DNA from: Arachis hypogaea
Lineage: Eukaryota > Streptophyta > Magnoliopsida > Fabales > Fabaceae
DNA length: 64,000 nucleotides
NCBI RefSeq assembly: GCF_003086295.3
Contig: NC_092048.1
Span: 104,176,112-104,240,111, forward strand
Direction of reading: 5' to 3'
Shown one piece after another: positions 1 through 64,000 of this stretch (position 1 is its first letter; every line of letters starts with the position of its first letter). Position numbers and translations under genes: made by a program. The notes under the pieces are model-generated. The model made no database searches, was not told the DNA's origin, and saw only the letters and a program-made list of their open reading frames with translations.

Positions 1-463
1 TACTTTTACCACTAACGTTGGAGTTCTACTTCTCTTCCACGTTAGCTTCCATGTTAACATAGTTAACATGGCAACTAACGTGGGCTATGATGGCTCACGA
101 AGGCGTTAATGGCGATCACTTTTCTCATTAACGTTGCAAGCTAGCCTCCATTCCACGTTAGTGGTCACGTTAGCTAGACTAACGTGGCTACTAACATGGT
201 TCTTCCTTGCTTCCTTTGTCCTGAAATCAAGCAATAAAGTGCATCAAAGCTCTAATCCAAGTTATGAGACATGCATCATTCAATTTTGTCATTTAATTCA
301 TGCATAATTCTCATGAAATCATGTAAAATTCACAATGTTTGCTTGAATCAAGATGTAAGTGATTATTTACCCAAAACTTGCTTATTTCCTAAGAAAGTGC
401 ATGAAACTACCCTAAAACCATAAAGAAAAGGTCAGTGAAACTGGCCAAAATGCCCTGGCATCA
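1..463 (-). repeat. Right end of an A-type LTR
   Basis: This piece matches the right end of the two LTRs of element A (around 13080-13499 and 32460-32879), including the terminal gccctggcatca at 452-463. It carries the same cacgtta/taacgtg inverted repeats (about 20-180). The orientation is minus, so this edge is the U3 start. Beyond it decayed gypsy pol of element E begins, so a second A-type element probably inserted in E, with most of it left of the window. A duplication would be tcaac (464-468), but the other side cannot be seen. Confidence 0.75.
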
Positions 464-690
464 TCAACCCATGAAACACATCCTATAAGAAACGGACTTG
501 GCAGGTAGAATGCTACAATGGACGATAGAGTTGTCCCAGTTCGACCTAACATACGAAGCTCGGACAGCCATTAAGTTTCAGTACCTTGCTGACTTTATTG
601 TCGAATACACGAAAAGCATAGAAAACCCAGTAATATAGAGTCTGTATATAGACGGATCATCAATCATAGCACAAGATCAGGAAGGAAATA
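464..690 (+). pseudogene. pol: Element E: reverse transcriptase end / RNase H start, Tat/Ogre-like pol fragment
   Basis: In the plus direction this stretch reads as a decayed Ty3/gypsy polymerase: PMKHIL, then LAGRMLQW, IELSQFDLTYEARTAIK, LADFIVEYTKS and LYIDGSS. These are the connection between reverse transcriptase and RNase H and the first RNase H aspartate of Tat/Ogre-type elements. Two in-frame stops are visible, one after HIL and one before SLYIDGSS. The fragment is cut on the left by an A-type LTR and on the right by material of element H. The next readable piece of E pol is at 10014, and most of RNase H is missing between them, so the H insertion came with or was followed by a deletion. 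Confidence 0.7.
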
Positions 691-783
691 TAAAACCATG
701 CAAATATTATGAATAAGTGGGTAAAGAGTTGATGAAATCCATTCAATTGAGCACAAGATAAACTATAAAATAGTGGTTTATCA
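691..783 (-). repeat. Terminal U3 remnant of an H-related LTR
   Basis: About 95 bp resemble, but do not equal, the terminal 100 bp of the H LTRs (1470-1575 and 9905-10013). Both share the order aaaaccatgca, tatgaataagt, agcacaa and a final gtttatca. It abuts the middle of the H 3' LTR, so it is either the remnant of a second related element or the product of a recombination. Confidence 0.5.
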
Positions 784-1575
784 CCAAGTCAGATACTGAA
801 ATAAATAAATAAGGTGAAAAGGAAGTTTAAAACAAAGAAATATAAAACCTGGATTGAGAGTCACTCTTAAAGCAAAAAGAAATCCTAAATCCTAAGAGAG
901 AGAGGAGAAGATCTCCTTCTCAACTATATCTAAATCATTGAGAAATAAAATATGCGAGCTCCCTTTTAAATGGGTGCATTCCCACTCTTTATAACCTCTG
1001 GTCTATGCTGTCTGTACTTGGATCTGGGCCAAAAAGGGCTTCAGAAATCGCTGGGGGCGTATTCTGTAAATTCTGATACGTGGCCTCTATCACGCGTCCG
1101 CGTGGGTCACGTGGTCACGTCATTCGGAGCTTTTCCTTGCCGCGGTCGCGTCAGTCACGCGTCCGCGTCGTATGCGTTCTGCTTATGTCGCGCGGTCGCG
1201 TCAGTCATGCGGCCGCGTCGCTGCATCTTCGCTTCTGGCACGCGATCGCGTCGTCCATGCAATCGCGTGAATACCAGTTTCCTTCAAAGCTCTGTTTTAC
1301 TTTCTCCTTCCATTTTTGTATGTTTCCTTTTCCATCCTTTAAGTCATTCTGCCTTAGAAAATCTGAAACTACTCAACACACTAATCACGGCATCGAATGG
1401 AAATAAAGGTAATTAAAATAATTAATTTTTAAAGCTTAGAAAAACATGTTTTTCACAATATGACATAATAAGGAAGGAAAAGTAAAACCATGCAGTTAAT
1501 ATGAATAAGTAGGTGGAGGATTGAATAAATTACTCAAATTAAGCACAAAAGAACTCATGAAATATGGGTTTATCA
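784..1575 (-). repeat. Element H 3' LTR, truncated
   Basis: Collinear with 9219-10013 of the 5' LTR and ending in the same gggtttatca. The part equivalent to 8490-9218 (about 730 bp, R-U5 side) is missing. It contains the cgcgatcgcg-type palindromes at about 1090-1270. Confidence 0.85.
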
Positions 1576-1590
1576 ACCTCCCCACACTTA
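1576..1590 (-). promoter_or_regulatory. Element H polypurine tract
   Basis: Directly next to the 3' LTR. On the minus strand it reads gtttaagtgtggggaggt, a purine-rich tract at the expected plus-strand priming position. The same tract stands beside the 3' LTR of D (48793-48807). Confidence 0.75.
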
Positions 1591-3318
1591 AACACTAGCA
1601 TGTCCTCATGCTAAATCCAAGGTAAATAATTAAGGTTAAAGTAATGGAATGTCATGCAATGCAACCTAATTTAAATGCAACTACCTAAATGAATGATGCA
1701 TCATGCAACTCTAAATTATTCACTCATATATAAAGCTTACATGTAGTCAAGTTAGTTCATATTCTCAAGGAGTTATGTATATGTATAGCCAACCTTAAAT
1801 AATGAAGCATTTCAGCAAATGAGATGGGAAAGAAAACATTGTACAAACTTGCAAAACAATTAGTAAATTAAGTACAGGTATATGTTGATGAGTTATTGAA
1901 CCCTCACTGGATTTTGTGTTTACCCTCTAGTCACTCAGTGTTTACTGGGTTTATTCACTCTACTTTTCTTTTTATTCTTACTTTCTATAGCTTTGTTTTT
2001 CATCTAACCAATCAACAATTATAAAATATAGTCATACCAAAAAGTCATGAGGCCTTTAATTGAGGTTGTAATGGGGTCAAGGTAAAGGTAAGGATTTATG
2101 TATAGGGTCAAGTGAGCTAATAAGTGAATCCTTAATTAGACTAAGATCTCACCTTAACATACATATTTAGTAAAACAAAATCTCTTTACCTATTTTCCCA
2201 TATTATCCCACTTATTGTTACAAGCTCATGTTTCACTTTTTATTTTTTAATTCCATGTGCATTGCTTTTATTTTGCATTGGGGAATTTCTTTTGTATCCC
2301 CTTTTATTAAATGCTGAAAAAAAAAATTTTTCAAGGCACATGGCAATTAAATCACTTTGATTTTCTCATGAGCATGCTTCCCAAATTTATTTTATTTCTT
2401 TTAACTTCTCTACCCTTTTGTTTCTATCATCCATGTTCCCAATAGGTTTTCCATGTTCTAATCTATTCATAATTTTCTATCTTAAGCTAACCAAGGATTC
2501 AACTTGGGATTTTATTTTGTTTTTCTACTTAAGGCTAGTAGTGTGGCTAAATAGAATAAAAGGGATTTTAAAGGCTCAAGGGGGCTGACAAGGGTGATGT
2601 GAAAGGTAGGTTATTCTGGGGTAAGTGAGCTAAAATCAAATGATGGCCTCAATCATTCTTTTGGTATGTATCTATTCTATATTCTATAATTGGACATATA
2701 GATTAAAGCAAAGTAAAGAACATCAGAATAAAAAGAAGCGAAACACACAGGAATGAAGTTATGGTTTGAATGCAACCATACAATTAAGCTCAAGACTCAC
2801 AGGCTGTGTGTTCTCTAACTCAAGCATCATATATCATTCATATATGTTATGCAGGTTTAGTTAAAAATTCCCATTATTCTCATAAAAAAATTATTTAGGG
2901 TAGCTTTTAAAGTTTTAATGTTCCTCCTTGATGAAATGTTGTCAGCTTAACTACATCATGTAATGATATATACAAGGTTGATGATATGTTTAATTTCCTA
3001 GCTTACTTCCTTTTTATATTTTTTAATTTAAACTATACTATCTTATGCTAAAAAGGGTAAACTATACTAATTAATCCACTAATAAATCAGAATTGCAAAC
3101 TAAACTAAATAACTAGAAATATGAACTAAAGATGCAATATGCAAAAATAGAGTAAAAATACATAAAAGCAATGTATAAGTACTCAGAAAATAACAGTAAA
3201 AAGAAAAATACAGAAAATATTCAAAATAAAAGAAAAAGTATGTAGTGGTTCACCAAAATAAAAGCCAGAGATGGCGACCTCCCCACACTTAAAATGAAGC
3301 ATCGTCCCTGATGCTCAA
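1591..3318 (-). other. Element H 3' untranslated region
   Basis: About 1.7 kb of A/T-rich sequence without a supported gene. Parts resemble 48810-50230 of D, for example a shared gatggcctcaatcat segment (about 2643 and 49782). A second copy of the polypurine tract lies at 3277-3294, just after the stop codon of the third ORF. Confidence 0.6.
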
Positions 3319-4779
3319 TCAAGCCGGGTGTGAAGGGGTGTCATCACTGGTAGGGATGGCAGCTGGAGGCTCTGTGGTGGTGGTGGGCTGAGGGTCTAGC
3401 TGCTGTAGAGGTGGGGCTGACTGAATTGGGATCTCCGGATCCGCAGCCTCTATCTGAGGCATAACCTCCTGATGCGGGGCAGCCTGCTCTGTGGCTGCCT
3501 GCTGATGGGTCTCCTCCTGGAAATGAGTCTCCTCCTCGTGCCCATCCTCCTCCTCCTCTGATGGCTCAGATGGTGTGTTGGGCTCAGAGGGGATGTCGCC
3601 GGATCGTATCATCAGCTTCAGGTGCTCATTGCGTCGCTTGTTGCGACGCTCCAATCTCGCATACCAGCGCCGATTACGGTGCTCCATCTGATCAAGCTGT
3701 CGGAATAGGCGGTGCAAGAGGCGGTATACTGGCTCAGAGGCAGGTGAAGGTGCAGTGGTAGCAGCAGGAGTAGCAGTGGCAGCTGTGGATGAAGAGGGTT
3801 CAGGAGACGGTGGGGCTGGCACATCGGTAGTAGTGAAGGGTGGTGGTCTGTAGCCCAAAGCTAAGAAGTTTCTGCTGTGAGGAATGATCTTCCTGCAATC
3901 CGCCGCTGGTGGTGTCTCATCGGCATCCTCCCATAGCACGTTAGCTTGACGGCCTAGCTGTGTAACCAGATACAGAAAAGGGAGGGTGCCTCGGACGTGG
4001 ACCCTGGCCATAAAATGCCGGATAAAGCATGGCAGATAAAGGTCCTTCCCCTTCATCACACACCAAAGGAGGGTGATCATAGCAGCCGGGATCTCCGTCT
4101 CGTGAGTACTCGGCATCACATAATTACTCAAGATCTGGTGCCATAACCGAGCCTCATCATTTGAGTACGCCCTCTTGATCCCTCTAGGCATGCTGGTGTC
4201 CTGACCCATCTCCCAAGGAACAGTCGGGTCCAGAGCTATCCGTGCCTTCACAGGATCCCAATCAAACTGCATCTGGCGCATGTCCTCCTCAGCCTTCGAA
4301 TAACCATCAGGCTGATCGGACTTGGCTGGGAGCTAAAGAATGTCCTCTAAGGCCTCCTCAGTGACTAGAATTTGTTTTGCTCTCAGGTTCACTGCATCTA
4401 GGATGGTGAGGTAGTAGTTGCAGTAGAATTCCCGGACCCAAGATGCGTTGACCTCTGTCAGTATTCTCTCCAGAAAGAACCAGCCCCTTTGCTTGATTTG
4501 CTCAGTGGTGTACTGCTGGAGTACTTCTGGAATCTTCAGAGTTCGCTCCAGGTATAGATTTCTGGAGTTTGCAAAAGCCGGGTACTTCAGCTCACAGTAC
4601 TGGTTTGCAAATTTTATAGGATCATTTGCAGGGAGCAGCTGGTCAGCTTTTTCCTGCTGTGTGAAGTTCTTCTCCCGCCATGAGGAATCGTGCATGAGGG
4701 CAATGATGGACTGGGAGGAATCTCCTCGCTTGCGCTTGCCAGTAGCCTTGCCTTTTCCTTTCCTTTGTGAGGCAGACAT
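3319..4779 (-). pseudogene. Element H third ORF (env position), putative plant transposon protein family, one premature stop
   Basis: The ATG at 4779 opens a frame of 487 codons broken by a single TAG at 4333-4335. I chose this ATG because the upstream in-frame codons are AT-rich hydrophobic noise and because ttttctgtttttcag stands right before it. Visible order: a basic N-terminus (SASQRKGKGKATGKRKRG), a conserved central domain with FANQYCELKYPAF, RGWFFLERI, VREFYCNYYL and TEEALEDIL, then DEARLWHQILSNYVMPSTHET and a Pro/Ser/Glu-rich tail with HRLFRQLDQMEHRNRR. It aligns by eye with the third ORFs of D and C. I take it for the family called putative plant transposon protein (Pfam Transposase_32, from memory). 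Its function is unknown. The position matches the env-like gene of Athila, but I see no transmembrane segment. Confidence 0.75.
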
Positions 4780-4780
4780 C

Positions 4781-5711
4781 CTGAAAAACAGAAAACCAGG
4801 ATATGGATAAAAATAGTAAAGCAAATAGGCAATTAAACAAAGGAAACACAAAGCGGCAAATGAGAAATAAAATAAGGAAAATGAGTATATGAAATGTGAT
4901 TGAATTTATGTTAAATGGAAAAATAATCAATATGCCATGGTTAGAAAGTTAGAGGAAAGTGAAAATAAATAGAAAAGAGATCAAAATGGTTAGTATGGTT
5001 AGAATTTGAAGAAGATATTAGTAAAATAAAATTAGTGAGTTAGTAAAGTGCGGGTTAAAGTAAGTGGCATAGAGAAAAATTCCATATAACAAGGATTCAT
5101 AGGTAAGAATAGAAGTACTCATAATCGAACAAGGAAAACAGGGTGATGTTGATTCGAATAGAAATAAAGAAAGCAAAAATTGGAATCAGTGAATCACAAA
5201 TGCAGTTTATGAATCAGGAAACCAAAAAGGGTAAGAAACTCTTCCATAGCATTCATGAAATAGTTTGGGTAAAGCAGAGTAAAACAGAGTTCAGAAGTGC
5301 CAAACCAAAACATGAATGAAAACAATTTACAAAAAATTTGGACAGCATTCCGGCTAAAATTGGATTGTCTCGGAAAATAAACAGCAATCATAGCAGTGCC
5401 TATGAATTAAAAACTTGCTGTAGTTACCTATAATTAATAGAAACAAGAAAATTCAGAGTAACAAGCAGCAAATGCAAGAAATCACAGCATATGAACGAGG
5501 TCACAGGAACAATAGAATTGCAGTTATGATAAAACAGAAACAGGAACAGTGCAAGTAAACAGACCTAGATCCACTAACCACAGCCTAAGCTTCCTAACAA
5601 CCTAAAGATCTACCACAGCATGCATATCTATCTATCCTAAGTATGAACAAAAATGGAAAAAAAAATACAGAAAAACGACGAACGGATAAAAGGGAGTGCG
5701 TGTTGCGGAAC
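4781..5711 (-). other. Candidate intron before the element H third ORF
   Basis: On the minus strand a possible donor ctttctag/gttcc (exon end 5712) is followed by about 930 bp of A/T-rich sequence and a good acceptor, a T-rich tract ending in cag one base before the ATG at 4779. The upstream part (5712-6100) is GC-rich, the intron-like part is not. The donor is weak (gttcc), so the exact 5' splice site is uncertain. Confidence 0.4.
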
Positions 5712-6600
5712 CTAGAAAGCGAAAGAAGCAGAACGGTTGGGAGATGGCGGCGGTGGTGTCCGGCGCAGTGGCGGGGCACGGCGGCGCGGTGGCGGCGGAG
5801 GGGGATGGGGATAGGTTCTTAGGGTTAGTGATAGAGGAAGGGAGGGGGTTGCGGGTGGGTGGCGGAGGGGGGGGCGCGGCTGGAAGGCCGGCGGTGGTGG
5901 GTGGTGGTTCTGGGTGGTGGCAGAGAGGGGATGAGACAAGAAGAAAGAAGAAGAAAAAGGGGGAGGGGGTGGTACGGCGGCGGTGTTTGGACGGCGGCGG
6001 CGTCTGGGTGGTGGCGCGGTGGCGGCTGGGTGGTGCTGGTTGGTGGCTGGAGCAAGAAGAAGCAGAGAGGGAGAAGAGGGTTGGGGGTGGGGGGTTGCAC
6101 GACTGATAGGGTTCGCGTGGCTGGGAGGTTATATTTTCATATCCACGCGGCCGCGTGGGACATGCGCTCGCGTGGTTGGGTGAAAATGGGAGTGACGCGA
6201 TCGCGTGGGGCGCGCGATCGCATGAGAGGGGGGAAAGAGGGGTGACGCAATCGCGTGGGTCACGCGATCGCGTCGCTGGAATTCATGCTAAACGCACGAC
6301 TCCAGCGCCGTTTTAGCGCAACTCTCTGTCTCCTTTTGGGGTGATGTGCAATCCATGTGACGCGATCGTGTCGCTCACGCGGTCGCGTGGGATTGGTATT
6401 GTGCAAGTGACATGATCGCGTGGGCCAATTTGTGCGAAACGCACAAGGGCCGCACGATTCCAGCCTAACTTTCTGTTCGTTGGATCCTTACGCCGATATA
6501 TATATATCATGCGGCCGCGTGGGTCATCCGGTCGCATGGGTGGTGTTTCTCGCAATATGACGCGATCGCATGGGGCATGCGGTCGCGTCGTGCACCCTTT
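5712..6600 (-). promoter_or_regulatory. Palindrome array and GC-rich leader upstream of the element H third ORF
   Basis: From 6110 to 6600 the cgcgatcgcg-type palindromes seen in the H LTRs recur at least ten times, with a tatatata run at 6498-6508. From 5712 to 6100 follows a leader of ccgcc/ccacc composition on the minus strand. Many short frames cross this GC-rich stretch on both strands, but none looks like a gene. The layout (palindromes, C-rich leader, intron, ORF) suggests an internal promoter and 5' UTR. That is inference. Confidence 0.45.
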
Positions 6601-6742
6601 TTTTTATATATGCATGAAAAATGCAAAATGCAATGATTAACATGAATGCTATGCATGATTCCAGGTTTAATAAATTAAAATAAAAAAGGAAAAATGAAAG
6701 CAATTAACAAGAAATAAATTGAAAAAGAAGCGACCATACCAT

Positions 6743-6792
6743 GGTGGGTTGTCTCCCACCTAGCACTTTTAGTTAAAGTCCTTAAGTTGGAC
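6743..6792 (-). ncRNA. Two-hairpin module after the gag-position ORF of H
   Basis: Minus strand, 5' to 3': hairpin 1 has stem GTCC/GGAC (6792-6789 with 6781-6778) and loop aacttaa; a 17-nt spacer follows; hairpin 2 has stem GGTGGG/CCCACC (6760-6755 with 6748-6743) and loop agacaa. It starts 17 nt after the stop codon at 6810. The same arrangement occurs in D, A, B and C with changed but still paired stems. Confidence 0.7.
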
Positions 6793-6809
6793 ATTGGAGG
6801 AGTATCCTG

Positions 6810-8369
6810 TTATGGCGGCTTATGTTTAAATTCGTCTAAAAATCTCCACCAGTGCTTGAAATGCCAATAGCCTCCGGGGTCCCAAACCAAGCATGCAAAC
6901 CTTCTGAGTAGCTCCAAACAGATTTTCAGGCTCCTGGGACGACGAATGTCAGGATAGAGTCCAGGATTCCAAGCCTTGCTTTTAAATCCACCTCCGTCTT
7001 GATCTACATGTTTCCATTCGGGAGGTTTAAAAAGTAGAATCTCACCTTGGTGACCAAACGTTTTCCGTGATCCATGCAATTGAGCATGATACCAATCCGT
7101 GTACTTCGAGGTGAAGCGTGGAACCTTATTGAACCTTGTGCACCAGCTCTGAGTATGAGCCATTTCTCTCTTACTCTTAAAGCCGCAGAGAGCTCTAAGC
7201 TGGCCATCTGTTTCAAGCAAACCATATTCAAGTGAATAAGTAAAGTTATAAGTTAAGGATTGTACCCACTTGAAGCTTGTATTAGGTGGTAATGGCCTTG
7301 GGATAGGTGTTTTTGGTGGTTCTGCAAGTTCCATTTCGTTGTGCTCTTCTGTGAATTCCTCCACTTCTTTGCAAAGATCTTCAATTGTATCTGTGTCCTG
7401 GTCAGAGTCTTTTGTGTCTTCCTTATCACTTGAGTCATAGATTGGAGGTTGAGAGAAATCTACCTCTGCATCATCTTCATATTCACTTGGGGAAGATTCT
7501 TCGATCTCAGAGAATTCACTTGCGGATGCAAGTTCATCACTAAGAGAGCTAGACGTGTGACTATCACTATCGAGGGAATTTGTTTCTTGGATTATTCCGT
7601 CTGATTCTTCATAAACGACTTGCCTTGGAGAAATATCCTCCTTAGCATCAACTGTAGTCTCCTTGACGGCGTGTTCCTCAATTCTGGATTCCCATGGAGG
7701 TTCAGCATCTCTTAGATCTTCAACCAACTCTTCTTCTTGAGCGATGACAGCTTCTTCTACTTGTTCTAGTATGAATTCATTCTCTGTCTTATCCACTGGA
7801 GTTTCTGGTATCTCCTTCATGCTACGCTCTTCGTTAGACTTTTCACATGGGGCTGTGGCTGATCCTTGTGTATTTGAGCGCCTAGAAACCCATTGAATTA
7901 TTGCTTGCTCCAGTTGTTGAATGGTTGTTTGAAATTTATTTACTGTTTTCGTTAGGCGAACCTCTGCTTCTCGGGTTGCTGGACTTGGACATGACACAAA
8001 GGAAAGTGGTGGTGATTGGGAGCGATTGGATTGGCACTGGGGTAAGGAAGGATCATATGGTGGCGAATGGTGAAGAGAAGCTTGTGAGTGTGGTGGTTCG
8101 AGGTTATATTGAAAGGATGGTTTACATGCACGGGGTGGGGCTTGTTGGTAGTTACAAGGTTGTCCACCATATCTTTCAGCTGGGTATGCATTGTAGAATG
8201 GTCTTTGTCCAGGATATCTCGGAGGGTGTTGCTGCCAAAAGGGTTGATTAGATCCTCTTGGTTCCATCCATCTTTGATTGATCTGACCTTGATGCGCGTT
8301 CCTGCTGTAACTTCTATTTCCTTTAACAATATTAGAACCAAACTCAAAGCGAGAGGGGTGAGAGTTCAT
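6810..8369 (-). CDS. Element H gag-position protein, 519 aa, no recognised domain
   Basis: The first ATG after the primer site is at 8369. The reading frame is open further upstream, but those codons are a T-rich leader, so I start at MNSHPSRFEFG. Residues 1-130 are rich in Gln, Pro, Tyr and Asn (PRYPGQRPFYN, PHSQASLHHSPPYDPS). About 140-165 could form a short coiled coil (VNKFQTTIQQLEQAI). Residues 175-360 are strongly acidic. The last 140 residues are Trp-rich (WCTRFN, WYHAQLHGSRKTFGHQGE, CLVWDPGGYWHFKHWWRF). I see no Gag core as in A-D, no zinc knuckle and no protease. The frame is intact over 519 codons, although H lacks pol. The position says Gag substitute, but the protein itself I do not recognise. 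Confidence 0.65.
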   Translation of the reverse strand: MNSHPSRFEFGSNIVKGNRSYSRNAHQGQINQRWMEPRGSNQPFWQQHPPRYPGQRPFYNAYPAERYGGQPCNYQQAPPRACKPSFQYNLEPPHSQASLHHSPPYDPSLPQCQSNRSQSPPLSFVSCPSPATREAEVRLTKTVNKFQTTIQQLEQAIIQWVSRRSNTQGSATAPCEKSNEERSMKEIPETPVDKTENEFILEQVEEAVIAQEEELVEDLRDAEPPWESRIEEHAVKETTVDAKEDISPRQVVYEESDGIIQETNSLDSDSHTSSSLSDELASASEFSEIEESSPSEYEDDAEVDFSQPPIYDSSDKEDTKDSDQDTDTIEDLCKEVEEFTEEHNEMELAEPPKTPIPRPLPPNTSFKWVQSLTYNFTYSLEYGLLETDGQLRALCGFKSKREMAHTQSWCTRFNKVPRFTSKYTDWYHAQLHGSRKTFGHQGEILLFKPPEWKHVDQDGGGFKSKAWNPGLYPDIRRPRSLKICLELLRRFACLVWDPGGYWHFKHWWRFLDEFKHKPP

Positions 8370-8470
8370 GGTAGCAAATAAAGATAAACAGAAAAAAAAA
8401 ACAAAAATAAATAAACAAGCAAAAGAAAAATATTTACAATAACCAATAATAAGGCACACGTTAGCAGTTT

Positions 8471-8486
8471 CCCGGCAACGGCGCCA
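8471..8486 (-). promoter_or_regulatory. Element H primer binding site (tRNA-Asp)
   Basis: cccggcaacggcgcca on the plus strand equals the 3' end of plant tRNA-Asp including CCA, so the minus strand carries the complementary primer site. It lies 3 nt from the 5' LTR. One C is missing compared with the sites of A-D. Confidence 0.85.
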
Positions 8487-8489
8487 TTT

Positions 8490-10013
8490 TGACGTTAGGA
8501 TTTTTGCCAGTAAAGAATGTCATAAAAACAGTCGCGTTGTAGATATAGTCTCTAAACCGACAAAAATCCCTTCGTACAAACATTTTGGGTGTCACAAGTA
8601 ACAAACCCCTTTAAAAATTGTTAACCGAGTATTCAAACCTCGGGTCGTCTTCTCAAGGAACTGCGAGGAGGTATGTTCTTATTATTGGCTATAAAGGTTG
8701 TAATCGGGGTTTAGAAGATGAGAAGCAAGTAATTTAAATGACAAGTAAAGTAAATGGAAATTAAAATAAATAAATACTGTAAAGCATACTTTTGGCAAGG
8801 TAAGAGAAGTTGGAGGTCCAACATAGTTATCTCTCTCAACTATAATGAAAGTTGAATCTAAACTCCACTTGGTCAACCTTTACTAGGGCAAAGAAAAGTC
8901 AAGGGACTAATTAAATTGACCCTTGAATCCTATTTATTTCCTATGAAAAGGTTGGGATTACTTAAGTTCAGCTCAATTAGCAAGATAACGATTATCAATT
9001 ATGTTGAGCTTAATAACTGTTGAGTTACTGAATTCTTAACCAGGACCAAAAGGGGAAAAAGTAAAATTGCTGGAATAATAAAAATGTCCTTAGATGGGAA
9101 GCAATGGTAACTTAAATCAAAGAGAACAATCATAAACTGAAAATACCTCAATTATCATTAATTCAAATAACAGTCTGTAACATGGAAGAATTCATAGATT
9201 CAATTATAAAGGTAAATAGCCAACTCAGATACTGAAATAAATAAATAAGGTGAAAGGGAAGTTTAAAACAAAGAAATATAAAACCTGGATTGAGAGTCAC
9301 TCTTAAAGCGAAAAGAAATCCTAAATCCTAAGAGAGAGAGGAGAAGATCTCCCTCTCAACTAAATCTAAATCATTGAAAAATAAAATATGCGAGCTCCCT
9401 TTTAAATGGGTGCATTCCCACACTTTATAACCTCTGGTCTATGCTGTCTGTACTTGGATCTGGGCCAAAAAGGGCTTCAGAAATCGCTGGGGGCGTATTC
9501 TGTAAATTCTGATACGTGGCATCTGTCACGCGTCCGCGTGGGTCACGCGGTCGCGTCATTCGGAGCTTTTCCTTGCCACGCGGTCGCGTCAGTCACGCGT
9601 CCACGTCGTATGTGTTCTGCTTATGTCACGCAGTCGCGTCAGTCATACGGCCGCGTCGCTGCATCTTCGCTTCTGGCACGCGATCGCGTCGTCCATGCGA
9701 TCGCGTGAATACCAGTTTCCTTCAAAGCTCCGTTTTGCTTTCTCCTTCCATTTTTGTATGTTTCCTTTTTCATCCTTTAAGTCATTCTGCCTTAGAAAAT
9801 CTGAAACTACTCAACACACTAATCACGGCATCAAATGGAAATAAAGGTAATTAAAATAATTAATTTTTAAAGCTTAGAAATACATGTTTTTCACAATATG
9901 ACATAATAAGGAAGGGAAAGTAAAACCGTGCAGTTAATATGAATAAGTAGGTGGAGGATTGAATAAATCACTCAAATTAAGCACAAAAGAACTCATGAAA
10001 TATGGGTTTATCA
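8490..10013 (-). repeat. Element H 5' LTR, 1524 bp
   Basis: Runs from tgacgttagg to gggtttatca on the plus strand, so TG...CA in the minus reading. Palindromes of the acgcgatcgcgt type stand at about 9525-9710. A ttataaag-like TATA box lies just downstream of them on the minus strand (about 9423-9430). A hairpin CCGAG/CTCGG (8625-8643) lies in the part near the primer site. Confidence 0.9.
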
Positions 10014-11192
10014 ATGACTCCCATAATCAACTACCTCAAATTCGACGTACTCCCCAAAAATGAAAAGGAAGTCAGAAGACTCATAAAAGAAGCGTAAAAT
10101 TACACACTGGTCCACAATATCTTATACAAAAGAGGGATCTCAACACCCCTTTTAAAGTGCGTCCTGACCTCCAATACAAAGGAAGTCTTGGTGGCGTACA
10201 TAGCGGCATATGTGGAAACCACTTGAGAGCTCAGTCATTGGCCAAAAAAGTGATCCGAGCTAGCTATTTCTGGCCGACCATATAGAAGGAGGCATCCAAG
10301 TTTGTTAAGGTATGTCCGCCTTGCCAGAAACACGCTAATTTCCATGTGGCACCTCCTAAAGAGCTTATCAGTGTTACCTCACCATGGCGATTCGCAAAAT
10401 GGGGCCTTTATCTTCTTGGACCATTTCCGCAAGCACCAGGCCAAGTCAAATACCTAATAGTAGGGATTGACTACTTCACCAAATGGATTGAGGCGGAGCC
10501 CTTAGCAACTATTATTGCTCAAAGAAGTCGAAAATTCCTGTATAAGAATATTGTCACAAGGATTGGAGTTTCCCACTCCATCACCACAGACAATTGGACT
10601 CAGTTCACTGACTCAACCTTTAGGAACTTGGTGGCCGACCTAAAAGTAAAACATCAGTTCACATCAGTAGAGCACCCCCAGGCCAATAGATAGGCTAAAG
10701 CTACCAATAAATTCATATTGGTCGGGTTAAAACTTCGACTACAAGATGCAAAAGAGGCTTGGATCGACAAGCTCCCTCAAGTCTTATGGTCATATCGGAC
10801 TACTCCACACTCCACAACGGGAGAATCACCCTTCCGACATACTTACAGAATGGAAGCAATGATCCCCATAGAAGTAGCTGAAGAATCACTTAAAGTCATA
10901 TTTTACAATGAAGGAGCTAACACCTAGGTGTAAAAGGAAGAGCTCGACCTCTTCTACGAATTCTGAGAAAGAGCTCGAATTAGAGAGGAAGCTTTGAAGG
11001 AATTGATGGCTCTAAGATACAATTAAAAGGTGATCAAGAGAAACTTCACCACCAATGACCTTGTCCTGATCCAAAATAATATCGGAATACAGAAGTCAGG
11101 AGAAGAAAAGCTAGCTTTGGAAAGGACCTTACAAGATAGTAGAGCTCCTAAGCAAAGGTTCCTACAAGGTGAGTGACCTCCAAGGGCTGGAG
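10014..11192 (+). pseudogene. pol: Element E integrase, Tat/Ogre-like, decayed
   Basis: Decayed plus-strand integrase. At 10020-10140: TPIINYLKFDVLPKNEKEVRRL and NYTLVHNILYKRG, the region before the zinc finger. About 10210-10335: HLRAQSLAKKVIRASYFWPT and CPPCQKHA, in several frames. From 10346: VGIDYFTKWIEAEPLATI with the first catalytic Asp, then TTDNWTQFTD with the second (normally DNGTQF). The catalytic Glu stretch reads HPQANR-stop-AKATNK where the family has QAEAAN, so Glu is replaced by Lys next to a stop. From 10718: LPQVLWSYRTTPHSTTGESPF. The frame is cut at 11192 by element A, and its C-terminus continues at 32885. Confidence 0.8.
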
Positions 11193-13499
11193 TGATGCAC
11201 GGAAAACTTGTCTCTCAACAAATCTCCCTTCGGCAAGTGTACCGAATTTGTCGTCAAGTAAAAACTCACAATAGAGTGAGGTCGAATCCCACAGGGATTG
11301 ATTGATCAAGCAACTTTAATTAGAAGAATATTCTAGTTGAGCGAATCCAGAATTTGGGTTGAGAGTTGCAGAAAATAAAATGGCGGGAATGTAAATAACA
11401 GAAAAGTAAATGCTAGAATTAAAGGACTGGAAGTAAATGACTGCAAATAAATTGCAGAATTGTAAATGGGAATGGGGGATTTGCTCATAAAAGTAAATGG
11501 CAGAAATTAAAGAGAATGGGTAAGATCAGAGATGGGGAGTTCATTGGGCTTAGGAGATGTTGCAATTCTCCGGATCAAGTTCATTTTCATCTCTTCCTCA
11601 ATCAATGCACTCATTGATCTCCTTGGCAATCTTAAGTGATTGAATTACAATTTCTTGCAATTCAATCTCTCAAATCTTGATCAATAGCCAATTCCTTGGT
11701 CAATTGCTCATGAGAAGAGATGAAGTATAGTCACTGATTATACCACATGCATTTCCCAAATCAAGTATTGAGAGGGTTATAGTCACATACCCATCCAAAC
11801 CCAATTTGGTCCAGCATGAGAAAGCATTTCTAGCTTGATCTCTTCATTCCTCTTTCAAGGTTCAAAAGAGATCCAAGTTTGAATAGCTTCTCTTCCAAGA
11901 TAACTACTCAATTGGATGAAGATCGAATGCTTTCAAGTAAAATCAAGAGGAAAGATAGAAGAAGAATAATGAAAATTAGTATTGATCCATCAAATTACAA
12001 CAGAGCTCCCTAACCCAATGAAAGGGGTTTAGTTGTTCATAGCTCTTGAAAATGAAAACAAAGATGGAGAATACATCATAAAACTAGAAATTGCAAAGAA
12101 AGTAAAATACAAAGAGTAGTTCTCTTTTTCCCAGACTCCAGAACTTCTTCTCAATTCAAAGCTACTCCTATATATACTACTCTTCTCAGCTTCTAGTGTG
12201 ATTCTTCAAGTCTTGGGCCTTTGGATCTTGAGTTTGAAGCAGTTCCTTTCTTTATTTGGGCTTGGCTTTACATGCAGAGAGAAAGTGCGAAGTGGGCGGA
12301 GACTTTAGTTTAGGACGTTAGGGGTGTTAATATTTAGTGAAAATATAAGTTCGAGAACGTTAGTGACACTTAACATTGTCACTAACGTTCCAATGCACCC
12401 CTTTGCCTCACGTTAAAACCCACGTTAACTAGGTTAACGTGGCTTTTAATGTTGCCTTGTTAACCTTCGAGAACGTTAGTGACACTCAACATTGTCACTA
12501 ACGTTCCAGTGTGCCCCTTCTTGCTTTACGTTAAAGCCCACGTTAACTAGGTTAACGTGGCTTCTAACGTGACCCTTGCCATCCTTTGAGAACGTTAGTG
12601 ACATTCAACATTGTCACTAACGTTCCAATGTGCCCCTAGGTCTCACGTTAGAGTCCACGTTAACTAGGTTAACGTGGCTTCTAACGTGGCCATCTTTAGC
12701 CATCCCAACGTTAGTGACAATGTTGAGTGTCACTAACGTTGGCTCATCCTTCATTCCTCATCGTTAGCTTCCACGTTAACCAAGTTAACGTGGAAGTTAA
12801 CGTGACTCTTGGGGGTTGTGTGGTTGCTTCAACGTTAGTGACAATGTTGAGTGTCACTAACGTTGTCGACAACTCTTCATCCCTTACGTTAGTTCCCACG
12901 TTAACCAAGTTAACGTGGGAGTTAACGTGGTACTTTGCACTATAGGCCAACGTTAGTGACAATGTTGAGTGTCACTAACGTTGGCTTCTCTTCCCCCCTT
13001 AACGTTAGAGGACACGTTAACTAGGTTAACGTGGCTTCTAACGTGGCCACTTATGAGTAATTGCCAACGTTAGTGACAATGTTAAGTGTCACTAACGTTG
13101 GCTCAACTTCTCTTCTCCACGTTAGAGTTCACATTAACTTAGTTAATGTGACTCTCTAACGTGGGCATTGATGGCTTTTTTTTGAGAGTGTTATTGGCAA
13201 TCACTTTTCTCATTAACCTTGCAAGTTACCTCCCCTTTTCTTGCTTCCTTTTGGTCCTGAAATCAAGCAATAAAGTGCATCAAAGCTCTAGTCCAAGTCA
13301 TGAGTAATGCAACTTAATATTTGTTACTAAACTTATGCAAAATCCTCATGAAATTATGTAAAATGCACAATGTATGCTTGAATCAAGGCATAAGTGAATA
13401 TCTACCCAAAACTAGCTCATTTCCTAAAGAAATGCATGAAACTAACCTAAAAACAGTAAAGAAAAGGTCAGTGAAACTGGCCAAGATGCCCTGGCATCA
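11193..13499 (-). repeat. Element A 3' LTR, 2307 bp
   Basis: From tgatgcacgg to tggcatca. Minus-strand TATA box (tatatatagg) at about 12168-12180. Upstream of it, at 12356-13160, lies an array of about seven 116-124-bp units, each with a long inverted repeat around gttagtgac/gtcactaac and a short one of the cacgttaa/ttaacgtg type. A hairpin CTCAC/GTGAG lies at 11265-11280 in the downstream part. Confidence 0.93.
12356..13160 (-). repeat. Array of about seven ~119-bp units with paired palindromes in the U3 of element A
   Basis: aacgttagtgac starts at 12356, 12472, 12591, 12707, 12831, 12949 and 13065. Each time it is followed within 40 bp by its inverse gtcactaacgtt, then by a second inverted repeat such as cacgttaactaggttaacgtg. 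The same array is at about 31736-32550 in the 5' LTR. Confidence 0.85.
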
Positions 13500-13517
13500 C
13501 AACACCAAACTTAAAGC
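13500..13517 (-). promoter_or_regulatory. Element A plus-strand priming tract
   Basis: Next to the 3' LTR the minus strand reads ctttaagtttggtgttg, then the LTR start tgatgcc. The same tract precedes the 3' LTRs of B, C and G. It is G/T-rich rather than purely purine. Confidence 0.65.
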
Positions 13518-15100
13518 TTGCTTGTCCCTAAGCAAGTACTGGAACAAGAGAATGATGAATGGAATATCCAGAGGAATGAGTCATTCTTGTGGAAGTTATG
13601 TTACTGATTTTATGGTGGTTTCATGCATAGCAATTTAGGTTCATTCCATTACTGGCTTTCAGACCTTTATCATGTCCTAAAACACCCTCTTTGTTTATAT
13701 CCCATGAGACTTTTATTCATTGATCCTTTTATTGTTATTTCAAGGGTTGTTTGTGTTATTTAGGCTAAGTGCTCTATAAGGGGGCAACTCTTTAAGATAA
13801 GCTTTCAGCCCAACACTCCCGAACCAGTTGGTTCAAGGTGCTAGGTGTTGAGACACCCCTAAGGACTTACTCCCTCAAGCCTATCCCCCATACATACACA
13901 CTACAGGCATTTAGTTTATTTATTTTCTTTTCTTGAGACCTTGGTGTCCAGCACCTCTTTGGGTTACTAAGTGTTCTGTAGTGAAGGTTACTCTTGATAG
14001 TGGACTTTCAGTTGATAATCCCGAGTTAGTTAACCCAAGTTACCAAGTGATAAGGCACCCCTAAGAGCTTATTCATCCAAGTAGATCCCTCACACAGGAG
14101 CACCACAGACACTTGCCTCAAGATTAAAACCATTGATGCCTAGCCTTATTGCTTACTCTTTTTCTTTTGTTTTTCACTTCCATTGTTCTTTCCCTTTTCT
14201 CTTCTTAGGATCTTGTTATTAACTTAGTCTCATGAGTGTATCCAAAGCACAGTATTCAGGCCAGATAATTGTCATCCCAGCCTTGTGGTTGAACCAACTT
14301 AGCTAACTTATGACTACCCCAAAGATTCATGAATGCACTTCCACAATATGAACTCTACTCTGGTCTTTTGAAAACAATCATTCTCTTTTTATTTGATTTA
14401 AAGGGACAAGCATACAAGTAAGTTAAGTGATGGTGCAGTAACATAAAGACTAATGCACATAGACCTATTCAGAACTTAAAAGACAGAATTTAAAAAGGGT
14501 TCAACTATGAGTAACTACAAATCAAAAGTGCATTCGGACTTCCAACTTTCAACAATTCCGAGTACAATGGAATTAGGTAACAATACAACCTTCGGGTGAT
14601 GATCTCTGGTCCCCCTCTCTCTTTGTCATCATCCTAGTTTTTGCTGCCTCGCTTCTTTGGGTGAAGGTGCACCATTTCCTTATAAGATTCCTGCAAGGTT
14701 ACTGGAAGTTGCTTGTTCCCAAAGCACTTGAGACATAGTTAGCTTACATGTATGCTTGTGCCTCTCGAACTCAATTTGGTGTGTGAACACCAAACTTAGT
14801 TCTTTGCCCAGTACAAAATATTGCATATATGCAGAGACCCTCATATCTTGTTATCAGCAAAGCAATGATCACCTATGGTCTAACTACATCTAAGTGGTTT
14901 CTCTTGATTGGATGGAGCTAGCGATGTTCTTTTGGAGTGGAGTGTAATTCTTACCAATGTCCTTTAGTGGAACACCAAACTTAGAACTACACTATCACTC
15001 TTGGATTGTTCTGGTGTGGAACACCAGACTTAGCTCCTTACAATACAGGGGAAACAACTTTGTGATTTTTAATGAAATAAAGATGAAAGTGAAACTACCT
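13518..15100 (-). other. Element A 3' untranslated region
   Basis: No gene supported. It holds two imperfect copies of a roughly 200-bp unit (about 13755-13920 and 13955-14115), each with cacccctaag and a nearby cac(t)acagg/cacagacac end. It also has three copies of aacaccaaacttag-like sequence (14786, 14971, 15020) that resemble the priming tract. Confidence 0.55.
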
Positions 15101-15103
15101 GAG

Positions 15104-15153
15104 GTTGGGTTGCCTCCCAACAGAGCGCTCTTTTATCGTCGCTAGCTCGACGA
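15104..15153 (-). ncRNA. Two-hairpin module after element A integrase
   Basis: Minus strand: hairpin 1 has stem TCGTCG/CGACGA (15153-15148 with 15141-15136), loop agctag; hairpin 2 has stem GTTGGG/CCCAAC (15121-15116 with 15109-15104), loop aggcaa. Spacer 14-16 nt depending on stem length. It starts about 25 nt after the stop codon at 15179. Confidence 0.7.
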
Positions 15154-15178
15154 GTCCTTAATTACTTGAGATGGTACT

Positions 15179-16558
15179 TTACTCTGGGGTTTTCCCCATG
15201 TTGCCCAGATAATGCTTGAGTCTTTGTCCATTCACTGTAAAAGTCCTCTCTGAACCTTCATCCGTGATTTCGATGTGGCCATATGGTGATACTTTTGTAA
15301 CCATGAAAGGTCCGGACCACCTTGACTTGAGTTTTCCTGGGAACAGCCTTAATTTAGAATTGTAAAGGAGTACTCGCTGCCCTTTTTCGAAACTCCTGGG
15401 TGCCAGATGCATGTCATGTTTTCTCTTTGCCTTCTCTTTATACATCTTAGTGTTTTCATAGGCTTGTGACCTGAATTCCTCCATCTCTTGTAGCTGCAAG
15501 ATCCTTTTTGCACCAGCAGCAATGCTGTCAAAATTTAGTATCTTGATAGCCCAAAGAGCTTTGTGTTCCAGCTCTAGTGGTAAATGACAAGCCTTCCCAT
15601 AGACTAGTTGATATGGAGACATTCCAAGTGGAGTTTTGAATGCTGTTCTGTATGCCCAAAGAGCATCATCCAACTTCTTCAACCAATCCTTTCTAGATGC
15701 GTCCATAGTCTTTTCCAGGATCCTCTTCAGCTCTCTGTTGGATATCTCAGTTTGCCCACTTGTTTGAGGATGGTAAGGTGTGGCTACTTTATGTTTTACC
15801 CCATATCGTAAGAAGAGAGCTTCTAGTGGTTTGTTACAAAAGTGGCTCCCTCCATCATTGATAAGGGCTCTTGGGACTCCAAACCGGCTAAAGATATTCT
15901 TCCTGAGGAAGTTCATGACTACCTTGTTATCATTAGTTGGGGTTGCAATAGCCTCTACCCACTTGGAAACATAATCCACTGCTACCAGGATGTACTTGTT
16001 TGCATATGAGGTTGGGAATGGTCCCATGAAATCAACTCCCCACACATCAAACAGTTTCAGTTCCAAGATGAAATTTTGTGGCATGGCATTTCTTTTGGGC
16101 AGGTTTCCAGATCTTTGGCATTCATTGCAGCTTTTTACTAGTTCCTTGGCATCCTTGAAAAGGGTGGGCCAAAAGAATCTGCTTTGTAACACCTTTACAG
16201 TAGTTCTGTCCCCTCCAAAGTGCCCGCCATAGCATGAACCGTGGTAGTTCCACAGGACTTCTCTCCCTTCCTCTTCCGAAACACATCTTCTAAGAATTCC
16301 ATCTGAACATTTCTTGAAGAGATATGGCTCGTCCCAGACAAAGTATTTTGCATCATTCATGAGCTTCCTCTTTTGATGTTTATTGATCCCTGGGGGTAAT
16401 GCCCCAGTTGCCTTGAAATTTGCAATATCTGCGAACCATGGTGCTTTGTGAACTGTCATCAACTGCTCATCAGGGAAGAGCTTGTTCACATTTGTATCAT
16501 TTTCTCCACCTTGATCGGGAGGGATTCTGGATAGGTGATCTGCCACCTTGTTCTCCAC
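15179..16558 (-). CDS. pol (integrase): Element A integrase, full domain set, same frame as the upstream polymerase but cut off by a stop
   Basis: 459 codons, open to the normal end. Zinc-binding part: H106, H113, then C144 and C147 (CNECQRSGN). Catalytic core: D176 in GVDFMGP, D235 in INDGGSHF, E271 in [10 protein letters not shown], so all three acidic residues are kept. The C-terminal module [14 protein letters not shown] (404-418) is the GPY/F-type region seen in gypsy integrases. In the family this enzyme inserts the cDNA into the genome. Here it is the downstream part of pol: it is in frame with the reverse transcriptase at 16634-18289, from which it is separated by a TAA (16631-16633) and a TGA (16559-16561). 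The first Met shown is not a natural start. Confidence 0.9.
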
Positions 16559-16633
16559 TCATTTCTTATCTCTGATTTCAATATCAAATTCCTGCAACAG
16601 TAAGATCCACCTTATTAGTCTTGGCTTTGATTC

Positions 16634-18289
16634 TTACTTGGCAAACAAATATTTAAGTGCTGTGTGATCTGTAAAAACAATCACTTTAGCACCAATGAGG
16701 TATGATCTAAATTTGTCAAATGTAAAAACTATTGCTAGCAACTCCTTTTCAGTAGTGGTATAATTTCTTTGAGTTTTATTAAGGACTTTGCTAGCATAGT
16801 ATATCACACGAACTAGGTTATCTTTCCTTTGTCCTAACACTGCCCCAACTGCAAAATCAGATGCATCGCACATCAATTCAAATGGTAGGTTCCAATCAGG
16901 TGGGGAAATGATAGGAGCAGAAGATAACCTCATTTTCAAATGTGCAAATGCTAGCATGCATGTTTCATCAAAGATGAATGGTGTATCAGATACAAGGAGA
17001 TTGCTTAAGGGCTTGGCTATCTTTGAAAAATCTTTAATGAACCTTCTGTAAAAACCAGCATGCCCTAAAAAACTTCTAATTGCCTTGACATCACTGGGTG
17101 GGGGTAGTTTTTCAATAAGTTCTACTTTAGCTCTATCAACCTCAATACCTTGGTGAGAGACCTTGTGACCAAGGACTATTCCTCCTGTCACCATGAAGTG
17201 GCATTTTTCCCAGTTCAAGACCAAATTGGTCTCTTGGCATCTTTTCAATACCAAGGCGAGGTGATGTAGGCAACTAGGAAAAGAATCTCCGAATACCGAG
17301 AAATCATCCATAAAAACTTCAATGAATTTTTCTATCATATCTGAAAAGATAGAAAGCATGCAGCGTTGGAAAGTTGCAGGGGCATTACATAATCCAAATG
17401 GCATGCGCCTATAGGCAAACACTCCATATGGACAGGTAAATGAGGTTTTCTCTTGGTCTCTTGGATCAACCACTATTTGGTTATATCCTGAATAACCGTC
17501 GAGAAAACAATAATATGCGTGCCCTGCAAGTCTTTCCAACATCTGATCCATGAATGGAAGGGGAAAATGGTCCTTTCGTGTAGCCTCATTGAGTTTCCTG
17601 TAGTCTATGCACATCCGCCATCCTGTGACGGTCCTTGTAGGTATGAGCTCGTTCTTCTCATTGGTAACCATAGTGATCCCTCCCTTCTTTGGCACAACAT
17701 GTATGGGGCTAACCCAAGGGCTGTCCGAAATTGGGTATATGACCCCTCCTTGCCAAAGCTTCATAACCTCTTTCTGTACCACTTCCTTCATGATTGGGTT
17801 CAGCCTTCTTTGGGATTGAATGGATGGCTTGGCATCATTTTCCAACAGTATTTTATGCATGCATATGGCTGAATTGATTCCCTTTAAGTCAGCAAGGGTC
17901 CATCCAATGGCATCCTTATGCTCCCGCAGCACCTTGAGTAGCTCGTCCTCTTGATCTTGACTGAGGGATGAATTTATGATCACTGGGTAGTTTTCATTTT
18001 CTCCTAGATATGCATATTTGAGAGTGGGTGGCAATGTTTTGAGTTCAGGTTTGGGTGCTTCTGATTTTTCGTTCCCTTCCTTTGGTGCATCTGATATATG
18101 TATTTCTGCTGTAGCTACCTCTTCACTTGATTCAGATTCTTCCTCCACCAATCTCTCGTTCTCTTCAGGTTCATCTTCTTCAAAATTCTCCTGCACTTCA
18201 TCCTCAAGTGCATTTAACCTCATGCATTCTCCCAATTGTTCCGGTGGATAACTCATGGCCTTGAACACATTGAATGTCATCTTTTTCAT
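16634..18289 (-). pseudogene. pol (RT-RNase H): Element A reverse transcriptase and RNase H
   Basis: 551 codons. Reverse transcriptase motifs: RMCIDYRKLNEATRKDHFPLPF (about 225-246), LDGYSGYNQI (263-272), MPFGLCNAPATFQRCM (296-311), the catalytic FMDD (326-329) and FLGHAGFYRRFIKDFS (407-422). RNase H: MCDASDFAVGAVL (D475), YTTTEKELLAIVF (E515) and [10 protein letters not shown] (D541). Catalytic residues are intact. The frame differs from the protease by one base, with a shift around 18290 in an A-run, and it ends at a TAA just before the integrase. Both lesions are probably secondary. Athila-type by the wording of the motifs. Confidence 0.9.
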
Positions 18290-18776
18290 TGTGTAATCTC
18301 AGGGTGAGGTCACCCTTCTGAACATCAATGACAGCTCCAGCAGTGGCCAAGAATGGCCTTCCCAAGATGATGGAGGTCTTGGCGTCTTCCTGCATGTCCA
18401 GCACCACAAAATCTGCTGGGAATATGAAATCTCCTACTTTTACTAGCAAATCCTCTATTATCCCGCGAGGGAATTTGAACGACCGGTCTGCCAGTTGTAG
18501 AGCCATTTTTGTTGGTTTAGCCTCCTCAATTTTCATCTTTCTCATCATAGCTACTGACATCAAATTGATGCTGGCCCCTAAGTCACAAAGAGCCTTTTCT
18601 ACTGTGATTTCTCCTATAATGCAAGGGATCTGAAAACTCCCAGGATCCTTCAGTTTCTGAGGTAGTTTATGCTGAATGATAGCACTGCACTCTTCAGTTA
18701 GTATCACAGTCTCATTGTTCTTCCAGCTTCTCTTCTTAGTCATTAGCTCCTTTAAAAACTTGGCATAAAGTGGCAT
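18204..18776 (-). pseudogene. pro: Element A aspartic protease region
   Basis: 190 codons with the retroviral-type aspartic protease signature CDLGASINLM (DLGA instead of the more common DTGA/DSGA), then KMALQLADRSFKFPRGIIEDLLVKVG and IILGRPFLAT, the second conserved block. This enzyme would cleave the Gag-Pol polyprotein. The frame is one base off from gag (shift near 18850) and again one base off from the reverse transcriptase. The overlap with the latter is an artefact of the second frameshift: LRLHNEK continues as MTFNVFKAM in the other frame. Confidence 0.85.
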
Positions 18777-18852
18777 TTATTCTATGGCTTCAGCAAATGG
18801 TATGTTGATTTGTAGCTTCTTGAAGATTTCCAAAAATCTCAAGAACTGGTTG

Positions 18853-20300
18853 TCATCTTCCTTTTTCTTCAATAGGGGGGTATGGAGCTCTTGAGACGTT
18901 CAGTTGGGGTATCTTTTTTTTTTTCTGCAGACTTGGCGTGGGGGGTTGCATTCCATCTTGCTCTTCTTCCTTTTCATTTGAGCCTTCTTCTTGTGGTTTT
19001 TGGGGATGTTCCTTCAGTTCCTTCCCACTCCTAAGTGTGATAGCTTGACACTCCTCCCTTTTGCTTGAATGGGCATCATAGCAAAAATTGTGGTTAGGAA
19101 GCTGCTCAAACAGATAGCTGATTTGTGTCTCCAGTTTTGTGATGGCAGCATTTTGATTCTGCATGTTTGACTGCACTTCCTCCCTGAATGCTTTACTGTC
19201 TTGAATGTCTCTGCATATTCCTTCAATGAAGGTTTCGATCTTAGAGAGCTTGTCATCAATTGATGGGTGATTCGGAGAAGATGTGCTATTTTGATTTTGA
19301 TAATCTTATGAAGAAGTGTTGTTGTGGGGGTGTTGAGACGTCCTCTGTGTGACTTGCTTTTGATCTTGCTCACTTCCCCACCCAAAGTTTGGGTGGTTTC
19401 TCCATCCAGGGTTGTAAGTCTTGGAGTATGGATCATAGTTTTTCCTTGGTGAATTCCCAATGTAGTTGGCTTACTCCTGACTCCCCTCTGCTTCTTCATT
19501 CACTCCTTCTTGGATTGTTGATGAAGATGAGATTGCTGCTACTTGGTTCCTCTCCATCTTCTTGGTGAGGTCAGCCAGCTGCTGGGTAATGAGCTTGTTT
19601 TGGGCCAACAGAGTATCTACATTGTTTAGCTCCATCACTCCTCTTGTGTTTCCTCTTTCGGAAGCATAGAAGTAGTCATTTTCTGCTACTGTTTCAATAA
19701 CATCTATGGCTTCCTCAATGGTCTTCTTCTTGTTCAAGGATCCTCCAGATGAATGGTCTACGGCCTTCTTTGACTCATAAGAGAGCCCTTCATAGAAAAT
19801 GTGCAGCTGGACCCATTCGTTGAACATGTCAGATGGACACCTCCTTGTTAAGTCCTTGAACCTCTCCCATGCTTCATACAGAGTCTCACCATCTTGTTGC
19901 CTGGAAGTTTGAACCTCAGCTCTCAGCCTATTGATTCGTTGAGGAGGGTAGAATCTTGCTAAGAATTTGTTCACCACATCCTCCCAAGTTGTCAAGCTCT
20001 CCCTTGGGAAGGATTCCAGCCACTTGGCTGCCTTGTCCCTGAGTGAGAAGGGAAATAAGAGCAGTCTATAGGCGTCAAGATGAACACCATTAGATTTCAC
20101 TGTGTCACATATTCTCAGGAAGGTGGTCAAATGTTGATTGGGGTCTTCTTGAACACCTCCTCCAAACGAACAGTTGTTCTGAACAAGGGTGATGAGCTGT
20201 GGTTTAAGTTCAAAGTTGTTGGCATGGATTGTTGGATTTTGGATGTTACTTCCACAATTGCCTGGGTTTGGATTGATGTAAGAGCCCAAAACTCTTCTAT
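18853..20300 (-). pseudogene. gag: Element A gag, main part
   Basis: Continues the N-terminal piece at 30057-30280 after removal of element B. It contains the Gag core shared by Athila elements: ANNFELKPQLITLVQNN, FLRICDTVKSNGV, LLLFPFSLRDKAAKWLESFP, VNKFLARFYPPQRINRLRAEV, ETLYEAWERFKDLTRRCPSDM and FYEGLSYESKKAVDHSSGGSL. This is the domain known as retrotransposon gag. A TAG-type stop occurs after EEAEGSQE at 19471 and another near 19308. The same frame then resumes (18853-19176) with CQAITLRSGKEL, the usual Gag C-terminal block. I see no CCHC zinc knuckle. A frameshift follows before the protease. Confidence 0.85.
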
Positions 20301-20305
20301 CCTCC

Positions 20306-21978
20306 TGGTGGACGAAATTGTGATCACATTAATGTAGTACTCTTTGTTATTGTATGGAATCATTATTATGGCTCTTTACTATGTGTGGACACAACTCCGT
20401 TCAACTAACCAGCAAGTGTACTGGGTCGTCCAAGTAATAAACCTTACGTGAGTAAGTGTCGATCCCACAGAGATTGTTGGCTTCAAGCAAGCTATGGTCA
20501 CCTTGCAAATCTCAGTCAGGCGGATTTAAACATGATACTTTATTAGATTAAAATAAACAATAAAAGGGATAGAGATACTTATGTAGATTCATTGGCAGGG
20601 ATTTCAGATAAGCGAATGGAGATGCTTTTCGTTCCTCTGAACCTCTGCTTTCCTGCTATCTTCATCCAATCAGTCTTACTCCTTTCCATGGCTGGCTGTA
20701 TGCAAGGGCATCACCGTTGTCAGTGGCTACATCCCCTCCTCTCAGTGAATCTTATGCTCACGCACCCTGTCACGGCACGGCTATTCATCTGTCGGTTCCC
20801 GATCATGCTGGAATAGGATTCACCCTCCTTTTGCGTCTGTCACTAACGCCCAGCACTCACGAGTTTGAAGCTCGTCACAGTCATTCAATCATTGAATCCT
20901 ACTCAGAATACCACAGACAAGGTTTAGACCTTCCGGATTCTCTTGAATGCCGCCATCATTCTAGCTTACGACACGAAGATTCTGGTTAGGAGATATAAGA
21001 GATACTCATTCTAGCTTAATTCATGTAGAACAGAAGTGTTTGTCAGACACGCGTTCATAAGGGAGAAGGATGATTAGCGTCACACATAATCATCACCTTC
21101 ATTACGTTCTTGGGTGCGAATGGATATCTTAGAAGCGAAATAAGAAGAATTGAATAGAAAACAGTAGTACTTTGCATTAATCTTTGAGGAACAGCAGAGC
21201 TCCACACCTTAATCTATGGAGTGTAGAAACTCTACCGTATGAAAATACATAAGTGAAGGTCCAGGCATGGCCGAGATGGCCAGCCCCCTAAAACGTGATC
21301 AATAGTCTCCTAAGATGAATAATGGAATAAAACTGAGACCAAAGATACCTAATACAATAGTAAGAGGTCCTATTTATAATAAACTAGTCACTAGGGTTTA
21401 CATGAGTAAGTAATTGATGCATAAATCCACTTCCTGGGCCCACTTGGTGTGTGTTTGGGCTGAGCCTGAGTGTTGCACGTGCAGAGGCCATTTGTGGAGT
21501 TGAACGCCAGTTTCTGTGCCAGTTTGGGCGTTCAACTCTGGTTTTGGATCCTTTTCTGGCGCTGGACGCCAGATTTGGGTAGAAAGCTGGCGTTGAACGC
21601 CAGTTTACGTCGTCAATTCTTGGCCAAAGTATGGACTATTATATATTGCTGGAAAGCCCTGGATGTCTGCTTTCCAACGCAATTGGAAGCGCGCCATTTC
21701 AAGTTCTGTAGCTCCAGAAAATCCACATTGAGTGCAGGGAGGTCAGAATCCAACAGCATCAGCAGTCCTTTTTCAACCTCTGAATCTAATTTCTGCTCAA
21801 GTCCCTCAATTTCAGCCATAAAATACCTGAAATCACAGAAAAACACACAAACTCATAGTAAATTCCAGAAATGTGAATTTAACACAAAATCTATTAAAAA
21901 CATCCCTAAAAGTAACTAGATCCTACTAAAAACATACTAAAAACAATGTCAAAAAGCGTATAAATTATCCGCTCATCA
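20306..21978 (-). repeat. Element B 3' LTR, 1673 bp
   Basis: From tggtggacga to ccgctcatca. TATA box tataaata on the minus strand at 21371-21378, with the ggcgttcaacgcc palindromes upstream of it at about 21475-21610. Hairpin CCTTAC/GTAAG(T) at 20443-20458, where one outer pair is lost compared with the other LTR. Short open frames inside it have no support as genes. Confidence 0.95.
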
Positions 21979-21996
21979 CAACACCAAACTTAAATT
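21979..21996 (-). promoter_or_regulatory. Element B plus-strand priming tract
   Basis: Minus strand atttaagtttggtgttg directly before the LTR start tgatgagcgg, as in A, C and G. Confidence 0.65.
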
Positions 21997-23129
21997 GTTG
22001 CTTGTCCCCAAGCAACTGAAAATCAAAATATGATAAAAAGAAGAGAATATACTATAAATTCCAAACTATCAATGAAACAGAGCTTCAATCATATGAGCGG
22101 GACTTATAGCTTTTTGCCTCTTGAATAGTTTTGGCATCTCACTTTATCCATTGAGGTTCAGAATGATTGGCATCTATAGGAACTTCAGATTTCGAATAGT
22201 GTTATCGACTCTCTTAGTTCAGCATGATGATTCTTGAACACAGCTTCTTTATGAGTCTTGGCCGTGGCCCTAAGCACTTTGTTTTCCAGTATTACCACTG
22301 GATACATAAATGCCACAAACACATAATTGGGTGAACCTTTTCAGATTGTGACTTAGCTTTGCTAAAGTCCCCAATTAGAGGTGTCCAGGGTTCTTAAGCA
22401 CACTCTTCTTTTGCTTTGGACCTTGACTTTAACCGCTCAGTCTCAAGTTTTCAATTGACACCTACACGCCACAAGCACATGGTTAGGGACAGCTTGGTTT
22501 AGCCGCTTAGACCAGGATTTTATTCCTTTAGGCCCTCCTATCCACTGATGCTCAAAGCCTTGGGATCCTTTTTATTGCCCTTGCCTTTTGGTTTTAAGGG
22601 TTATTGGCTTTTTGCTCTTGCCTATTGGTTTTAAGAGCTTTTGGCTTTTTCTGCTTGCTTTTTCTTTTTCTTTCTATTTTTTTTTCGCCTATTTTTTTTT
22701 CTATTTTTTTTTTCTGCAAGCTTTGTTCTTTGCTGCTTTTTCTTGCTTCAAGAATCATTTTTATGATTTTTCAGATTATCAAATAACATGTCTCCTAGTC
22801 ATCATTCTTTCAAGAGCCAACATATTTAACATTCTTAAACAACAACTTCAAAAGACATATGCACTGTTCAAGCATACATTCAGAAAACAAGAAGCATTAT
22901 CACCACATCAATATAATTAAACTAAGTTCAAGGATAAATTCAAAACTCATGTACTTCTTGTTCTTTTGAATTAAAACAGTTTTTATTTTAAGAGAGGTGA
23001 TGGATTCATAGGACATTCATAACTTTAAGACAGATTTACTAACTACTAATGATCATGTAATGAAGACACAAACATAGATAAGCACATAACATAGAAAATG
23101 AAAAACAGAGAAAGTAAGAACAAGGAATG
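21997..23129 (-). other. Element B 3' untranslated region
   Basis: About 1.1 kb without a gene. Collinear with 45420-46537 of C and with 63660-64000 of G. It contains a T-rich low-complexity stretch (22660-22740) and two diverged copies of a unit ending in ccacaa(a/g)cacat (about 22250-22330 and 22380-22490). Confidence 0.6.
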
Positions 23130-23419
23130 AGTCCACCTTAGTGATGTCCTTGAGCTCTTCTATGTCTCTTCCTTGTCTTTGCTGCTCCTCCTTCATTGCT
23201 TTTAGATCTTCTCTGATTTCATGAAGGATGATGGAGTGCTCCTGATGTTCCACCCTTAGTTGCTTCCAATAATTGTGTGGAAGAAAATGAATCCCCTGAG
23301 GTATCTCAGGGATCTCTTGATTTGCAGTCAAATGTTCTACCACTGAGCTATAGACCCTTGATGGAAGCTTTTGTCTTCCCTTTCCTCTTTCTAGAGGTTT
23401 CTCTGGCCTTAGGTGCCAT
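23130..23419 (-). pseudogene. Element B third-ORF remnant with large internal deletion
   Basis: ATG at 23419 begins MAPKARETSRKRKGKTKAS, matching the N-terminus of the C third ORF (MAPKTGESSRKGKGRTKAS). After about 19 codons the match stops and 49 nt of tRNA-Cys sequence follow. Then the C-terminal part resumes: EIPEIPQGIHFLPHNYWKQLRVEH and HSIILHEIREDLKAM. Some 280 codons of the conserved domain are missing, and a smaller deletion of about 14 codons lies before LRVEH. The coding frame is closed by a TAG within the tRNA piece (start ...IKGL, stop). The gene is dead in B. Confidence 0.8.
23309..23357 (-). tRNA. Truncated tRNA-Cys(GCA) copy embedded in the B third ORF
   Basis: The minus strand of these 49 nt begins gggtctatagctcagtggta and continues through a D-arm and an anticodon arm with anticodon GCA (23325-23323). 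This is the 5' two thirds of plant tRNA-Cys, with about three differences from the form I remember. The T-arm and the 3' acceptor strand are absent, so it is not functional. The right-hand junction falls in a stretch, gagatccc, common to tRNA and element, which hints at joining by short homology. Confidence 0.8.
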
Positions 23420-23774
23420 CAATGGTTATGGAAAAAAACAAAAAAGCTATGCTTTTACCACACCAAACTTAGAATGTTGCTCACCCTCGAGCAAAAGAAG
23501 AAAGAATAGAAGAATAAGAAGAAGATATGGAGGAGATGGATGGGAGTGTGTATTCAGCCATATGGGTGGGATTGGGTGGGAGAGAGATGTTGAATTTTTG
23601 AAGGTAGTGGGTGTATGGATGTGAGTGGTAAATGGAAAAAAAGAAGGGATGATCATGAATGGAAAGAGAGATGATGAGGTAGGTGGGGATCCTGTGGGGT
23701 CCACAGATCTTGAGGTGTCAAGGCATTTACATCCCTGCACCAATTTAGGCATGTAAAATGCCCTTGCACACAAC

Positions 23775-23950
23775 TCTGGGCGTTCAGCGCCAGGTTGGTG
23801 CCCTTTTTGGGCGTTCAACGCCCCTTTGCTGCCATTTCTGGCGTTGAACGCCAGAACCATGCTTGTTCTGGGCGTTCAGCGCCAGGATGCTCCCATTCTG
23901 GGCGTTCAGCGCCAGAACTATGCTCTGTTCTGGCGTTTGAACGCCAGACA
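23775..23950 (-). repeat. ggcgttcaacgcc palindrome array upstream of the B third ORF
   Basis: Six or more copies of tggcgtt(c/g)aacgcca or its half sites, the same palindrome as in the B, C and G LTRs. It is placed between gag-pro and the third-ORF remnant. Below it (23420-23700) the minus strand is a pyrimidine-rich leader. Confidence 0.75.
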
Positions 23951-24085
23951 GATGCTCCTCCAGGGTGTGATTTTTCTTCTGCTGTTTTTGATTCCGTTTT
24001 TGATTTTTTTGTTTATTTTGTGACTCCACATGATCATGAACCTAAGAAAACATGAAAAACAATAAAAATAAGAATTAGATAAACA

Positions 24086-24131
24086 TTGGGTTACCTCCCA
24101 ACAAGCGCTTCTTTAATGTCAATAGCTTGAC
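24086..24131 (-). ncRNA. Two-hairpin module after element B gag-pro
   Basis: Minus strand: hairpin 1 GTCAA/TTGAC (24131-24127 with 24122-24118), loop gcta; 16-nt spacer; hairpin 2 TTGGG/CCCAA (24101-24097 with 24090-24086), loop aggtaa. Starts 19 nt after the stop codon at 24151. Confidence 0.7.
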
Positions 24132-24150
24132 AGTGAGCTCTCATGGAGCC

Positions 24151-26478
24151 TCACAGATGTGCAGAGCTTTGTTGAGACTCTCCAACACCAAACTTAGAGT
24201 TTGGATATCGGAGTTCAACACCAAACTTAGAGTTTGGTTGTGGCCTCCCAACACCAAACTTAGAGTTTGACTGTGGGGGCTTTGGTTGACTCTGCTTGGA
24301 GAGAAGCTTTTTCTGCTTCCTCTCCATGGTTGCAGAGGGAGATCCTTGAGTTTTAAACACAAGGGAGTCCTCATTCCATTGAAGGACTATTTCACCTCTG
24401 TCAACATCAATCACAGCTCTTGCTGTGGCCAGGAAAGGTCTTCCTAGGATGATGGATTCATCCTCTTTCTTTCCAGTATCCAGGACTATGAAATCAGCAA
24501 GGATGTAAAGGCCCTCAACTTTTACCAATACATCTTCTATGTGTCCATAAGCCTGTCTTTTTGAGCTGTCTGCCATCTCTAGTGAGATTTTAGCAGCTTG
24601 CACCCCATAGATTCCCAGTTTCTCTATTACAGAGAGGGGCATGAGGTTTATACCTGAACCAAGGTCACACAGAGCTTTGAAGATCATGGTGCCTATGGTA
24701 CAAGGTAGTATGAACTTTCCAGGATCCTGTCTCTTCTGAGGTAATGTCAGTTGATCCAGATCACTTAGTTCATTGATGAACAAGGGAGGTTCAACTTCCC
24801 AAGCATCAATGCCAAATAATTTGGCATTCAGCTTCATGATTGCACCAAGAAACTTGGCATTTTGCTCTTCAGTGACATCCTCATTCTCTTCAGAAGAGGA
24901 ATACTTATCAGAGCTCATGAAGGGCATAAGGAGGTCCAATGGAATCTCTATGGTCTCTAGATGAGCCTCAGAGTCCTTTGGTTCCCCAGAGGGAAGCTCC
25001 TTATTGATCACTGGACGTCCCAGGAGGTCTTCCTCCTTGGGATTCACGTCCTCTCCTCTCCTCATAGGTTCGGCCATGGCGCTTATGTCAATGGCCTTGC
25101 ACTCTCCTTTTGGATTCTCTTCTGTATTGCTTGGGAGAGTACTAGGAGGGATTTCAGTGATCCTTTTACTCAGCTGGCCCACTTGTGCTTCCAGATTTCT
25201 AATGGAAGACCTTGTTTCATTCATGAAACTTACAGTGGCCTTAGATAGATCAGAGACTAGATTTGCTAAATTAAAAGCATTTTGTTCAGAGTTCTCTGTC
25301 TGTTGCTGAGTTGATGATGGAAAAGGCTTGCTATTGCTAAACCTGTTTCTTCCACCATTATTAAAGCCTTGTTGAGGCTTTTGATCCTTCCATGAGAAAT
25401 TTGGATGATTTCTCCATGTTGAGTTATAGGTGTTTCCATAAGGTTCACCTAAGTAATTTACCTCTGCTATTGCAGGGTTCTCAGGATCATAGGCTTCTTC
25501 TTCAGAAGATGCCTCTTGAGTACTATTGGATGCAGCTTGCATTCCATGCAGACTCTGAGAAATCATATTGACTTGCTGAGTCAATATTTTGTTCTGAGCC
25601 AATATGGCATTCAGAGTATCAACTTCAAGAACTCCCTTCTTCATAGGCGTCCCATTATTCACAGGATTCCTTTCAGAAGTGTACATGAACTGGTTATTAG
25701 CAACCATGTCAATGAGTTCTTGAGCTTCTGCAGGCGTTTTCTTTAAGTGAATGGATCCACCTGCAGAGGTGTCCAGTGACATCTTTGATAGCTCAGATAA
25801 ACCATCATAGAATATATCCAGGATGGTCCATTCTGAAAGCATGTCAGAAGGACACTTTTTGGTCAACTGTTTGTATCTTTCCCAAGCTTCATAGAGAGAT
25901 TCACCTTCTTTCTGTCTGAAGGTTTGAACATCAGCTCTAAGCTTGCTCAGCTTTTGAGGAGGAAAGTACTTGGCTAAGAAAGCCGTGACCAGCTTATCCC
26001 AAGAGTTCAGGCTGTCTTTGGGTTGAGAATCCAACCATAATCTAGCTCTGTCTCTTACAGCAAAAGGGAAAAGCATAAGCCTGTAGACTTCAGGATCTAC
26101 TCCATTAGTCTTAACAGTATCACATATCTGCAAAAATTCAGTCAAGAACTGAAAAGGATCTTCAGATGGAAGTCCATGAAACTTGCAGTTCTGCTGCATT
26201 AGAGAAACTAATTGAGGTTTCAGCTCAAAGTTGTTTGCTCCAATGGCAGGAATGGAGATGCTTCTTCCATGTAAATTGGAATTAGGTGCAGTAAAGTCAC
26301 CAAGCATCCTCCTTGTATTATTATTATTTTCGGCTGCCATCTCCTCTGCCTGTTCGAAAATTTCTGAAAGGTTATCTCTGGATTGTTGTATTTTAGCTTC
26401 TCTTAATTTTCTCTTCAGAGTTCTTTCAGGTTCTGGATCTGCTTCCACAAGAATGTTCTTATCCTTGCTTCTGCTCGT
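24151..26478 (-). pseudogene. gag-pro: Element B Gag-protease, long open frame with a lost start codon
   Basis: Open for 775 codons from 26478, where the ATG of element C (MSRSKDNN) reads ACG. The longest frame shown by standard rules begins at a GTG (26448). Counting from there: Gag core about 70-235 (ANNFELKPQLVSLMQQN, LMLFPFAVRDRARLWLDSQP, AFLAKYFPPQKLSKLRADVQ, LYEAWERYKQLTKKCPSDM), possible coiled coil 275-300, aspartic protease 575-700 with CDLGSGINLM (594-603) and ILGRPFLATA (667-676), and three NSKFGV repeats at 728-754. No zinc knuckle is visible. Gag forms the particle and the protease matures it. There is no pol behind it. Apart from the start codon no lesion is visible, in contrast to C. 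A non-ATG start or an upstream start is possible. Confidence 0.8.
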
Positions 26479-28353
26479 ATGACAAGGAAGAATGGCCAGA
26501 AAAATGATAATAATAATAGAGATCCTTTATACCACAGTATAGGGATCCCTTTGTAAGTAGAAGAAGAGGGGGAGATAAAGGATGTGATGTAAAGGAAGAA
26601 ACACAACTGTGAGGATTGGAATGTGAGATGAGATGTTAGGATATGAATGATTAAATAGAATAGAATGAGAGAGAAGGATAATTTTCGAAAATTATTTTGA
26701 AAAATAGTTAGTGATTTTTGAAAATGGTTTTTTTTTTTTTTTCGAAATTTTTTTTTTTATAAAAAATAAAAATAATTAGTTAATAAAAAATAAATTTTTG
26801 AAAAAGAGGGAAGATATTTTCGAAAATTAGAGAGAGAGAGTTAGTTAGGTGGTTTTGAAAAAGTTAAGAAACAAACAAAAAGTTAGTTAGTTAGTTGAAA
26901 CAAATTTTGAAAAGATAAGAAGTTAGGAGGTTAGAGAAGATATTTTGAAAAGATATTTTTGAAAAAGATAAGATAAGAAGATATTTTTGAAAAGATATGA
27001 TTGAAATTAGTTTTGAAAAAGATTTGATTTTTAAAATCTCAATTAATGACTTGGTTCATAAGAAATCACAAGATATGATTCTAGAACTTAAAATTTGAAT
27101 CTTTCTTAACAAGCAAGTAACAAACTTCAAATTTTTGAATCAAAACATTAATTGATTAGTTATTTTCGAAAATTTTATATAAAAATAAGAAAAAGATTTT
27201 TGAAAAATATTTTTGAAATTTTCGAAAATAGCTAATAATTTTGAAAAAGATTTGATTTTTGAAAAAGATTTTGAAAAAGATAAGATTTTCAAATTGAAAA
27301 TTTGATTTGACTCATTGGCAACAACTTTGATTTTTAAAAAATTTTTGAAAAAGTCAATCCAAATTTTCGAATTTGATGAGAGAAAAAGGGAAAGATATTT
27401 TTTTGATTTTTGAAATTTTTATGATGCAAGAGAAAAACACTAAAAAGATGCAATGCATGAAATTTTTAAATCAAAACATGTGATGCGTGCAAGAATGCTA
27501 TGAATGTTAAGATGAACACCAAGAACACTTTGAATGTCATGATGAACATCAAGAACATATTTTTGAAAAATTTTTAATGCAAAGAAAACATGCAAGACAC
27601 CAAACTTAGAATTCTTTAATGCTTAGACACTAAGAATTCAAGAATGCATATGAAAAACATGAAAAGACACAAAACAAAAAATCATCAAGATCAAATAAGA
27701 AGACTTACTAAGAACAACTTGAAGATCATGAAGAACACCATGAATGCATGAGAATTTTCGAAAAATGCAAGATGCATATGCAAGTGACACCAAACTTATG
27801 ATATGACTCAAGACTCAAATAAGAAACACAAAAATATTTTTGATTTTTATGATTTTCTAATTTTTTTTGGATTTTTATTTTATATTTTTCGAAAAACTAT
27901 TTTGGAAAAGAAAAATAAGGATTCCAAAATTTTCAATATGAATTCCAGGAATCTTATGCTCTAAAGCTCCAATCAAAGGGTCAGGCATGGCTTAATAGCC
28001 AGCCAAGCTTTAGTATGTAACTCAGACATGACACGCCTGACATTCCTTACATTCAACAGCCAATTGGCTAAGAAAGATAAAGAAGCTCTTCTCTTGGGTA
28101 TAAGGATTGAGACATGGCTTTACAGCCAGACAGGCTTCAACATGCTTCATGAAACACTAGAATTCATTCTTAAAAATTTTGAAGCCATAGAATAATTTAT
28201 TTTTGAAAATATTATTTTTAGTAAAAATTTTTTTTTTTCGAAAACAAGTGAGGAATTTTTGAAAGATTTTTGAAAAATTTTTGAAAACAAAACAAAAAGA
28301 AAATTACCTAATCTGAGCAACAAGATGAACCGTCAGTTGTCCATACTCGAACA
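26479..28353 (-). other. Element B 5' leader, rich in ttttcgaaaa-like palindromes
   Basis: About 1.9 kb between primer site and gag with no gene. Extremely A/T-rich, with many ttttcgaaaa and tttttgaaaa units (26690-27450, 28190-28310). Two caccaaactta motifs (27597, 27786) resemble the priming tract. C has the matching leader at 39095-40993. Confidence 0.65.
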
Positions 28354-28372
28354 ATCCCCGGCAACGGCGCCA
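28354..28372 (-). promoter_or_regulatory. Element B primer binding site (tRNA-Asp)
   Basis: atccccggcaacggcgcca on the plus strand, identical to the 3' end of plant tRNA-Asp with CCA, 6 nt from the 5' LTR. Confidence 0.9.
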
Positions 28373-28378
28373 AAAACT

Positions 28379-30051
28379 TGGTGGACGAAATTGTGATCAC
28401 ATTAATGTAGTACTCTTTGTTATTGTATGGAATCATTATTATGGCTCTTTACTATGTGTGGACACAACTCCGTTCAACTAACCAGCAAGTGTACTGGGTC
28501 GTCCAAGTAATAAACCTTACGTGAGTAAGGGTCGATCCCACAGAGATTGTTGGCTTGAAGCAAGCTATGGTCACCTTGCAAATCTCAGTCAGGCGGATTT
28601 AAACATGATACTTTATTAGATTAAAATAAACAATAAAAGGGATAGAGATACTTATGTAGATTCATTGGCAGGGATTTCAGATAAGCGAATGGAGATGCTT
28701 TTCGTTCCTCTGAACCTCTGCTTTCCTGCTATCTTCATCCAATCAGTCTTACTCCTTTCCATGGCTGGCTGTATGCAAGGGCATCACCGTTGTCAGTGGC
28801 TACATCCCCTCCTCTCAGTGAATCTTATGCTCACGCACCCTGTCACGGCACGGCTATTCATCTGTCGGTTCCCGATCATGCTGGAATAGGATTCACCCTC
28901 CTTTTGCGTCTGTCACTAACGCCCAGCACTCGCGAGTTTGAAGCTCGTCACAGTCATTCAATCATTGAATCCTACTCAGAATACCACAGACAAGGTTTAG
29001 ACCTTCCGGATTCTCTTGAATGCCGCCATCATTCTAGCTTACGCCACGAAGATTCTGGTTAGGAGATCTAAGAGATACTCATTCTAGCTTAATTCATGTA
29101 GAACAGAAGTGTTTGTCAGACACGCGTTCATAAGGGAGAAGGATGATGAGCGTCACACATAATCATCACCTTCATTACGTTCTTGGGTGCGAATGGATAT
29201 CTTAGAAGCGAAATAAGAAGAATTGAATAGAAAACAGTAGTACTTTGCATTAATCTTTGAGGAACAGCAGAGCTCCACACCTTAATCTATGGAGTGTAGA
29301 AACTCTACCGTATGAAAATACATAAGTGAAGGTTCAGGCATGGCCGAGATGGCCAGCCCCCTAAAACGTGATCAATAGTCTCCTAAGATGAATAATGGAA
29401 TAAAACTGAGACCAAAGATACCTAATACAATAGTAAGAGGTCCTATTTATAATAAACTAGTCACTAGGGTTTACATGAGTAAGTAATTGATGCATAAATC
29501 CACTTCCTGGGCCCACTTGGTGTGTGTTTGGGCTGAGCCTGAGTGTTGCACGTGCAGAGGCCATTTGTGGAGTTGAACGCCAGTTTCTGTGCCAGTTTGG
29601 GCGTTCAACTCTGGTTTTGGATCCTTTTCTGGCGCTGGACGCCAGATTTGGGTAGAAAGCTGGCGTTGAACGCCAGTTTACGTCGTCAATTCTTGGCCAA
29701 AGTATGGACTATTATATATTGCTGGAAAGCCCTGGATGTCTACTTTCCAACGCAATTGGAAGTGCGCCATTTCGAGTTCTGTAGCTCCAGAAAATCCACA
29801 TTGAGTGCAGGGAGGTCAGAATCCAACAGCATCAGCAGTCCTTTTTCAACCTCTGAATCTGATTTCTGCTCAAGTCCCTCAATTTCAGCCAGAAAATACC
29901 TGAAATCACAGAAAAACACACAAACTCATAGTAAAGTCCAGAAATGTGAATTTAACACAAAATCTATTAAAAACATCCCTAAAAGTAACTAGATCCTACT
30001 AAAAACATACTAAAAACAATGTCAAAAAGCGTATAAATTATCCGCTCATCA
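28379..30051 (-). repeat. Element B 5' LTR, 1673 bp
   Basis: Same ends and length as 20306-21978. TATA box at 29444-29451, palindromes upstream of it at about 29550-29680, hairpin CCTTAC/GTAAGG at 28515-28530. Confidence 0.95.
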
Positions 30052-30056
30052 CCTCC

Positions 30057-30280
30057 CCAGCATGATTTGCTCCACCTCCTCTGCCATGGTTGTGAGTCTC
30101 TTCTTCATGATGATTTTCCATGTTTTCTTCCATGTTAGGTTCAAAGTATTCCTCAAAGTGTTCCTCCTCTTCTTCAGCACCAACTACACGTTTTTCTTTT
30201 GCCTCCCTCCTTAGTCTAAGGAAGGTTCTCTCAGGTTTAGAATCAAAGGAAGTTGAAGCCCTGCTTCTTCTCCCTGTCAT
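30057..30280 (-). pseudogene. gag: Element A gag, N-terminal piece cut off by element B
   Basis: ATG at 30280 starts MTGRRSRASTSFDSKPERTF, the Athila Gag beginning (compare EADPEPERTLKRKLREAK in B and C), followed by an acidic stretch and HNHGRGGGANHAGE. At 30056 the duplication cctcc and the LTR of B interrupt it. The reading frame continues at 20300. Confidence 0.85.
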
Positions 30281-30547
30281 ACAACCAACAAGTACAAGCA
30301 AAGAAAATAGGTGCAGACAGTATTTGTGTCAGAATTGCTGTTAGTTGTGGGTGATGCAATATATCAAACAGTTAGTGGGTTAGCAAACAGAATTGAAAAT
30401 AACAAAGAAAAACAAAAGAGTAGAGGGGGAAGGGAAGAAGTTTAACTAAAACAAAAAGTAAATCACTCAAACAGAAAAATGAAATTCACAAAATAAAAAT
30501 GCTCAATCTAGTGATCTTCCAATTTAATCATTGTTGATGCACAATCA
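30281..30547 (-). other. Element A 5' leader
   Basis: Short A-rich leader between primer site and gag start. I see no gene in it. Confidence 0.6.
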
Positions 30548-30566
30548 ATCCCCGGCAACGGCGCCA
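30548..30566 (-). promoter_or_regulatory. Element A primer binding site (tRNA-Asp)
   Basis: atccccggcaacggcgcca on the plus strand, 6 nt from the 5' LTR. Confidence 0.9.
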
Positions 30567-30572
30567 TAAACT

Positions 30573-32879
30573 TGATGCACGGAAAACTTATCTCTCAACA
30601 AATCTCCCTTCGGCAAGTGTACCAAATTTGTCGTCAAGTAAAAACTCACAATAGAGTGAGGTCGAATCCCACAGGGATTGATTGATCAAGCAACTTTAAT
30701 TAGAAGAATGTTCTAGTTGAGCGAATCCAGAATTTGGGTTGAGAGTTGCAGAAAATAAAATGGCGGGAATGTAAATAACAGAAAAGTAAATGCTAGAATT
30801 AAAGGACTGGAAGTAAATGACTGAAAATAAATTGCAGAATTGTAAATGGGAATGGGGGATTTGCTCATAAAAGTAAATGGCAGAAATTAAAGAGAATGGG
30901 TAAGATCAGAGATGGGGAGTTCATTGGGCTTAGGAGGTGTTGCAATTCTCCGGATCAAGTTCATTTTTATCTCTTCCTCAATCAATGCACTCATTGATCT
31001 CCTTGGCAATCTTAAGTGATTGAATTACAATTTCTTGCAATTCAATCTCTCAAATCTTGATCAATAGCCAATTCCTTGGTCAACTGCTCATGAGAAGAGA
31101 TGAAGTATGGTCACTGATTATACCACATGCATTTCCCAAATCAAGTATTGAGAGGGTTATAGTCACATACCCATCCAAACCCAATTTGGTCCAGCATGAG
31201 AAAGCATTTCTAGCTTGATCTCTTCATTCCTCTTTCAAGGTTCAAAAGAGATCCAAGTTTGAATAGCTTCTCTTCCAAGATAACTACTCAATTGGATGAA
31301 GATCGAAAGCTTTCAAGTAAAATCAAGAGGAAAGATAGAAGAAGAATAATGAAAATTAGTATTGATCCATCAAATTACAACAGAGCTCCCTAACCCAATG
31401 AAAGGGGTTTAGTTGTTCATAGCTCTTGAAAATGAAAACAAAGATGGAGAATACATCATAAAACTAGAAATTGCAAAGAAAGTAAAATACAGAGAGTAGT
31501 TCTCTTTTTCCCAGCCTCCAGAACTTCTTCTCAATTCAAAGCTACTCCTATATATACTACTCTTCTCAGCTTCTAGTGTGATTCTTCAAGTCTTGGGCCT
31601 TTGGATCTTGAGTTTGAAGCAGTTCCTTTCTTTATTTGAGCATGGCTTTACTTGCAGAGAGAAAGTGCGAAGTGGGCGGAGACTTTAGTTTAGGACGTTA
31701 GGGGTGTTAATATTTAGTGAGAATATAAGTTCGAGAACGTTAGTGACACTTAACATTGTCACTAACGTTCCAATGCACCCCTTTGCCTCACGTTAAAACC
31801 CACGTTAACTAGGTTAACGTGGCTTTTAACGTTGCCTTGTTAACCTTCGAGAACGTTAGTGACACTCAACATTATCACTAACGTTCCAGTGTGCCCCTTC
31901 TTGCTTCATGTTAAAGCTCACATTAACTAGGTTAACGTGGCTTCTAACATGGCCCTTGCCATCCTTCGAGAACGTTAGTGACAATCAACATTGTCACTAA
32001 CGTTCCAATGTGCCCCTAGGTCTCACATTAGAGTCCACGTTAACTAGGTTAACGTGGCTTCTAACGTGGCCATCTTTAGCCATCCCAACGTTAGTGACAA
32101 CGTTGAGTGTCACTAACATTGGCTCATCCTTCATTCTTCATCGTTAGCTTCCACGTTAACCAAGTTAACGTGGAAGTTAACGTGACTCTTGGGGGTTGTG
32201 TGGTTACTTCAACATTAGTGACAATGTTGAGTGTCACTAACGTTGTCGACAACTCTTCATCCCTTACGTTAGTTTCCACGTTAACCAAGTTAACGTGGGA
32301 GTTAACGTGGTACTTTGCACCATAGGCCAACGTTAGTGACAATGTTGAGTGTCACTAACGTTGGCTTCTCTTCCCCCCTTAATGTTAGAGGCCACGTTAA
32401 CTAGGTTAACGTGGCTTCTAACGTGGCCACTTCTGAGTAATTGCCAACGTTAGTGACAATGTTAAGTGTCACTAACGTTGGCTCAACTTCTCTTCTCCAC
32501 GTTAGAGTTCACGTTAACTTAGTTAACGTGACTCTCTAACGTGGGCATTGATGGCTTTTTTTTGAGAGTGTTATTGGCAATCACTTTTCTCATTAACCTT
32601 GCAAGTTACCTCCCCTTTTCTTACTTCCTTTTGGTCCTGAAATCAAGCAATAAAGTGCATCAAAGCTCTAGTCCAAGTCATGAGTAATGCAACATAATAT
32701 TTGTCACTAAACTTATGCAAAATCCTCATGAAATTATGTAAAATACAAAATGTATGCTTGAATCAAGGCATAAGTGAATATCTACCCAAAACTAGCTTAT
32801 TTCCTAAAGAAATGCATGAAACTAACCTAAAAATAGTAAAGAAAAGGTTAGTGAAACTGGCCAAGATGCCCTAGCATCA
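30573..32879 (-). repeat. Element A 5' LTR, 2307 bp
   Basis: From tgatgcacgg to tagcatca. TATA box at about 31547-31560, palindrome array 31736-32550, hairpin CTCAC/GTGAG at 30645-30660. More differences from its partner than between the two B LTRs, as expected for the older host of B. Confidence 0.93.
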
Positions 32880-32884
32880 TGGAG

Positions 32885-33598
32885 CTCCCGAGGTCCTGGC
32901 ACGCTTGTAACCTAAAAAAATACTACAGCTAAGCAGCAAACCTTGCTCAATTGGTGCACTCTTTTTCCCGATTTCAAGGGTTTTTTAACGAGGCACCAAC
33001 ACGAGGGCTAGAGATGTCCACACCCCTAGTATGCTTTTGTAAAGGAATTTCTTAAATATTAATAAAAATTCCTATTCTATTTCTCTCTTCAAAGGTTTCC
33101 TATCTTGAACGCATTAATTTAAGTTTGATAAACCATAAAAATACATTGCCCGACCTAAAGTGGTTGGCAAGATGAAGCAACGAGGTACAGGTTAATGAAA
33201 AAAGTTATACAAACAACTCGTACAAAGCAACCTCAAACAGGAAGGATAAAAAATGAGTTGTAAAAGTAACTTAAGAAAGGCCGATTACTTGAAGTCGGAC
33301 CTATGTAAGGAAATTAATAAACTTTCGAATTTGTTAAGACTCTAAAGTAAAAACAAATTGTACCTTACTACAAGAGTTTAACAAAAGGGTACTTCACAAC
33401 TCTAATAAAGTTTTGAACATTACTTCATAAAAGTTTTGAAAAAACAACAAAAGTGAAAGGTAAAGTGTTCGAAAAACTATAAACTATTACAAGAAATTAA
33501 AGTGTTATAAGCCCACAAGTCGGGCCATACCAGTTATATGAAACAAAATATAAAAAGCCTAAAGGGGAGTGAGGTCCTTGCAAGTAACATCATCTTTT
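32885..33598 (+). pseudogene. Element E end of pol and following spacer
   Basis: After removal of A and one copy of tggag, the E frame continues as LELPRSWHACNLKKYYS and stops near 32930. This is the usual C-terminal end of Tat-type integrase/pol. The rest is A/T-rich spacer up to the antisense frame at 33599. I see no other gene in it. Confidence 0.65.
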
Positions 33599-35317
33599 TT
33601 AGGAGAAGGAGAGGTCTCTACGGCACCAGCTTCGGGTTTGCCTTCCAAAGTTGAGGTCTGCCCGTCCTGAGGCCCCCAAGGTCTTCGGATCCAGCGCAGG
33701 CTCCTCCTCTTCATCCTCCTCGGACGCAAGGACTATCTTGTCGTCCACCACTATGTTGTTTGTATTAAAAAGGGAAAGGTCAAGGTCGGAAGCAAAGACC
33801 TTAACCTGAGCCTTTAGGTTTTCGAACATCTCATCCATCCCCAATGTTGCTGACTGCTGAAACTCGACCAAATTCTCCTTCATTTTCTCCAATTCCTCCT
33901 CCAATGCCAACATCTCCCCAAAGACACGAGTATAGCTCTCCCGAAACTTCTTTGCCTTCTCCTCGGCCAGAGCAGCAGAAGCCTCTGACTTGCTTACTCT
34001 CTCCCGAGTTCTTTCTAGCTCGGTCCTTAAAGTCTCCCCCTCCTTCTCTAATTCCTTCTTAATCTCGTTCAACCTCAACACATCAGCATGGGCCACCACC
34101 AAAGCACTGGCCGTGGCCTGTATGGGAGAGTTCCTCAACTCCCTAGAGTACACACCCCAACCGTATGGAGGAGGTTTTGAAATGCCACATCGTACGTGCT
34201 CAAATGATGGTAGGGGAGGATGTTCTTCTCCCCCCAAGCCAAGGCATCAAAATTCCTTGTATAAATGCTTTCTTCCTCCACCAATTTTTGTTTTTTGAAG
34301 GGAGGTTCAGTTGAAGGAGGAGACAGAAGGGAAGGCTCAGAAAGGATAAGTTTGGAGAGAGGAGTAGGAATGACGACCTTCTGATCGAAGGGACCTGACC
34401 TCGATTTCCTGGGGGAAGATCAGACAGAGGATCCTGCCCCAACCTCTTTTTGCTGTTGGAGGTTTTGAGCCATAACCGTCTTCTTAGTGTTCCGAAAAAC
34501 TTCATAGCAGATTTCGGAGCCATATTTTTTGCAAAACAAAATGGATACAGTGAGAAACGGCAATTACAAAAGTAGAATTCAACAAGTAAAGGAAAATGGA
34601 ACTACCAAGATCGGACTTCAGAAGGCTGGGATCTCCTAAATATCTTTTTGTATTCAAATGGGGAGCTTAGTGCCAAGTACCCAACAAAAAATCTGCAACA
34701 CCCCTCTCTAAGTTGTCTAACTCGGCTAGATCACACCTAACGGTTATAAGGGTATCTCGCCAGTACAGGGGGAACGGAGGTTTTTGGTTCTCGGGTAAAA
34801 AGAAAGGTTGAACATCCTCAGCATCCCAAACCTTAAAAAAGTAATTTTTGAAATTATGAAAAAAATTGTCAAAGATAGAAAAAACCTTCCAATCTTGTAC
34901 AACTCAGAAGGATATCCACCCTGACTTCTTTGTGAAACTATAAGGTTTTGTTGCAACAAAAAGATAGAAGAAGACGTTTAAAGTAGGTCGGACATCCAAC
35001 TCCCGACACAGGAGCTGGTACTTTTTCATGAAAGCCCGAAAGTTCGAATGTAACTAAGAGGGGACAAGGTTACAAGACTGCAGCACATCCATCTCAAAGT
35101 CGATAAAGGAAAGTCGGACACTTAGCCTAGTGAAGAAACAATCGTAGGCATAGAAGAAAGGCCATTCTAAAACATAGCTTCTCCCATCCTCCCTATTTTC
35201 ACATATACTATGATGCCCATGGAACTCATCACAATACTCTTTATCAGTCACAGGGATAGAACTAAGAACATTACTATCTACCCAAACTCGAAGAGTAGGA
35301 GGGACCTTAGTCGACAT
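33599..35317 (-). pseudogene. Element E antisense ORF (aORF), putative gypsy-type transposon protein
   Basis: On the strand opposite to E pol, between pol and the 3' LTR. Pieces in order from the start at 35317: MSTKVPPTLRVWVDSNVLSS, YVLEWPFFYAYDCFFTRLSV and FEMDVLQSCNLVPS; then LCRELDVRPTLNVFF (34960-35040), WISF and FFHNFKNYFFKVWDAEDV; then 34200-34523 with MAPKSAMKFFGTL; and 33599-34237, a 212-codon coiled-coil segment (IKKELEKEGETLRTELERTRERVSKSEAS, ALEEELEKMKENL) with an acidic end. Several stops and shifts separate the pieces. The family resembles what Pfam calls putative gypsy type transposon (Transposase_28, from memory). Antisense ORFs in this place are known in Tat-lineage elements. 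Function unknown. Confidence 0.65.
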
Positions 35318-36168
35318 ATTAAAGATAACACATCGTGAAGCAGACCGTTACTAAAAGAACTCAGAACTCATCCAATACAAGTTGGGTAAATCATCAAAAT
35401 AAAAAAGAAAGCTACTCCTTTCAAAAATTCTCCTACAGCACAACCAAATGGTGCTTCTCTTATACAACGTCGTCATATTTCAAAGTGGCACCATTAGGGG
35501 TAACACAACACACAAACAGTAAACACCTACGGCAATACAAAAAGGTTCTTCCAGAGAAAATAGAATATTTCAGAATCATTTTGGAAATAAACATTTTTTC
35601 CAACAAAAAGTGCAAGAGAGTCAAAAGTAAACTTTTTTCTAAACAAAAGGAAAAAGGGCAATGACGGTGGAGATGAAAGCTCAATAAAAACAAACAAACA
35701 ATCATAAGCAAGCAGGAGTAACAGTCCAAGAAAAGAGAAAGAAGACAAGAGACAACCTCGAGGAAGACTACGAAAAAGAGGGAAGGCATGTCTAAGCGAC
35801 AAACACTATGACCGATCCTCTTCTCGATGAAAAAACCGAAAATGCTTCAGAAACCAAGATAAAGAAATCTTGGAAGCAAAAGAAATGATCAAAGAGTAAC
35901 TGCCATTTTTATAAAGAGAAGAAGAACTAGAAAGTGTTTTTATAAGAAACAATAGGAAAAACGGCTCCTTTACTCCTTTTTAAACGTGCGCGAATTCCAA
36001 AGAACAACTGCCGCGCAACGTTCACCCATCATTAAGAGGCAACATTCAAATTTTTCAAAGAATGTCAGGAAACCCGACCTTCAAAAAGAACCAAAATGAA
36101 CGTGAAAGACAGAAGTTGCGAGATGCTTGAACCGGACCTATAAATGATCCAGACTCAAGCAGGGATAC
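35318..36168 (+). other. Element E region between antisense ORF and 3' LTR
   Basis: A-rich, diverged sequence that would be the 5' flank of the antisense ORF. Short frames here show no family resemblance. The end (36140-36168, actcaagcagggatac) may be the purine-rich tract before the LTR. Confidence 0.4.
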
Positions 36169-36552
36169 TATTTATACCCTGACCCAATAAATAAAAGCCA
36201 GGCTCAATAAGACAAAAGGGCCCACCAATAAAGGTGGCCTTCATGACAAACCTGACCTCATTAAGGAGGTCAGACACCGATATAAGGGGCGAAGCTCTAC
36301 CTGCCCCGAAGCAGATAACAACCCCCAGAAATTTCTCCTGTTATCCTTTCCTTATCTAGAAGGTAGATCCCAACAAACTCCCAAGATAAAGGGAATGCTT
36401 ATCCATCAGAAAATATGGAACTACTCCAACAAAGGTGGTTATCAATTCTACTATAAATACACTAGCACCCCCCAGGTATATGCACATTTTGATCTACTAA
36501 AAACATGCCTAAAGCCCTTGCTAACTTAAGCATCGGAGTCTCTTGCAGGTAC
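36169..36552 (+). repeat. Element E 3' LTR, left part
   Basis: The start is inferred from ctatttataccctgaccc, which looks like a mutated tgtt(c/t)ataccctgacc start of Tat-type LTRs; TG has become TA. A TATA box tataaata is at 36452-36459. The LTR is interrupted by D at 36552, with duplication ggtac at 36548-36552 and 60579-60583. It continues at 60584. Confidence 0.5.
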
Positions 36553-37441
36553 TGATGAATGTAAATATTCTCATGCCGGTTATAAACTAGTGATAAATCC
36601 GATCGTGAGTATAGTCTAACCAACACACGAATACCGCATCAAACAATTCTAAAATCTATGACCGAGAGTATTGATCCCGGGTCGTTCTCCCTAGGAATTG
36701 CTTTAGAATGTGCGTCATTGATTAGGAAAGCTTTTATGGTTTTGAGAATTGGTGCAAGAATTTAAACTAGCAAGGCAATCAACAATTAATCGAAATTAAA
36801 GCCTTGGCCAAGGGTTAGCATTGGAAGTTCCATCATTATTGTCTCCTTCAATTATTATAAGAATTGATTGTTGCTTCACTTAGTTAACCCCCTAACAATG
36901 GAGGAAAGTCAAATGAGAGTAACTAACTTGAGTCACAAGTCCTAGTCTCACCCTAGGGAAGTCTAGCTTTAGTGCACTCCAACTTAATTAGCAATTCTCA
37001 ATTCATAATCTTCAATTGATATCAACTATTCAAGTGTCTCCAATAACTCAACCCCTAAGCCAAGTGAGAGAAATCTACTCCATAGCTAAGGTTGTCATTA
37101 TCACAAACATTTGGTAGGCAATTATAGAAAACATGATGCAATTGAGAGAAGAGAATTGAATCAAAGCTATCTAATTCAAACAATCATCAACAATCAAACA
37201 ATTGAATAAAACCTCAATTTATTAATCCAAATTCAAAGTAACGAAGCATACCAAATCTAGATCTAAGGAATTGAATCAAAAGAACATCAATTAAGAGTAG
37301 AAGAAGAGTAGATCTACACTTGTAGCAAAATAAAAAGTTAATTGTCAATAGATCTCACCAAGAATTCCAAGGATACTTGCAATGGAGGATGAAAACCTAG
37401 AGAGAAGTTGGAGCTTCTCTCTCTAGAAAATAAAATGTAAC
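36553..37441 (-). repeat. Element D 3' LTR, outer part
   Basis: Collinear with 59034-59922. Ends at the insertion of C, with duplication gtaac at 37437-37441. Confidence 0.92.
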
Positions 37442-39068
37442 TGATGAGCGGATAATTTATACGCTTTTTGTCATTGTTTTTAGTATGTTTTTAGTAGAAT
37501 CTAGTTACTTTTAGGGATGTTTTCATTAGTTTTTATGTTAAATTCACATTTCTAGACTTTACTATGAGTTTCTGTGTTTTTCTGTGATTTCAGGTATTTT
37601 CTGGCTGAAATTGAGGGAATTGAGCAAAAATCAGATTCAGAGGTTGAAGAAGGACTGCTGATGCTATTGGATTCTGACCTCCCTGCACTCAAAATGGATT
37701 TTCTGGAGCTACAAAACTCGAAATGGTGCGCTTCCAATTGCGTTGGAAAGTAGACATCCAGGGATTTCCAGCAATATTTAATAGTCCATACTTTGCCCAA
37801 GTTTAGATGATGCAAACTGGCTTCAATGCCAGCTCTCTGCCTAATTCTGCCGTCCAGCGCCAGAAACAAGTTGCAAAGTGGAGTTCAACGCCCAAACTGG
37901 CAAAAAAGCTGGCGTTCAACTCCAAGAATGACCTCTCCATGTGTAGACTTCAAGCTCAGCCCAAGCACACACCAAGTGGGCCCCGGAAGTGGATTTATGC
38001 ATCAATTACTTACTTCTGTAAACCCTAGTAGCTAGTTTATTATAAATAGGACTTTTTACTATTGTATTAGACATCTTTTGATCATCTTTGGATGCCTAGT
38101 TCTTAGATCATGGAGGCTGGCCTCTCGGCCATGCCTGGACCTTTCACTTATGTATTTTCAACGGTAGAGTTTCTACACTCCATAGATTAAGGTGTGGAGC
38201 TCTGCTGTTCCTCAAAGATTAATGCAAAGTACTACTGTTTTTCTATTCAACTCAACTTATTCCGCTTCTAAGATATTCATTCGCACTTCAACATGAATGT
38301 GATGAATGTGACAATCATCATCATTCCCTATGAACGCGTGCCTGACAACCACTTCCGTTCTACCTTAGATTGAATGAGTATCTCTTAGATCTCTTAAACA
38401 GAATCTTCGTGGTGTAAGCTAGATTGATGGCGGCATTCATGAGAATCCGGAAAGTCTAAACCTTGTCTGTGGTATTCTGAGTAGGATTCTCAGATTGAAT
38501 GACTGTGACGAGCTTCAAACTTGCGATTGCTGGGCATAGTGATAGACGCAAAAGGAGGGTGAATCCTATTCCAACATGATCGGGAACCTCAGATGATTAG
38601 CCGTGCTGTGACAGAGCATTTGGACCATTTTCACAAGAGGAGGGGATGTAACCATTGACAACGGTGATGCCCTTGCATAAAGCCAGCCATGGAAAGGAGT
38701 AAGACTGATTGGATGAAGACAGCGGGAAAGCAGAGATTCAGAGGAACGAAAGCATCTCTACACGCTTATTTGAAATTCTCACCAATGAATTATATAAGTG
38801 TTTCTATCCCTATTTTCTGTTTAATTAGTATTATTTTCGAAAACTCCATAATCAATTATTATCCGCCTGACTGAGATTTACAAGTTGACCATAGCTTGCT
38901 TCATACCAACAATCTCCGTGGGATCGACCCTTACTCACGTAAGGTTTATTACTTTGACGACCCAGTGCACTTGCTGGTTAGTTGTATCGAAGTTGTGACA
39001 AATTATGAATTGAGATTAGAGCACCAAGTTTTTGGAGCCATTACCAGAGATCACAATTTCGTGCACCA
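37442..39068 (+). repeat. Element C 5' LTR, 1627 bp
   Basis: From tgatgagcgg to cgtgcacca. Palindromes of the ggcgttcaacgcc family at about 37820-37925, TATA box tataaata at 38041-38048, hairpin CCTTAC/GTAAGG with loop tcac at 38929-38944. Confidence 0.94.
38041..38048 (+). promoter_or_regulatory. Element C LTR TATA box
   Basis: tataaata, about 120 bp after the palindromes. The same box is at 47135-47142 in the 3' LTR and inverted in both B LTRs. Confidence 0.6.
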
Positions 39069-39074
39069 AGTTTT

Positions 39075-39094
39075 TGGCGCCGTTGCCGGGGATT
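39075..39094 (+). promoter_or_regulatory. Element C primer binding site (tRNA-Asp)
   Basis: tggcgccgttgccggggatt, complementary to the 3' end of tRNA-Asp, 6 nt after the LTR. Confidence 0.92.
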
Positions 39095-40993
39095 GTTCGA
39101 GTTTGGACAACTGACGGTTCATCCTGTTGCTCAGATTGGGTAACTTTCTTTTCGTTTTCTTTTCAAAAAGTTTTCAAAAATTTTTTCAAAAATATTTCAA
39201 AAATTTCTCCTTTGTTTTCGAAAAAAAAAAAGATTTAAAATAAAAATGTTTTCAAAAATATATTTTTCTTCAGAATTTTTAAGAATGAATTCTAGAGTTT
39301 CATGAAGCATGTTGAAGCATGCTGACTATAAAACCATGTCTAAATTCTTTTGGACAGAGGTTTTGGCTTAAAATTGAATGAATTACACTCATATTTTAAC
39401 TAAAGCTTGGCTGGCTATTAAGCCATGCCTGACCCTTTGATTGGAGCTTTAGACTAAAGAGCATAAGATTCCTGGAATTCATATTAAAAATTTTGGAATC
39501 CTTATTTTTCTTATTCAAAATGATTTTCGAAAAAAAAATTAAAGGAAAATACAAAAAAAAATCATAAAATCATAAAAATAAAGAAATATTTTGTGTTTCT
39601 TGTTTGAGTCATGTGTCATGTTATAAGTTTGGTGTCAATTGCATATTCATCTTGCATTTTTCGAAAATTCATGCATTCATAGTGTTCTTCGTGATCTTCA
39701 AGTTGTTCTTGGTAAGTCTTCTTGTTTGATCTTGATGTTTTCTTGTTTTGCATCTTTTCTCGTTTTTCATGTGTATTTTTGCATCCATAGAGTCTAAACA
39801 TGAAAGATTTCTAAGTTTGGTGTCTTGCATGTTTTCTTTGCATATAAAATTTTTCAAAAATAAGTTCTTAATGTTCATCTTGACATTCAAAGTGTTCTTG
39901 GTGTTCATCTTGACATTCATAGCATTCTTGCATGCATTCATCGTTTTGATCCAAAATTTTCATGCATTGCATCATTTTTGTTGTTTTTCTCTCTCATCAT
40001 AAAAAAATTCAAAAAAAAATCAAAAAATATCTTCCCCTTTTTCTCTCTTAAAATTTCGAAAATTAGATTTGACTTTTTCAAAAAATTTTAAAATCTAGTT
40101 GTTTTTATGAGTCAAATCAAATTTTCAATTTAAAAATCTTATCTTTTTCAAAATCTTTTTCAAAAATCAAATCTTTTTCATTTTTCTTAGTTATTTTCGA
40201 AAACTTTAAAAATATTTTTCAAAAAAAAATCTTTTTCTTATCTTCATCTCCTAATCTTCGAAAATAAGATCATCAATTAATGTTTTGATTCAAAAATTTC
40301 AAGTTTGTTACTTGCTTGTTAAAAAAAGATTCAAACTTTAAGTTCTAGAATCATATCTTGTGATTTCTTGTGAATCAAGTCATTAATTGTGATTTTTAAA
40401 AATCGAATCTTTTTCAAAACTAATTTCAATCTTATCTTTCCAAAAATATCTTCTTATCTTATCTTTTTCAAAATCATATCTTTTTCAAAAATTTGATTTT
40501 AAAATATCTTTTCTAACTTCTTATCTTCTTATCTTTTCAAAATTGATTTTCAAATTTGTTTCAACTAACTAACTAACTTTTTGTTTGTTTTTTATCTTTT
40601 TCAAAACTACCTAACTAACTCTCTCTCTCTAATTTTCGAAAATATCTTCCCTCTTTTTCAAAAATTCTTTTTAATTAACTAATTATTTTAATTTTTTATT
40701 TTAATTTTCAAAAAAACTACTAACCTTTTTCAAAAACTATTTTCGAAAATCACTAACTCTTTTTCAAAAATTATTTTCAAAATTCTCCCTCTCTCATCTT
40801 ATTCTATTTATTTATTCATCTACTAACATCTTCTCATCTCACTTCTCTGCTCTCCTCACCCTTGTGTTTCTTTCCTTACATTACATTCTTTGTCCCCTTC
40901 CTTTCTTCCACTCACACAGGGACCTCTACACTGTGGTATAAAGGATCCCTATTATTATTATTATTATTTTTTCTGTGCCCTCTTCTTTGTCAT
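39095..40993 (+). other. Element C 5' leader, rich in ttttcgaaaa/tttttcaaaa
   Basis: About 1.9 kb without a gene. Homologous to the B leader. Two taagtttggtgtc motifs (39624 and 39811) echo the priming tract. The last part (40790-40990) is rich in C and T before the gag ATG. Confidence 0.65.
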
Positions 40994-43326
40994 ATGAGCA
41001 GGAGCAAGGACAATAATATTCTTGTTGAAGCAGATCCAGAACCTGAAAGGACTCTGAAGAGGAAACTAAGAGAAGCTAAATTACAACAATCCAAAGATAA
41101 CCTTTTAGAAATTTTCGAACAGGAAGAGGAGATGACAGCCGAAAATAATAATAATGCAAGGAGGATGCTTGGTGACTTTACTGCACCAAATTCCAATTTA
41201 CATGGAAGAAGCATCTCCATTCCTACCATTGGAGCAAACAACTTTGAGCTGAAACCTCAGCTAGTTTCTCTGATACAGTAGAACTGCAAGTTTCATGGAC
41301 TTCCATCTGAAGATCCTTTTCAGTTCTTAACTGAATTCTTGCAGATCTGTGATACTATTAAGACTAATGGAGTAGATCCTGAAGTCTACAGGCTCATGCT
41401 TTTTCCATTTGCTGTAAGAGACAGAGCTAGAATCTGGTTGGACTCTCAACCTAAGGATAGTTTGAACTCTTGAGATAAGCTGGTCACGGCTTTCTTAGCC
41501 AAGTTCTTTCCTCCTCAAAAGCTGAGCAAGCTTAGAGTGGATGTTCAAACCTTCAAACAAAAAGATTGTGAATCCCTCTATGAAGCTTGGGAAAGATACA
41601 AACAGCTGACCAAAAAGTGTCCTTCTGACATGCTTTCAGAATGGACCATCCTGGATATATTCTATGATGGTTTATCTGAGTTATCAAAGATGTCATTGGA
41701 TACTTCTGCAGGTGGATCCATTCACCTAAAGAAAATGCCTCCAGAAGCTCAAGAACTCATTGACATAGTTGCTAATAACCAGTTCATGTACACTTCTGAA
41801 AGGAATCCTATGAATAATGGGACGCCTATGAAGAAGGGAGTTCTTGAAATTGATACTCTGAATGCCATATTGGCTCAGAACAAAATATTGACTCAGCAAG
41901 TCAATATGATTTCTCAGAGTCTGAATGGAATGCAAGCTGCATCCAACAGTACTCAAGAGGCATCTTCTGAAGAAGAAGCTTATGATCCTGAAAACCCTGC
42001 AATAGCAGAGGTAAATTATATGGCTGAACCTTATGGAAACACCTATAACCCATCATGGAGAAATCATCCAAATTTCTCAAGGAAGGATCAAAAGCCTCAA
42101 CAAGGCTTTAATAATGGTGGAAGAAACAGGTTTAACAATAATAAACCTTTCCCATCATCCACTCAGCAACAGACAGAGAATTCTGAACAAAATACCTCTA
42201 ATTTAGCAAACTTAGTCTCTGATCTGTCCAAGGCCACTGTAAGTTTCATGAATGAAACAAGGTCTTCCATTAGAAATTTGGAAGCACAAGGGGGGCAGCT
42301 GAGTAAAAGGGTCACTGAAATCCCTTCTAGTACTCTCCCAAGTAATACAGAAGAAAATCCAAAAGGAGAGTGCAAGGCCATTGAATTAATCACCATGGCC
42401 GAACTTGTGAAGGAAGGAGAGGACGTGAATCCCAAGGAGGAAGACCTCCTGTGACGTCCAGTGATCAATAAGGAGCTTCCCTTTGAGGAACCAAAGGAAT
42501 CTGAGACTCATCTAGAGACCATAGAGATTCCATTGAATCTCCTTATGCCATTCATGAGCTCTGATGAGTATTCATCTTCTGAAGAGAATGAGGATGTTAC
42601 TGAAGAGCAAGCTGCCAAGTTTCTTGGTGCAATCATGAAGCTGAATGCCAAATTATTTGGCATTGAAACTTGGGAAGATGAACCTCCCTTATTCACCAAT
42701 GAACTAAGTGATCCGGATCAACTGACATTGCCTCAGAAGAAATAGGATCCTGGAAAGTTCTTAATACCTTGTACCATAGGCACCATGATCTTTAAGGCTC
42801 TGTGTGACCTTGGTTCAGGAATAACCCTCATGCCCCTCTCTGTAATAGAGAAACTGGGAATCTTTGGGGTACAAGCCACTAAAATCTCATTAGAGATGGC
42901 AGACAATTCAAGAAAATAGGCTTATGGACAAGTAGAGGACGTGTTAGTAAAGGTTGAAGGCCTTTACATCCCTGCTGATTTCATAGTCCTAGATACTGGG
43001 AAGTATGAGGATGAATTCATCATCCTTGGAAGACCCAACCCTTCCTAGCCATAGCAAGAGCTGTGATTGATGTGGACAGAGGAGAATTGATCCTTCAATT
43101 AAATGAGGACAACCTTGTGTTTACAACTCAAGGATCTCTCTCTGCATCCATGGAGAGGAAGCATAAAAAGCTTCTCTCAAAGCAGAGTCAAACAAAGCCC
43201 CCACAGTCAAACTCTAAGTTTGGTGTTGGGAGGCCACAACCAAACTCTAAGTTTGGTGTCAAACCCCCAAAACCAAACTCTAAGTTTGGTGTTGGGGAGT
43301 CTCAACAAAGCTCTGCACATCTGTGA
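40994..43326 (+). pseudogene. gag-pro: Element C gag-pro, broken
   Basis: ATG at 40994 (MSRSKDNNILVEADPEPERT). Collinear with the B protein but interrupted: TAG at 41279 (B has Gln), TGA near 41472 (B has Trp in NSWDKL), TGA near 42452, TAG near 42743, TAG near 42917, and a frameshift near 43035 in the ILGRP block. Between stops long frames remain (41537-42454, 42461-42745, 43063-43326). Gag core, CDLGSG protease motif and the C-terminal NSKFGV repeats (43207-43290) are all recognisable. It could not make a full Gag-protease. Confidence 0.9.
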
Positions 43327-43345
43327 GGCTCCATGAGAGCCCACT

Positions 43346-43391
43346 GTCAAGCTATTGACATTAAAGAAGCACTTGTTGGGAGGCAACCCAA
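43346..43391 (+). ncRNA. Two-hairpin module after element C gag-pro
   Basis: Hairpin 1 GTCAA/TTGAC (43346-43350 with 43355-43359), loop gcta; 16-nt spacer; hairpin 2 TTGGG/CCCAA (43376-43380 with 43387-43391), loop aggcaa. Starts 19 nt after the stop codon. Kept intact although the gag before it is destroyed. Confidence 0.7.
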
Positions 43392-43519
43392 TTTTTATTT
43401 AATTATATTTCTATTAGTTATATGTCTTTATAGGTACATGATCATGTGGAGTCACAAAATAAATCAAAAATTTGAGAACAGAATCAAAAACAGCAGAAGA
43501 AAAATCACACCCTGGAGGA

Positions 43520-43775
43520 AGACCTTACTGGCATTTAAATGCCAGTAAGAAGCATGTTTTGGGCGTTCAACGCCAGAACAGAGCATGGTTCTGGTGCTGA
43601 ACGTTAGAAATGGGCAGCATCTGGGCGTTTGAACGCCAGAAATGCACCCTGGAGAAGAGCTGGCGCTGAACGCCCAGAACAAGCATGGTTCTGGCGTTCA
43701 ACGCCAGAAATGGGCAACAAATGGGCGTTCAACGCCCAGAACAAGCACCAATCTGGCGTTGAACGCCCAGAGTTG
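43520..43775 (+). repeat. ggcgttcaacgcc palindrome array upstream of the C third ORF
   Basis: At least seven full or half copies (for example near 43562, 43625, 43662, 43690, 43722, 43753). Same motif as in the LTRs. Confidence 0.8.
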
Positions 43776-43829
43776 TGTGCAAGGGCATTTTGCATGCCTA
43801 ACTTGGTGCAAGGTTGTAAATCCTTGAAC

Positions 43830-43915
43830 ACCTCAGGATCTGTGGACCCACAGGATCACCTCAGGATCTGTGGACCCACAGGATCACCTCAGGATCTGTG
43901 GACCCCACAGGATCC
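43830..43915 (+). repeat. Three tandem copies of a 28-bp unit
   Basis: The unit cctcaggatctgtggaccca plus caggatca occurs three times in a row. Element B has one copy at the matching place (about 23690-23720). Confidence 0.85.
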
Positions 43916-44259
43916 CCACCTACCTCCACTTCTTCTCACCCTTCTTTCACACAATCACATAAACACTCTTCCCCAAAACCCTTCACCAATCACCTCAATC
44001 TCTCTTCCCCATCACCTCTTCACCACTCACATCCATCCACTCTTCTCCATAAACCTACCTCATAAACTCCACCTACCTTCAAAATTCAAAATCAATTTCC
44101 CACCCAAACCCACCCTAAATGGCCGAAACACACCTCCCCCCTCCTCTCCATATTTTCTTCTTCTTCTTCATCTATTCTTTCTTCTCTTGCTTGAGGGCGA
44201 GCAAAATTCTAAGTTTGGTGTGGTAAAAGCATAAGCTTTTTGTTTTTCCATTACCATTG
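43916..44259 (+). promoter_or_regulatory. Pyrimidine-rich leader of the C third ORF
   Basis: C/T-rich stretch (ctccacttcttctcaccc and similar) up to 44200, then taagtttggtgtggt (44212) and the ATG at 44260. It looks like a plant 5' UTR. I see no clear splice acceptor here, unlike in D and H. Confidence 0.45.
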
Positions 44260-45333
44260 ATGGCACCCAAGACCGGAGAATCCTCTAGAAAAGGAAAAGG
44301 GAGGACAAAAGCTTCCACCTCCGAGTCATGGGAGATGGAAAGGTTCATCTCCAAAGCTCATCAAGACCACTTCTATGATGTTGTGGCCAAGAAGAAGGTG
44401 ATCCCCGAGGTCCCTTTCAAACTCAAGAGAAATGAGTATCTGGAGATCCGACATGAAATCCAAAGAAGAGGTTGGGAAGTCCTAACAAACCCCATCCAAC
44501 AAGTCGGCATCCTCATGGTTCAAGAGTTCTATGCCAATGCATGGATCACTAGGAACCATGATCAAAGTAAGAACCCGAATCCAAAGAATTATGTTACAAT
44601 GGTTCGGGGGAAATACTTAGATTTTAGTCCAGAGAATGTGAGGTTGGCGTTTAACTTGCCTATGATGCAAAGAGATGAGCGCCCCTACACTAGAAGGGTC
44701 AACTTTAATCAAAGGTTGGACCAAGTCCTCATGGACATATGTGTGGAAGGAGCCCAATGGAAGATTGACTCCAAAGGCAAGCCGGTTCAATTAAGAAGAC
44801 TGGACCTCAAGCCTGTAGCTAGAGGATGGTTGGAGTTCATCCAACGCTCCATCATCCCCACTAGCAACCGATCTGAAGTTACTGTGGATCGGGCCATCAT
44901 GATCCATAGCATCATGATTGGAGAGGAAGTAGAAGTTCATGAAGTCATCTCCCTTGAACTCTACAAAATAGCCGAAAAGCCCTCCCCTGGGGCAAGGCTA
45001 GCTTTTCCTCATCTTATTTGCCATCTATGTTACTCAGCTGGAGCTTTCATAGAAGGAGACATTCACATTGAGGAAGAGAAGCCCATCACTAAGAAAAGGA
45101 TGGAGCAAGCAAGAGAGCCCATTCATGGAGCTCAAGAGGCACAGGAAGCTCATCACCATGAGATTCCGGAGATGCCTCAAATGCATTTTTCTCCACAAAA
45201 CTATTGGGAGCAAATCAACACCTCCCTAGGAGAATTAAGTTCCAACATGGGACAACTAAGGGTCGAACATCAAAAGCACTCCATCATCCTTCATGAAATA
45301 AGAGAAGATCAAAAAGCAATGAGGGAGGAGTAA
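44260..45333 (+). CDS. Element C third ORF, 357 aa, putative plant transposon protein family
   Basis: Open frame from ATG 44260; the TTG before it is not needed. Residues 8-20 are basic (SRKGKGRTKAS), possibly for nuclear entry. Residues 28-265 form the conserved domain: FISKAHQDHFYDVV, RRGWEVL, MVQEFYANAW, MVRGKYLDFSPENVRLAFNLP, ARGWLEFIQRSIIPTSNRSE, LAFPHLICHLCYSAGAFI. Residues 270-300 are charged and 320-357 can form a coiled coil (LGELSSNMGQLRVEHQ). It matches by eye the third ORFs of H and D, and B has remnants. The stop is a TAA where B keeps CAA, so about 24 residues are lost at the end. No membrane segment, so an envelope role is doubtful. It is the best preserved gene of C. Function unknown. 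Confidence 0.75.
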   Translation: MAPKTGESSRKGKGRTKASTSESWEMERFISKAHQDHFYDVVAKKKVIPEVPFKLKRNEYLEIRHEIQRRGWEVLTNPIQQVGILMVQEFYANAWITRNHDQSKNPNPKNYVTMVRGKYLDFSPENVRLAFNLPMMQRDERPYTRRVNFNQRLDQVLMDICVEGAQWKIDSKGKPVQLRRLDLKPVARGWLEFIQRSIIPTSNRSEVTVDRAIMIHSIMIGEEVEVHEVISLELYKIAEKPSPGARLAFPHLICHLCYSAGAFIEGDIHIEEEKPITKKRMEQAREPIHGAQEAQEAHHHEIPEMPQMHFSPQNYWEQINTSLGELSSNMGQLRVEHQKHSIILHEIREDQKAMREE

Positions 45334-46537
45334 CAAAGACAAGGAAGAGACATAGAAGAGCTCAAGGACATCATTGGTTCCTCAAGAAGGAAACGCCACC
45401 ATCACTAAGGTGGACTCATTCCTTGTTCTTACTTTCTCTGTTTTTCATTTTCTATGTTAAGTGCTTATCTATGTTTGTGTCTTCATTACATGATCATTAG
45501 TATTTAGTAACTTTGTCTTAAAGTTATGAATGTCCTATGAATCCATCACCTCTCTTAAATGAAAAATGTTTTAATTCAAAAAGAACAAGAAGTAGATGAG
45601 TTTCGAATTTATCCTTGAACTTAGTTTAATTATATTGATGTGGTGACAATACTTCTTGTTTTCTGAATGAATGCTTGAACAGTGCATATGTCTTTTGAAG
45701 TTGTTGTTTAAGAATGTTAAATATGTTGGCTCTTGAAAGAATGATGACAAGGAGACATGTTATTTGATAATCTGAAAAATCATAAAAATGATTCTTGAAG
45801 CAAGAAAAAGCAGCAAAGAACAAAGCTTGCAAAAAAAAAAAAAAATAGGCAAAAAAAAAATAGAAAGAAAAAGAAAAGCAAGCAGAAAAAACCAAAAGCT
45901 CTTAAAACCAAGAGGCAAGAGCAAAAAGCCAATAACCCTTAAAACTAAAAGGCAAGGGTAAATAAAAAGGATCCCAAGGCTTTGAGCATCAGTGGATAGG
46001 AGGGCCTAAAGGAATAAAATCCTGGCCTAAGCGGCTAAACCAAGCTATCCCTAACCATGTGCTTGTGGCGTGAAGTTGTCAAGTGAAAACTTGAGACTGA
46101 GCGGTTAAAGTCAAGGTCCAAAGCAAAAAAAGAGTGTGCTTAAGAACCCTGGACACCTCTAATTAGGGACTTTAGCAAAGCTGAGTCACAATCTAAAAAG
46201 GTTCACCAGTTATGTGTCTGTGGCATTTATGTATCCGGTGGTAATACTGGAAAACAAAGTGCTTAGGGCCACGGCCAAGACTCATAAAATAGCTGTGTTC
46301 GAGAATCATCATACTGAACTAGGAGAATCAATAACACTATCTGAACTCTGAGTTCCTATAGATGCCAATCATTCTGAACTTCAATGGATAAAGTGAGATG
46401 CCAAAACTATTCAAGAGGCAAAAAGCTACAAGTCCCGCTCATCTAATTGAAGCTATGTTTCATTGATAGTTTGGAATTTATAGTATATTCTCTTCTTTTT
46501 ATCCTATTTGATTTTCAGTTGCTTGGGGACAAGCAAC
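45334..46537 (+). other. Element C 3' untranslated region
   Basis: No gene. Homologous to the B and G 3' UTRs. Contains an A-run (45833-45870) and two related units ending near catgtgcttgtggc (46058) and tatgtgtctgtggc (46211). Confidence 0.6.
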
Positions 46538-46555
46538 AATTTAAGTTTGGTGTTG
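46538..46555 (+). promoter_or_regulatory. Element C plus-strand priming tract
   Basis: aatttaagtttggtgttg directly before the LTR start tgatgagcgg. Confidence 0.65.
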
Positions 46556-48162
46556 TGATGAGCGGTTAATTTATACGCTTTTTGGCATTGTTTTTAGTAT
46601 GTTTTTAGTAGAATCTAGTTACTTTTAGGGATGTTTTCACATTTCTGGACTTTACTATGAGTTTGTGTGTTTTTCTGTGATTTCAGGTATTTTCTAGCTG
46701 AAATTGAGGGACTTGAGCAAAAATCAGATTCAGAGGTTGAAGAAGGACTACTGATGCTGTTGGATTCTGACCTCCCTGCATTTAAAATGGATTTTCTGGA
46801 GCTACAGAACTCGAAATGGTGCGCTTCTAAATGCGTTGGAAAGTAGACATCCAGGGCTTTCCCGCAATATATAATAGTCCATACTTTGCCCAAGTTTAAA
46901 GGACGCAAACTGGCATTCAATGCCAGCTCTCTGCCCAATTCTGGCGTCCAGCGCCAGAAACAAGTTGCAAAGTGGAGTTCAATGCCCAAACTGGCACAAA
47001 AGCTGGCGATCAACACCAAGAATGACCTCTCCACTTGTAGACTTCAAGCTCAGCCCAAGCACACACCAAGTGGGCCCCGGAAGTGGATTTATGCATCAAT
47101 TACTTACTTCTGTAAACCCTAGTAGCTAGTTTATTATAAATAGGACTTTTTACTATTATATTAGACATCTTTTGATCATCTTTGGACGCCTGGTTCTTAG
47201 ATCATGGGGGCTGGCCTCTCAGCCATGCCTGGACCTTTCACTTATGTATTTTCAACGGTAGAGTTTCTACACTCCATAGATTAAGGTGTGGAGCTCTGCT
47301 GTTCCTCAAAGATTAATGCAAAGTACTACTGTTTTTCTATTCAACTCAACTTATTCCGCTTCTAAGATATTCATTCGCACTTCAACATGAATGTGATGAA
47401 CGTGACAATCATCATCATTCCCTATGAACGCGTGCCTGACAACCACTTCCGTTCTACCTTAGATTGAATGAGTATCTCTTAGATCTCTTAAACAGAATCT
47501 TCGTGGTGTAAGCTAGATTGATGGCGGCATTCATGAGAATCCGGAAAGTCTAAACCTTGTCTGTGGTATTCCGAGTAGGATTCTGGGATTGAATGACTGT
47601 GACGAGCTTCAAACTCGCGATTGCTGGACGTAGTGACAGACGCAAAAGGAGGGTGAATCCTATTCCAGCATGATCGGGAACCTCAGATGATTGGCCGTGC
47701 TGTGACAGAGCATTTGGACCATTTTCACAAGAGGAGGGGATGTAACCATTGACAACGGTCATGCCCTTGCATAAAGCCAGCCATGGAAAGGAGTAAGACT
47801 GATTGGATGAAGACAGCGGGAAAGCAGAGATTTAGAGGAACGAAAGCATCTCTATACGCTTATCTGAAATTCTCACCAATGAATTACATAAGTGTTTCTA
47901 TCCCTATTTTCTGTTTAATTAGTATTATTTTCAAAAACTCCATAATCAATTATTATCCGCCTGACTGAGATTTACAAGGTGACCATAGCTTGCTTCATAC
48001 CAACAATCTCCGTGGGATCGACCCTTACTCACGTAAGGTTTATTACTTGGACGACCCAGTGCACTTGCTGGTTAGTTGTATCGAAGTTGTGACAAATTAT
48101 GAATTGAGATTAGAGCACCAAGTTTTTGGAGCCATTACCAGAGATCACAATTTCGTGCACCA
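46556..48162 (+). repeat. Element C 3' LTR, 1607 bp
   Basis: Same ends as 37442-39068. Palindromes at about 46910-47015, TATA box 47135-47142, hairpin 48023-48038. Confidence 0.94.
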
Positions 48163-48167
48163 GTAAC

Positions 48168-48792
48168 TAATTGTCCTAACACTCCTGATCCTTGGTCTTC
48201 TTAAGCTTTTTCCTCCAAAATCTGCTCCAAAAAAGAGCTTGGGAACCCCCTGAAATCGCTGGGCACGTGTTTCATTTAAAAAATCATGTGCGCACATCGA
48301 CGCGTACGCGCACTGCATGCGTACGCATCCTTGGGTTCTTTTGCGATCTGCGCGTAGGCGTACGGTGCGCGCGAGCGTCATAAGGGATATGGACCAGCCA
48401 TATAGGCACGCCGGCTCCTCACTCGGCTCCACTGCGCTGGCTCTGGGTGAGCGCATCCACGCGTACGCGCATTGTGCGCGTGCGCGTGCATGTCCAAACT
48501 TCCATTCTTTAATTTGTTTCATGCTCCTTCCATTCATGCATGCTTCCTTCATTCCTTTTGGCCATTTTTGCCCTATAACTTCTGACATCACTTAACAAAC
48601 GGATCAAGGCATCTAATGGTAATAGAGGAGGATTACAATATCTCAATTTTGATGCAAAAGAAGCATATTTTTATCTATGAGGTAAAATGGGAAAGAGACA
48701 CAATCATGCAGTTTTATATAAATAAGTGTGGAAGATCATTGATAAAACCCTTAGATTCTATGTATGATAAACCCTAAAAACGGGGTTTTTCA
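48168..48792 (-). repeat. Element D 3' LTR, inner part
   Basis: Collinear with about 59953-60578. Contains acgcgtacgcgc palindromes (about 48290-48490). Compared with the 5' LTR about 30 bp (near 59923-59952) are missing right beside the C insertion. Confidence 0.9.
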
Positions 48793-48807
48793 ACCTCCCC
48801 ACACTTA
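48793..48807 (-). promoter_or_regulatory. Element D polypurine tract
   Basis: Minus strand tttaagtgtggggaggt before the LTR, identical in type to that of H. A related copy lies at 50223-50238 next to the stop of the third ORF. Confidence 0.75.
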
Positions 48808-50235
48808 AAGTATAGCATGTCCTCATGCTAAGGGAAAGCAAAAGATCAAAGGACTACAAGGGCGTTGGGCTCATGTGATGCAATTTACCTACATGAATGC
48901 ACTACGGTGTAAGCCACTATCTCCTTGGCCAAGAGCAATTCAATCTTCCTAGAATACACATATGTATATGCACATAGGGCAAGATGATGGGCAATGTATG
49001 AACTCTACCAATTCTAGTCATCAAAGTAAATATGCATAACTTGTTTGAAGAACGCTCGCGAGAGCTGGGAACAAGGAGTTGAGCTTCGAACCCCTCACCG
49101 AAAGTATTTGCACTCTATTCGCTCGGTGTATAGGGTTGATCACTCAATCCTCCCCTACTTCATGCTTTTTCCAAAATTTGTTTTTCTTCTAACAATCAAC
49201 ATATATTCCATTCATGCATGCAAGTATCATGGGGTCTTTTCTTTAGGTTGTAATGGGGATAGGGTCAAGGTAAGGATGCATATTTGGTCAAGTGACCTTG
49301 AAATTTGAATCTTTGATGAGCTTAAACTTCTCACCTAACCTTTGACCTCTTATACAATATTAAAGCTAACCTAACTACCCATTCTTTAACTTTTAACATA
49401 CTCATGCATTTTCTTTTCATTTCTCAACACTTGTGCATTGATCTTTATTGAACTTTACTTTGGGGCATTTTGTCCCCTTTTTATTTCTTTCTCTTTTTTT
49501 TTTCTTTTCTTGCTTTTCTATATATTTTTTTTCTTTTGTTTTTCTCATCATTTTTTCCATTTTTATTTTTATTTTTTTTCAATGCATAAGGTCTACACAT
49601 TTAATCAATACATGAGCATGTACCCAATTCCCAATATTTACAACGAAAATACAAATTTACCCTTTTTCTCAACTAATGTCCCAAAAGAAAATTTGGCTCA
49701 AAGTGGGTTAAACGTAGGCTCAAATTTGGCTAACAAAGGAAGATAAGAGGTAAGGCTATTTGGGTAAGTGAGTTAATTGAAACGATGGCCTCAATCATAT
49801 AAATGCATGAATACAAGGAATAATGGACATATAGAATTAAACAAATCAAAAATCACATTCGTAGGAGGAGAAGAATTGCACACAAGAAGGGAAAATAAGT
49901 GGTTATAAGATGTAACCACACCATTAGGCTCAAAACTTGCTTGCTTATGTTCTTAGCTCAAATTCTAATTCCATGTTCCAAAATACATCCTCCAAACAAG
50001 CTAAGCATCAAAAGATTTTCAAATTTCAAAATTGGTAGGGTCGCCCTAAAATTCTAGTTATCTAGGGGAGAAGTCATTGCTCTAACCAAGTGGATTTATT
50101 AAGAGATACTAATATGCAAAAGATGTCAAAAATGGAAGACCTAGTATACAATCTACTCTAGTTAAGAAAAGAGGTTCAAGAAATTTATTCGGGTGTTACC
50201 TACAAAGACCGGTCGGCCGACCGACCTCCCCATAC
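48808..50235 (-). other. Element D 3' untranslated region
   Basis: About 1.4 kb without a supported gene. A T-rich low-complexity run lies at 49480-49580. Homology to the 3' UTR of H in short blocks. Confidence 0.6.
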
Positions 50236-51465
50236 TTAGAAGCTGGCACGGTCCTCTGTGCCTTGAGTGAGACGTAGTGGTTGATCGGCTTCCGAGTGTC
50301 CATCCACTTCTTCATCGTTGCTTTCTTCATTATCGGTGCCGGTGGACGTAGAAATTTCCGGTTCTTTCATAGGTGGTGCTAGGCAACTTAGAAGCTTCTT
50401 GACAAAAGCGTAACGGCGTTGGTTACGCCGCTCATAACGGTCAAGCTTCTTGTGTAGTTCCTCTATGCATTGCATGGGTGATTTTGGTGGTGCGGAAGAT
50501 GTAAAGGGGATGTTCATGGGGACGGATAAGTATGGCTCTTCGGTGTCCGCCGGAGGGTAAAGGTAGCTCCCGTTTGGAATAACATCTCCATCCGCCGGGA
50601 TCATGGCCCTTCTATCCTTGGTCTCTCGGGGAACACCGGCTGCGGCAACTAAGTCGGTCACTAGAGCGAGAAAGGGTAGATTCCCCTTAGCGTGGATGCG
50701 GCCCATGGATTAGCGAATGAGACGGGGAATGTGCACCAGTCTCTCGGTGAGGACACACTAAACCAACAAGGCTAATTCGGCAGTGATAGATGAGCCATGG
50801 GTGCTTGGGAGCACATAGTGGGCTAGAATTTGGGCCCATGCTTGAGCCTCTCTGGTGAGAAAATGTGCGTCAATGCCCTTGGGCCGGGGCCTCATCCTTC
50901 CTCGAATCCAGAATGATTCGGGTATGGCAATGACCTTAAGGATAGCATCCCAATTAAACGCATATTCGCACTGTGCCGACAAAATCTCTTGATAGGCATC
51001 AACTCCTTCCGCTAACGGTCTGGTCTTAAGCACATTTTGAATGGCCTCCTCTGTGACAGAAACTTGCCTTCGACGCACCAATACCGATGTAAGGGAAGGG
51101 GAGTGGTAGTTGGTGTAAAATTCAACCACCCATGACAAGTTCGCCTCCCGTGGCTTCCTCAATAGGAATTCCCATTGCCGCCGTTCGAGACAGGGCATAA
51201 TGAGTGGTATGACATGAGCCGAAGGGGCTAGAAGGGGCTCCGCATGATAGGTCCGTGGCTTGATCAAGGGGTAGACAAGTTCACAATAGCGGTTGGGGAA
51301 GTTGTTCGGATCCCTCGCCGGATTGTCTTTTTCTAAAACATCAATGTTAGCAATGCTCCTTGTCTTGGTGAGGAGGGGCTTAGCTCGCAGGCCTTGGTGT
51401 GCTTTGCTAGTAGACCGTGATGGTGCCTTCTTGGGCGCCTTTCCATTGTCTCTTTTGAGCACCAT
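50236..51465 (-). pseudogene. Element D third ORF (env position), two premature stops
   Basis: ATG at 51465 directly follows a splice-acceptor-like tract (cttcttttctag). 410 codons in one frame, with stops at 50758-50760 and near 50716. Order: basic N-terminus (KRDNGKAPKKAPSRS), the conserved domain (PNRYCELVYPLIKP, ERRQWEFLLRKPREANLSWVVEFYTNYHS, VTEEAIQNVL, REAQAWAQILAHYVLPSTHGSS), RIHAKGNLPFLALV, then LHKKLDRYERRNQRRY and an acidic end. The element H product has the same blocks (YCELKYP, WVREFYCNYY, HQILSNYVMPSTHET, RRN motif). Same family as in C. It is followed by a polypurine-like copy at its stop codon. No transmembrane stretch. Function unknown. Confidence 0.75.
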
Positions 51466-52101
51466 CTAGAAAAGAAGGAAAGGTGGTGAAATTAAGCTTA
51501 AAGAGGTGCCAAGAAAGAATAATCATGCATGTGATAAAGCACAAGAGAATAAATGGCCTAGATACATGACAGCTGCAACATGTAACTAAGGCAATAATGA
51601 AGATCATAGCTAGTCACTAGCATGTGATGCATGAGTGGTATAGGCATGCAAACAAGAAGCATGAGAAGCACAAACCCTTAACATCAACAACAAGAGGTGA
51701 GAAAAACAGGGGATGAGCTTGGAGAAATGAAGCGAGAAATGTAGTAAGCTCAATGCATACATAATTCCAAGAAGTCATATGGGTCTTTCATCAAACACTT
51801 TGGTGTGCATCCCTTTGTGACAAAAACTTAGAGAAGAGTGACAATGTAGCATCCCATAAAGCATCATCAATCATCATATCACACCACTAAATATAAAAGA
51901 AAGCACGTAAATCAAACAAACTCTTCAATGCAAGAGTAAACTCTACTAAGAACACCCATGAGAAAATGAAAAGAAATAAGGAAATAAAATGCAACAAACA
52001 AAGAGAACAAGAATGCAACTACTTAAGAAAAAGAGTAAGAGCATGTAACTAAGGGAATGGAAAAAAAGGAAAAGGAAACAAAAATTAGAAATAAGGAGTA
52101 C
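51466..52101 (-). other. Candidate intron in the 5' UTR of the D third ORF
   Basis: Minus strand: donor ctctcaag/gtactcc (52101) after a pyrimidine-rich leader, then 636 bp of A-rich, T-poor to mixed sequence, then a pyrimidine tract with tctag immediately before the ATG at 51465. Base composition changes sharply at both ends. Inference from sequence only. Confidence 0.45.
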
Positions 52102-52930
52102 CTTGAGAGGGAGAAGATGAGATAGGGTATGGAGGTGAGAGAAAGGTTAGTGAAGAAGAAGAGGGGGGAAGAGAGAAAAGAGAGGTGTGGGTCCGCCAGA
52201 GGTGGTGGTTGCTGCCGGTGGTGGCAGAGAAGAGGAGGTAGGGATGGTAGAGGAGGGGAGAGGTGAAGAAGAGGGGTGGTGGTAAGAAGAAAGGAAGAAA
52301 AGGAAGGGGAAAGGCGCATTCTAATTCAATTGGTCCGCGAAACCGACGCGCGCGCACCATGCACGCGTGCACGTGCATGGGTAAAATCAGCAAGGGCGCG
52401 GACGCGCACAATGCGCGTGTGCGTGAAGTAGCGAAATGTGGGTGTGCGCGCGAGCGCCATGTGCGCATGCACGTGCATATGTGTTGTACCCTCAGCATAG
52501 GTTGGGCACAACTATGGCCCAACTCTCGAGAAAATGTACCAGAAAATAAAATTTGGTGAGCGATGCGGACGCGCACGGTGCACTGACGTGTCGATTGGCA
52601 TTATGGTCGAGGTACGCGTGCGCGCCAGCTGCGCCTACGCGTGAGTTCAGTTGGGCCAGTAGCATAAAATTGGCCCAACCAGGGCACAACTCTCTGGACG
52701 ATAGCCCAAGATCGCAAAACGCATTGGTGACGCGTACGCGGCTAGTGCGCGCACACGCGCTTTTACGCGAGTTACCATGGACGCGTACGTGTCTCGTGCG
52801 CACACGCGTGATGTTGGTTATGCCCAGGGCCCAAAGCTAGCCCAGAATTTGCACAACTCTCTAGTAAATGGCCCAGAAGTTGCGAAAGCCTATGGACGCA
52901 TATGCGCACAGTGCGCGTACGCGTGCTCCA
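52102..52930 (-). promoter_or_regulatory. Palindrome array and pyrimidine-rich leader of the D third ORF
   Basis: 52340-52930 contains many acgcgtacgcgc/gcgcgtgcgc palindromes, the same type as in the D LTRs, also with recurring segments such as ggcccagaa/cacaactct. 52102-52320 is C/T-rich on the minus strand. Short frames here are not supported as genes. Confidence 0.5.
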
Positions 52931-53191
52931 CCCCCCTCCCACCCTTTTTTTTTAGGCCAAACAAGCCAAAGAAGTCAAAAACACCTAAAATCAATGCAAG
53001 ACCTAAAGAGAGGTGTTCTTCCACCACATAATCAAGCATTCATGGAGAATTCAATGCAAGGCTTTATGAGTAAAATATCCTAGGTATTTACAATTAAAAC
53101 TAATCAAAGAAGACTATAGCTAAGCAATCACAAACTAATTAAGAGTTTAAAAGCTATATACAAAAAGGGTATAAAGGATAGATTTTACCAT

Positions 53192-53241
53192 GGTGGGGTG
53201 TCTCCCACCTAGCACTTTTGTTTAATGTCCTTAAGTTGGAC
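53192..53241 (-). ncRNA. Two-hairpin module after element D integrase
   Basis: Minus strand: hairpin 1 GTCC/GGAC (53241-53238 with 53230-53227), loop aacttaa; 17-nt spacer; hairpin 2 GGTGGG/CCCACC (53209-53204 with 53197-53192), loop agacac. Starts 10 nt after the stop codon at 53252. Confidence 0.7.
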
Positions 53242-53251
53242 TTTCACTTGT

Positions 53252-54730
53252 TCATTGCTCTTTGCCAAGAGGTGCATCTTCCAAAAGGAATAACTCAATC
53301 TCTTTGTTGCTCTTCATTTGTTCACCATAATACAACTTGAGACGGTGCCCATTGACCTTGAAGATATCCGAACTTGAGGGATGGCACAAATGGTAAACCC
53401 CATAGGGTTCCGCCTTCACTACTTGATATGGGCCTTCCCATTTTGACTTTAGTTTACCGGGAAACAATCTCAATCTAGAATTGTAAAGAAGGACAAGATC
53501 ACCGGCCTTGAATTATTTGCCTCTTATGTTCCTATCATGGACGGCTTTCATTTTTTCCTTGTAAAGTCTAGAGTTCTCATAAGCTTCAAGCCTCAAACAT
53601 TCCAACTCCGCTAATTGTAGCTTCCTCTCAATTCTGGCTCCACCCAAACTCGGATTACACTCCTTGATGGCCCAATACGCCTTGTGCTCTATTTTCACCG
53701 GCAAATGCCAAGCTTTGCCGTATACCAACCGAAAGGGACTCATGCCAATTGGCATTTTGTATGCTGTTCGGTAGGCCCATAATGCATCGGTGAGCTTGGC
53801 ACTCCAATCTTTCCTATTGGGTTTCAGAATCCTTTCCAAGATGCATTTAATCTCCCGATTGGAAATCTCGGCTTGGCCGTTTGTTTGTGGGTGGTAGGCC
53901 GTGGCTACTTTATGCATGATGCCATATTTCCTCATTAGTCCGTCCATTCTTTTGTTGCAAAAATGTGAACCTTAGTCGCTCATGATTGCTCGTGGCGACC
54001 CAAATCTACAAATGATATTATTTCTCGCAAAAGAAAGGACCACATTAGCATCATCCGTGCGGGTGGGTATTGCATCCACCCATTTGGACACATAATCAAT
54101 GGCGAGTAGAATGTAGAGGAAACCATTAGAATCTGGGAATGGCCCCATGAAGTCAATTCCCCACACGTCAAAAATCTCACAAAATAGCATAGTTTGTTGG
54201 GGAATTTCATCCTTCTTAGAGATATTACCAAATCTAATGCATTGAGAACAAGATTTATAAAAATGAGAAGAGTCCTTGAAAAGAGTTGGCCACCAAAAAC
54301 CACAATCTAGGATTTTTCTTGCCGTTCTTTGAGGTCCAAAGTGGCCTCCTCCTTCGGAGGAGTGGCAAGCTTCCAAGATTGAGTGGAATTCGGTTTGTGG
54401 AATGCACCTCCGAATTACTTGATCTGCCCCACATCTCCAAAGGTATGAGTCATCCCACACATAGTATTTGGATTCGCTTTTTAGCTTATCCCTTTGATGT
54501 TTGGAGAGATTAGGAGCGAAGGAGCGAGATACTAAGTAATTGGCGATTGGTGCATACCAAGGAATGGTTTCCGAGATTGCATGCAAGCCCTCAAAGGGAA
54601 ATGAATCATTGATAGGAGTAGTATCGCCTTTTGTATGTTCAATGCGACTTAGATGGTCCGCCACTAGGTTTTGCGTACCACTCCTATCCTTGATTTCCAA
54701 GTCAAACTCTTGCAACAATAAAACCTATCT
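53252..54730 (-). pseudogene. pol (integrase): Element D integrase
   Basis: One frame with stops near 54729 (RLIR-stop-VLLLQEF), at 53972 and at 53513. Zinc-binding part: CHSSEGGGHFGP with C...C in CSQCIRFGN. Catalytic core: D in GIDFMGPF, second D in AIMSD directly before a stop replacing the following Gly, and E in [11 protein letters not shown]-terminal [16 protein letters not shown] module, then a tail to 53252. Athila-type, like A. The stops make it inactive, though the catalytic residues themselves are present. Confidence 0.87.
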
Positions 54731-54755
54731 AATCAATCTCGGTTTGGATTCCTTC

Positions 54756-56232
54756 TTAGCCAACAAATACTTTAATGCCGTATGATCCGAGTACACTACC
54801 ACCTTTGAACAGAGAAGATATGCTCGGAATTTGTCCAAGGCAAAAACAATGGCCAAAATGTTCTTTTTCGGTAGTAGTGTAGTTGGATTGGGCTCCATCT
54901 AATATTTTTGATGCATAGGCTAAGACATATGGATTCTTACCCTCGCGTTGTGCTAATGCGGCTCCCACGGAAAATTTGAAGCATCATACATTATTTCAAA
55001 TGGCCAACTCCAATTCGGCCCTCGCACAATGGGAGCGTGGGTCAATGCTACTTTGAGCTTGTCGAAAGCCTCCATGCATTCCTTGCTTAAATCAAACTCA
55101 ATATCCTTTTGTAGCAACCTTGAGAGAGGCAATGCTACCTTGCTAAAATCCTTGATGAATCTCCGATAAAATTCTGCATGTCCAAGAAAAGAACGGACCT
55201 CCCTCTCGGAAGAGGGGTAAGGAAAACTAGATATGACATTAATTTTAGCCGGATCTACAGAAATACCATCTTTTGAAATAATATGTCCTAAAATAATGCC
55301 TTGCTTGACCATGAAATGACATTTCTCAAAATTTAAGACAAGGTTGGTTTTAGTACATCTTTCCAAACTTTTTCAAGACTATCCAAGCAATGATCAAAAG
55401 AATCACCATATACCGTGAAATCAACCATGAATACCTCCATGCATTACTCTAGAAAATCCGCAAAGATGCTCATCATGCACCTTTGGAAAGTTGCTGGTGC
55501 ATTGCATAAGCCGAATGGCATACGCTTGTCCTATAAGTTCCAAAAGGGCAAGTAAATGTTTTTTTCTTGGTCCTCTAAAGCAATGTGTATTTGTAAGTAT
55601 CTCGAATAGCCATCTAGGAAGCAATAATGAGATTTACCGGATAAATGATCGAGCATTTGATCGATAAATGGAAGTGAAAAATGATCTTTTCTAGTGGCCG
55701 CATTCAACCTTCGGTAGTCTATGCATACTCGCCAAGAGTTTTGCACCCGTGTTGCTATGAGCTCCCCACTTTCGTTCTTGATTGTGGTTACCCCGGACTT
55801 CTTAGGCACAACTTGAATGGGGCTCACCCATTCACTATCCGAAATAGGGTAGATGATGTCTGCCTCAAGTAACCATGTTACCTCTTTCTTGACAACCTCC
55901 AAAATAGTAGGATTTAATCGCCTTTGAGGTTGTCTTACGGGTTTAGCTTCCTCTTCCAAAAAGATCCGGTGCTCACACACTTGGGGACTTATCCCCACTA
56001 GATCCGCCAAATTCCACCCTATTGTCCTTTTGTTGTTCCTCAAAACACATAGCAACTTCTCTTCTTATTGAGGATTTAGTTCCCTTGCTATGATCACCGG
56101 AAACTTGTGGGCTTCATCAAGGTATGAGTACTTTAGGTGGGGTGGTAATGGCTTCAATTCTAGCTTTTGCTCTTGGCTTGTCACTTGAACTTCTTCACTT
56201 GCATCTTCACTATTTCCTTCAATCATATGTTT
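54756..56232 (-). pseudogene. pol (RT-RNase H): Element D reverse transcriptase and RNase H
   Basis: The frame from gag-pro continues through a stop after VHYAKQE and another near 56070, then LCVLRNNKRTIGWNLADLVG, WRVCIDYRRLNAATRKDHF, LDGYSRYLQIHI. It shifts near 55545 and again near 55370. The catalytic box reads FMVD (about 55422-55433) instead of FMDD, and a stop stands three codons before MEVFM. RNase H: MYDASNFP, shift near 54970, then GAALAQREG and [10 protein letters not shown] with another shift. Beyond repair as an enzyme in this copy. Confidence 0.87.
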
Positions 56233-57825
56233 CTATTCTTGCTTTGCATAATGCACTTCCACCACAATGTTGTCAATTAGATCACACCGGAATATGGAAT
56301 GGTTCTCCGGTGGGTGTCTCATTGCCTCTTCTAGGCTAAAACTTACAACTCTCCCATCTATCTCGAATGAGTAGGTTCCCGAATGGGCATCCAACTTGAA
56401 TCTAGAGGTCCTCAAAAATGGCCTCCCAAGTAAGATAGATGATGCCCTCTCGGATTCACTTGGTGGCATCTCAATGATATGGAAATCAATTGGAAATATC
56501 AAACCCTTAATGTTGACCAACACATCTTCTGCAATACCCAACACGATTATTATGCTCTTGTCCGCCAAGACAAACCTAGCCGCCGACCGCTTCAACGGAG
56601 GAAGCTTCAATAAATGATAAACGGAAAGAGGCATAATGCTAACGCATGCACCAAGGTCGCACATACAATCAACGAATTGGACTCCATCAATGATGCAAGA
56701 AACTAAGCAAGGACCCGGATCAACACACTTTTCCGGAATGGATCCCATCAAAGCCGAAATGGAACTACCCAATGGAATGGTTTCCAACTCATGAATTCTA
56801 TCTTTGTTCATACACAAGTCCTTAAGAAATTTCGCATATTTAGGCACTTGATGTATAGCATCAAAGAGGGGGATGGTTACCTCCACTTTCTTGAACATCT
56901 TCACCATAGTTGGGTCAAGTTCCACACGCTTCTTAGCCTTTCTTGCCAATGTGGGAAATGGAATTGGTTGAGCCACTTCCTCCAAGATTTGCTCCTTTCT
57001 AGGGACTTCACTCCTTGGTTGAGGGTCTTCATCTTCAACTATTACATGTGACTCCTCCTCCTCTTCAATTTCTTCTATCTCAACTCCATCTTCCTCTTGA
57101 GCAACTTTTATTGGGTTTGGTGCCTTTGAATCTCTTTCCTTCAATTGCGTTCTGGACCTCAAGGTTATGACGTTGATGCCACCTTTGGGGTTGGGCAAAG
57201 GTTGAGAGGGTATGGCACTAGAGGTTGAGGCTTGAGGAGTGGGAATAGAAGGTGGCTCTATGAGAGCTTGGAGAGTAGAAGTGAGGCCATTAAGACTTGA
57301 GTTGAGGGTGTTTTGGAGTTCCTTTTGTCCTTGGAGTATAGATCGGAGAGTGTCATATTGATTTGGAGATGTGGAAGGGTAGGTAATTTGTGGTGCTTGG
57401 GGTTGGTTGGGTGGAAGTGGTTGTCTATGAGGTGGTATGTAGGTTTGATAGTTCCTTCCTTGATTTGGTTGTTGGTTTGGAGGGTTTTGTGAATAGCGGT
57501 TTTGTGAAGTGTTGTTGTTCCATCTTTGGTTGCCTCCATTGTTCCTTCCTCCTTGTTGATAATTGTCCCGCCAACTTTGGTTGGAGCTATCCCTCCATCC
57601 TTGATTGGAGTTGTTACTCCTTTGGCTATAGTTGCCTCCTTGTTGGGGGTACCCTAGGTTATAATTGCTCCCTTGGTAATGGTATCTTTGATTGGAACGT
57701 TCATAGTAGGGGCGATCATAAAAGTTGTGGGTAGCCGCTAGAGTGTTATCTTCTTGGAGACTTGGACATTCGTCCGTGTAGTGGGAGTAGCATGAGCAAA
57801 TGCCACACACCCTTTTGGGGACCAA
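56233..57825 (-). pseudogene. gag-pro: Element D Gag C-terminus and protease
   Basis: In frame with the preceding gag piece, from which a TAA at 57826 separates it. Starts with a CCHC zinc knuckle CGICSCYSHYTDEC, then an Asn/Gln/Tyr-rich stretch with repeats such as SNQGWRDSSNQSWRDN, then VITLRSRTQLKE, an acidic part, and an aspartic protease with CMCDLGACVSIMPLS and ILLGRPFLRTSRFKLDAH. The frame runs on towards the reverse transcriptase. This is the only element in the window with a visible zinc knuckle in Gag. Confidence 0.87.
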
Positions 57826-58852
57826 TTATTGACATTGTTGGTTTTGAGGAGAAGGATGTTGTTGAGATGGAGGTTGTTGTTGATTCACTTGGAGTTGCTT
57901 TAGAAGGCTTGTCATTTCACACAAGGTCTTGGTAAGGGTAACGGTCTCACCACAAGAAGAAACTTCATTTACGGCCTTTGGACGGTTGACTCTCCGTCTA
58001 GCATGTTGAGTGGACTCGGCAAGTCGGTAATGAGTTGCCATGCCTCCTCCGCCTCCTATACTTTGACAAAGAACCGTTGCTTGAAGCATCCAACAAATTC
58101 TTATCTTGCTCCCTCATGCCTTGGCACACATAGCTAAGCAAGACTTGAGTGTCAATCATATGATTGGGACATGAATCAAGAAGTTTGCGAAACCGTTTCC
58201 AATATTCATACAAAGTTTCCATCTCGCCTTGTACAATACATGAGATCTCCTTCCTTAGCTTGTCCGTCATTTCCACGGGCATGAACTTATCAAAGAATTC
58301 TCTTCTAAGCAAGTCCCAATCGGACACAACATCACTAGGTAAGGTATAGAACCACTCATTGGCTCTTCCCTCAAGAGAAAAGGGGAAGGCAAACAACCAT
58401 ATAGCCACTTCATCGGATCCTTCCCGCCTAGTAGTTGAGCACACACCATGAAAGTCCTTGAGGTGTCTAATTGGATCTTGTGCGGGAAGTCCATGGAACT
58501 TTGGTAAGAGATGGATGAGAGCGGTCTTGAGTTCAAAGTTTGCATTCAAGTTGGGATGAAGCACATGTAGAGGTTGGAGAACAAAATCCGGTGCACCCGC
58601 TTCCTTGAGAGTAACTCTCCTCGGAGCGGCCATGTTGTCAAAACCTAGATCAAACGAAAAACTATTATTAGTGTCAACGGAAGAGTAATTAGTTCCTTCG
58701 TTGGATGACGATGATATGGTTGGTGAATTGGTAAAAACCTTTTCACCATCCTCAAAGACCAACCGCCTCCGAGCTTGCCTAATATGAATCAAGGTTCTTT
58801 CAATTTCTGAATCAAAAGGTGCTAAGCTCAGATTTGGTAGTGAACGCATCAT
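57826..58852 (-). pseudogene. gag: Element D Gag N-terminal and core domain
   Basis: ATG at 58852 (MMRSLPNLSLAPFDSEIERTL). Core: NANFELKTALIHLLPKFHGLPAQDPIRHLKDF, LFAFPFSLEGRANEWFYTLP, LRREFFDKFMPVEMTDKLRKEI, ETLYEYWKRFRKLLDSCPNHM, SYVCQGM and LLDASSNGSL, the typical plant Ty3/gypsy Gag domain. A frameshift near 58060 (SLSKY to IGGGGGMATHYRLAE) and the TAA at 57826 break it. Confidence 0.87.
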
Positions 58853-59012
58853 ACAATGGAGGAGATAAGAAACTCATGACATCAATTGGTATCTAAACAA
58901 AGATTAATCCTAACTAACAATCAAGCAAGCAAACAATCAATTAAGAGAGAAATGCAAGTATTCACATATCAACATATTCACACTAACCAATAGAATGGCA
59001 CACATAAGTAAC
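58853..59012 (-). other. Element D 5' leader
   Basis: Short leader between primer site and gag. Nothing further seen. Confidence 0.6.
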
Positions 59013-59030
59013 TCCCCGGCAACGGCGCCA
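59013..59030 (-). promoter_or_regulatory. Element D primer binding site (tRNA-Asp)
   Basis: tccccggcaacggcgcca on the plus strand, 3 nt from the 5' LTR. Confidence 0.9.
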
Positions 59031-59033
59031 TTT

Positions 59034-60578
59034 TGATGAACGTAAATATTCTCATGCTGGTTAGAAACTAGTGATAAATCCGATCGTGAGTATAGTCTAA
59101 CCAACACACGAATACCGCATCAAACAATTCTAAAATCTATGACCGAGAGTATTGATCCCGGGTCATTCTCCCTAGGAATTGCTTTAGAATGTGCATCATT
59201 GATTAGGAAAGCTTTTATGGTTTTGAGAATTGGTGCAAGAATTCAAACTAGCAAGGCAATCAACAATTAATCGAAATAAAAGCCTTGGCCAAGGGTAAGC
59301 ATTGGAAGTTCCATCATTATAGTCTCCTTCAATTATGATAAGAATTGATTGTTGCTTCACTTAGTTAACCCCCTAACAATGGAGGAAAGTCAAATGAGAG
59401 TAACTAACTTGAGTCACAAGTCCTAGTCTCACCCTAGGGAAGTCTAGCTTTAGTGTACTCCAAGTCAATTAGCAATTCTCAATTCATAATCTACAATTGA
59501 TATCAACTATTCAAGTGTCTCCAATAACTCAACCCCTAAGCCAAGTGAGAGAAATCTACTCCAAAGCTAAGGTTATCATTATCACAAACATTTGGTAGGT
59601 AATTATAGAAAACATGATGCAATTGAGAGAAGAGAATTGAATCAAAGCTATCTAATTCAAACAATCATCAACAATCAAACAATTGAATGAAACCTCAATT
59701 CATTAATCCAAATTCAAAGTAACAAAGTATACCAAATTTAGATCTAAGGAATTGAATGAAAAGAACATCAATTAAGAGTAGAAGAAGAGTAGATCTACAC
59801 TTGTAGCAAAACAAAAAGTTAATTGTCAATAGATCTCACCAAGAATTCCAAGGAAACTGGCAATGGAGGATGAAAACCTAGAGAGAAGTTGAAGCTTCTC
59901 TCTCTAGAAAATAAAATGTAACTAACTCCCAAAAAAATCTAGAATTATCACTAATTGTCCTAACACTCCTAATCCTTGGTCTTCTTAAGCTTTTCCCTCC
60001 AAAATCTGCTCCAAAACAGGGCCTGGGAAACGCCTGAAATCGCTGGGCACGTGTTTCATTTAAAAAATTATGTGCGCACATCGACGCGTACGCGCATTGC
60101 ACGCCTACGCGTCCTTGGGCTCTTTTGCGATCTGCGCGCAGGCGTACGGTGCGCGCGAGCATCGTAAGGGATATGGCCCAGCCATATAGGCGCGCCGGCT
60201 CCTCGCTCGGCTCCACTACGCTGGCTCTAGGTGAGCGCATCCACACGTACGCGCACTGTGCGCGTGCGCGTGCGTGTCCAAACTTCCATTCTTTAATTTG
60301 TTTCATGCTCCTTCCATTCATGCATGCTTCCTTCATTCCTCTTGGCTATTTTTACCCTATAACTTCTGACATCACTTAACAAACAGATCAAGGCATCTAA
60401 TGGTAATAGAGGAGGATTACAATATCTCAATTTTGATGCAAAAGAAGTATATTTTTATCTATGAGGTAAAATGGGAAAGAGACACGAAATCATGCAGTTT
60501 TATATAAATAAGTGTGGAAGATCATTGATAAAACCCTTAGATTCTATGCATGATAAATCCTAAAAATTGGGTTTATCA
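59034..60578 (-). repeat. Element D 5' LTR, 1545 bp
   Basis: From tgatgaacgt to gggtttatca. acgcgtacgcgc-type palindromes at about 60065-60275. Confidence 0.93.
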
Positions 60579-60583
60579 GGTAC

Positions 60584-61240
<657 letters not shown>

Positions 61241-62080
61241 TGATGAATCCACATTTCATGGTATTTATTTGCTTTAATTAGGTGGATTTCATTGACTTTT
61301 CTTGTATTTATCCATTGAAATAGCATAGTTCCATGATGTCTTCCAAATTTGTGCTTGAAAGTGAAAACATGCTCTTTAGGCCTTTTTATTGCTAAATTTT
61401 ATTCACTTTGATCCCATTTGGTACCTTGATGTATTTGTCAAGTGATTTCAGGTTTTCAAGGCAAGTTTGGGTTGAAGTAGTGAAGAAAGAGCATCCAAAA
61501 GGGGAGAAATCATGAAGGAAATGGAGTTTGGAAGCTTCTGCAAAGATGCGTACGCACAGTGATGCGTGCGTACGCACAATAGCGACTTTGTGCAAGGATG
61601 CGTACGCACCAAATGTCGTGCATACGCACAATGGAAAGTTTGCGCAACTGTGCGTACACACAGTAGGTCGCGCATACGCACGCGTGCATGCACGTGAGGT
61701 CATTAATTGCAAATCGCTGGGGGCGATTTCTGGGCCTCCAAAGCCCAATCCAACTCATTTATGAAGCTATTTCAAGACAAATTGAAGAAGGATGAAGGGG
61801 GGAGCACTTAGGTTTAGATTTTTACATGTTTTATTTAGCATTCTAGAGAGAGAAGCTCCCCCCTCTCTCTAGAATTAGGGTTTTTAGCTTAGTTTCCTTT
61901 TAATTTTAGCACTTTAATTCTTGTTTTAGTATAGTTTCATTTATGTTTCTATGCTTTCTTGTCTTTATCTTCTTCATCTCTTTTGTTATTTTCTCTTTTA
62001 TGTCAATTCATGTTATGAACACTTTTGTTATTTTAATTCTAATTAATGCAAATTTATGCTTCCATGTCTTTTATTGCTTT
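61241..62080 (+). repeat. Element F: partial LTR
   Basis: Starts tgatgaatccacatttcatg like an LTR and carries tgcgtacgcaca palindromes at 61545-61690, followed by an aaatcgctgggggcgattt inverted repeat (about 61709-61728). Interrupted at 62080 by G. Orientation inferred plus. No protein seen. Confidence 0.5.
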
Positions 62081-63641
62081 TGGTGCACGAATTGCGAATC
62101 ACACTTTTCACAACGCGTACCACTAACCAGCAAGTGCTCTGGGTCGTCCAAGTAATACCTTACGTGAGTAAGGGTCGAATCCCACGGAGATTGTTGGTTT
62201 GAAGCAATCTATGGTTATCTTGTAAATCTTAGTCAGGAAGTCGATTATGTTTATCAATTGAATTGTGAGTAACCAGTAGAGCATAAATTAAAAATTACTT
62301 GTTGTGCAGTAATGGAGAATATGTTGGAGTTTTGGAGATGCTTTGTCTTCTGAATCTCTGCTTTCCTCTGTCTTCTTGTTCACGCACGCACGTCCCCCTA
62401 TGGCAAGCTGTGTGTTGGTGGATCACCGTTGTCAATGGCTACCTTCCGTCCTCCCAATGAAAACTACGCTCACGCGCTATGTCACAGCACGGCTAATCAC
62501 CGGTTGGTTCTCGATCCGGTTGGAATAGGATTTACTATCCTTTTGCGTCTGTCACTAACGCCCAGCCTTCAAGAGTCTGAAGCTCGTCACAGTCATTCAA
62601 TCCTTGAATCCTACTCGGAATACCACAGACAAGGTTTAGACTTTCCGGATTCTCATGAATGTTGCCATCAGTTCTAGCTTATACCACGGAGATTCTGATT
62701 AAGGAATCTAAGAGATACTCATTCAATCGTATATAGAACGGAGGTGGTTGTCAGGCACACGTTCATGATTTGAGGAAGGTGATGAGTGTCACATCTCATC
62801 ACCTCCATCACAGTTAAGCGCGAATGAACATCTTAGATAGGAACAAGCGTGTTTGAATGGAAAACAGAAATACTTGCATTAATTCATCGAGACACAGCAG
62901 AGCTCCTCACCCCCAACAATGGGGTTTAGAGACTCATGCCGTCAGAGAATACAAAGTTTAGATCTGAAATGTCATGAGATACAAAATAAGTCTCTAAAAG
63001 TTGTTTAAATACTAAACCAGTAGCCTAGGGTTACAAAATATGAGTGGACTATGATGGATGATGCAGAGATCCACTTCTGGGGCCCACTTGGTGTGCTGGG
63101 GCCCACTTGGTGTGTGCTGGGGCTGAGACTTTAAGCAATTCACGTGCAGAGGCCATTTGTGGAGTTGAACGCCAGTTTTTGTGCCAGTTTGGGCGTTCAA
63201 CTCCAGTTTTTGATCCTTTTCTGGCGCTGGATGCCAGAATTGGGCAGAGGACTGGCGTTGAACGCCAGTTTACGTCGTCTATCCTTGTGCAAAGTATGGA
63301 CTATTATATATTGCTGGAAAGCCCTGGATGTCTACTTTCCAATGCAATTGGAAGCATGCCATGTCGAGTTCTGTAGCTCCAGAAAATTCAATTTGAGTGC
63401 AGGGAGGTCAGAATCCAACAGCATCAGCAGTCCTTTTTCAGCCTGAATCAGATTTTTGCTCAGCTCCTTCAATTTCAGCCAGAAAAATACCTGAAATTAC
63501 AGAAAAAAACACAACTCATAGTAAAGTCCAAAAATATGAATTTTTCCTAAAAACTACTGGAAATAAACTAAAAACTAACTAGAACATACTCAAAACTATA
63601 TGAAATTATCCCCAAAAAGCGTATAAAATTTCCGCTCATCA
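62081..63641 (-). repeat. Element G 3' LTR, 1561 bp, B/C family
   Basis: From tggtgcacga to ccgctcatca. Homologous to the B and C LTRs with ggcgttcaacgcc palindromes at about 63165-63275 and hairpin CCTTAC/GTAAGG at 62158-62173. The expected duplication would be gcttt (62076-62080); the other side lies outside the window. Confidence 0.9.
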
Positions 63642-63660
63642 CAACACCAAACTTAAACTG
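63642..63660 (-). promoter_or_regulatory. Element G plus-strand priming tract
   Basis: Minus strand agtttaagtttggtgttg before the LTR start. Confidence 0.65.
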
Positions 63661-64000
63661 TTGCTTGTCCTCAAGCAACTAGACAAATAAAATAGAAGAC
63701 TAATAGGTTGAGAAGCAATAATATCTCAGATTTTTTGTTTGAAGCTCAGATCCTAATTAGATGAGCGGGACTAGTAGCTTTTTTTTGCTTCTGAACAGTT
63801 TCGGCATCTCACTTTATCCATTGAAGCTCAGAGTGATTGGCATCTATAGGGACTCAGAATTCAGATAGTGTTATTGATTCTCTTAGTTCAGTGTGATGAT
63901 TCTTGAACACAGCTTCGTTATGAGTCTTGGCCGTGGCCCTAAGCACCTTGTTTTCCAGTATTACTACCGGATACATAAATGCTACAGACACATAACTGGG
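63661..64000 (-). other. Element G 3' untranslated region, cut by window end
   Basis: Matches 21997-22330 of B in order. No gene seen. Confidence 0.7.

What the first reader, a model, noticed from the sequence alone, without database searches (positions are those of the whole stretch)
43346..43391. Conserved two-hairpin RNA module just after the last gag/pol stop codon in five elements, with covarying stems
Modules at 6743-6792 (H), 15104-15153 (A), 24086-24131 (B), 43346-43391 (C) and 53192-53241 (D). Hairpin 1 begins 10-26 nt after the stop codon and hairpin 2 follows after 14-17 nt. The fourth pair of hairpin 1 is A-T in B/C, G-C in A and C-G in H/D, so three different Watson-Crick pairs at one place. 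In hairpin 2 the second pair is T-A in A and G-C in H/D. Loops are conserved (gcta in hairpin 1 of A, B, C; agrcaa-like in hairpin 2). It stays intact in C although the gag before it is destroyed, and it lies between gag/pol and the third ORF, or the 3' UTR in A. Possible roles: recoding or readthrough, RNA export or packaging, start of a subgenomic RNA. I know of no description, but cannot search.
Basis: partly seen in the sequence, partly recalled or inferred. Interest (0 to 1): 0.87.

Follow-up and report, generated by a model that had tools for sequence, protein, structure and literature searches.

The report
Stop-codon RNA hairpins in peanut retrotransposons
Right after the stop codon of their last large gene, Athila-type jumping elements of the peanut genome carry a short two-hairpin RNA signal, present in tens of thousands of copies and kept even in defective elements, which probably protects or marks the element's RNA.

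Summary
All five modules are at the stated places. The window lies in a held 2.56-Gb genome, peanut by the names of its protein relatives. In 28 stretches (240 kb) I found 22 more modules, in 18 of 28. A near-exact pattern has 68,359 matches genome-wide, 0 in the reversed control. Over 12 families hairpin 2's second pair is always paired and occurs as U-A, G-C, C-G and A-U; hairpin 1's fourth pair occurs as A-U, C-G and G-C but is C·A in one family. Hairpin 2 is well supported, hairpin 1 moderately. A U-rich tract usually follows. In 24 of 33 copies a stop of a frame of at least 60 codons lies 9-27 nt upstream, against 221 of 6000 random positions, whichever ORF ends there. Between helper-type and defective elements it is one of few shared islands. 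Best reading: a stop-proximal cis-acting RNA element, most likely shielding genomic RNA from nonsense-mediated decay; packaging and export remain rivals. Other plant species were not tested. No description was found in the library searched.

The parts
43324..43326 (+). C: stop codon of the (broken) gag frame, 19 nt before hairpin 1
   Evidence: sequence; distance
43346..43359 (+). C: hairpin 1 (GTCA / AGCTAT / TGAC)
   Evidence: CM hit 71.9 bits over 43344-43393
43360..43374 (+). C: linker between the hairpins (AGCACT variant of the AGCGCT hexamer)
43375..43392 (+). C: hairpin 2 (6 bp, outer pair G-U, loop AGGCAA)
43393..43452 (+). C: U-rich tract (T 0.44 over the 80 nt from 43392)
24151..24153 (-). 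B: gag stop TGA, 19 nt before hairpin 1
24118..24131 (-). B: hairpin 1
24103..24117 (-). B: linker with AAGCGCTT
24085..24102 (-). B: hairpin 2
   Evidence: CM hit 72.8 bits
24025..24084 (-). B: U-rich tract (T60 0.57)
15179..15181 (-). A: stop TAA of the integrase frame, 27 nt before hairpin 1
15138..15151 (-). A: hairpin 1 (stem extends to 15136-15153)
15122..15137 (-). A: linker with AGAGCGCTCT
15104..15121 (-). A: hairpin 2
   Evidence: CM hit 70.4 bits
15044..15103 (-). A: U-rich tract (T60 0.42), begins with donor-like CAG|GTAGTT
6810..6812 (-). H: stop TAA of an ORF without Pfam match, 17 nt before hairpin 1
6778..6792 (-). H: hairpin 1 (GTCC / AACTTAA / GGAC)
6743..6760 (-). H: hairpin 2
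   Evidence: CM hit 36.9 bits
6683..6742 (-). H: U-rich tract (T60 0.60)
53252..53254 (-). D: stop TGA of the integrase frame, 10 nt before hairpin 1
53227..53241 (-). D: hairpin 1
53192..53209 (-). D: hairpin 2
   Evidence: CM hit 34.4 bits
53132..53191 (-). D: U-rich tract (T60 0.48), begins with donor-like ATG|GTAAAA
30546..30584 (-). A: end of 5' LTR and primer-binding site, one of the few other islands shared with B/C
13495..13535 (-). A: polypurine tract region and start of 3' LTR, shared with B/C

Best explanation
The module is a cis-acting RNA element of Athila-type LTR retrotransposons: stop codon, a gap of 9-27 nt, hairpin 1, an A-rich linker with an AGCGCU-like hexamer, hairpin 2 with the nearly fixed core GGGAGRYAACCC, and usually a U-rich tract. 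Shown here: it is a conserved RNA structure (compensatory changes, in hairpin 2 above all); it lies directly after the last large ORF whichever ORF that is; and it is kept in elements without pol (B, C) or without recognisable gag and pol (H). [quoted passage not shown] Placed right at the terminating ribosome, the element would keep UPF1 off and so keep the full-length RNA stable for translation and mobilisation. It would work like the stability element after the gag stop of Rous sarcoma virus, with the U-rich tract recruiting a polypyrimidine-binding protein and the hairpins setting the distance or acting as a roadblock. Protein partners and the decay step are untested.
For: Structure: hairpin 2 over 13 sequences has 100% paired cells, 7 cells with changes on both sides and a covariation score reached by 0 of 500 shuffles (pairs with double change: 33 of 500 reach it; pair types: 2 of 500). 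Both stems over 9 sequences: 96% paired, 4 pairs with double changes, 0 of 500 for each (pair types 13 of 500). Pairs p4 (AU 6, CG 4, GC 1, CA 1) and q2 (UA 6, GC 4, CG 1, AU 1) exceed all 5000 shuffles. Genome counts for q2: U-A 38,470 and C-G 9,023 of 68,359; a slightly different pattern with q2=A has 4,637, all but 12 of the roughly 100 listed rows with T opposite (tallied by eye). Stop coupling: 24 of 33 copies have a stop of a frame of 60 or more codons 9-27 nt upstream, random positions 221 of 6000; the ORF ending there is integrase, gag or the H ORF. Cis role: A and B/C share gag coding sequence, PBS, PPT region, module and a few short stretches only; between H and D the module has the highest identity, 54 of 59 nt, the LTRs about 70%. 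U-rich tract: T 0.38-0.60 in the 60 nt after hairpin 2 in 15 of 16 copies, 0.13-0.32 upstream, and 0.47-0.62 in six more. Precedents: the RSV element directly after the gag stop is position-dependent and works through PTBP1 (PMC4764554, passages); in the plant virus TCV a pyrimidine-rich stretch after the coat-protein stop and a readthrough structure after the p28 stop gave NMD resistance (PMC6277124, passages including the abstract).
Against: No RNA-level data of any kind. In TCV the pyrimidine-rich stretch is unstructured, and a mutation that made a stable hairpin abolished resistance, while turning 19 pyrimidines into purines did not; here two hairpins come first. The RSV element is about 400 nt, this one about 120 nt. 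Nine of 33 copies do not show the close stop: it is farther off or the frame runs open into the module. p4 of hairpin 1 is C.A in the F4 family, and the pair outside hairpin 1 is unpaired in 4 of 12 families and not beyond shuffles. Most positions are fixed in sequence, so a sequence-specific protein site would explain much of the conservation. Families are related, so shuffle counts overstate independence. Only one genome was sampled. Between H and D the module's identity differs little from that of the PBS stretch (P 0.033).
Confidence: 0.4

Rival explanations
1. Packaging or dimerisation signal: Gag of the autonomous relatives recognises the module in cis, so that defective elements carrying it are co-mobilised.
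For: Kept in B and C (no pol) and H (no recognisable gag or pol) beside PBS and PPT region. Ty3 packaging and localisation need both UTRs and POL, and its proposed dimer site is a short GC-rich palindrome in a hairpin (PMC11381356, passages). The linker has self-complementary AGCGCT in A, B and other families.
Against: Does not explain why the module stays 9-27 nt from a stop codon after different ORFs. The hexamer is AGCACT, not self-complementary, in C, L145 and one L150 copy, and AGTGCT, pairing with itself only through G-U, in the H/D group. In Ty3 the dimer site lies near the 5' end.
Confidence: 0.2
2. Nuclear export element for unspliced RNA, working like the transport elements of mouse IAP and MusD.
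For: Structured, downstream of the last large ORF, kept in defective elements. [quoted passage not shown] A splice-donor-like site follows hairpin 2 within 5 nt in 7 of 12 families, so some of these RNAs may need export unspliced.
Against: No reason for a fixed stop distance. [quoted passage not shown] No likeness was tested.
Confidence: 0.17
3. Splicing or ORF3-expression element: hairpin 2 abuts a 5' splice site and the U-rich tract is the start of an intron or a polypyrimidine tract for a subgenomic RNA.
For: Donor-like sites at +3 to +5 after hairpin 2 in F2, F3, D, D2, F6, A and F11, each within the top 0.6-3.4% of background (the donor matrix was recalled). U-rich tract in 15 of 16 copies. 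In B and C a TTCTTAG|G or TTTATAG|G sequence follows.
Against: No such site in F1, F10, F7, F5 and two of three F4 copies; the third has one at +9. No third ORF was found in A. No transcript data.
Confidence: 0.12
4. Conserved primary sequence only (a protein or DNA site), the pairing being incidental.
For: Pairs p1-p3 and q3-q6 hardly vary; only 14 genome matches have a base other than T at q3 in the pattern used, against 68,359 with T in a somewhat looser pattern.
Against: q2 occurs as all four Watson-Crick pairs and p4 as three; with the 3' partner slid by 1-3 columns only 18-58% of cells pair.
Confidence: 0.08

Closest known systems
[quoted passage not shown]
   Same: Lies immediately after a gag stop codon in retroelement RNA, has pyrimidine-rich parts, action depends on the distance from the stop (PMC4764554, passages).
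   Different: About 400 nt, in an animal retrovirus, function tested; this module is about 50 nt plus a U-rich tract, has a fixed two-hairpin core, and its function is untested.
TCV stop-proximal NMD-resistance segments
   Same: Plant system; sequences directly after stop codons protect reporter RNAs with long 3' UTRs; one of them is a structured readthrough element (PMC6277124, passages).
   Different: The other is unstructured, and the carmoviruses compared there share little sequence in that place; here sequence and structure are conserved over many families.
ENE / triple-helix element of the plant retrotransposon Evade
   Same: RNA structure between the last ORF and the 3' LTR of a plant LTR element, with U-rich sequence (PMC12501189, passages).
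   Different: ENE has U-rich internal loops within a stem; the module has none in its folds, and Rfam shows no match.
Sirevirus conserved non-coding motifs
   Same: Short conserved palindromic or inverted-repeat motifs in non-coding regions across divergent plant LTR elements (PMC2829016, passages).
   Different: Ty1/copia; motifs sit in the LTRs and around the PPT, not after the pol stop.
IAP RTE and MusD MTE transport elements
   Same: Cis-acting RNA structures that serve the full-length RNA (PMC12786077, passages).
   Different: Act in nuclear export in mouse; no sequence or structural likeness was tested.
Non-autonomous Athila families of Arabidopsis
   Same: Pol-less elements with gag, as B and C (PMC2410132, passages).
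   Different: The passages seen mention no RNA element after the stop.

Membership tests
RSE-like stop-proximal stability element | Located directly after the stop codon of gag or of the last large ORF | tested here: met
   9-27 nt in 24 of 33 copies, after three kinds of ORF; random positions 221 of 6000
RSE-like stop-proximal stability element | Pyrimidine-rich stretch close to the stop | tested here: met
   T60 0.38-0.60 after hairpin 2 in 15 of 16 copies; it is U- rather than CU-rich and starts after the hairpins
RSE-like stop-proximal stability element | Protects RNA from UPF1-dependent decay | not testable with these tools
   needs reporter assays
Conserved structured RNA | Compensatory base changes in the stems | tested here: met
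   hairpin 1 weaker because family F4 lacks p4
[quoted passage not shown]
   no U-rich internal loop in the folds; no Rfam match at gathering in the window, nor an ENE match at E up to 5 for the C and D regions
Recoding (readthrough/frameshift) stimulator | A downstream ORF is reached in frame | tested here: not met
   next in-frame stop after 6 (A, D), 19 (B), 44 (H), 73 (C) codons; frameshift was not tested separately
Retroviral-type dimer initiation site | Self-complementary sequence kept in all families | tested here: inconclusive
   AGCGCT in F1 (B), F4, F5, F7, F10, F11 and A; AGTGCT in the H/D group; AGCACT in C, L145 and one L150 copy
Athila-lineage Ty3/gypsy elements (host of the module) | Gypsy-type pol, PF20167-type third ORF, PBS as in Calypso/Diaspora | tested here: inconclusive
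   Pfam RT, IN, gag, PF20167; PBS TGGCGCCGTTGCCGGGGA in A-D, one mismatch in H; the lineage name and the match of this 18-mer to tRNA-Asp are recalled (PMC1142308, section 9, says tRNA-Asp for Diaspora and Calypso without my checking letters); no tree was built

The most novel reading that the evidence does not exclude
A plant retrotransposon lineage carries its own stop-codon-proximal NMD shield: a compact two-hairpin plus U-rich RNA device, placed with ribosome-scale precision after whatever ORF is last, inherited by defective elements as a passport for survival of their RNA. With an extrapolated 2 x 10^5 copies it would be one of the most numerous structured RNA elements in the peanut genome, and any host gene with a copy after its stop would be shielded too.
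Probability: 0.35. Interest if true: 0.85.

Novelty: new variant of a known kind. Interest (0 to 1): 0.72.

Why it matters
How plant LTR-retrotransposon RNA, with its far-off poly(A) site, escapes quality control, is exported and is chosen for packaging is mostly open; [quoted passage not shown] Here is a small, precisely placed, well-conserved RNA element that can be tested in a simple leaf reporter assay. It would also give annotators a marker for the end of the last ORF in Athila-type elements, even in elements that have lost gag and pol.

Tried and rejected
Dimerisation through the linker palindrome: attractive in A and B, but AGCACT and AGTGCT variants break or weaken it. Recoding: no ORF is reached in frame. 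Third-ORF element: none found in A. ENE: no U-rich internal loop, no Rfam match. Splice donor after hairpin 2: 7 of 12 families. With the covariance model the 80 listed viral stretches (picked because they hold TGGGAGGCAACCCA) reach at most 22.5 bits, against 27.5-77.7 for the 27 modules; nine of the 27 trained the model. The other 40 stretches, L121 and L122 were not scanned. The G-C count for q2 was not obtained because the tool did not complete, the exact A-U count was not asked, so no full independence table exists. Single-sequence folding was little help. From memory I believe GGGAGGCAACCC also occurs in gypsy elements of other plants; no call supports it. The string GGGAGGCAACCC occurs in one paper, on EHEC prophages by its title (listing only). 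Papers on Bagy-2 splicing and on peanut repeats are not held.

Rows dropped or special: L123-L130 (copies of the C family) were not used in counts. L143 holds two copies with the same module; one search uses one copy per family. Families are my own grouping by upstream ORF and module letters. The F4 representative (L142) has a q4 mismatch; searches use L144 and L131 instead. In the matrix scan one weak extra match (14.8 bits, window 18974, inside the A element) is above the shuffled maximum of 11.0 and is no module. In L162 the script placed hairpin 1 oddly, so its stop distance is unsure. The rows were tallied by eye. The sampled stretches start at round coordinates that I chose, not at random ones.

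Full report
What the window is. The window is C13:104176112-104240111 of a held 2.557-Gb assembly; homologues of an ORF in it that carry organism names are from Arachis, so I treat it as peanut. Self-comparison shows nested LTR elements: H (LTR similarity 784-1576 with 9220-10014, 97%), A (11193-13499 and 30573-32879, 98%), B inside A (20306-21979 and 28379-30052, 99%), C (37442-39068 and 46556-48162, 96%) inside the 3' LTR of D (36553-37442 with 59034-59923, and 48166-48792 with 59950-60578, 97 and 94%). Pfam finds integrase, reverse transcriptase and RNase H in A, integrase in D, gag in B, and PF20167 in the third ORFs of C, D and H; the H ORF 6810-8459 has no match.

The observation. In hairpin 1 the fourth pair is A-T, G-C or C-G; hairpin 2 has six pairs in all five, the outer one G-U in B and C. 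On five sequences the covariation of hairpin 2 is not beyond chance (51 of 500 shuffles), and single-strand folding is only mildly better than shuffles.

Conserved island. Compared piece by piece at E 0.01, A and B/C share gag coding sequence, a 65-nt stretch before the reverse transcriptase (A-B only), the LTR end with the primer-binding site, the PPT region with the LTR start, short matches between that region of A and the gag-tail repeats of B and C, and the module. H and D share parts of their LTRs and of the 3' region at about 70%, a few shorter stretches at 85-90%, the LTR end with the PBS at 82%, and the module at 91.5% over 59 nt, the highest identity (54 of 59; P 6.6e-5 if it evolved at 70%, but 0.033 against the 82% of the PBS stretch). 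H shares no such match with A or B at that threshold, so the two groups of modules are linked through motif and structure rather than through a strong alignment. The module thus behaves like the other signals that an RNA must carry in cis to be mobilised, and it is kept in B and C (no pol) and in H (no recognisable gag or pol).

Genome-wide sample. I took 20 stretches of 10 kb, one per chromosome, and 8 of 5 kb, at round coordinates of my choice. A position matrix found 22 modules in 240 kb, in 18 of 28 stretches, with scores of 34-57 bits; the best in a block-shuffled 200 kb was 11.0, and one non-module match in the window reached 14.8. A covariance model from nine sequences finds the same 22 and the five of the window at 27.5-77.7 bits; the only other match up to E 1 has 10.2. 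Extrapolated, that is about 2 x 10^5 copies. A near-exact pattern has 68,359 matches and none when read backwards.

Where it sits. Of the 22 sampled modules, 6 follow an integrase end, 7 a B-type gag end, 6 an H-type ORF end, and 3 had no coding match within 400 nt; of these three, L153 and L155 have gag/protease sequence further upstream and L145 none on its strand. All 6 integrase ends related to A or D that I saw in the sample have it. One other gypsy element (L149: RVP_2, zinc knuckle, integrase 27-30% alike to A and D) has none; that is a single negative case. A stop of a frame of at least 60 codons lies 9-27 nt before hairpin 1 in 24 of 33 copies (22 sampled, 6, 5 in the window), against 221 of 6000 random positions in the sampled stretches. 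Among them are frames of 1195 (L131), 883 (L153), 991 (L155), 791 (B), 569 (H) and 459 (A) codons. In 9 copies the stop is farther off (56-420 nt) or the frame runs open into the module (L145, L152, L164). In B-type copies a second, overlapping frame ends 9 nt before the hairpin, the gag frame 19 nt before it; in L137 only that second frame is near.

Structure test. Twelve families, one sequence each: hairpin-2 pair q2 is U-A in 6, G-C in 4, C-G in 1 and A-U in 1, always paired; p4 of hairpin 1 is A-U in 6, C-G in 4, G-C in 1 and C.A in 1; both exceed all 5000 shuffles. The pair outside hairpin 1 is paired in 8 of 12 and not beyond shuffles (0.25), and q1 is borderline (0.085). With the tool's own counts: hairpin 2 over 13 sequences 100% paired and 0 of 500 shuffles; both stems over 9 sequences 96% and 0 of 500; slid controls 18-58%. 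Genome counts for q2: 38,470 U-A, 9,023 C-G and 4,637 with A, mostly opposite T. Exceptions exist: copies related to F4 have A.G (L162, L163) and H-type copies have A.C (L161, L164). Families are related and counts are of sequences, not events; I judge by eye that at least five double changes are needed. Hairpin 2 is thus well supported, hairpin 1 moderately.

What follows the hairpins. The next 60 nt are U-rich (0.38-0.60) in 15 of 16 copies, against 0.13-0.32 before the module; one copy (L131) has 0.30. Seven of 12 families also have a donor-like G|GTA within 5 nt of hairpin 2. An earlier paper reports that the short region after the pol stop of soybean Diaspora, translated, gives a predicted transmembrane segment broken by two stops (PMC1142308, section 9 read); my guess is that this could be such a U-rich tract.

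Mechanism. Any role must explain three facts: conserved structure, retention in defective elements, and a fixed distance to a stop codon that belongs to different ORFs. Packaging and export explain the first two. A role at translation termination explains all three, and protection from nonsense-mediated decay is the one with close precedents, in Rous sarcoma virus (PMC4764554, passages) and in a plant virus (PMC6277124, passages). That long 3' UTRs trigger this decay in plants I take from the title of a reference listed there. The TCV finding that a stable hairpin abolished protection in one of its two elements speaks against it; the finding that a readthrough structure protected speaks for it. 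I give it 0.4, packaging 0.2, export 0.17, splicing or ORF3 expression 0.12.

Novelty. Rfam has no match at the module (for the C and D regions at E up to 5, where only one weak unrelated match each appears), and the paper searches that could have shown a description found none. Most subscription papers are not in that library, so this is no proof that none exists.

Noticed in passing
window 23288-23357 (-): A tRNA-Cys-like sequence (Rfam tRNA 30.6 bits; anticodon GCA read by eye from the alignment) sits in B where B lacks about 0.9 kb of the third ORF that C has.
   Followed up: partly
window 19826-19929 and 25837-25944 (+): Rfam snoR71 (RF00097) matches lie antisense inside the gag ORFs of A and B; that Rfam family may itself contain a retrotransposon gag fragment.
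   Followed up: no
window 6810-8459 (-): H-type elements carry a 549-aa ORF right after the PBS in place of gag/pol, with no Pfam match and 21 homologues, the named ones all from Arachis; six of 22 sampled modules follow this ORF type.
   Followed up: partly
window 43200-43310 (+) and the matching part of B: Repeats of the type CCAAACTCTAAGTTTGGTGTT, each an inverted repeat, in the gag tail just before the stop; similar letters occur next to the PPT (AAGTTTGGTGTTGTGATG).
   Followed up: no
window 18310-18374 (-) and 24392-24456 (-): A 65-nt stretch 80% alike between A (before the reverse transcriptase) and B (gag tail), near where B departs from the gag-pol layout.
   Followed up: no
L153:2665-2714, L159 and L160 near hairpin 1 at 1548 (-): Copies with hairpin 2 changed at two neighbouring pairs together (C-G and A-U instead of G-C and U-A), on two different hairpin-1 backgrounds.
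   Followed up: partly
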